Shown: piece after piece, positions 1 to 34,569 of the stretch
How positions within the stretch are numbered: position 1 is the first letter of the stretch
How the letters are laid out: every line of letters starts with the position of its first letter
Origin: Candidatus Altimarinota bacterium
GTDB lineage: Bacteria; Patescibacteriota; Gracilibacteria; BD1-5; UBA6164
DNA length: 34,569 nt
Direction of reading: 5' to 3'
NCBI GenBank assembly: GCA_028697205.1
Contig: JAQVFO010000010.1
Span: 1 to 34,569, forward strand
The notes under the pieces: model-generated
Told to the model about the DNA's origin: nothing
Seen by the model: only the letters and a program-made list of their open reading frames with translations
Database searches by the model: none
Translations under genes and position numbers: made by a program

Positions 1-123
1 TATTTTATAATAATTTAAATTTGACGTTCTTGTTTTTTATTAATTCAAAAAAAGAGCTTTCTTATGCAGAAAACTCTATCTTAAATTCATTAATTTTGCT
101 TCAAAATTTGTCAAAAAACGTTA
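1..123. other. left edge, no gene recognised
   Basis: AT-rich stretch downstream of the minus-strand tRNA-Cys. One plus-strand frame stays open through it but runs straight into the tRNA gene, so I do not treat it as coding. A weak imperfect hairpin near positions 53-87 could end transcription of the tRNA, but it is not convincing. Confidence 0.4.
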
Positions 124-197
124 TGGAGGTGCCTACCGGGTTCGAACCGGTGTGAAGGGTGTTGCAGACCCGTGCATAACCACTTTGCTAAGGCACC
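124..197 (-). tRNA. tRNA-Cys (anticodon GCA)
   Basis: Read on the minus strand it folds into a standard 74-nt cloverleaf. The acceptor stem GGTGCCT pairs with AGGCACC, the discriminator is U73 as expected for tRNA-Cys, and the 3' CCA is encoded. The anticodon loop is CTGCAAC between GGGT and ACCC, giving GCA for cysteine. The T arm contains the canonical GGTTCGAACC. It starts 16 nt after the stop of the lipoprotein gene on the same strand and may be cotranscribed with it. Confidence 0.95.
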
Positions 198-213
198 TAA
201 AATGAGGAAATCT

Positions 214-765
214 CTAATTACATTTAAAACTTTTAAATATGTCCTCGTATTTTGCGGTGTCATTTATATTCAAGGATAGCCCCATTGTCAAGAAAAAAGA
301 TTTTTTTCCATTACAAACCCTTGCTGTTTGCAAAAACTTAAGCTTTGAATTATCTTTATTATATTTAGCATCAAATATATATAACTTAGATTTTTCTCCA
401 TCATTAAAAATAAAGTCTTTAGCTTCATCTTCATTATATTCAGCATATCATTTATAATTCTTTGGATTATTTTTAACCATAAAATCATAAGAATTAGTCT
501 CTGTTTCCAAATCTTTTGATAATACAATTAAATTATTTATAAATCAATCTTTTTGTTCTTTAGAAGAAACAACAAGCTCAAGTATTCAATCTTTTGGAGT
601 TGGTAATGAAGATCATGAATTTTCTACTGCAACCCAAGAAACTGGAATATCTAAAGAAAATCAATTTCATTTGTATGTAGTTAAAGATTTATTTTCAGTA
701 GAAGTAGTTGTTCAACAAGAAAATAATAAAAAGAATGCTAAAACTATAAAAATACTTTTTTTCAT
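214..765 (-). CDS. small lipoprotein, PsbP-like
   Basis: A 183-residue protein when UGA is read as Gly. The N-terminus MKKSIFIVLAFFLLFSCG is a lipoprotein signal peptide: short basic start, hydrophobic core and a lipobox ending in Cys at residue 17. A Thr/Ser-rich linker follows, then a soluble domain beginning around residue 33 (YKGNGFSLDIPVSW). That opening resembles the beta-strand start of PsbP-like lipoproteins, but this is only a pattern match. It should sit on the outer face of the cytoplasmic membrane. The start ATG is preceded by TAAA with no Shine-Dalgarno sequence. It lies 9 nt downstream of a small membrane protein gene on the same strand, so the two probably form an operon. Function unknown. 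Confidence 0.85.
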
Positions 766-774
766 TTTAGATTA

Positions 775-1119
775 TTAAAAATTAATAATTCATTTAGGTA
801 AAATAAATGGAATACTTAAAACTAATATAAGTAGAAAAATTACAATATAAATTATCATTAAAATAAATTTTGATAACTTATTAAAAACTACTGAAATCAA
901 AAAACAAGAATAAATGAAAAGTGATAATAAAAATGCAAAATATGTAAAAGGTAATGTATAAATTAAAAAATCATAATAAAATCAATTTGCTATAAAAAAA
1001 TAATCCAAAAAAAACAATAAACTACATAATATAAATACATATCTAGCTGAATTATGTCTTAGATTAAAAATTTCTTCATTATTTCAAAAGGTTTTTTTTA
1101 TTTCTCAAAAAAAAGACAT
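775..1119 (-). CDS. small multi-pass membrane protein, unknown
   Basis: A 114-residue protein of unknown function. A short, partly charged N-terminus (MSFFGEIKKTFGNNEEIFNL, residues 1-20) is followed by about three hydrophobic segments, roughly residues 28-48, 52-75 and 82-108, rich in Phe, Leu, Ile and Tyr. It should be an integral membrane protein. No family motif was recognised. It is the upstream member of a two-gene minus-strand pair with the lipoprotein at 214-765, with only 9 nt between them. The gene is very AT-rich, but UGA occurs in frame at positions that read sensibly as Gly, which supports it as a real gene. Confidence 0.75.
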
Positions 1120-1264
1120 TTGTTTGATTTTTTAAAGTTTAAAAATATAATAAAAAAGATTAAGAGAGTAAGAGAAAAGGATTGTAAGAGTTATTATAAA
1201 AATAAATCATTTCCTTTTTTACTTTTATTCTTTTATATTTTTATTTCATTTATTTTATCTAAAA

Positions 1265-1552
1265 ATGAGTATAACACAAGAACAAATAAAAAAAATTACA
1301 AAAAATCTAGCTAAACTTCCTAGTAATTCAGATAAAATAGAACACGACTTAAATTCTATAATTTGATATATAGATATATTAAATGAAATTGATACAACAT
1401 GAGTGATTCCAACTATCTCCGTTACAAAAAGCAAATCTACACTTAGAGATGATGTTGAATCAAGTGATTTAGCTACTCCAACTGAATTATTAAAATGTTC
1501 TTCAAACAAAATAATTGCCGGACAAATAGCTGTGTGAAGTATAATGAAATAG
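1265..1552 (+). CDS. gatC: Asp/Glu-tRNA amidotransferase subunit C
   Basis: A 95-residue protein matching the usual GatC length. GatC is the small subunit of the GatCAB amidotransferase, which converts Glu-tRNA(Gln) and Asp-tRNA(Asn) to the amides; it stabilises GatA and GatB. Features seen: a helical N-terminus (MSITQEQIKKITKNLAKL), the hinge segment ending in V-I-P-T, the near-invariant LRDD (here TLRDDVE, about residues 56-62), and the C-terminal helix with ELLKCSSN replacing the usual L.NAP. gatA and gatB are not in this window. recF begins 67 nt downstream on the same strand. No Shine-Dalgarno sequence precedes the start, only TCTAAAA. Confidence 0.92.
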
Positions 1553-1619
1553 AAAAAAGTTAATTTGCAAAATCTTTTATACTTTCAACTTATACTTTTT
1601 ATCCTTTTAAATAAGTATT

Positions 1620-2666
1620 GTGATAAAATCACTTAAATTAAAAAATTTTAGAAACTTTGAAAATAAAGAGTTTCTTTTTGTGAATGAAAAAAATTTTATA
1701 ATTTGAAATAATTGAGTTTGAAAAACAAACACTCTTGAAGCTATTAGTTTAATTTTTCAAAAAAATTTTTTAAATAAAGATGTAATAAATCTTGTAAATA
1801 AAGATGCTAACTTTGCTTTTATAGAAATAGAAAAAGATGATTGAAAAAAATTTAGTATTTCTTTTGATAGAGAAAAAAATGCTAAAAAATTATTTATAAA
1901 TTGAAAAGCAACAACAGGTAAGAAATTTATAGAAATACTTGAAAAAATTATCGTATTTCAACCAATGGATATGAATATGATGTATCTATCCCCTAGTTTG
2001 AGGCGTGATTTTATAGATGATATATTATGAAGTTCTTTTGAAACATACAGTAAAATTAATAAAGAGTATAAAAATATAGTTAAAAATAGAAACAAAATTT
2101 TAAAAAACATAAAAGATTGAAAAGCATCAAAAAATGAAATAAACTTTTGGGATGAAGTTTTTTTAAAAAAAGCAGTTGAAATTTATAAATATAGAGAAAT
2201 ATTAAATTCATTTTTAAGTGAAAAAATATCTATTTTAAAAGAATTATTGAATTTTAAAATCAAAAATATAGAGTATAAATATATAACAAAAATTGATATA
2301 AATGATATAGAAAACAGTATAAAAACTTATCTTACAAAAAATTTAGATAGAGATATAATCATATGAACTACAAATATTTGACCTCATATAGATGATTTTG
2401 ATATACTTTTAGATTGAAATTCATTAATAAATTTTGCATCAAGATGAGAAACAAAAAGTGTTATATTATGACTTAAAATTCTTGAAACAAAATTTATAGA
2501 AAAAATAACTTGAAAAGAAATAATTTTTCTTGTAGATGATTTATTTAGTGAACTTGATGAAATTCACGAAAAACTACTTTTAAATGAATTATGAAGTAAA
2601 CAAATTATAATTACCTCTATAAAGGCAAATAATAGCAATAATGATAATAATATTATATATTTGTAA
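1620..2666 (+). CDS. recF: DNA replication and repair protein RecF
   Basis: A 348-residue SMC-like ATPase, close to the typical RecF length. RecF works with RecO and RecR to load RecA at single-strand gaps. Walker A is GNNGVGKT at residues 29-36, where both glycines after the Asn pair are encoded by UGA, one of the clearest proofs of the code. Further motifs are LSPSLRRDFID in the middle, the ABC signature-like FASRGETKSV, and the Walker B/D-loop LVDDLFSELD near the C-terminus. The start is GTG at 1620, following an in-frame stop at 1608. It lies alone after gatC, with no dnaN or gyrB neighbour as in the classical dnaA-dnaN-recF arrangement. Confidence 0.93.
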
Positions 2667-2770
2667 TAAAAATAATTAAATGTAAAGTCGTAATTACACT
2701 AATAAATTTGAATTTATCTATAAAAACGATTAAAATACAAAGCAAATATAATTTTTAACTTTTTATAAGT

Positions 2771-4141
2771 ATGAAAAAAATCTTAAAACTATTGGTTTTA
2801 TTCTCTATATTTTGATACTGACATACATTTGCAGCTTGAATAGATCATTTTGAAGTAACTCTATGAGCAACTGAAGCAGCTGTAAATGAAGCTATTGATA
2901 TAACAATTGAAGCAGTTGATAAAAATTGAAACACAGTAAAAGATTATGCTTGAACTATACTTATTCTTAGTGAAACTGATCCAAAAGCAGAATTACCAAA
3001 AGAAATAAAAGATAATTCATACACATTTAAAGAATCAGATCAATGAAAAATAAAATTTGAAAATGCTTTGAAATTTAAATCAACTTGAAAACAAGAATTA
3101 AATATATATGACTTAGCAGATGAAACTATACTATGAGTATGAACTATAAACATAACTTGAGATGCTATAACAAATCCAATAAATATATCAATTGTATCTC
3201 CTGAAGACTGATTGATTTTATGAAAAAATGAAATAACAGTAACATGAAAAACTGATAAAAATCATCAAGTTATAATAAAAGCTAACTGAAAAGAAGCTAT
3301 TAAAACAGTAAGTAATGATGAATGAACATTTGAAGAAAAATTAGAAAATCTAGAAAATTGAGATTTAATACTTAGTGCTACTGTACTTGATGCAGATAAT
3401 AAAGAAGTTTGAACTTCAAAAGATGTAAAAGTTACAATTGATGCAAGTGCTCCAGAATTTAAATCTATAAAAATTCTTCCTTCAACTACAGTTGATTCAG
3501 AATCAGAAATTTCTATTGAAGTTGTATCAGATAAATGATTAAAAGAAGCTTCTGTTGTAATAAATGATACTATTACTAAATTAACAGAATGAGCTGATTG
3601 AGTTTATACATGAAAAACAAATGTACCAAAAGAAGCATGAGATTACAATGTGGATGTAAAACTTATAAATGATATTTGAAACCAAACAAGTAAGAAACAA
3701 GCAGCTAAAATAACTGTTAATGCAGCTGATTTAAATTCTGCTACTGAACAAGTAACTGCAACAATAGATAATCAAGTAAAAAAAATATATAAAATTACAA
3801 ATTTAGAATTAACAAAACTAAAAACTAAATCTATCCTATCTTGGGATAAGATAAGTGAAGCTGATAGTTACAATATTTATAAACAACTTGATTGAAATAA
3901 ACTTGAATTAGTAGATAATATAAAAGAACCAAGATATGAAGTAAATATAGTTTGAGATAAAATCACATATGATTACTTTGTAGTTGAACCTATAGTTAAA
4001 ACAGAAAGTTGAGAAACTATAAAATGAGAATTATCAGAAGCTACAAAGATACAAACATGACCTAAAGAAATACTTTTACTTTTAATTCTTTCTATGATAC
4101 TTTGATTTGTTATTATGATTTTAAAAAGAAGAAAAGCATAA
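2771..4141 (+). CDS. secreted surface protein with Ig/FnIII-like domains
   Basis: A 456-residue protein. Residues 1-22 form a signal peptide (MKKILKLLVLFSIF, then HTFAA). The body is beta-rich, Thr/Asn/Lys-rich and reads as several Ig-like repeats: IDITIEAVDKNGNTVKDYAG near 40, VSPEDGLILGKNEITVTGKT near 140, a similar unit near 230, and a FnIII-like module near 345 (KSILSWDKISEADSYNIYK). It ends with TGPKE, a hydrophobic helix and KRRKA, so the C-terminus is a membrane anchor with a basic stop-transfer tail; the TGPKE before the helix resembles a sorting signal. A TATAAT -10-like box lies at 2747-2752, and a strong terminator follows the stop. Role probably adhesion or envelope structure; exact family unknown. 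Confidence 0.85.
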
Positions 4142-4151
4142 TATATAATTC

Positions 4152-4183
4152 AAAACCGGTCTCAAAAATGGGACCGGTTTTTC
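4152..4183 (+). terminator. intrinsic terminator after the Ig-like gene
   Basis: AACCGGTCTC and GGGACCGGTT form a 10-bp GC-rich stem (one G-T pair) around the loop AAAAAT, flanked by A's and followed by TTTCT. It begins 11 nt after the stop codon of the surface protein. Confidence 0.9.
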
Positions 4184-4206
4184 TATTTTTATAATTAGTT
4201 TTAATA

Positions 4207-4857
4207 ATGAATTTATCAAAATATGAACAAGCACTTCATTATGAAATATTTATAAATGAAGAATATCATATAATAAAAGAAAAACTACAAAAATCTAAAA
4301 TTATTTTTGATATATGAAGTCATCTTTGATTTTTTAGTCTTTGGTGTTTAAAACAAAATTTAGATTTAAAAATTCATATTTTTGAAGCTTCAAAAGAAAA
4401 TTTTGAGAAGAGTAATGCCCTCCTAAAAGATTATGAAAAAAATATAATTTTCAATAATGTTTTTGTAGATTATGAAAAAAATATAAAAGAAATCTGGATA
4501 AATCAAGAAAAATCTATGCAAACAAGCTTTTACAATAATCAATTTTTGTGCTTTAGTAACGAAAAAGAAAACGTAAAATGTATAAATTTGATGGAATATA
4601 TAAAAGAAAATAATATTAAAAATATAGATTTAGTAAAAATAGATATAGAATGATATGAATTTGAGTTACTTTCAAACATAAATGAAAAAATTTTCACTAT
4701 TACAAAAACTTTGATATTTGAGTATCATATTCTATTCCCTGACTTCAATTTAAAATTTGAATTACTACAAAACAAACTTAAAAAATATTATAAAAAAATT
4801 AAAATTCAAGAATCAAAATACAACAAAAATATTGGTTTAATTGTTTGTGAAAATTAA
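4207..4857 (+). CDS. FkbM-family methyltransferase
   Basis: A 216-residue SAM-dependent methyltransferase. Motif I is FDIGSHLGFFS around residues 35-45, which binds the SAM amino acid moiety. The acidic strand-2 end is IHIFEAS, and the typical FkbM block VKIDIEGYEFELL lies near residues 142-154. FkbM-type enzymes usually O-methylate sugars or polyketides, and in bacteria they often act on surface glycans, so a glycan substrate is possible here but not shown. It sits alone between the surface-protein terminator and the promoter of the next gene. The family assignment is firm, the substrate unknown. Confidence 0.88.
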
Positions 4858-4867
4858 AAAATATATA

Positions 4868-4895
4868 TTGACTTTATATTATTATTAATTATAGT
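4868..4895 (+). promoter_or_regulatory. putative sigma-70-type promoter
   Basis: TTGACT at 4868-4873 and TATAGT at 4890-4895 are 16 bp apart, about 30 nt upstream of the ATG of the large radical SAM gene. Seen directly; activity is inferred. Confidence 0.5.
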
Positions 4896-4924
4896 TTATA
4901 TAAATATATTATATTTAATATTAA

Positions 4925-6850
4925 ATGACCAATATAAATAACTTAGAACAAACAAAAGCTAATAATACAACTCCCACAAATCAAGAAGTTTCATATTTTG
5001 TAAATAAATATTGTATAAGTATACAATCATTATTATGACATTTTGAACCTCTAAAAGATTGATGAGAATTCTTTTTTATTGAAACATGAAACTTAGCTAC
5101 AAAAAGTATAATAAATTCATTAGAAATAGAATCATCAAATCAAGAAAATAATATTATCACAGTAATTAAAAATTTTCCAGATAGTATATTAAATAATGAT
5201 AATCCAGATTCAGTTTATGAAACTTATAAATATATTTTAAATAGATTATGTAAACAATGTGAAAAAGAATGAAAAACTCTAATCCTATGATTTTCTTCAA
5301 TGTGATGATATGAGATATTAAAAAGAATGTCTCATATAATACAATATTTCAAATCTAAGTACAAAAATTTAGTTTTTGTAGTTTGATGAGCTGATTTTAA
5401 TGCTCTACCAGAAAAAGAATTCTTAGATAAAGTTTTTGCTTATTGAATTGACATTGTAAACATATGATGAGCTGAAGAATTCACAAAACTATTTTGAAAT
5501 TTAAACTGAGATGATAAATTTTATCGTGATAAAAATTGAGATATAAGACTTGAAACAAGCAAACATATCCATGAAAATTTAATTTTCTCATACCAAAAAA
5601 ATCAAATACCTAACGTAAATCCGTGAAAAAAAATTAAAACTACATTTCATTATAATTCCTTTAAAGAAGAAGTATATTTTGCAATAAACAATAACCCTTG
5701 TTTAAATGATTGTAGTTATTGTGCTAATTTTATACATGAAAGTACTCCTTTAAAAGATAGTGATATAGTCACAGCAATAGATGATTTCAAGAATTATATA
5801 TCATGAATTGAAAGTAATGAGTTAAGAATAAAAATAGATAATCCAAACCCTTTACAGTATATTGATAAGTTTGAGAAGTTTTTATTGAGTATAGATTTAT
5901 CAAAAGTAAAAGAAGTAGGATTCTTTTGAGATTTTATGTGAATGTGAAATGATAAAATATATGAAAAAGTTGTTTCAATGATTGATAAATTATTAGAAAA
6001 ATGGCCAAAACTTTATCTTACATGCCAATTCTGAATTGATGCACTGCATTATAAATGAGATTGAGAATTTATTTGAAGAACAGTTTGAATGAAAATTGCT
6101 GAAGAAAAAAAGTATGAAGCAGGATTTAAAAATTTTGAAAAATACTTTAATAAATATAAAGATAATCCTAGAGTTTTTATTCCTTTTAATGTAATTTTTC
6201 ACCCTAATATGTGATTGAATGAGTATAAAGAAAGAGCTGATTTTATAAATAGATATAAGTCAAAATCAAGGAATCTATGACTATTTACTCTTTCACCACA
6301 CCCAAATACAAAAATAGAAAAACAACATAAATGATTTTATATCCCTGAATATAAAATTAATGATGTTATTGACTTAATTGAAAATCCATCTTTTCAAAAT
6401 GTAAGTCATTGGTGACATTTTTACTTAAATTCAAAATTACTTGATTTATTTGTATTTTTCGAAATCACATGATTATTATATATGTTTGATGATATAATAG
6501 AAGAAGAAAAAAACAAAGAAAAATCTAAATTAGATTTTATAGAAATATGTGCCTGGTTATGAATAAAACTGGAAAAAGAATGGGATAATTGTAATGATAT
6601 AAGAAATAAAATATTTAGATATAAAGAAACTAAATTAAGAAGAAAATCAACTAAAAAGAGAGTAAAAAATGTAATAGCTTTAATTGAATTTATGATTTAT
6701 AGAGAAAACTATATTTGTTCAGTAAATCCTATTTATAATACTCTAGAAGTAAAAGAATTTATAAAAGATCTTATAAAATTAAAATATGCTTATATAGTAT
6801 TAGAAAATTCTTTTATTAACCCTAAAATTTTCTTAAACCCTCTCATATAA
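4925..6850 (+). CDS. large radical SAM protein with B12-domain-like N-terminus
   Basis: A 641-residue protein. Residues 150-220 look like the Rossmann-type domain of B12-binding radical SAM enzymes: LILGFSSMGGYEILKR, then VVGGADFNALPEK and DIVNIGGAEEF. The usual DxHxxG cobalamin-ligand motif is not evident, so cobalamin may not be bound. The radical SAM cluster motif follows as CLNDCSYC (Cys259, Cys263, Cys266), with the rest of the barrel to about residue 480. The last 130 residues are helical and basic (KETKLRRKSTKKR). It does not match a family that I can name precisely; similar architectures modify tRNA, lipids or peptides. A promoter lies upstream. Its last 29 bp overlap the 3' end of the convergent AbiEi-like gene. 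Confidence 0.8.
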
Positions 6851-7610
6851 ACAACCCTCAATTTTTCTTTATAATATCTAAGAAAACCTCATATAGACTT
6901 TTGTCTATTGTCTTTGAGATTTCTTTAAGTCTGTTAAATGACATAATAAATTTAAAACGAGCTAATTCTTCAAAAGTTTCGTATTTCAAGTATTTTGAAT
7001 ATTTTTTTATAGTTTTTGTAAGCAATGTTACATCAATTCATTCATAACTATCACTAACTAGAGCACTCTGAAGAAGAGCTAATTCTAAATTTGCAATTTT
7101 TATTTCTATATCTTCTACTTGTTTTGTATCAACAAACTTGTAAAACCTACTAAATAAATTAAGTTTTTTTCAGTTCTCAGTAGTATAAACAGTTTTAAAT
7201 ATAATCTCATAATCACCTATTTTTACTTTTTTATCTAAAGTCCTATTTATAACATAAACCTTATTTGCAACAGAATAATCTTTTAAATGAATTTCAAGTG
7301 CCTTATTTCATGATATAAAGTAATCACTTCATACATAAAAAGTAATATATTTTTTAAGAAGTTTTAAATAATATTTTTCTAGTAAATCAACCTCATTTAA
7401 TTTTAAGTCCTCATTATCCGGAATTATATAAACTCATGATTTCAAAGAAATTATAACTCAAGATGCTTTTAATTTATAAATAGTTTTATCTAAATAATTC
7501 TGATAATCTGATTTTTTCTCAGGATCTATTATTTCAAATATATCTTCTTTAAAAATAATTTTTCATCATTTTTTTGACAATTTATTAACAATTTTGTTAA
7601 AATCTATCAT
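6822..7610 (-). CDS. AbiEi-like winged-helix protein (type IV antitoxin family)
   Basis: A 262-residue protein. The N-terminus is a winged helix like that of AbiEi antitoxins: FKEDIFEIIDP, then a recognition-helix region and the wing KLKASGVIISLKSGVYIIPD around residues 41-60. A middle segment with DYFISGNKALEIH recalls the xYxSgxsALexH motif of the AbiEi antitoxin_C domain, and the rest is helical. In characterised systems AbiEi represses its own promoter and neutralises the AbiEii nucleotidyltransferase toxin. No AbiEii partner is seen on either side, so this is an orphan or a regulator derived from the family. It converges on the radical SAM gene with a 29-bp tail overlap. Assignment rests on motif resemblance only. 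Confidence 0.65.
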
Positions 7611-7803
7611 ATATAAGTTTTGTTTTAAAATAAGTAATTAATAACTATAATAAATATATATTTTTTTCTATAAAAATCAAATCTTTTTTACTATAAAAAT
7701 AATATACTTTTTTCTTTTTATTTTTATATAATAGCATACTAATCAACATACTTTACAATAGTTTAAAATAACTTTAAATCAAACTTAAGTAAAATACAAA
7801 AAA

Positions 7804-7831
7804 CTTGAAATCTGTATAGAATCACTATACT
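7804..7831 (+). promoter_or_regulatory. putative promoter of the DsbA-like gene
   Basis: TTGAAA at about 7805-7810 and TATACT at 7826-7831 (15-bp spacing, slightly short). It would place transcription start near 7838, just at the upstream in-frame ATG (7837), which favours the downstream ATG at 7873 as the translation start unless the mRNA is leaderless. The rest of 7611-7803 is AT-rich and shows no gene. Confidence 0.4.
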
Positions 7832-7872
7832 TACAAATGTTAAATATTTTATTAATTAACTTTTTTAAAGCT

Positions 7873-8958
7873 ATGTGATTATTTAAAGATAGTTGTGAAA
7901 CAGAGAAAAAGACAAATACTGTTTTATATATAATAATAATTGTACTTCTAGCAATAATTGCTATTTGAGCATTTTTTGTTGGAAAAAATATGTGAAATAA
8001 CTGAGGTGATGTAAAAAAAGATTCTACAAATACATCTACATCTAAATCTATAACAATTACTGTTATAGATGATAAAAGATGTACTAATTGTATGACAGAT
8101 CAAATTGTTTCTCAACTTAAACAAGTTCCATTTCTTGCTTGAGCTGAATTTGTTCAAAAAGACTTTTCTGATAAATGAGTTGATACTTATTTAAAAGATA
8201 ATTCTATTTCTAAGCTTCCTGCAATTATTCTTTCTTCAAACGATATAAATGATAATTGACAAATGAAACCTTATTTAAAAGAATTAAAAGATAAACAATA
8301 TAGTTTAGAAATTTGAGCTAGTTTTGATCCTTATGCAAAAAGATCAGCTAAATGATTTTTATTACTTGATAAAGATACTTTAAATAAAATCAAAGCTAAT
8401 ACTTACCTACAATGAAATAAAGATGCAAAAGTATCATGGATTGAATATTCTGATTTAGAATGTCCATTCTGTGCTAAATTACACAAATCTGATGTACCTA
8501 GCAAAATTAAAGAAACTTATTGAGACAAAGTTAATAAATATTTTAATAACTTCCCTCTTGAGTTCCATAAAAATGCACTTCCTGCAGCAGAAATAATTGA
8601 ATGTTTATGAGAACAAAAATGAGCTGATGCATTTTATAGCTTAATTAAAAATAGTTATGATTCTGCAAAACAATTAAGTGATGGAAATATTGATACTTCA
8701 ACAAGTAGTTCAAAAGATTTCTTGATTTCTGAAGCTGTAAAATTAGGGGCTGATAAAACTAAATTAGAAAATTGTGTAAATGAAGAAAAATACAGTAAAA
8801 AAATATCTGAAGAACAATCTGTTTGAGCTTCAACTTTTGGTATATCTTGAACTCCAGGTAACATCTTAGTTAACAATGATACTTGAGAATATGAAGTTAT
8901 AAGTTGAGCTTACCCATTTGAAAGTTTTAAACAAACTATAGATGCATTACTAAAATAA
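7873..8958 (+). CDS. membrane-anchored DsbA-family protein with two CxxC sites
   Basis: A 361-residue protein. Residues 16-37 are a single membrane helix, followed by a Gly/Ser/Thr linker. Two thioredoxin-like parts face the outside. The first, residues 60-150, has CTNC at 70-73 and a cis-Pro-like KLPAIIL at 115-121. The second, from about 185, has the DsbA-type CPFC at 197-200 in SDLECPFCAKLH and a cis-Pro site FGISGTPGNILV near residues 322-333. It should form or shuffle disulfides in exported proteins, perhaps the Cys-containing pilin. The start chosen is ATG at 7873 because the putative promoter abuts the alternative ATG at 7837, which would add 12 residues. A strong bidirectional terminator follows. 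Confidence 0.85.
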
Positions 8959-8977
8959 TAGCTATCAAAAACAACGT

Positions 8978-9034
8978 TAATTTAATAAAAAAGATGATTT
9001 CTGTTTAATAGAAATCATCTTTTTTATTAAATTA
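8978..9034. terminator. bidirectional terminator, 25-bp perfect inverted repeat
   Basis: Positions 8978-9002 and 9010-9034 are exact reverse complements around the 7-nt loop GTTTAAT. The inner part (AAAAAAGATGATTTCT and its complement) gives a stem flanked by A and T runs on both strands, so it can stop both the DsbA-like gene and the convergent minus-strand gene ending at 9041. Confidence 0.9.
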
Positions 9035-9040
9035 TTTTTA

Positions 9041-9721
9041 TTATAAAATTGATTTTCTAAGCTCATCCTTAGAAAATCATCAATTTTCTATCTTTTCTAT
9101 AATTCTTGGAAGAATAAATTTTGACCAAGTACGAATAATATTTAAAGTAGTGTAACTAAATACCTCTTCTAATTCCTTACAATTTAATAAGTTACCATTT
9201 AAATTAATTTTCTGAACATCAATAACCAACATTAAAAATGTTCATTCTAATCATATTAATTGATTTCAGTAACTTAAAACTAATGAAATTAATCTATAAT
9301 ATTTTGTATGAAGTTGATTAATTTTTTCAATATAATTAATCAATTTATCTTTAAATTCTTCTATAAATAATTCATCTCATAAATTAATCTTCTCTATGTA
9401 TAAATTTTCAAATAAAATTATCAAATCATCCAATTCTTGTTGAAATTCTTCTACTTTTTTTACAACTCTTTCCTCTAAAGTAATAAGCTTTACAAAATTT
9501 ACTGTTTCTAACCACTCTCAAAGTCATATTATATGTTCTACTTTCATATTTATAATTCTGCATTGTTCCCAAATAGTGTCCTGCAGTAAAAAATTAATCC
9601 ATCTTTTATTCCAAGTTAAAAGAGCTCAAAAAATATCCTCTTTTCAATCAAGTAATTTTTTTAAAGAATTTCCTTCAAGTTTTTTTTCAAATTCGTTCCT
9701 TGAATAATTTTTAGCATTCAT
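9041..9721 (-). CDS. helical protein of unknown function
   Basis: A 226-residue protein with no signal peptide, no membrane helix and no recognised motif. It is predicted almost entirely helical, with amphipathic stretches such as EERVVKKVEEFQQELDDLI and several Trp residues in the first 70 positions (LTWNKRWINFLLQ). Each UGA falls at a plausible Gly position, for example HIIGLGEWLE, which supports a real gene. It is the third gene of a minus-strand group; two very small reading frames lie just upstream. Of two overlapping ATGs (9721 and 9717) only 9721 gives the long frame. Similar Trp-rich helical proteins lie at 11109-12689. Confidence 0.7.
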
Positions 9722-9732
9722 TACTTTAAAAA

Positions 9733-9873
9733 TTAGTAATAAGTCCAATTTCATTTTTCAACTCTAGAAACAGTATCAACAATCACACGAGACACATCTT
9801 TAATTCTATGAGATAATTCTTTTATTACTTCATTACTAGGTAAAGTATTTCTTATATCCATTAATTCTATCAT
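9733..9873 (-). CDS. small helical protein, possible second half of a split gene
   Basis: A 46-residue reading frame (MIELMDIRNTLPSNE at its start) of helical character ending in SRVEKGNWTYY. Its ATG overlaps the stop of the upstream 49-residue frame by 7 nt (ATGATAG), an arrangement typical of translational coupling or of a single gene cut by a frameshift. Joined by a -1 shift near 9870, the two would make one roughly 95-residue helical protein. It ends 11 nt before the start of the 226-residue protein. No function recognised; either reading is possible. Confidence 0.45.
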
Positions 9874-10016
9874 AAATGGACAATAGAAGCAGCAAAATTA
9901 AATAATGTTTTTACTTTAGTTTTTGTATCATCAGATGATAATCTAACCTTTTCACATAACTCGAAACATTGCACTTCAATTTTTAAAGTTTTATCTTTTA
10001 AATATTCTATCTCCAT
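9867..10016 (-). CDS. small helical protein, possible first half of a split gene
   Basis: A 49-residue reading frame with two predicted helices: MEIEYLKDKTLKIEVQCFEL, then DTKTKVKTLFNFAASIVHL. It ends TGA-TAG, read as Gly then stop. The last helix resembles the core of small four-helix-bundle proteins, but the match is weak. See the overlapping frame at 9733-9873: together they may be one gene with a frameshift. It is the first gene of the minus-strand group and would be transcribed away from the pfkB promoter region. Confidence 0.45.
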
Positions 10017-10067
10017 AAAATTTGAATACATTTTAAATATGTGTTTATATTAAAATATATTAATTAT

Positions 10068-10096
10068 TTGTCAAACATATTTTTCAAATCTATTAT
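10068..10096 (+). promoter_or_regulatory. putative sigma-70-type promoter of the PfkB gene
   Basis: TTGTCA at 10068-10073 and TATTAT at 10091-10096 with an ideal 17-bp spacer, about 57 nt before the ATG at 10153. Confidence 0.5.
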
Positions 10097-10152
10097 ATAT
10101 TTTTTAGATTTTTTATATAATTCTCTAAATTTTAATTCCTAAATCAAAATTT

Positions 10153-11076
10153 ATGACAAAAATCCTTATTTCTTGATCTATGGCATATGACTATATAATG
10201 GACTTTGGTGATAGCTTTAAAAACCACATAATGCCTGACAAAATACATATGCTTAGTGTAAGTTTTTTTACACCTAAATTATCAAAAGAAAAATGATGAA
10301 CAGGCCATAATATAGCATATAATATGTGACTTCTATGAGAAAAAGCAATATTACTATGAGCTGTTTGAAATGATTTTACAGAGAAAAGTGAAATAATTGA
10401 TTATTCAAATTTACATAAAGTATGTGATAACCTAACAGCATCATGTTACATAATAAATGATAAAGAAAATAATCAAATCTCAGCTTTCTATCCTTGAGCT
10501 ATGAGTGAAGCTAGTAGTCAAGATATTCCTAAAGAAAATATATCTTATGCTATCATATCTCCAAATGATAAAGAAACAATGAAAAAACATCTTAAACAAT
10601 CTTTTTTAGATTGAATAAAAACATTTTTTGATCCAGGACAACAAATAACAAACATATCAAAAGAAGAATTAATTGAATGTTTAAATTACACAAATTATTT
10701 AATATTAAATGACTATGAATACTCTTTATTTCAAGAGAAAACATGAATTAGTGAAAATGATTTAATAAATAAAATAGAAAAAATTATAGTTACTCTATGA
10801 AAACAATGAGTAAAAATAATTGATAAAAATTGAATTTCTCAAATTGATGCTGTGAAAGAAGTTGAAGTAATTGATCCTACATGAGCTTGAGATTCATTTA
10901 GAGCTTGACTTATAGTTTGATTAAATAGATGAAAATCATGGGAACAATCATGTAAAATATGAGCATTAACTGCTAGTTTTTGTATAAAACAATATTGAAC
11001 TCAAAAACATTTTTTTACAAATGAAGAATTTGAAACTAGTTTTGAAAAAAATTTTTGAACTAAAATTAATCTGTAA
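10153..11076 (+). CDS. PfkB-family kinase, adenosine-kinase-like
   Basis: A 307-residue ribokinase/PfkB-fold sugar or nucleoside kinase. It opens MTKILISGSMAYDYIMDF and has the N-terminal family signature GGTGHNIAYNMGLLG near residues 50-64, where the substrate binds. The C-terminal signature DPTGAGDSFRAGL near residues 240-252 holds the catalytic Asp and anion hole. Within the family the start and the Gly-Gly-Thr-Gly-His-Asn block look most like bacterial adenosine kinases. The S-adenosylhomocysteine hydrolase gene 1.8 kb downstream releases adenosine, which this enzyme could phosphorylate to AMP; that pairing is inference. It has its own promoter and a long terminator after the stop. Confidence 0.85.
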
Positions 11077-11083
11077 AAATAGA

Positions 11084-11141
11084 AAAAGAAGTCAAAAAAT
11101 AAAAGTTACTAAGTAGTAACTTTTATTTTTTGACTTCTTTT
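11084..11141. terminator. bidirectional terminator, 27-bp perfect inverted repeat
   Basis: Positions 11084-11110 and 11115-11141 are exact reverse complements around the loop AAGT. It begins 7 nt after the pfkB stop. The convergent minus-strand gene ends inside it: its TAG (11109-11111) is at the hairpin tip and its last ten or so codons form the right arm. Confidence 0.88.
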
Positions 11142-11852
11142 CTTGTTTTGTTCAATAATTTTTAATAAAACATCAACTTTTTTTCTATCTTTTTTATACA
11201 ATACCATCAATACATCTTCAATGTTTGTTGTATGGAGTCATAATTTTCTACATATTAATAAAAGAAAATTAGTTCTTTGTGATTGAAATACACTTGAAAA
11301 ATTAGAAGCAGTTGTTGATATAATTGTATTTGGTTTAAAATTAAATTCTTTAGCACTCCTTAAAAATGATTCTCAAAAACTTAATCATTCATTTAATAAT
11401 TCTTCGAATTTTTCTCTCCATCAACATTCCTCCCAAGCTGAAAGAATTACTATATTTGTTAATTGTGAATTTCTAGTTTTTGTATTATGTACTGCAAGAT
11501 CCATTCTATTTTTATCTACTTGCAATAATACTTGATTAACTTTATTACTAGTATCTTCTCACAATGCAATTAATAACTCTTTAATAGTTCAATCATTTTT
11601 TGAAAGCAATGTTCTAGAAACTATTTTTTGAAATCATCTTACCCCAGAAGACTCTCATACATAGTATTTCTCTGCAAGTCATATTAATATATTGTTCACA
11701 TTTCATTTAACTAAGCTCTTTGCGCTTCTTAAAAATGCTCTTCAAAAATTTTCTCAAGACTCAATCTGTTTGTAAAACTCTTCTTTCCATCATAACTCTT
11801 TCCAAGCACTAATTATATCATTGGAAGCACGTACCTTATCTTTTATAAGCAT
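11109..11852 (-). CDS. unknown protein made of two tandem repeats
   Basis: A 247-residue, soluble, helical protein of unknown function. It contains a clear internal duplication of about 120 residues. SAWKELGWKEEF with GENFGRAFLRSAKSL in the first half matches SAWEECGWREKF with GLSFGESFLRSAKEF in the second. Later in each half, LSKNDGTIKELLIALGED aligns loosely with LGLHTTNIEDVLMVLYKK. The motif SAWxExGW followed by SFGxxFLRSAK is distinctive, but I cannot tie it to a named family. The next gene upstream (11871-12689) seems to be a diverged relative, 18 nt away in the same operon. The C-terminus (KKRSQKIKVTT) is encoded by one arm of the terminator. Confidence 0.75.
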
Positions 11853-11870
11853 ATTTTTAAATAAATAGAA

Positions 11871-12689
11871 TTAAATTCAATTAGTTAATCATTTTCAACT
11901 AAGATACCTTCATTTTGCAGTATCTCTTCAATATTCTCAAGAATTAGGTAAAATACTTATATTATTTCATTTTATATTTCTAGACCTAACTTTTGTATAC
12001 ATTTTTTTATAATATTCAGCACATTCTAAAAATGTTAATAAATCTTCAATGGATAAATTATCTCATTTTGATTTAATTTTAAAAGGTCTAATAAATTTCA
12101 AAAAATTTAATTTATTTTTTTGTAATCATTTTACAGCTTCAGCTAATCTTGGATACTTTTTAGATTTTTCAAATACAGTTAAAAAAACACTAAATAAAGA
12201 CACATATCTTCATGATAATGAATTCATTTCATTCTCAAATAAACCTTTTAATTCATCATCCCACATAAATTTTAATCACTCTGGGGAATATAATAATTCT
12301 GGACCTGGATTTGAATTGATTTTTCAAGAAAAACTAACAACTAAATCATTAATTTTTTCAGAACTTATTTTTAATACCTTTGCTATTTCAAATGCAAATT
12401 GAGATCATCTTTGTCAATTTAAAACACCTAATTTTAGATCTATATCTGAAGATCAATTCAAATTTAATATTCAAGAAACTTTTTCTTTATATTTAGCTTT
12501 TTCCTTAACAAAAACATATAAAGAATTCATAAATGCGCTAAATTCATCTCACTTAATTTTTAAAAATTTCAAATACATTTCCTCCCATCAATCTACCCAT
12601 AATTCTTTTAATAAATCAATTAAATCATATTTATTAATTCATTTTAATAATATTGCTTCATTATAAATATTTGATTCTAATTTACTCAT
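11871..12689 (-). CDS. unknown protein, diverged repeat relative of its neighbour
   Basis: A 272-residue, soluble, mostly helical protein. The N-terminal segment LLKELWVDGWEEMYLKFLK followed by GDEFSAFMNSLYVFVKEK resembles the SAWxExGW...FLRSAK repeat of the protein encoded just downstream. A weaker second copy occurs near residues 145-190 (MWDDELKGLFENEMNSL then FSVFLTVFEKSKKYP). The C-terminus carries a Tyr/Lys/Arg-rich tail. No signal peptide, membrane helix or catalytic motif was seen. It is the promoter-proximal gene of the pair and diverges from ahcY, with a 155-bp AT-rich gap between them. Confidence 0.72.
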
Positions 12690-12844
12690 TTTTTTGTACT
12701 AATTAAATTTTAATCATTAATGTATATGTATTATTTATTTTATGTCAAGTATATTTTTAAAAATAATTCATATTTTTTTAATTTTTTTATATAATTCTTC
12801 ATATGAATTTTTAATTCGTAATTTTTAATTTGTAATTATTTAAA

Positions 12845-14254
<1,410 letters not shown>

Positions 14255-14271
14255 AATTCACAATTTAAATA

Positions 14272-14313
14272 AAAAAATCTCAGGATGTATAGAAACAAAT
14301 CCTGAGATTTTTT
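14272..14313. terminator. terminator between ahcY and the C1q-like gene
   Basis: AAAAAATCTCAGGAT (14272-14286) and ATCCTGAGATTTTTT (14299-14313) form a perfect 15-bp stem with A and T runs on both sides. It ends ahcY and probably also the convergent minus-strand gene, whose stop codon starts at its edge. Confidence 0.9.
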
Positions 14314-14930
14314 TATAATTTTTTTATAGTTAATGTAGACCGGTTTCAAGGAACAGCCCATCAAAACCTATTTCATGCGTTCATAATATCTACTTGCACC
14401 TGACTTCATGCATTTATATATCAAATATAATGTAAATGATGATTAAAATAAATTTGAGAAGTTCATCACATTCATAAACTAAATGCTACACTTGTTGAAT
14501 TTACTAAGATATGCGCATCTTGTCTTTGTCAGTCTGCTAATCATGATCATAAAACATCAGAATATAACTCATAATATCAACTTTGATTTACAGTTATATA
14601 ATTTTGTGAAGCAGTCCAAGAAAAGATAGAACTATTAGTATTTTGTACTTGAGCATCCCATATAAATTTTCATGTTCAAGTTCTTTCCGAAGTTTGTGAC
14701 CATATTCAATATGCTGATGTTGATAATACTGATACACTTCATGATAAACTATTAAAATTCTGAAGTAATTTATTCCATGAATCAGCTGTAAGTGTAGAAG
14801 ATGTTGTTACTTCTAAACTTGCTGGGTCAGTCCAAGTATTAGTTAAAGCAGCATATCATATATATAAAAATACTACTGTAAGAAAAAAAGTAACTCAAGC
14901 AAGTATAGATTTTTTTATTGTGTTTATCAT
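14313..14930 (-). CDS. exported C1q/TNF-like beta-sandwich protein
   Basis: A 205-residue protein. Residues 7-28 form a signal or anchor helix (KKSILAGVTFFLTVVFLYIG). The C-terminal 130 residues have the pattern of C1q/TNF-like jelly rolls: FIWDAQVQN, then NYITVNQSGYYELYSDV, HILVNSTSVAF, HHLHYIGYINAGSQVQVDI and a final strand STLTIKKL. The placement of G-Y-Y, the I-V-N strand and the L..Y..AG..V block is characteristic, though no search was possible. It lies 83 nt downstream of the pilin-like gene and is probably cotranscribed, suggesting a surface or pilus-associated adhesin. Codon use is similar to the 3' part of the pilin gene. Confidence 0.7.
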
Positions 14931-15013
14931 AGTTTATGTATTATATATTATTTTAATTTCAAATTACTGTAACTTCTATATATACCTGTTAAGTATTATA
15001 TGAAGTTCTAAAT

Positions 15014-16093
15014 TTACCCAAAATTACAAGTTCAATCAAATTTAACAGTTCAGTCAAATTTTATTATACATCATGTTCAAGATCAAGTATCTACAACACA
15101 TTGTAATAAATTATTATCCCAAATATATCAAGTATCACATCACAAATGTCATGGAATATCTGCTATTCAGTATAATCATCATATATTATTATCCATAAGA
15201 CTTGTTAATAAACTTTGTTTCGTCTCTGGAGTTGTAGAATCTAAGATTTGTTTTATATTAGCTTCATTTTTAATAATAGTTCAAGTATATGCAGCCTGTA
15301 AATTATTTATAAATTGTAATTGTAATGTTCCACTATTTGACAAATCAATAATACTTCAAGTATATATTGTTATATCTCATGATGATGGTATAAAATCAAA
15401 TCATCATGTCATACTATATCATAGGTTATTGTATGAATCTGGTAGATTTGTATAGTTGTTGTATACTAGTTGTTTCTTTGTTATTATACTTAGTAAATCA
15501 TTATCTGTTATATCACTATTTATTATACTTGGTACTGCAAATATGTAATCTCTTACTCATGTACTTACTTTTAATATCTTTTCATTGTATGTTCATACTA
15601 CCATAGCTGTTGCTTTCTTTAGTGGTGTAGCTGCATTGGCTTGGTTTATTAGTTTGTTATATCATAGTATACTTCATCATTCTAGTATTGCTCAGATTTG
15701 GTATTCTGTCTTTAGGTTTGTTATACTATATGTATATTCATTTTGTGTTAGTGGGTCTGTTGGTTTCTTATTTAGTTTCTGTAGGTTCTTTATTACATTG
15801 TCTCACACTGTTCATTGGATCCATGCTGTAGATCAACTATATGTTATATTTACTCAATTATCTGGTGTTGGATAAAATCATTTCTCTGTTATAAACAATT
15901 CTAAACTCTTTCTTATACTATTTATATCTGCTAATCTTTGTCCGTCTCTTGCATTTTTTGTGTATGATTGAAAAGATATGAAGGCTATACTTCACAGTAT
16001 TGCTAGTATTGTTATTACTACTATTAATTCTACTAGGGTGAAGGCTTTTTTCTTCTTCTTTTTTATTTTTATTTCTTGATGTTTATGATTCAT
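15014..16093 (-). CDS. type IV pilin-like protein with long C-terminal region
   Basis: A 359-residue protein. A basic leader with a run of lysines ends in KKAFTLVELIVVITILAI, the class III prepilin signature: cleavage between Ala17 and Phe18, with Glu22 as the Glu5 of mature pilins. It continues into the ISFQSYTKNARDGQRLADI helix and the pseudopilin-type sequence DNGVNITYSG. This N-terminal half is like major pilins or pseudopilins; the rest is unusually long and ends with four Cys in GCDTGYIWDNNLLQCVVD and GCIIKFDGT...CNFG, suggesting disulfides that the DsbA-like protein might make. Codon choice changes near 15370 (CTA, ACA, AAC and TAC upstream; TTA, ACT and ATT downstream). Confidence 0.88.
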
Positions 16094-16128
16094 TTTATTA
16101 TTATTTCACATATTTAATTTTAATTATA

Positions 16129-16164
16129 AAAAACACTAGGATTATAAATAATTCTAGTGTTTTT
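16129..16164 (-). terminator. terminator of the TPR gene
   Basis: AAAAACACTAG (16129-16139) pairs exactly with CTAGTGTTTTT (16154-16164) around a 14-nt loop. On the minus strand it follows the TPR stop codon and ends in a T run, so it separates the TPR gene from the pilin gene. Confidence 0.8.
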
Positions 16165-16191
16165 ACAAATATTTTACATTGACAGATTATA

Positions 16192-17004
16192 CTAACTATT
16201 AATAATGTTTTGTTCTAACCTTCTAACATTGTCTATGGTTGTTGTATCATAAGGTCTAATATTTAGTATTTCTTCATATACTTTTATAGCATCCTTTAAT
16301 TTTCATAAATTTTCTAAAGATGTTGCTTTCATTTTCATCATATCTACATTTTTTGGTTTTTCTTTCAAAACAAGTGTTATATATTTCAATGCTTTTTCAA
16401 AATGTTGAATTTCATAAGTTAAATTAGCAAGCATAAGTATTATATCATTATCTGATTGTTTTCTTTCATGAACCTTTTCATAAATAGTAACTGATTCTTC
16501 CAGATTTCATTGCATAGCAACAATATATCCTAGTTTTGTTAAAATTACAGTATTATCTTTATGAACTAAACACATATCTTTATATATAAACTCTGCATTT
16601 TTATAGTTTTTTTCTTGTTCATATATGTAAGCTAACTCTAAATTTAATTCTTTATTATATTTATCTATAGTAAGTCATTCAATAATAAGTGTTCTAGCTA
16701 CATCATAATATCACTTTTCTATATTAACTTTAACTCTTTTTAAAATTTCTGAAATCTTTATTTTTTCATCTTCTGTTAAATTTTTTAAAGTTGGATCATA
16801 AGTCTTTTTAATACTAACTTTTGATGACTCTTTATTCATACTCACAGTTTGTAAAATATCCCCTTCTCTTTTTTTTACAGAAGATACTATACTTTTTATC
16901 TTGTAAAAAACACGATAAAAATAATTTACAGAGTAGTAAATACTATATGAAAGTGAAGACAAAAGTACAAATAATTCAATTCTAAGTATAACTAAATTTT
17001 CCAT
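16192..17004 (-). CDS. membrane-anchored TPR protein
   Basis: A 270-residue protein. Residues 5-30 are hydrophobic and aromatic and likely anchor it in the membrane. After a basic, Ser-rich linker a run of tetratricopeptide repeats begins near residue 100: YYDVARTLIIEGLTIDKYN, NLELAYIYEQEKNYKNAEFIYKD, TKLGYIVAMQGNLEESVTIYEK, MLANLTYEIQHFEKALKYI and KATSLENLGKLKDAIKVYEE. The positions of Gly, Ala and Pro fit the 34-residue repeat. TPR domains hold protein partners; being encoded just upstream of pilin genes, it could assist pilus assembly, which is inference. A TTG at 17016 would add four residues; I prefer the ATG at 17004. Confidence 0.85.
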
Positions 17005-17085
17005 AAAAATAATCAAAGTAATTTCTAAATTTTAATCATTTTATTCAAATTAATCTTCTTTTCAATAAATAAAAAACAATAAATC

Positions 17086-17113
17086 TTGACAAATGGATTA
17101 ATAATTTTATATT
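17086..17113 (+). promoter_or_regulatory. putative sigma-70-type promoter
   Basis: Consensus TTGACA at 17086-17091 and TATATT at 17108-17113, 16 bp apart, about 28 nt before the ATG at 17142. Confidence 0.6.
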
Positions 17114-17141
17114 TATCATAATATCTAATATTTTTAATATT

Positions 17142-17780
17142 ATGAATAATATAAATACTTCAAGTGAAATATGATTTAGTTACTTTTTCCCATGAAATGA
17201 GAAAGAGTTAAAAATAAACTTAAAATTACTAAGTTCAATGGAAATATTTGTAGACTTAATATCTAAGATTTTAGAAGTTCAAAATCTAGAAATAAGAAAA
17301 AGATTTCAAATTGAAACTTTAAAAATGATTTTTTGATTTAAATGAAATATATGAAGAGTATTAAAAACAAAATGAAAAATAGTTTTATGATATAAAGATA
17401 AAAATCAAACAAAAAAATTAGATTTTGACTTTTGAGATGAGGAAGAAATAATTTTACCTATATATGATAATTGAAAAATTGAACAATTAAGCACTAGCTC
17501 ATGAAACCTTATTGTTGCTATAATGCTTGATATAATGACTCTATTATACAAAAGACAAGAATTATCTGAATCCCTTCAAAAAAGTGACAAAATAAGAAAA
17601 AATCATATAGATAAAAGTATTGAACAAAAAAGAGAAAAATTAACCAATGAAATACTACATAGACATAATATACTTAAATCTTTAATCTCATTATGAATTT
17701 GAAACCAAGATATGACAGTTACATCATGAGAAAATAATTGAAGAAAAAGTAATTTAGAATTAACTTTACTAAGAATTTAA
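17142..17780 (+). CDS. unknown soluble protein, possibly GAF-like
   Basis: A 212-residue protein with no signal peptide. The first 130 residues alternate helix and strand (LKLLSSMEIFVDLISKILEV, then VLKTKGKIVLGYKD and EIILPIYDNGKIEQL), an order that recalls a small GAF-like sensor fold, but no binding residues can be assigned. Residues 135-185 form a charged helix, probably a coiled coil (KRQELSESLQKSDKIRK, KRE KLTNEILHRHNILKSL). It has its own promoter. Its 3' end overlaps that of dprA by 4 bp in convergent orientation. The GAF idea is a low-confidence guess. Confidence 0.65.
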
Positions 17781-18841
17781 CTCACCTCATATTTCCCTCA
17801 TTCTCATTTTTTTATAATTCATCTTATTTCAAGCATAGATAAATTAACTGATAAATCAGTTAATCACAAATTTAATTTTTTCATCAAATCATCAACTGAA
17901 AAACTTTCTAAAAGTAAAGTTTCATAAATAATTGATTCCAATTCATTTACAAAACTTATTTTTTCAGTTTTTTGTGATGTATTTAAAGTATTAATATTAT
18001 ATTCCTCAAGTATATCTTCACTACAAGTTACCATCTTTGCATTACCATTTTTTAACAGATTATTACATCATAAAGAATTAGTTCTAAATATATCTCAAGG
18101 AATTGAAAATATATCTTTTCATTGTTCTAAAGCTAAATTTACAGTTATCAATGTTCAAGATTTTTCTTGTGCTTCTATAACTAAAACTCAAACAGATAAT
18201 CATGATATAATTTCATTTCTTATAGGAAAATTATAAACATTTCCAGGTTCTCAAAGTGGAAAAATAGAAATAATTCATCATCATTTTTTTATTATTTCGT
18301 CATAGAGTTTTTTATTAAAAGTCGGATAATCTATATCTATTCCAGTTCAAATAATCGCCAAAGTTTTTCACTCATTTTTTATAGTTTCAATATGAGCCTC
18401 ACTATCACATCACATAGCTCATCAACTAACAATTGTAAAATATTTTGATAATGTAGGGATAATTTTTCAGATAGCATTTTCTCAATAACTTGTCATTTTT
18501 CTAGATCCAATAACTGCTATTTTTGGAGAATTATCAATTTGTCACCTAACATACAAAAAATATGGAGGATTAGCAATTTCCTTTAATAACTTTGGATATT
18601 TTTCATCTTTTATTGTAATAATTTCTACATTTTTTTCATGTATAATTTTATTTATTTTATTTAAATCAATTTGTAGTTTTCTTTCTAAAATTTTTTCAAT
18701 TTCTTTTTCATTAAAAAATGATTTTAAGTTTGAAAAATTTATTTTCTCATAAAATTCTTTATAATTTTCAGATTTTTCAAAAATAACAGAAAGTTTTCTT
18801 TGAGAAATTCAAATAGAATGTAATGCAACTAAATATAACAT
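17777..18841 (-). CDS. dprA: DNA processing protein A
   Basis: A 354-residue DprA/Smf protein. It binds incoming single-stranded DNA during natural transformation and loads RecA. The Rossmann-fold hallmarks are in order: PKLLKEIANPPYFLYVRG, AVIGSRKMTSYG near residue 108, SGGAMGCDSEAH near 138, IGTGIDIDYP near 165, GNVYNFPIRNEIISGLS near 198, EAQEKSGTLITV near 222 and IPGDIFRTNSLGCNNLL near 247. The C-terminal segment SFSVDDLMKKLNLGLTDLS fits the winged helix of DprA. A pilin gene lies nearby, so competence for DNA uptake is conceivable. The EamA gene lies 16 nt upstream in the same direction. Confidence 0.95.
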
Positions 18842-18857
18842 AAAATATAGTTAAAAT

Positions 18858-19706
18858 CTACCTATAAAATACTCCTAAACTTACAAGTCCCAAAATGATA
18901 ATAGACAAAATGATATCTTTCTTTTGAGGTTTATCTTGAAAAAATATATATGAAAATAATAGCGAAAATGCTAAAAATATAAAAGAGATTAAAATATTCA
19001 TAACCATTCCTAATTCTGAAATAAGTATAAGAGAAAAAAGGTATGCTAAAGCTCCCAGCATAGAAGATATAAAAGCATTTTTATAAAATCACTTTGATAA
19101 GGTTTTTATAGTTTTTAACTCCTTAAAATACAAAACAATTAAAAATGATATAAAAATAGATAAAGTAGAATCAATAATAAAATAATTTATTGAAGAAATA
19201 AGTAATAATATATATCAAATGATTATAGAATATATCGCAGTTAAAAATTGATTTAAAATGAATAATCTAATATTTTTTGACATTGATAAATTCTTAAAAT
19301 CAATAGCAGATCATATTATTACTAAAGAAGTGAAAATTGTTATTAAAAATGATAGTATAGAAATATCATCTTTTAGAAATAAAAATGAAAAAATAATTGT
19401 TAAAACTTTATTTAAATTTGTGTATGGAGTTAAAACGGATATTTTCTCACTTTTATATACTAACTGATTTAAATAATTTCTTAAAAGCCCTAAAATAATA
19501 ACTGCCAAAGCCAATATAAAAATTTTCTTGTCAAGCTCTACATAATTATTTCCAAAAAATAAAAAATAAATAGCTATTCAAAGATAAGTAAAACACCATA
19601 AAAAATAAATAAGTGTTGAAGATATATCTTTATCTCATGATATTGATTTTTTCCGAAATATTTGAGATAGACTTGATAAAAAAGCGTTTAATATTCAAAA
19701 AAACAT
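18858..19706 (-). CDS. EamA/DMT-superfamily permease
   Basis: A 282-residue integral membrane protein with about ten hydrophobic helices in two halves, as usual for drug/metabolite transporters. The first half ends near SISILSFLITIFTSLVII; the second starts near NIRLFILNQFLTAIYSII. The typical EamA features are the YKSEKISVLTPYTNLNKVLTII segment before helix 4 and the KKDIILSIIILGLVSLGV last helix. Substrate unknown. Codon 18 is CGG (19653-19655), in SQIF-CGG-KKS, which either Arg or Trp could fill. It is upstream of dprA by 16 nt and probably shares its transcript. Confidence 0.82.
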
Positions 19707-19779
19707 TTTTTGTATTTAACTTGTAAATCTTCCAAATTTATATATATTTTTAATTAAAAGTAAATTCTAATTTTTAAAT

Positions 19780-20331
19780 ATGTGAGTAGAATCATGAATA
19801 TTTGCAGAAAATAACAGTAAAAAGGATAAAACAGATAAAGAATTAATTGATGAACAGATAAATATCCTTGATTTTCAGAAAAGAAAAGAAAAATTAAGAC
19901 ATCAAATTGAAACAAATGAATCCTTAACAAAATTAAGAGAATTACTTGAGTCAGATTACTTATCTCCGGATAATTTAAAAGCACTTGAAAATATAGTAAA
20001 TAACGAAGAAATAAATGAAAAATCTATAGCAAAAATTTTTGAAAAAATAGATGAGATAGCTAGTAATCCAAAAATAGATTTATACCTTCCAGTTAGCTTA
20101 AGAATTACAAAAGAAGAATACATACAAGCAATTAAAGATGATGATAAGAGACAAGCTTTACTAAAAAAAATAGATACTATATTATGAGCTTTAGCAAACC
20201 ATATAAGTTCCTGAAATTGGGATAAACTAAATTTATTTTCTTGATTTTTATGACTTTTAGATAGAAATTTAGTAATAATCCAAGAAAATACTATAGATAT
20301 AAAAAACAGCTTATTAAACTGATGAATTTAA
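19780..20331 (+). CDS. unknown helical protein
   Basis: A 183-residue protein of unknown function. It is highly charged; residues 20-50 (DEQINILDFQKRKEKLRHQI) look like a coiled coil, and the middle has EEINEKSIAKIFEKIDEIAS. The C-terminal part contains ALANHISSGNWDKLNLFSGF, LGLLDRNLVIIQENTIDIK and ends in NGGI. No signal peptide or convincing membrane helix. The start ATG is followed directly by UGA, read as Gly (MGVESGIF). It is 29 nt before wecB on the same strand, so the two may be cotranscribed. Confidence 0.7.
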
Positions 20332-20360
20332 CTTCTAATATTAACATTTAACATTTCTAA

Positions 20361-21728
20361 ATGGACGAAAAAGAAATATTTATAAGACCAGACTTTTGGC
20401 AAGAAATACAAAGTAGTGAAAAAAAATACGCACATATAATAATGATAGCAACAAAGCCTGATATAATAAAACAGGCTCCTTTATATCTTGAGCTAAAAAA
20501 TAGATGAGAGTTAGTAATTCTTATTCACACATGACAACACTATGATTACAACTTAAGCTCTTGAGTTCTTTGAGAATTTTGAATGATAGTTGATTTAAAT
20601 TTAAATATATTCTGACCAATTCATAAAAAATATAGTTTAATTATTGAGAGACTTTGAAACTTTTTAGTTGAACTTGCTAGTTATAAAAAAATTCCAGTAC
20701 CATATGTTCATTGAGATACACTTACAGCTACAACTGCAGACAAAGCTGCTTTTTTAAATAAATTTGCAGTAGTTCATGTAGAAGCTTGAATCAGAACTTA
20801 TACTCCAAATAGACATTTTTTTAAATCACTTTTTATAAACTATGAAAAATGAAGTTTTGATTTTGAGAAATATAGAGAAGAATTAATGGATTTTTCTATT
20901 TATGAACTTTGAAGTATAGAACCATACCCAGAACAATTTGATACAAGATGAATAGAAAGTTCAACTTGATACTTTGCTGCTCCTGTTGAATTATACAAAC
21001 ATACATTGATTTCAGAATGATTTCCAAGAGAAAATATAGAAGTAGTTTGAAATACAATTGCTGATGCAATAAAAATATCTCAAAGTAAAACATGAGATTC
21101 AAAAGCTTTTGATATCTACCCAAATATGAAGTGAAAACCTTTTATATTTATAACTATTCATAGAAGAGAAAATTGTGAAGTAAAAGAAAGATTTTTAAGT
21201 ATTTTTAATGCTATAAAAAAACTAGTTCAAGAGTGAGTTTATGTATGTTTTCTTGGTCTTTATGCTTCGGAATTTGCAATAGATAACTACTGACTTAGAG
21301 ATGAAATTGAAGAATTGAAAAAAAATTATAAAAACAATTTTGCATACTGACCAGCTTTAGCACACCATCATGAAGTAATTGATATGATTTCAAAAGCATG
21401 AGCAGTTGTTACTGATAGTTGATCTATGCAAGAAGAAGCAAATATAGTATGAGTTCCTTGCGTAACTATTAGATTTTGATCTGATAGAACTGAAACTATA
21501 CTTGCAGGAACAAATGTAATCGCACCACCAATAAACTCAAATTTGATAGCAGATATAATAAAATGAAGTATAAACAATGAAAAAATGAGAGGAAAAAACA
21601 TATATTGAGAAAATGTTTCTAAAAAAATAGTTAATTGAGTTCTAGAAAAATTAAAAAGAAACTGAAAACTATTTAGGTTCGACCATGAAAGACTAGAACT
21701 TGAGGAATTTTTTAATTGGAAAATCTAA
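20361..21728 (+). CDS. wecB: UDP-N-acetylglucosamine 2-epimerase (non-hydrolysing)
   Basis: A 455-residue GT-B-fold enzyme that interconverts UDP-GlcNAc and UDP-ManNAc, a precursor of surface polysaccharides. Motifs: LVILIHTGQHYDYN near residue 54, VPYVHGDTLTATTAD near 114, VVHVEAGIRTYTP near 138, the C-terminal ITIHRRENCEVKERF near 259 and VVTDSGSMQEEANIVGVPCVTIR near 352-374 (shown here in two parts: VVTDSGSMQEEA, then GVPCVTIR). It is longer than the usual 370-390 residues: an extra acidic and aromatic insert lies near residues 165-200. The next gene begins 12 nt later and also looks envelope-related. Epimerase identity is strong; the insert might alter substrate choice. Confidence 0.9.
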
Positions 21729-21740
21729 CAAATAATAAAA

Positions 21741-23087
21741 ATGAAATTAATTTATATATTTTCTGCGGTAATTCTAGCAACTTGATTATGAATTTGATTA
21801 GAAAATAATCTTACAAATACTCCTTCTTTGGAAAATACTTGAAGTACTCAAACAGAAAGCTCTTGAATGATTATTTCAACAATAGTTACCAATACAGGTG
21901 AAACTATAGTATCAACATGACAAATATTACAAACAGAACAATCTTCCTCTTGAGTAACAGAAGAAAAAGTAGAACATATAAAAAGACCTAAAAAAGTAAA
22001 TTCTCTTTATTTTACATGATATGCTGCTGCAACTAAATCTAAAATAACTAACTTATATAACATAGCAAAAAACTCAAGCGTAAACTCCGTAACAATAGAT
22101 ATAAAAGAGGTTTCAGGTTATACTAGTTTTGACTTCCCTGACTATACTTTCTGAAAAATAAAACCAGAATCATATGATGCAATTTCTGATATCAAAAAAA
22201 CAATCAAAGAATTACATGAAAAATGAATTTATGTTATATGAAGAATTGTTGTTTTTAAAGATAAATATTTAGCTTGAAAAAGACCAGACTTAGCAATAAA
22301 ATGGAGTTATGATACGAAAAGTGCTTGGACTGATTATAATTGAAATAAATACCTAGATCCACATTCAAAAGAAGTTTGGGATTACATAGTAGATTTATCA
22401 CTCGCATCATATGAATTATGATTTGATGAAATTAATTACGATTATGTAAGATTTCCTACAGATTGATATATAAGCAAAACTTACTACCCTTTTTCTTCAT
22501 CAATTCTTTCAAAAAATTCTAAATGGTGAAAAACTATGGTTATTGATGAATTCTGAAATTATATAACAACAAAAATAAAAGAAAAAAATAGTGATATAAC
22601 ACTTTCAGCAGATATATTTTGATTAGTTACAAACAAAGATCTATTTGAAATCTGACAAAATCTTGAATCATTTGTTTTAAATTTTGATTATGTTTGACCT
22701 ATGGTTTATCCTTCTCATTATTCTGTATGATATTTATGATATCAAGTTCCAGATAACATACCCTATAAAGTCATAAAAGATGCCATGAATAATACAAATA
22801 ATAGAATTGATAAATTGAATTCAGATATAATACAAGCAAATATGTCTTGAACAACTCTATTAATACAAAATTGATATACTCCAAAAGCTGACATAACAAA
22901 TATATGAGAAATTCCAAAAACAAAGATTATGCCATGGCTTCAATGATTTACTTGTACTCGGTGTAAATGAGCAACAGCATATAATAGCACTAAATTTAAT
23001 GAAGAAGTTAGTGCAGTAAATGACTCTTGATTAGAATCATGGTGGGTTTGGAATTCTGCATCTAATTACTATCCTGAACGGTATTAA
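21741..23087 (+). CDS. exported glycoside-hydrolase-like protein (DUF4015 type)
   Basis: A 448-residue protein. Residues 1-22 form a signal or anchor; a long Ser/Thr linker follows to about 85. The catalytic-type domain starts with NSLYFTGYAAATKSKITNL and shows a TIM-barrel pattern typical of the putative glycosyl hydrolases of this family: SVTIDIKEVSG, YVIGRIVVFKDKYLA, GFDEINYDYVRFPTDG, ITLSADIFGLV, YVGPMVYPSHY, and KIMPWLQGFT. Acidic residues in DEINYDYVRFP are the likely catalytic ones. Two codons are CGG: 22959-22961, where relatives usually have Trp after the Q-x-F-T motif, and 23079-23081 near the C-terminus. It is 12 nt after wecB, so a role in surface glycan turnover is likely. Confidence 0.83.
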
Positions 23088-23108
23088 AAAACATTCATTA
23101 AACATAAC

Positions 23109-23136
23109 TTGACTTTAATATAAAAAAGTGTATAAA
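23109..23136 (+). promoter_or_regulatory. putative sigma-70-type promoter
   Basis: TTGACT at 23109-23114 and TATAAA at 23131-23136, 16 bp apart and preceded by GTG, about 33 nt upstream of the phosphatidyltransferase ATG. Confidence 0.55.
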
Positions 23137-23169
23137 TAGTGTTAATACATTTTTTTATTTTTATATTTT

Positions 23170-23817
23170 ATGTCTGAATCAACACTTCAAACAACAAATA
23201 AACAAGAAATAAATTTATTTAAACATATTCCAAATGCCTTAACTTTAACAAGAATTGGAATTAGTGGATATGTTTCATACTTATTAGCAACTGACTGACC
23301 TAGTATAGAAGCATGAGCATATTATGCCTGATGAGCTATTACAGATTTCTTAGATTGATATATTGCAAGAAATTTTAATGCACAAAGTGATTTATGAAAA
23401 AGATTAGATCCTATGGCTGATTCCATATCTTTTCACTTACCTTTATGGTGATTAGCTATTAGCTCAAATGAAGTAATAAATTCAATTATTTATTTATGAA
23501 CTTCAGGATTATTAATGTTTAGAGATTGAAAACTATTTAAAGAAGCACTTGAGTTAGAAAAAATATGAAAAGTTTTTCAAGTTTCAAAATTATGAAAAAT
23601 AAAAACAGCTATACAAATGAGTGCTTTAAGTATACTTATTGCAACTCCTGAAAACTATAGACATGTAAAAGATTTACAAGATTTACTTAACCCACTTATA
23701 GACATTAGCTCAGAAACATATAAATCTATTAGAGAATTATGAATCTACTTATTATGAGCATGAGCATTCCTTTCAATAGCTAGTTTAGCTGACTATATTA
23801 GAAAACTAAATAAATAA
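23170..23817 (+). CDS. CDP-alcohol phosphatidyltransferase
   Basis: A 215-residue membrane enzyme of phospholipid synthesis that moves a phosphatidyl group from CDP-diacylglycerol to an alcohol. The full catalytic signature D-x2-D-G-x2-A-R-x8-G-x3-D-x3-D is present: Asp59, Asp62, Gly63, Ala66, Arg67, then Gly76, Asp80 and Asp84 (ITDFLDGYIARN ... GKRLDPMAD). Several hydrophobic helices surround it. The opening PNALTLTRIGISGYV is typical of PgsA, which makes phosphatidylglycerol phosphate, so PgsA is the likeliest identity. The enzyme starts a three-gene run ending at a terminator at 24770; the next gene is 6 nt away. Confidence 0.88.
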
Positions 23818-23823
23818 AAAACT

Positions 23824-24381
23824 ATGAATAATAAATTGATAGATTCAACAAATGTATTAAAAACATGATTTGTAACATGATTATACTCAAAAATGATTGT
23901 TTCAATAAATTATCCTATCCTTGCTTTTAGAGATTTTTTTAAGATTATTGATAATCTTAGAGAATTATGAGTTGAAGATACAAGAATATATGATTTAGAA
24001 TGAAATGAGTTAAACTATATAACAGCTTTAGGAAATGCAAACTTTGTAGTTAGTAAAGAAGCTTATGAAAAATTAAGAGAAGTTCCAAATACATTTGCAT
24101 TAAAATGTTATATTTCATTTAATCATCATTTTTCAGAATTAAGTGAAATTGATGAACTTCAGGGATTTTTAAAAGTTGTAAATGTACCTGAAATATTATA
24201 TGACATAAATTGAACTGAGTTAACTCCTGAATTATTAACTTGAGAAAATACATTTTTAGTATATTCTGAAACTGCAAAAATATTGATACATGCTATGAAG
24301 GCATACTTTTGAAAAAAATGCAGAGAAATAATTGATCAATCATGATGAATAAGTTTAATAATTCAACAAGATAAAAAATAA
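23824..24381 (+). CDS. unknown soluble protein
   Basis: A 185-residue protein of unknown function with no signal peptide. It has mixed strand and helix character: SKMIVSINYPILAFRDFFKI, GVEDTRIYDLEGNELNYIT, FALKCYISFNHHFSELSE and TFLVYSETAKILIHAMKAYF. The last part, YFGKKCREIIDQSGGISLII, precedes a lysine tail. No catalytic motif could be recognised. It is 6 nt after the phosphatidyltransferase gene and 3 nt before the next, so the three are surely one transcript. Regular in-frame UGA at Gly-like positions supports translation. Confidence 0.7.
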
Positions 24382-24384
24382 TTT

Positions 24385-24762
24385 ATGGAAATATTATCCC
24401 CTGAAATATCTGATTTTAAACAAATCATTTATGCAAAACATAGAATCACATTTATTGATTCCAAGTATATTGTTAATTATGATATAACCTTTAAAAATCC
24501 ATTAAATGAAGACTGATTTTTAGATATTTTTGCATATATCAAAAGTCTATGAGTTACCCCTATGATTTTTCATTGATGATTAGAGGTAGATCATGATAAC
24601 ATATATAATTTTATTTGAGAAAAGAGTTTTTCTGTTAACGAAGATACTTTTTTTGCTTTAACTAAATATATGAAATTTGAAAAAATTAAAGAATTACTCT
24701 GTGAAAAAGCAAAAAATACAAGAAATAAAACAAAAGATAATGTCTGTTTTTTACTAAAATAA
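24385..24762 (+). CDS. unknown small protein
   Basis: A 125-residue soluble protein. It begins MEILSPEISDFKQIIYAKH and alternates strands and helices (YIVNYDITFKNPLNEDG, FAYIKSLGVTPMIFHGGLEV). The C-terminal third is a basic helix (KFEKIKELLCEKAKNTRNKT). No family recognised. It is the last gene of the operon with the phosphatidyltransferase, starting 3 nt after the previous stop and ending just before a strong terminator. Confidence 0.68.
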
Positions 24763-24769
24763 TAAGAAC

Positions 24770-24803
24770 CAAAAACCTCGTTTCAAATGAAACGAGGTTT
24801 TTG
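24770..24803. terminator. bidirectional terminator
   Basis: A perfect 16-bp inverted repeat, CAAAAACCTCGTTTCA and its complement, separated by AA. It has GC in the stem centre and A/T runs on both sides, and lies between the plus-strand operon and the convergent small minus-strand gene. Confidence 0.92.
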
Positions 24804-24809
24804 TATTTC

Positions 24810-24974
24810 TTAAATCAGTTTTGATAGTTCTTGAGATTCCTCTTCTGTTAAATATGCTATATATTTTAAAAAGTTTAGTTTCTCTTGTTCAGTCAAAACA
24901 ATAGAATTTGCTATCTGGTCTAACAATGTATTATCTTTAATTTGCAACCTTCTATTTCTATTGTAATTTTTCAT
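24810..24974 (-). CDS. small protein, unknown
   Basis: A 54-residue reading frame beginning MKNYNRNRRLQIKDNTLL and ending TEEESQELSKLI. It has a basic N-terminus and two helices (LLDQIANSIVLTEQEKLNFL, KYIAYLTEEESQELSKL). It contains no UGA, so it is open in both codes. Upstream ATGs in the same frame (25027, 25142) would extend it, but the longest runs into ruvC, so the short form is preferred. It is convergent with the preceding operon and shares its terminator. Confidence 0.55.
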   Translation of the reverse strand: MKNYNRNRRLQIKDNTLLDQIANSIVLTEQEKLNFLKYIAYLTEEESQELSKLI

Positions 24975-25065
24975 ATATTGTATATCATATGCTAAATTAT
25001 TTAAGAAATAATTAACTACACACATATATATTAAAACATATATTTTATTATTTGTCAAATATAGT

Positions 25066-25536
25066 ATGATAATTTTATGAATTGACCCTGGTACTACTAC
25101 AACCTGATTTGCCATAAGTGAAAAAAATGGAAATAAAATCAATTTGATTGACTATTGAATCTTAAAAACAATACCAAAAGTATGAATTGATTTAAAACTT
25201 CTAGAAATATGAAATGATATAAGAATGCTTATAGAAAAATATAAACCAGAATTAGTAAGTATAGAAAAATTATATTTTACAAATAATATAAAAACTTGAA
25301 TAGATGTATCACATGCTAGATGAGTAATTATTTATGAATGTATGAAACATAACTTGAAAGTACTAGAATACACTCCCCTAGAGGTTAAAAAATGAATAAC
25401 TTGAAACTGAAAAGCAAATAAAATACAACTTCAAAATGCCATAAAAATAATATTTAAATTAAAAGAAATTCCAAAACCAGATGATGCTGCTGATGCAATT
25501 TGACTTAGTTACATTGGAGCTTTAAGTAATAGATAA
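25066..25536 (+). CDS. ruvC: Holliday junction endonuclease RuvC
   Basis: A 156-residue RuvC, the normal size. The RNase-H-fold endonuclease resolves Holliday junctions after RuvAB branch migration. The acidic catalytic residues are visible: Asp7 in [17 protein letters not shown], Glu67 in [10 protein letters not shown], and the C-terminal pair in [12 protein letters not shown] (Asp139 or Asp140, and Asp143). Other family traits are the VSHARGVIIYEC block and the [18 protein letters not shown] loop, which has the K-x-x-x-x-G-x-G-x-A pattern. No ruvA or ruvB is nearby. The upstream gap is divergent with the small minus-strand frame. A 20-bp inverted repeat begins in its stop codon. Confidence 0.95.
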
Positions 25537-25576
25537 ATAAAAAACTTAAATCAAATTGATTTAAGTTTTTTATTTA
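25534..25576. terminator. bidirectional terminator overlapping the ruvC stop
   Basis: Positions 25534-25553 and 25557-25576 are exact 20-nt reverse complements around AAT. The left arm starts with the ruvC TAA, and the right arm lies next to the stop of the convergent gene at 25580. Confidence 0.88.
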
Positions 25577-25579
25577 TAA

Positions 25580-26050
25580 TTATGGTAAAGCATTTCTTAC
25601 TCACTCTTGAGTTTCATCTATTTTCTTTTGTAATTCATTTTTTTTCAATTCTTCATAAAAATGCATTATTGAAGCATGAAGATCTCTACACTCATTTGTT
25701 ATAGAAATTAAGTTTCCTCACAAAACACGGAAATCATTTCATATTTTACTTTTAGTAAATGCTACTAATTCATTCAAACTACTAAAATTCCAAAATCAAG
25801 TCCACATTTTAGTCATTTTTTCATCATTATTTCAAGATATATCAAATATTAATTCAACTAAATAATGAGATCATAAAATAAGTGTTGAGTTCTTATTAAT
25901 ATGAATTAAATCACAGTCTTCATATTTTTCTATAAATTCTCATTTAGTAATTCAATCTTTTAAATCTTGTATTATATCTGGATAAGTAAATTTTTCTTCT
26001 AGAGTTTCAAAAGTTGTATTTCACTCACTTGATAATAAGTCTAAAGCCAT
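25580..26050 (-). CDS. unknown soluble protein
   Basis: A 156-residue protein of unknown function. It is acidic and helical at the start (MALDLLSSEGNTTFETLEEK, then DIIQDLKDGITKGEFIEKY). The middle contains STLILGSHYLVELIFDISG and an aromatic stretch KMWTGFWNFSSLNELVAF, and the end is a coiled-coil-like helix (FYEELKKNELQKKIDETQE). No signal peptide or catalytic motif. It stands alone between ruvC and the tRNA gene, divergent from the tRNA. The 150 bp upstream to 26202 are AT-rich and hold the tRNA promoter. Confidence 0.7.
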
Positions 26051-26186
26051 ATGAAATTAAAATTAATTTATAATTATTTATTAAGGTTGTGAAGTATAAA
26101 TACTTTTTTAAGAAAAGCAAGTTTTTATTTTTCTAAATTACAGAATCAAGTAATTACCAAAAAAATTGCTTTTACCTATTTTTTCA

Positions 26187-26192
26187 TATAAT
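26187..26192 (+). promoter_or_regulatory. -10 box of the tRNA(CCG) gene
   Basis: Perfect TATAAT ending 10 nt before the mature tRNA 5' end. A weak TTGCTT at 26166-26171 could be the -35 box (15-bp spacing). Confidence 0.5.
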
Positions 26193-26202
26193 AAAAATGT
26201 TT

Positions 26203-26279
26203 ATGGACCTAGCTTAATTAGAAGAGTGCTCAGATTCCGACCCTGAGAGACGTTGGTGCAATTCCAACGGTCCATGCCA
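26203..26279 (+). tRNA. tRNA with anticodon CCG, probably tRNA-Trp
   Basis: A 77-nt cloverleaf with encoded CCA. The acceptor stem ATGGACC/GGTCCAT is perfect. The first pair A1-U72 and discriminator G73 are the bacterial tryptophan identity elements, and the D-arm (GCTTAATTAGAAGAGT) resembles that of tRNA-Trp. The anticodon stem CTCAG/CTGAG closes a 9-nt loop ATTCCGACC, or a 7-nt loop TTCCGAC if an A-C mismatch adds a sixth pair; CCG is centred either way. The T arm is GTTGG-TGCAATT-CCAAC, with T54 followed by G instead of the usual T55. It should read CGG. Arginine is the formal alternative, but the CGG codons in PheS and the GH-like protein fit Trp. Confidence 0.75.
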
Positions 26280-26323
26280 TAGAGATAAAGTTTCATAGAC
26301 CTAAGTACCTGCAAATATTTTAT

Positions 26324-26358
26324 AAAAATCCTCTAAAATAGACATTTAGAGGATTTTT
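26324..26358. terminator. terminator between the tRNA and the zinc deacylase
   Basis: AAAAATCCTCTAAA (26324-26337) and TTTAGAGGATTTTT (26345-26358) form a 14-bp perfect stem with a T run, about 45 nt after the tRNA and 28 nt beyond the convergent operon's last stop, so it may serve both. Confidence 0.88.
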
Positions 26359-26386
26359 TTTGTTTAAATTATATTATAATAAAATT

Positions 26387-27157
26387 TTACAATACTCTTT
26401 CAACTCTATGACATAAAACATTTTCATCCTCTAAATTAACCCAAAGTAGGTATGTATCATTATTTGCTAATATAGGAGTTCAATTATTGTCATATCAAAT
26501 AACTTCTCATTTTCTTACAAAAGAAAAATCTGCTAAACCTTTTTCTAAACTAGAAATATCTCTCTTTAATACTTCTCCACTCCACGTATAAACTTCTTTA
26601 TTTAACCTTGTTCATCTATTTAAATTTCTCATAATATCAAGAATAGATTCTGTAACTATATCAATATTTAAAGGATTATTATTATTTCATATCTCAATAG
26701 CAATTGCATTTCTATATCTTGATATTAAAGCTCATTCTAATCAATCAATTAAATAAACTCTATTAATTAAAGAAGTGCCATTTACTGTTGGTAAATTTAG
26801 TTTTTGATGTGAATCTATTATAAAATATCATGGAACTGTAAAAGATGTAGAATGTAAATCAATTATATGTGAAAACCTACTTAAAAAAGCATCTAACTCT
26901 CATGCTAATTTATTTTCTAAAAGTCAACTATTATGTCAAATAGATTCTGTAGTAAAAGATCTATTTAAATCAGTATCAATATATCTGACTCATTTTTCTT
27001 GAGCCATTTTGTTTGCAATAACATAGGTAACATTTTTTACCATTTTTTCTTTCAATCTATTAATAACTTTTAGTCATAAAGTTTCATCTCAATGAGTACA
27101 TCATATAATAGCTAAATTATATGGATTGTCTCAATATTGTTCAAATGTAAAACTCAT
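26387..27157 (-). CDS. AstE/AspA-type zinc deacylase (M14-like)
   Basis: A 256-residue protein of the succinylglutamate desuccinylase/aspartoacylase family. Zinc ligands are visible: His22 and Glu25 in IIGCTHGDETLG, and His102 in IIDLHSTSF. Between them lies the family signature RYIDTDLNRSF (residues 58-68), whose Asn-Arg binds the substrate carboxylate. These enzymes cut an amide bond next to an acidic or amino acid group. It is the last gene of the minus-strand cluster, 4 nt after a radical SAM gene, so it is probably cotranscribed. It could trim or deacylate a modified peptide or small molecule; the true substrate cannot be read from the sequence. A terminator lies beyond. Confidence 0.82.
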
Positions 27158-27161
27158 AAAA

Positions 27162-28190
27162 TTAATTATAATTAAAAATCTTAGGTTTATTTGATAATTT
27201 GTTTTCTAAAAATAATCCATAAAAATGCCGATTATCAAAGCATTTGTTACATGCATTTTTTGATTCTTTAAAAAATTTATCAAGAAATATGCTATTAGCT
27301 CTCTCTATTATTAATTCTTCTTCATAAGGATCTTCTAAATTCATTTGTCATAATACTTTATGTCATCTACTACCACATCAATATAATAAAAATTTTCAGT
27401 GAGTCCATAAAGTATTTCCTAAATATTTTATATGCAAAGCCCATTTATGCATTTTACAACTTCATAATATTTCTCATCTATAATACTTAATTAATTCATA
27501 AAAGTATTCCTTATAATTACTTAATAGCTTGTATTTGTCTATACTGTCTTCTAAATCTATTAAGAATTTTTTAATAACATCCGCATCTAATCTGAATCCC
27601 TCCTTATTTAAATAATTTACTAATTCAAAAGGAATACACCATAATCTTTTTTCATCTATTTCTTTTTTATATTTACTTTCTAAAAATTTTATTAACTCTA
27701 AATAATTAGGAATACTCTTAGGATGTAATACAGTCAATAACTCAACGCAAAATCAATTACTAAGTAAAGTATCTATGTTTCATAAAATATTATCTAAATT
27801 CTGTTTATTTTTAAACCTAAAAATATTATCTTCTAAATTAATTCAATCTAAAGATATAGCAAAAAATATCTTATTAGGATTATATTTATTTAAATCTAAT
27901 TGTTTATGTAATATGGTTCCATTAGTTGATACTCTAATAACTTTATTATCAAATTTAGTATATACTTCTTCTATAATTTCAGGAAATAAAGTAGGTTCTC
28001 ATCATGTTAATGATATAACTTTTAATTCAGGAATTTTACTATCAATAAAATTCTTTAAATTATATATGTTTTTTTTGAAATTACTAACCTCTTTATCAGT
28101 AAACTTTCTATCAAACTTTTTAGTATACATACAATAATCACAATTTAAAGTACAATATACTTCTCAAAAAACAAAATTTAGTAAAAACAT
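27162..28190 (-). CDS. radical SAM protein with C-terminal Cys cluster
   Basis: A 342-residue radical SAM enzyme. The cluster motif CTLNCDYC comes at once (Cys13, Cys17, Cys20), followed by the SAM-binding SLTGGEPTLFPEI near residue 62. After the barrel there are further cysteines: GSCKMHKW near 262, LLYGCGSRG near 285 and NACNKCFDN near 313-322, a partial SPASM or twitch-like auxiliary cluster region. Codon 321 is CGG (27228-27230) in FDN-CGG-HFYG, and Trp fits well after the Cys-x-x-Cys pair. No N-terminal PqqD-like domain. It lies 19 nt after the third radical SAM gene and 4 nt before the deacylase, deep in the operon. Probably a peptide- or cofactor-modifying enzyme. Confidence 0.85.
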
Positions 28191-28209
28191 AATTATTATT
28201 GATTACAAA

Positions 28210-29238
28210 TTATTTAATCCAACATTGTGAGTCTATTTTGTTAAAATTCTTATACAACCCATAATTTACTGCAGGACATCACCTACAAACATTTTTTAAT
28301 TTACATTTTAAACATCACTTTATCAAATTTCATTTATGTATTTTATCTATATATAGACTATTTTCATAAATATCTATCAAACTATTTTCTGTTATATTTC
28401 AAATTTTTATAGGTAACTTCCTACAAAGTAGTACATCTCAATTTTCTATCACTGTTAGGTGTCTATATCACATTCAGCAACCATAAACTTTATCATCTAA
28501 GTCAATGTTTAATTTATTATTTTCATAATATAAAAGTTTCCATAAATGATCTTTCTTTCAAATTTGTAGTTTACATTTTTCTGATTTTAACTTTTCCTCT
28601 ACTTTTAATATTTTTAATAATAAATCTTTAAATTCACTATTGGTAACCATTATATTTTTAGATGCTTTTCACATAGGAACAACTCTAACAAAGTCAAATC
28701 TAGATAACTTAGTATTTCTAGCTAGATATTCAATTAATGGAATAACCTCATTAATATTCCACTTTGAAACAGTCATATTTACCAATGATTGTATATTGTT
28801 ATTTTCTAGCTTTTCTATAGCCTTAACAACTTCTTTAAAAGTTCATTTTCATCTAATTTCCTCATGTTTATTTTCAAGTCATTCAATACTTAATTGATAA
28901 AAATTAATTCATTTTTCTTTTAACCAAGCAATATTTTTATCTGTAAGTAAATGGTAATTTCAAAAAAGAGAAACCTTTAATCAATTTTTCAACGAATACT
29001 CTACTATATCTTTAAACTTTGGATATAACCAGGGATCTCATCAAGTAAAATAAACTTTTCATTCAATATTATATTTTCTCAAAAAAGATATATAATTATC
29101 AATTCAAGATGAAATACTATTAAAATCTAATGCTACAGGTTTTGAAAAATCTACATAACAATGTTTGCATCTTAACTGACATGCATTTGTAATATGCCAT
29201 TGCAATGTAAAAAGTTTAAATGGTTTTTTTTCTTGCAT
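28210..29238 (-). CDS. radical SAM/SPASM maturase
   Basis: A 342-residue enzyme. The radical SAM motif is CQLRCKHCY (Cys20, Cys24, Cys27), with the SAM-binding VYFTGGDPWLYP near residue 63 and IEGLENKHEEIRGKG near 119-133. The SPASM domain is well formed: YGCGMGYRHL and VLLCRKLPIKIGNI near residues 245-275, then CLKCKLKNVCRGCPA near 311-325, ending SQCWIK, so two auxiliary Fe-S clusters can be expected. It has no PqqD-like N-terminus. Its start overlaps the methyltransferase gene end by 23 bp, so translation is probably coupled. Families of this shape form C-C, C-S or C-N links in ribosomal peptides. Confidence 0.9.
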
Positions 29239-29947
29239 TTGTTAAATATTTATGGCGAGTTAAAAAAAATGATTTATTATCTTTAAATAATTTTTCTAGT
29301 ACTAAAATATATTTTTCTTTATTTAAATAAAAATCTTCAATTATAGGTGCTATTTCTAACATTTTTACTAATGTATCAATATCTTTATATTCCTCTAAAA
29401 ATGTAAATTCTCATTCATATAAAATATCAAAATTACTATCTATTAGTTTTGTTCTAAATTCATTAATAGACTCATGTGGGGGTAAATTAAATAGTTTTTT
29501 AAGTTCAATAGCATCATATTCTCAGTTTGTAAAATTTATAAAAATTCAATTAGGAATTAAAATTCTTGATATTTCTTTTAAGTTATCTGGAGCTAGTCTT
29601 TTTATTACTAAATCAAATAAATTATCACCATATGGAATATTATTTATATTTCATTTTTTAAATGTAATATTTTTATATTCTTTACAATTTTCTTTTGCTA
29701 TATTTAACATTTCCTCGGAGAAATCCATAGAAATCATATCTTTTCATATATATCAAATTGTTTTAGGAACAATTCATAATCAAGTTCATAATTCAATTAT
29801 AGAATCTGATATTCTTATAAATAAATCAACCATTTTATAAAATGATTGATTTCATTTTACTCAATGTATAATTATTTTATGTCAATTATCATCATAAAAC
29901 TTTTTTCTTTTCTTTGCACTAGTATTATAAAAATCATGTTCTTGCAT
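29216..29947 (-). CDS. class I SAM-dependent methyltransferase
   Basis: A 243-residue methyltransferase of the ubiE/type 11 group. Motif I is IELGTGLGIVPK near residues 51-62, in which every Gly but one is encoded by UGA. The acidic end of strand 2 is MISMDFSEEMLNIA; the DLVIKRLAPDNLKEISRIL segment fills the motif IV-V region, and IPNGIFINFTNGEY the strand-6/7 region. The C-terminal 90 residues are not typical of the family and may form the substrate pocket. Encoded between two radical SAM enzymes in the same operon, it may methylate the peptide, but the target is inferred from context alone. Confidence 0.85.
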
Positions 29948-29957
29948 ATTTTTTTTA

Positions 29958-31211
29958 TTAATTAATATTTTTGAAACAATATTTATCTTCATTATTTAAA
30001 ACTCATTCAATTCAAAAAACTCTTGCTCTACATCATCAACAACTATCTTTAAAATTACATTTTCAACATCATTTAATTTCTCACCTTCTTCTTATCTTAT
30101 TTAAGCTATTACTATTATTCCATATATTTTTAAATGTATCATTATTAATATTTCAAACCTCAAGTTCTGAGAAAAAAGGACAAGGTAAAACTTCTCATAA
30201 TTCTGTTATAGCAGAAGTTGTAAATCAAGCAGGACATCAAATTTTTAGTATATCAGGTTTTTTATCATCTTTTGATACAATATTTTCTCAACTGCTAATT
30301 AAAAACATTGATTCTCATATAACATTCATTTTGCCACTAAATTTTTCTCTTTGTAATTTAAAAATTTTTATATATTTATCTAATATTTTCGAATCATTAT
30401 AATAATTAACTTGTAAATTAGAACCTTGTCCTTGAGGAATCAGTAAATTAGTTTTGTGAGCTGAAGCTCATAGAGTATATGCTAAATCTATTATTTTTTT
30501 ATATTCATCAAAGTCTTGGTTTACTAAAGTAGTTACTAAAGTAAAATTGATTCAATATTTTTTTAAAATATTTAGATTGGTAATCGTTTTAAAAAAACTA
30601 TTTTTAACTCATCTAATTAAATCATGCTTATTATCCAAATAAGAATCTAATGATATATGAACTTGTCTTAATCATAAATCATATAACTTTTTCACATTAT
30701 TATCTGTTAACAAAATTCAATTTGTTGACATTGTCATTTTAAGTCATTTTCAAAAACCATATTCAAATATACTATAAACATCTGGATGCATAAGAGCTTC
30801 TCATCAAGATACATTTATGTTAAATACTTTCATTTCAACTAATTCATCAATTAGTAACTTTACTTTACTTAATGATAAATCTATAACTCATTTATCTTTT
30901 CTATGACAATGTATGCATTTTAAATTACATTTATCAGTTATTTGTAAAGTTACATTTAGAGGTGCCGTTAATTCTCAACTTCAAAATATTTCATTACTAT
31001 TTAAAATATCAATATTATCTAATAAATTTTCACTATTTAAAAATTTAATAAAATTTTCTGTTTCTTTTTTTTCTCTAATTATTCAATTTATTGAGATATT
31101 ATCTGATATATATTTTGGGAAGATTAATAATTTTTTGTTTTCAGGATGTAATAACATAAAACTATTTAATTCATTTCTCCATAAAATGTTATTTTTTAAT
31201 TTATAATACAT
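29958..31211 (-). CDS. radical SAM/SPASM maturase with possible RRE-like N-terminus
   Basis: A 417-residue enzyme. Residues 1-85 form a small domain (NNILWRNELNSFMLLHP, then KYISDNISINGIIREKK and FIKFLNSENLLDN) that could be a diverged PqqD-like peptide-recognition domain. The radical SAM motif is CNLKCIHC (Cys95, Cys99, Cys102), with NVSGGEALMHP near residue 132. The SPASM domain has GCPAGFTTSAI, LPCPFFSELEVGNI and GCGKCNFKDSCGGCRAR before the final Cys, a full set for two auxiliary clusters. It has 14 nt to the gene upstream and 10 nt to the methyltransferase. The closest well-known types are PqqE and mycofactocin or thioether-forming maturases; the reaction is unknown. Confidence 0.88.
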
Positions 31212-31225
31212 TCTACTATGTTAAA

Positions 31226-32533
31226 TTATAAATGAGCAACACACAATGGATCAGATGCATCTAATTTATTATATCTTAAATAAGCAGTAGCTCTGCATCA
31301 TCATCTACAAGTTTCAAGATGTTTACAAGAATTACATTTTCAGTCTATTTTATCTATTTTTCTAATTTCATTCATAATTTTTGAATCTTTCCAAATTTCT
31401 AATAATGGTTTATTAGAAATATTTCAACATACTAAATCTTCATGATTCATATATGAACATGGATAAACATTACCATAAGAATCAATTCAGCAAGTTGATC
31501 TTCATGCTGGACATCAATAATGACATTCTGGCATCCAATCAATATTTTTAATACTTGGATTTAAAACATTTTTATTAACTATAATATTAAATTTTGGATT
31601 TTGATTTTTTTCTTGATATTTAAATATATTTTCATACACAAGTCTTAATTCTTTTAATGTTAATTGGATATCAAGTTTATTGTCACATCCTCTTCAGGTT
31701 TCCATAAGTGGAGAAACTTTATAAAATGATGCTCCTAAATCTTGAGATAAATTAATTATATCTATAATCTCTAAATGGTTAATTTTTGTTAAAACTGTAT
31801 TAATTGATACAACAAAGTCATTTTCAACAAGTTTCCTAATATTTTCTTTTATCAATTCAAAATTAGATCAAGGTCTCATTGTTTCAAAACTAGTTTTAGT
31901 AGCACCATCTAAACTTACCTGAATGAACTTTAATCAACAATGTTTTAGTTTCTTTATATTTAAGTCTGTCAACAATGATCAATTTGTAGTAAGTTCAATT
32001 TTTAATCACTTTAAAGAACAATAATTTATTACCTCAAATATATGTTTATACATAAGAGGTTCTCATCATCATATATTAAAAAATTCAACACCATTGTTTA
32101 CCATCTCATCAACTAATTTCTTTGCAGTATTTAATTCTATTCATTCAAATCATTTAATATTTGATTCTGAATAACAATGTATACACTTAAAATTACATAT
32201 TTGAGTTGATTCCCAATATACAGTTCTAGGAAAACTCATAGCATCTTCGGAAATTATTTCATTTTCAATAATTGACACATTAAATATTTCATAATTATCT
32301 TTAAATACTAAAATTCCCTTTTTAACTAATAAATCTATCAATGTGTCTATCTCTCAATGTTTATACAATGGAAATTTTTCATATAAATCAGAAACTATAT
32401 TTCAATTAATAACTTTTAATAAATCAATATATTTATTTGATACTAAAAATCTTCTTCAATCTAAAGTAAGAATAAGTGTTCAAAAATGTTCTTTTCTAAT
32501 TAATGTATCTTTCGAAAAAAAAACTTTATCCAT
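31226..32533 (-). CDS. radical SAM/SPASM maturase with PqqD-like N-terminal domain
   Basis: A 435-residue enzyme, the best typical PqqE-like member here. Residues 1-85 match the PqqD-like RiPP recognition element: EHFGTLILTLDGRRFLVSNK, then IDLLKVINGNIVSDLYEKF and LIDLLVKKGILVFKD. The radical SAM motif is CNFKCIHC (Cys113, Cys117, Cys120), followed by FNIGGGEPLMYKH and QVSLDGATKTSFETMRPGS. The SPASM domain is complete: ECHYGCPAGRSTCGID, VYPCSYMNHEDLVCGNI and KCNSCKHLETCRGGCRATA, then the last Cys in DPLCVAHL. It overlaps the metalloprotease gene by 8 bp. The domain order says it binds a leader peptide and modifies its core, most likely the product of 33194-33337. Confidence 0.9.
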
Positions 32534-33146
32534 TTTCTTTTAAGTAAGCAATTAAATTTTTTGATATATCAATATTTTTAAATTTATCTGGTAAATTATT
32601 ATCTAAAAAACTAATAAACTCACCTAAATCTAATTTTTTAAATTCTGAATAATATTTATGTGAATATAAAATTGCATCTAAATGAAAACTATCAATATTT
32701 TTGTAATAAATAAAATCAATTGTATCTATTCCATCTAATTCCTCAATAATTTGTTTTTCTATACAAAAACAAATTATTTCTTCTATAAATCTATTTAAAT
32801 TATGTTTTTTCAATAAAAAGTGTGATATTTCATGTCAAATTAGTCATATATAATAGTTATTACAAAAACTTGGTTGTCATAACACAATTACTCAATTAGA
32901 AGTATTAATTGCTCATAAATAAAAATATTCAGGATAAACTTCAATAATAATATTTTCATTAAAATCTCAAAAAAAATTATTTAATTTACTATATAAAAAT
33001 ATTTTTTTATTATTATACTGTTTTATAATTTTGTTTTTAAGGTTATTTGAATCTTTTATTATTACATCAATATCCGTTTTTTTATTAAGTTTATTTTTAA
33101 AGTATGTTAATCACTCTAAACTAGTTTTAATATTAATTTTTAACAT
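32526..33146 (-). CDS. HEISH zinc metalloprotease-like protein
   Basis: A 206-residue soluble protein. The zinc-protease motif HEISH is at residues 105-109 in YYIGLIGHEISHFLLKKH; His105 and His109 would bind zinc, Glu106 would be the base, and a Glu in NRFIEEIICFCIEKQ (122, 123 or 130) could be the third ligand, as in gluzincins. The N-terminal part is a mixed alpha/beta lead-in. No signal peptide, so it would act inside the cell. Position between the peptide gene and the first maturase suggests it removes the leader peptide. Translation overlaps the next gene by 8 bp, while a hairpin separates it from the peptide gene upstream. Proteolytic role is inference. Confidence 0.78.
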
Positions 33147-33166
33147 AAAATTTTTTCTTATATAAC

Positions 33167-33194
33167 AAAAAAGGAAACAATTGTTTCCTTTTTT
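33167..33194 (-). terminator. hairpin terminator after the precursor peptide
   Basis: A 28-nt perfect palindrome, AAAAAAGGAAACAA joined to its complement. On the minus strand it begins in the stop codon of the 47-residue peptide and ends in TTTTTT, so it is a Rho-independent terminator; leaky read-through would express the maturation genes at lower level. Confidence 0.85.
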
Positions 33195-33337
33195 TAGTCT
33201 CAACAACCAGAAAATTGCCAAGACTCAGCTTCATAATAATCTTTTACAACACAATCCACAGCATCAGTAACTTCAGGAGAAAGTTTTGCTTCAGTTCCTT
33301 TAGATGGTAACTCAGCATCACTCATTGTATTTACCAT
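33194..33337 (-). CDS. putative RiPP precursor peptide
   Basis: A 47-residue peptide. The first 27 residues are a polar, Glu/Asp/Lys-rich leader (MVNTMSDAELPSKGTEAKLS, then PEVTDAV). The C-terminal part carries two Cys (29 and 45), paired Tyr (34, 35), Trp40 and Phe42: DCVVKDYYEAESWQFSGCGD at 28-47. Small size, position as first gene of a radical SAM/SPASM operon, a leader/core contrast and the terminator right after it mark a RiPP precursor. Cys29-x3-Asp33 recalls the Cys-to-Asp thioether spacing of freyrasin-type ranthipeptides, but no repeat is present. An internal Met5 is an alternative start. No similarity search was possible. Confidence 0.68.
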
Positions 33338-33393
33338 AAAACATTATTAAGAAATAAAGTGTTTTAAATGTTTTAAAACTATAATAAAGTTTA

Positions 33394-34569
33394 TTATCTT
33401 AATACATACCCTAATTCTTTTTCTAATTCTACTCTAATCTTAAAATATGTCAAATTAATTTCTTCATTGGTTAATGTTCTATCAATTGCTCTAAAAGTTA
33501 TCCTAACTGTTACAGATTTATTTTGAGCTCAAAACTTTTTATCATTTTCATACATATCTAAAATCTTTACTTCTTCAACCAAATCTCATGCAATATCTCT
33601 AATAATTGCAGATAGAGAAAATAAATCAGATTCTGACTCTTTAAGTAATTCTAATTCTCAAGATTTTTTTTCTTCTTCATAATCTCTTACAAAACTATCT
33701 TTTGGTATGATAAAGGAAATATCCTTAAATACTGGAGGAAAGTTACTTACTTCTTTATATGCTTCAAAATTTCCCCACTGACTTGTAATTCTTTTATCAT
33801 TACTCCAAAAAATTCTTATATCTGGTACATTTTTAAAAGCCATTGTTAACCTATCTAATCAAAATCAAAATGCCCATCAATTATATTTAGTTGGATCCAA
33901 TCATAATTTTTCTAAAACTGTAGGATGAACAATTCACGCTCATAACACTTCAAGCCGTGCTCAGTTATACATTACCTCAACTTCCAAACTATCAATTGTA
34001 TAAGGAAAATTATCTACATTAAACCTATACTCCACATTATCTCAAAACAATGCTTTTATTGTATTTGACAAAACTTCTTTCAAAGTATCTTGAGTTATAA
34101 CTTCTTTATTTTTTTCAGTAATTCTTAATCCATCAATCTGGTGAAAACATTCATGGTGAGTCTTATCTAATTCGTCTACACGATAAACTTTCCCCCAAGA
34201 TAAAGCCTTTACTTCTCATTCTTTTAATAACTTATCAAGTCATCATTGTTTTACCAAAAAATGATACCACATAACTGAAGTATGTGGTCTTAGCAACATA
34301 CTATTTCTTTTATCACTAGATTTATTTATAAAGTAACTATCAGTTACTCTACGAGCAACATGGTTCTCAGGAAAATTAAACAAATCAAATGTTTCAAATT
34401 CTCATACAACTTCAGGAACATCAACATGTGAAAATCATTTAAAAAAATTAGACTTTACTATTCTGTCAATTACCATTTGTATAGGATGTCAAGGAATTGA
34501 AGCTAAATTTGGCATTTCATAGACTCTTATGATTCTATTTATGTATGCTATTTGGGAAGCAGATAAATT
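33394..34569 (-). CDS. pheS: phenylalanyl-tRNA synthetase, single-chain-like, 5' end missing
   Basis: The last 391 residues; the start lies beyond the right edge. The catalytic part is PheS-like: HPIQMVIDRIVKSNFF, SMLLRPHTSVMWYHFL, GKVYRVDELDKTHHECFHQI, then the motif-3 region GWAFGFGLDRLTMAFKNVPD and DIRIFW. The remaining 100 residues form an FDX-ACB anticodon-binding domain (FPPVFKDISFIIP, GDLVEEVKILDMYEN, RITFRAIDRTLTNEEI), which in bacteria normally ends PheT, not PheS. This fusion is the layout of the monomeric mitochondrial enzyme. Codon 33955-33957 is CGG where PheRS has the Trp of the WLEVLG motif. It runs into the RiPP-like cluster in the same direction, 56 nt before the peptide. Confidence 0.92.
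33426..33453 (-). promoter_or_regulatory. putative promoter inside the 3' end of pheS
   Basis: On the minus strand TTGACA (33453-33448) and TAGAAT (33431-33426) are 16 bp apart. Transcription would begin near 33419 and give an 80-nt leader for the precursor peptide, letting the cluster be expressed independently of pheS. Confidence 0.5.

Follow-up and report, generated by a model that had tools for sequence, protein, structure and literature searches.

The window analysed here, a stretch of 34,569 nt, is the whole of contig C8 of its genome (G000), which measures 1.3 Mb and holds 26 Radical_SAM matches overall. It carries a close-packed set of eight minus-strand genes (Table 1), and every frame that an earlier note had placed between 26387 and 33337 is present in translation table 25. 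Starting from the peptide, the order is 47-aa peptide, HExxH protein, A1, A2, methyltransferase, B, C and AstE/AspA-type deacylase. The variant code was likewise confirmed, the eight frames being intact in table 25 (UGA = Gly) and broken in table 11. Some details of the first description needed amending. The close packing stands, but the spacings, given as ranging from a 23-bp overlap to about 19 nt, change at one junction: starting the methyltransferase at its first ATG gives a 35-nt overlap with A2, whereas ATG 29947 leaves a 10-nt gap. This second start is probably the true one, and is favoured because of the alignment with an A2-methyltransferase fusion in a relative (G184). The content of eight genes also holds, with one addition missing from the first list, namely an extra PheRS-type ligase just upstream; the view beyond this ligase ends because the window is the complete contig. 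The hairpin reported after the peptide gene was recovered by RNA folding (-15.1 kcal/mol, z -3.43, equalled by one of 200 shuffles), with no conservation by eye in the corresponding gap of a second relative, G154.

Table 1. Features of the locus, with positions in the window.
Feature	Position	Strand	Evidence or remark
Terminator-like stem-loop, operon end	26324..26358	.	Scanned stretch has 2 such sites vs 0.8 in shuffles
AstE/AspA-type deacylase (M14-like)	26387..27157	-	H22, E25, H102 and E155 kept in 3/3 copies
C: radical SAM enzyme, without Pfam SPASM	27162..28190	-	Pfam, 53.5 bits
B: radical SAM/SPASM enzyme, closest to ACGX-system and SbtM maturases	28210..29238	-	NCBIfam
Class I SAM-dependent methyltransferase	29216..29992	-	Pfam Methyltransf_11, 47 bits, above cut-off
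A2: radical SAM/SPASM enzyme, divergent N-terminal domain	29958..31211	-	Pfam, 85.5 and 41.9 bits
A1: RRE-like N-terminus, radical SAM and SPASM	31226..32533	-	Pfam, 89 and 45 bits
HExxH protein, putative leader peptidase	32526..33146	-	HExxH and downstream Glu kept in 3/3 copies
Hairpin, then U-poor stretch with U runs; possible leaky terminator	33167..33194	-	RNA fold, behind the peptide gene
47-aa precursor peptide	33194..33337	-	Core YYEAESWQFSGCGD coded by 33197-33238
Extra PheRS-type ligase: PheS core and FDX-ACB	33394..34569	-	Frame open at contig end

Three copies of the cluster are known, in distantly related genomes, G000 and two of other genera (G184 and G154), and the last 14 residues of the peptide, YYEAESWQFSGCGD, are identical in all three when CGA is read as Trp. 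The coding sequences of this core differ pairwise at 7, 8 and 5 bases, all of them silent under this reading, whereas one core residue differs (W/R) if CGA is read as Arg instead. Among 200,000 random draws for each number of changes, fully silent outcomes were found 0 times for seven changes, 0 times for eight and 21 times for five. The assignment of CGA to Trp in G184 is consistent with its alignment to the window, where Trp stands opposite 10 of 12 CGA codons, and in the portion of the published work consulted CGA = Trp is given for Absconditabacterales, in agreement with the reading for the family of G184. This does not place G000 itself in that order, to which the earlier note had assigned the host, since G184 is linked to G000 at the level of class. 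The purifying selection expected by the earlier note was thus found in a core with silent changes only: judged from these codons, the 14 residues are shown to be under strong purifying selection, and the stretch preceding them drifts.

Searching 353 genomes of the class for the core pattern returned these three genomes, each time with the pattern beside the genes described here, and 0 matches for the reversed controls. The 272 genomes searched in the phylum yielded only the window's own copy, and exact matching against viral contigs yielded 0. None of the three peptides matched an NCBIfam precursor model at E<=10, nor did the peptide match a Pfam family at E<=0.01. The core is rich in Tyr, Glu, Trp, Phe, Cys and Asp, with SGCGD at its C-terminal end. 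In each of the three copies a short precursor gene lies beside maturases and is conserved together with them, as in RiPP pathways generally.

The recurrence of the gene order in other genomes was also borne out. G184, which belongs to the same class as G000 (the closest relation stated) and to another family, has all eight genes in the same order, with A2 fused to the methyltransferase, and G154 has a variant set in which the HExxH protein is fused to A1 and the tailoring enzymes differ, including glycosyl- and carbamoyltransferases. The enzymes common to all three copies are 26-55% identical, and C is 51% identical to its G184 counterpart. The proposed pairing of one peptide with four radical SAM enzymes applies to G000 and G184; in G154 no B was found at E<=1e-12. 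No paper on this cluster appeared among the literature matches listed.

All four proteins announced as radical SAM enzymes exceed the Pfam Radical_SAM cut-off, and the SPASM assignment was upheld by Pfam for three of them (A1, A2 and B). Membership of separate housekeeping families, which would have argued against a common pathway, was not seen: no radical SAM protein reached an equivalog cut-off among the best 25 of its 36-73 NCBIfam matches. The best full-length NCBIfam matches of A1 and A2 are AhbD (TIGR04545; 199.3 bits for A1 and 221 for A2, cut-off 500), NirJ2 (183 and 200 bits, below cut-off) and the mycofactocin maturase MftC (TIGR03962; 190.4 and 141.9 bits, cut-off 265). With the heme b synthase AhbD as best match of both enzymes and NirJ2 close, they could belong to a heme-like or other small-molecule pathway beside an unrelated peptide; we set this heme-type assignment aside as highly improbable, the AhbD scores lying far below the cut-off and the invariant peptide standing beside these enzymes in all three copies. 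Unlike these three systems, A1 carries an extra RRE-like N-terminus, and no heme or mycofactocin genes were seen adjoining.

The PqqD-like leader-binding domain ascribed to A1 fared less well, Pfam PqqD being absent from the N-termini of A1 and A2 and from all of G000; what stands is a weak profile match of A1 to 8VPO (E=0.0012), a structure serving as RRE reference. Across 60 genomes Pfam PqqD had one match, in G006, to which the A1 N-terminus gave no match with hhalign. Comparison of the A1 and A2 N-terminal profiles gave E 0.0014 but a probability of 18%, and the A2 N-terminus found nothing better than E 1.6 in the PDB. AlphaFold modelling of A1, run with the four radical SAM proteins that the window encodes, reached a pLDDT of 52 overall, lower in the N-terminus, and was too poor for use. 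Relatives of A1 are distant: the best other genome among 60 relatives (G054) has 28% identity across most of the length, the search of genome contigs returned one relative at 29% identity, and a profile search of 379 phylum genomes gave, own A1 aside, scores of at most 165 bits. At B-like loci, six of seven, including those of the window and G184, have a short ORF nearby whose last 30 residues contain Cys-Gly.

The protein first described as an HEISH protease keeps the HExxH motif in the alignment of the three copies; as to family, none was found in Pfam at E<=0.01, Peptidase_M48 being a weak match (E 0.28). A TPR-type fold was considered and rejected, the 13 PDB chains matched being designed or consensus TPR-type by title and all at E>=0.029, and the AlphaFold model of the protein alone was too poor for use (pLDDT 37). 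The two other assignments, methyltransferase and AstE/AspA-type deacylase, passed their Pfam cut-offs, the latter with 49.4 bits for PF24827 (AstE_AspA_cat) against a cut-off of 25. The deacylase scores 65.2 bits with the model of true aspartoacylase, NF002601, below the cut-off of 180; among 147 relatives, 31 have a match to it, the best other at 33% identity. As stated previously, no exporter was found, here among the 20 other window proteins scanned. A single EamA-family permease lies in the window about 7 kb from the operon.

The ligase adjoins the peptide gene on its upstream side in all three copies. Both its domains, PF01409 (197 bits) and PF03147 (70 bits), exceed the Pfam cut-offs, and with a PheS core and a C-terminal FDX-ACB in one chain it has the make-up of a single-chain (mitochondrial-type) PheRS. 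Its nearest solved chains are mitochondrial PheRS, and it scores 205 bits with TIGR00469 (cut-off 258) and 224 bits, or 206 in a six-frame search, with SrmL NF051887 (cut-off 300), a model whose cut-off was passed in one of the 353 class genomes (G107). Canonical PheS and PheT are present elsewhere in the G000 genome. The ligase is not exclusive to the cluster: 14 of the 17 ligases examined lack it, one of them (L120) lying among genes read as aromatic amino acid genes, and the ligase tree splits the cluster-bearing genomes. Its membership of the pathway is uncertain.

Two readings give the ligase a role. The invariant peptide might be a gene-encoded reusable handle on which a small molecule is built and then released, as in the LysW and pearlin pathways. 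The ligase, directly or via charged tRNA, would supply an amino acid joined to the peptide C-terminus, the radical SAM enzymes, the methyltransferase and, in G154, the glycosyl- and carbamoyltransferases would modify it, and the AstE/AspA-type enzyme, which has named relatives that split amino acids off acyl groups, would free the product. A peptide end that stays invariant while tailoring sets differ would suit such a carrier, as would the presence of both ligase and deacylase in all three copies. Yet the many ligases without a cluster speak against it, the ligase retains its anticodon-binding domain, and no tRNA-dependent peptide ligase was recognised; overall we regard it as unlikely. Were it true, a tRNA synthetase together with four radical SAM enzymes would form an amino-acid-carrier pathway in a changed-code 1.3 Mb genome. 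A special active site in the cluster ligases, also pertinent to this reading, was tentatively rejected, several printed motif stretches being the same in ligases with and without the cluster, with patterns that missed many rows. Attachment to a tRNA was rejected as well, the G184 and G154 loci containing none. The second reading makes the product a weapon or regulator against PheRS and the extra enzyme a self-resistant copy. Resistant synthetase copies next to biosynthesis genes are known, and a second PheRS adjoins the peptide in all three copies, but the clusterless ligases, the example among apparent aromatic amino acid genes and the split tree weigh against it, and we find it quite improbable. 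It concerns the use of the product and is compatible with a RiPP pathway.

Our main reading, to which we give a probability of about three in four from sequence comparison, is a RiPP-type pathway whose core stays constant. The earlier proposal of a candidate RiPP pathway is supported by the G184 synteny, the G154 variant, the silent-only core and the non-housekeeping radical SAM genes. It is very probable that the operon yields a single short gene-encoded peptide and that four radical SAM enzymes rework it. Given the unvarying core, a fixed product is expected, probably a cofactor-, metallophore- or signal-like molecule and not a diversifying antimicrobial. RiPP precursors usually combine a conserved leader with a variable core; here the pattern is inverted, which we counted against this reading, together with the weak RRE support, the family-less HExxH protein, the exporter not found among the proteins scanned, the peptide's failure to match a precursor model, the G154 tailoring set with no B found there, and the small number of copies.

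In the proposed RiPP pathway, the peptide would be bound through the RRE-like N-terminus of A1 and possibly also through that of A2, and these two enzymes could form C-S or C-C bonds on the core. The GCG end would be the target of B, which is nearest to maturases named after Cys-Gly-type motifs, with further changes made by C and the methyltransferase. The leader would be removed by the HExxH protein, and the AstE/AspA-type enzyme would cut an amide near the C-terminus, possibly freeing the final Asp; as a firm claim this Asp removal was dropped, no residue test supporting it. The hairpin behind the peptide gene may yield more peptide than enzymes.

A 1.3 Mb genome with UGA = Gly places four radical SAM enzymes next to one peptide, whose core is unchanged while the shared enzymes have diverged. 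A constant core suggests a conserved job, which opens the question of the product of such bacteria, and of its beneficiary, to direct test with a single short peptide. The locus is missed by gene calling in the standard code, and CGA/CGG = Trp masks how completely its core is conserved.

The locus reaches the cut-off of no named RiPP family. RiPP clusters in CPR have already been published as ATP-grasp based graspetides (PMC8939145); as far as the sections consulted describe them, these use ATP-grasp enzymes and other precursors, whereas the window is radical SAM based. The same genome holds, on contig C12, a His-Xaa-Ser (Hxs) system (HxsB 510 bits, cut-off 370; HxsD 55 bits, cut-off 50), likewise of radical SAM RiPP type but with an HGSHGSH-repeat peptide and other enzymes. 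B has its best match in ACGX TIGR04340 (240.4 bits, cut-off 400) and its second in the SbtM thio(seleno)oxazole model TIGR04082 (228.3 bits, cut-off 350). Both models are named as short-peptide maturases and the window peptide ends in GCGD, although it fits no precursor model. PQQ and mycofactocin share with the present locus a short peptide with a constant core, a radical SAM/SPASM maturase and a peptidase; the window differs by its four radical SAM enzymes, methyltransferase, deacylase and unrelated core sequence. On our best reading, the logic of the pathway is nearer to that of PQQ or mycofactocin than to that of an arms-race peptide.

The window covers contig C8 from end to end, in the source genome (G000; 1.27 Mb, 19 contigs, 99.1% complete), which reads UGA as glycine. 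All eight frames of the minus-strand operon described in the earlier note are present under translation table 25; under table 11 the operon frames are disrupted, as had been predicted for standard-code calling. Pfam bears out the four radical SAM enzymes (A1, A2, B and C), with SPASM in three of them, as well as the methyltransferase and the AstE/AspA catalytic domain of the deacylase, in which H22, E25, H102 and E155 are kept in all three copies of the cluster; it returned no family at E ≤ 0.01 for the 47-aa peptide and the HExxH protein. The hairpin reported after the peptide gene folds at -15.1 kcal/mol (z -3.43), a value equalled by 1 of 200 shuffles. The window also encodes an S-adenosylhomocysteine hydrolase, which would suit heavy SAM use.

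Features of the window and of loci elsewhere
Feature	Location	Strand	Remark
Operon (peptide, HExxH protein, A1, A2, methyltransferase, B, C, deacylase)	window 26387-33337	-	
PheRS-type ligase	window 33394-34569	-	
Terminator-like stem-loop	window 26324-26358		3' of operon
tRNA gene	window 26203-26279	+	convergent with operon, past its end; ARAGORN calls Arg(ccg)
S-adenosylhomocysteine hydrolase	window 12845-14254	+	505 bits
Nitrogenase-like/radical SAM block	G000 C12:95-117 kb (L031, L032)		
His-Xaa-Ser system	G000 C12:115129-117903 (L032:11130-13904)		
Single-chain PheRS	L120 (G002:C82) 9239-10465		
Likely RiPP locus	L084 (G006:C25) 945-3504		
PqqD-domain protein	L084 945-1766		35.5 bits (cut-off 23.4)
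Radical SAM protein	L084 1777-2796		
B-like gene locus	L087 (G179:C7) 5906-8770		
Tailoring genes of the G154 copy	L089 (G154 contig C120) 2000-7442		carbamoyltransferase at 248 and 116 bits

Searching 353 class genomes with B at E ≤ 1e-12 gave matches in 11, the source genome counted, with G184, from a different family, as the standout (53% identity). The synteny sought in other genomes was found there: one G184 contig has the whole set in identical order and strand, with blastp identities to G000 of 70% for the ligase, 46% for the HExxH protein, 55% for A1, 52% for A2, 54% for the methyltransferase (one fused protein with A2 in G184), 58% for B, 51% for C and 38% for the deacylase. A third copy is spread over two contigs of G154, which shares its family with G184: the first has the ligase, a 37-aa peptide, an HExxH-A1 fusion and a radical SAM fragment, the second a radical SAM fragment, A2, an ATP-pyrophosphatase-like protein (sole Pfam match under cut-off), a glycosyltransferase, the deacylase and a carbamoyltransferase. 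The two fragments would be a single gene cut by contig ends, which have only 3 bases in common; no B was found in G154 at E ≤ 1e-12. A C39-type peptidase lies nearby on the opposite strand. The G154 copy has an unchanged core peptide and a different tailoring set.

The peptides are MVNTMSDAELPSKGTEAKLSPEVTDAVDCVVKDYYEAESWQFSGCGD in G000, a 51-aa product ending in ...QEIVKDYYEAESXQFSGCGD in G184, and MEEKDVQIKDVAEKEVKSNTADEYYEAESXQFSGCGD in G154, X being codon CGA. At the 12 positions aligned with CGA in the G184 cluster genes, the window has Trp at 10, and AGA stands opposite Arg in 40 of 55, counting the six commonest partners. The consulted part of a 2026 paper (PMC13092985) assigns CGG and CGA to Trp in Absconditabacterales and UGA to Gly in class JAEDAM01. 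X is therefore most likely Trp, so that all 14 residues of the core (the last 14 of the peptide), YYEAESWQFSGCGD, are invariant in the three copies; an Arg reading lowers this to 13 of 14. The core coding DNA differs pairwise at 7, 8 and 5 bases, all silent under CGA=Trp; exchanges of UGA with GGA and of TCT with AGY are among them. Under a crude model of uniform changes, with genome pairs that are non-independent, wholly silent draws numbered 0, 0 and 21 of 200,000 for 7, 8 and 5 changes, respectively. Purifying selection, which the earlier note had made a test for the peptide frame, is supported for the core under this codon reading, and the constancy of the core argues for a fixed product. 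Ahead of the core, 10/25 residues are alike between G000 and G184 (compared from the second Met of G184), 4/23 between G000 and G154 and 9/22 between G184 and G154, with 21, 722 and 77 per 1000 shuffles scoring as well; some leader likeness is hence left between G000 and G184. Allowing up to three mismatches, the core pattern has a single occurrence in each of 3 genomes among the 353 of the class (reversed controls, 0), and it is present in 1 of 272 genomes of the phylum, the source genome itself; viral contigs gave no exact match, and the precursor matched no NCBIfam model.

Two CGG codons occur in the cluster genes of G000, at ligase residue 187 and C residue 321, both Trp sites where the aligned partners are TGG (7/9) or CGG (2/9), and CGG thus probably reads as Trp in G000 also. 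The tRNA beyond the operon has an A1-U72 pair and G73, which fit tRNA-Trp, and it may be one.

The ligase, a PheS + FDX-ACB protein with mitochondrial PheRS as its nearest solved structures, ends 56 nt upstream of the peptide and directly precedes it in 3/3 copies. It is an extra enzyme, since a canonical PheS and a PheT B5 domain are also found in G000. Neighbourhoods and blastp in 16 genomes showed no adjoining cluster for 14 of 17 such ligases, a set that leaves out G107 and a partial G172 copy and includes several ligases close to contig ends. Around these 14, a crude scan for CxxxCxxC picked up a single ORF close to each of two ligases (G041a, G058); in G163, two deacylase-like genes, with 27% and 22% identity, lie near the ligase. 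G002, which belongs to the genus of G000, has a single-chain PheRS amid what, from the translations, appear to be chorismate/phenylalanine biosynthesis genes (L120). In the ligase tree, the G184 and G154 enzymes cluster with those of G149 and G058 (99/99), G000 standing apart. A1 and A2 are closer between G000 and G184 (55% and 52%) than between G184 and G154 (48% and 44%), although the latter two belong to one family, whereas ligase identity runs the opposite way (70% against 74%). This reversal suggests, from three copies, a transfer of the maturation genes between hosts that brought them beside the same neighbour.

Gene order, fusions, core selection and domain identities are shown here; the catalytic steps that follow are all inferred. 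A1, perhaps with A2, would most likely bind the peptide; the radical SAM enzymes would cross-link or otherwise alter the Tyr/Trp/Phe/Cys/acidic core, with B acting at the GCG end; the methyltransferase would decorate the peptide, the HExxH protein take off the leader and the deacylase trim a C-terminal amide. Speaking against such a pathway are an exporter that is unseen, a weak leader-binding domain and the different tailoring set of G154. This last difference, together with the deacylase and the ligase, leaves room for the unlikely alternative that the peptide is a handle for small-molecule assembly, on which a ligase-supplied amino acid is tailored and then freed by the deacylase, rather than the product.

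Other loci were seen in the same genomes. The C12 block of G000 is a large nitrogenase-like/radical SAM gene block, with 14 Radical_SAM matches within ~22 kb (one of them HxsB), two proteins of the nitrogenase-component-1 type (116 and 64 bits) and one of the NifH family (289 bits). The His-Xaa-Ser locus on this contig, with HxsB at 510 bits (cut-off 370), HxsD at 55 (cut-off 50) and an HxsA4-like peptide of HGSHGSH repeats at 47.7, below the cut-off of 55, is a second radical SAM RiPP-type system of this genome. L084, from the same family, is likely another RiPP locus, with an 89-aa ORF having an SCCH end. At L087, the B-like gene has no TGA codon and other G179 genes need table 25; it perhaps came recently from a standard-code organism, and a 54-aa ORF close by ends in LCGPGCKSCNCSCTGGKD. 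B-like enzymes at L080 (G029:C18) and L083 (G020:C98) adjoin longer ORFs with a glycine/aspartate-rich tail containing SCG, and at L080 the pair adjoins proteins resembling an Hxs set. Scanning the last 30 residues of short ORFs at seven B or B-like loci (window, G184, G179, G095, G029, G020, G271) found a Cys-Gly ORF at six, or at four of the five loci that remain once the window and G184 are set aside; the motif is carried by 10 of the 179 short ORFs at all seven. B may thus be an enzyme for Cys-Gly ends.

Among the best 25 NCBIfam matches per protein, none of A1, A2, B and C reaches a cut-off; the nearest families are AhbD, NirJ2 and mycofactocin-type maturases for A1 and A2 and the ACGX-system and SbtM maturases for B, and C weakly resembles MoaA. 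Solved relatives are 5v1q and SkfB for A1, across the radical SAM and SPASM part, and SkfB for B. The proposed leader-binding domain persists as a weak resemblance: with a profile from three homologues, the 95-residue A1 N-terminus has a single PDB match at E ≤ 0.01, to 8VPO (E 0.0012), a radical SAM protein of 472 residues in which positions 24-92 are matched. The part consulted of a 2025 paper (PMC12710340) counts 8VPO among 19 RRE reference structures, without the RRE position within it, and demands a strand-then-helix order, with which the strands, then helices, of a low-confidence A1 model in the 8VPO-matching part would weakly agree. Among the open-licence papers listed by the literature searches, none dealing with radical SAM RiPPs of this class was found; for CPR bacteria, the RiPPs already published, in the part of the source consulted, are graspetides (PMC8939145).

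What the first reader, a model, noticed from the sequence alone, without database searches (positions are those of the whole stretch)
33194..33337. 47-residue peptide with Cys-x3-Asp, Tyr-Tyr and a Trp...Cys end as the likely precursor
An acidic polar leader of 27 residues is followed by a core with two Cys, two Tyr and one Trp, residues that radical SAM maturases typically crosslink. Cys29-x3-Asp33 has the same spacing as the Cys-Asp thioethers of freyrasin-type ranthipeptides; Tyr and Trp could equally take part in cyclophane or C-C links.
Basis: partly seen in the sequence, partly recalled or inferred. Interest (0 to 1): 0.75.

Follow-up and report, generated by a model that had tools for sequence, protein, structure and literature searches.

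The report
Peptide precursor with invariant C-terminal core
A 47-residue peptide in a tiny, code-altered bacterium ends in a 14-residue stretch that is identical in three distantly related species and always sits at the head of the same set of modifying-enzyme genes, so it is very probably the raw material for an unknown small molecule made by radical chemistry.

Summary
The minus-strand frame 33337-33194 encodes 47 residues once TGA is read as Gly, the code of this Absconditabacteria/Gracilibacteria-type genome. It is a real gene. Two genomes of another family in the class carry it in the same place, between a PheS-like ligase gene and genes for an HExxH protease and radical SAM maturases. 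Upstream parts differ, but the last 14 residues, YYEAESWQFSGCGD, are identical in all three once TGA=Gly and CGA=Trp are applied; CGA aligns with Trp in 10 of 12 places in one relative. Among 353 class genomes the peptide and the first maturase occur in the same three only. Its specific chemistry is not: Cys29 of the supposed Cys-x3-Asp thioether is absent in both relatives, and no maturase reaches the PapB cut-off. Tyr-Tyr, Trp and the terminal Cys are invariant, so other chemistry in the last 14 residues stays open. An invariant C-terminus behind a variable leader, with no exporter in the operon, resembles PQQ and mycofactocin precursors more than a bacteriocin. Product and ligase role are unproven. 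New variant of a known kind.

The parts
33194..33337 (-). precursor peptide gene, 47 aa (TGA=Gly at residue 46)
   Evidence: syntenic orthologues in G523 (L072:12354-12509 -) and G543 (L075:2534-2647 -)
33194..33238 (-). invariant 14-residue C-terminus YYEAESWQFSGCGD plus stop codon
   Evidence: Identical in three species under TGA=G, CGA=W
33239..33337 (-). variable N-terminal part (putative leader), contains non-conserved Cys29
   Evidence: Alignment A1
33160..33194 (-). strong hairpin followed by U-run right after the peptide stop (terminator/attenuator-like)
   Evidence: Fold -12.9 kcal/mol, z -4.7; a hairpin of different sequence at the same place in G523 (z -4.8), none in G543. The consensus terminator scan did not list it
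32526..33146 (-). putative zinc metalloprotease, HExxH (HEISH)
   Evidence: HExxH kept in G523 (HEFIH) and G543 (HEVGH, fused to the maturase); weak Pfam M48 hit E=0.28
31226..32533 (-). radical SAM/SPASM maturase 1 with N-terminal winged-helix, RRE-like domain
   Evidence: Pfam PF04055 and PF13186; N-terminal profile best PDB match is the N-terminus of radical SAM protein 8vpo, E=0.0012
29958..31211 (-). radical SAM/SPASM enzyme 2
   Evidence: 52% identical orthologue in G523, fused there to the methyltransferase
29216..29992 (-). class I SAM-dependent methyltransferase
28210..29238 (-). radical SAM/SPASM enzyme 3 (nearest ACGX-system and SbtM models, below cut-off)
27162..28190 (-). radical SAM enzyme 4, no SPASM domain found
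26387..27157 (-). AstE/AspA-type zinc hydrolase
   Evidence: PF24827; 38% identical syntenic orthologue in G523
33394..34569 (-). PheS-related single-chain ligase with FDX-ACB domain (SrmL-like), 5' end cut by the contig end
   Evidence: NF051887 224 bits, cut-off 300; separate canonical PheS and PheT elsewhere; adjacent to the peptide in all three genomes

Best explanation
The frame is the precursor of a ribosomal, post-translationally modified peptide. The variable N-terminal part acts as leader, probably bound by the RRE-like N-terminus of maturase 1. The radical SAM enzymes and the methyltransferase modify the invariant C-terminus YYEAESWQFSGCGD. The HExxH protease and the AstE/AspA-type hydrolase cut the product out, and the PheS-like ligase may add or activate an aromatic amino acid. 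Because the C-terminus does not vary between distant species and the operon has no exporter, one constant small product (cofactor-like or signal-like) is more likely than a diversifying toxin. Shown: gene, synteny, invariant C-terminus, enzyme families, co-occurrence. Inferred: leader binding, modification, excision, product type and the ligase's role.
For: Syntenic peptide, ligase, protease and maturase 1 in three genomes; the whole gene order in two. Peptide and maturase 1 occur in the same 3 of 353 class genomes. Core 14/14 identical with synonymous codon change. Radical SAM, SPASM, methyltransferase and hydrolase families; catalytic Cys motif and SPASM cysteines kept in maturase 1. The operon genes abut or overlap and hold no other small frame. 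Mycofactocin was recognised by the same pattern, an invariant C-terminus behind a diverse upstream part (PMC3023750).
Against: No modification was observed, no relative outside the class was found, and no maturase reaches a curated family cut-off among those shown. The RRE-like domain rests on one weak profile match, and the structure predictions failed (mean pLDDT 36 and 41). The cluster of one of the three genomes is cut by a contig end. Absence of an exporter was judged from the operon only.
Confidence: 0.78

Rival explanations
1. Freyrasin-type ranthipeptide: Cys29 is linked to Asp33 by a radical SAM thioether.
For: Spacing Cys29-x3-Asp33 matches the CX3D motif of PapA (PMC9413430).
Against: Cys29 is absent in both orthologues although the C-terminus is invariant; one motif instead of six; PapB model far below cut-off.
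Confidence: 0.04
2. A secreted antimicrobial peptide whose target is PheRS, with the extra PheS-like enzyme as self-resistance copy.
For: A second PheS-like gene stands next to the peptide in all three genomes. Duplicated targets as immunity are known for other synthetase inhibitors (own knowledge).
Against: The same kind of ligase stands alone in about ten relatives without the peptide, once inside an aromatic amino acid gene run. The peptide does not diversify, and there is no exporter in the operon.
Confidence: 0.08
3. A regulatory leader peptide: its translation controls a hairpin in front of the operon (attenuation).
For: A terminator-like hairpin follows the stop codon in two genomes.
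Against: The hairpin is missing in G543, the peptide is not a run of one amino acid, and conservation is of amino acids with free synonymous change and confined to the last 14-15 residues.
Confidence: 0.05
4. The PheS-like gene is a bystander; only peptide, protease, radical SAM enzymes, methyltransferase and hydrolase form the system (a variant of the best explanation).
For: PheS-like genes of this kind are found without the cluster, and the three linked copies do not form a supported clade.
Against: It is directly upstream on the same strand in all three genomes, while maturase identity is only about 45-55%.
Confidence: 0.3

Closest known systems
Mycofactocin precursor system (MftA/MftC)
   Same: Short peptide with diverse upstream part and invariant C-terminus next to a radical SAM/SPASM enzyme and a hydrolase; patchy distribution; maturase 1 scores 190 bits with the mycofactocin maturase model (cut-off 265).
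   Different: Unrelated C-terminus, four radical SAM enzymes plus methyltransferase and PheS-like ligase, no separate MftB-like gene or glycosyltransferase in the operon.
PQQ pathway (PqqA/PqqE/PqqD)
   Same: Small precursor, PqqE-related SPASM enzyme, dedicated protease; the core holds a Glu-x3-aromatic spacing (Glu38, Phe42) like the Glu-x3-Tyr of PqqA (own knowledge, a lead only).
   Different: Phe instead of Tyr, score far below the PqqE cut-off, none of PqqB, PqqC or PqqF seen in the operon.
Freyrasin and other ranthipeptides (PapA/PapB)
   Same: Radical SAM/SPASM enzyme and Cys/Asp in the peptide.
   Different: The Cys of the CX3D motif is not conserved; no PapB-level maturase.
SrmL, PheS-related mystery ligase (NF051887)
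   Same: Full-length match of the neighbouring gene, best model for it.
   Different: 224 bits, below the curated 300; function of the family unknown.

Membership tests
Radical SAM-matured RiPP (general) | Short genetically encoded precursor next to radical SAM maturase, conserved together | tested here: met
Radical SAM-matured RiPP (general) | RRE or other leader-binding domain | tested here: inconclusive
   Winged-helix-like matches of the maturase 1 N-terminus, best E=0.0012; no Pfam hit; predictions of low confidence
Radical SAM-matured RiPP (general) | Modified peptide product | not testable with these tools
   Needs mass spectrometry
Ranthipeptide (PapB/freyrasin) | Conserved CX3D/E motif | tested here: not met
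   Cys29 absent in orthologues
Ranthipeptide (PapB/freyrasin) | PapB-family maturase at curated cut-off | tested here: not met
   Best 91 bits against 340
Mycofactocin | MftC at curated cut-off | tested here: not met
   190 bits against 265
PQQ biosynthesis | PqqE at curated cut-off, PqqA-like Glu-x3-Tyr | tested here: not met
   About 107-112 bits against 381; Glu-x3-Phe instead of Glu-x3-Tyr
SrmL (NF051887) | Curated cut-off 300 bits | tested here: not met
   224 bits, with the start of the protein cut by the contig end; uncut relatives also stay below
Absconditabacteria genetic code | TGA=Gly, CGA/CGG=Trp | tested here: met
   TGA at Gly columns 13 of 13 in G000; CGA at Trp 10 of 12 in G523; published code PMC8629427. 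In G000 no CGA occurs in 21 window genes and aligned CGG sites are few (2, both Trp)

The most novel reading that the evidence does not exclude
A new peptide-derived cofactor or signal, built by three to four radical SAM enzymes and a methyltransferase on an invariant YYEAESWQFSGCGD tail and completed by a repurposed PheRS-like ligase, in ultra-small bacteria with recoded Gly and Trp codons.
Probability: 0.35. Interest if true: 0.85.

Novelty: new variant of a known kind. Interest (0 to 1): 0.64.

Why it matters
These bacteria have about 1.2-1.3 Mb genomes and few known biosynthetic pathways, yet three species keep a costly set of radical SAM enzymes around one invariant 14-residue tail. The tail contains recoded codons (TGA for Gly in two species, CGA for Trp in two), so standard annotation truncates it or writes Arg for Trp. 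The system makes two questions testable: whether such bacteria make a peptide-derived cofactor or signal, and what a PheS-related mystery ligase does, since here it has a fixed genetic partner.

Tried and rejected
Table 4 (TGA=Trp): rejected, TGA aligns with Gly. Peptide hits in G017 and G018: not near radical SAM genes, chance. Weak peptide-profile hits in 11 further class genomes (E 0.009-0.07): cover parts only, not pursued. Relatives outside the class: none in the phylum sample, viral contigs or phages; one genome-contig scan gave only a 29% identical radical SAM protein, but its patterns assume the standard code. Structure prediction of maturase 1 and of its N-terminal domain from single sequences: too poor to use. 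Ligase tree: the three linked copies form no supported clade, unresolved. Literature: no paper found on SrmL as a ligase or on radical SAM peptides in Absconditabacteria.

Full report
Genome and code. The window is a whole contig (C8) of a 1.27 Mb, 99% complete genome. Under table 11 there are almost no long genes; with TGA=Gly a full set appears. In an alignment of PheS-like proteins TGA stands at Gly columns (13 of 13 for G000) and CGG at a Trp column; in the relative G523 CGA stands at Trp. Across eight orthologous genes, G523 CGA aligns with Trp in 10 of 12 places, never with Arg. This is the published Absconditabacteria code (TGA=Gly, CGA and CGG=Trp; PMC8629427).

The frame. 33337-33194 on the minus strand gives MVNTMSDAELPSKGTEAKLSPEVTDAVDCVVKDYYEAESWQFSGCGD; residue 46 is the TGA codon. 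It lies 56 bases after the end of a PheS-like gene and is followed by a hairpin with a U-run, then by seven genes that abut or overlap: HExxH protease, two radical SAM/SPASM enzymes, methyltransferase, a third radical SAM/SPASM enzyme, a fourth radical SAM enzyme and an AstE/AspA-type hydrolase. No other small frame fits in this operon.

Relatives. Maturase 1 has orthologues in only two of the other 352 class genomes searched, G523 (50% identity over the whole length) and G543 (45%). In G523 the entire order ligase, peptide, protease, maturases, hydrolase is kept, with the methyltransferase fused to maturase 2. In G543 a 4.9 kb contig holds ligase, peptide and a protease-maturase 1 fusion before it ends. 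The G523 peptide is MEEKLLNNEKVCEVKEKEDQEIVKDYYEAESxQFSGCGD (or 12 residues longer at the start), the G543 peptide MEEKDVQIKDVAEKEVKSNTADEYYEAESxQFSGCGD, x being CGA. Read by the altered code x is Trp, so the last 14 residues are identical in all three. A phmmer search with the window peptide alone finds both (E=5e-8, 2e-6 in 649 segments). A profile of the three finds strong matches in the same three of 353 class genomes and in none of the other 379 genomes sampled from the phylum.

Selection. In the 14 core codons the pairs differ by 4 to 5 synonymous codons; the only other difference is TGG against CGA, synonymous in this code. With the same number of random base changes about 4 to 6 changed residues would be expected. 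The tail is therefore kept as protein.

The precursor idea is confirmed as far as sequence can do it. The Cys-x3-Asp idea fails: Cys29 is missing in both relatives, and the PapB model scores at most 91 bits against a cut-off of 340. PapB substrates use CX3D motifs (PMC9413430). Tyr34, Tyr35, Glu36, Glu38, Trp40, Phe42, Cys45 and Asp47 are invariant and are the candidate sites.

Mechanism. The N-terminal profile of maturase 1 best matches the N-terminus of a solved radical SAM protein, 8vpo (E=0.0012), followed by weak matches that include winged-helix proteins; this fits an RRE-like leader-binding domain but is weak, and the structure predictions failed. The radical SAM enzymes score below every curated cut-off displayed. 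An invariant C-terminus behind a diverse upstream part is how mycofactocin was recognised (PMC3023750). With no exporter in the operon, a constant intracellular product is preferred over a toxin; this is inference.

The PheS-like ligase. The genome has a canonical PheS and a PheT elsewhere. The neighbour is a single-chain, mitochondrial-type relative. Against the canonical copies its signature reads FHQIDG instead of F-x-Q-x-EG and FPYT instead of FPFT/FPFV, so the amino acid pocket may differ; that is inference. Similar genes stand alone in about ten relatives, once in an aromatic amino acid gene run, and the linked copies form no supported clade. Its place in the pathway is likely but unproven.

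Noticed in passing
window 26203-26279 (+): tRNA with anticodon CCG, called tRNA-Arg, has A1:U72 and discriminator G73 followed by CCA; these are Trp identity features, fitting CGG=Trp in this genome.
   Followed up: partly
L016 (G000:C12), 16130-18904: His-Xaa-Ser system: HxsB above cut-off, HxsD above cut-off, and an HxsA-like protein ending in HGS repeats, in the same recoded genome.
   Followed up: partly
L016 and L015 (G000:C12:95000-113500): A run of more than ten radical SAM genes on one strand with a NifH/CfbC-like ATPase; function unknown.
   Followed up: no
L061 9240-10466 (G002): PheS-like mystery ligase inside an aromatic amino acid gene run (AroA-, AroC-, chorismate mutase- and prephenate dehydratase-like neighbours, judged from sequence).
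   Followed up: no
L011 1405-2355 (G018): A 316-residue protein shares DAELPSxGxE with the window peptide's leader; not near radical SAM genes, probably chance.
   Followed up: no
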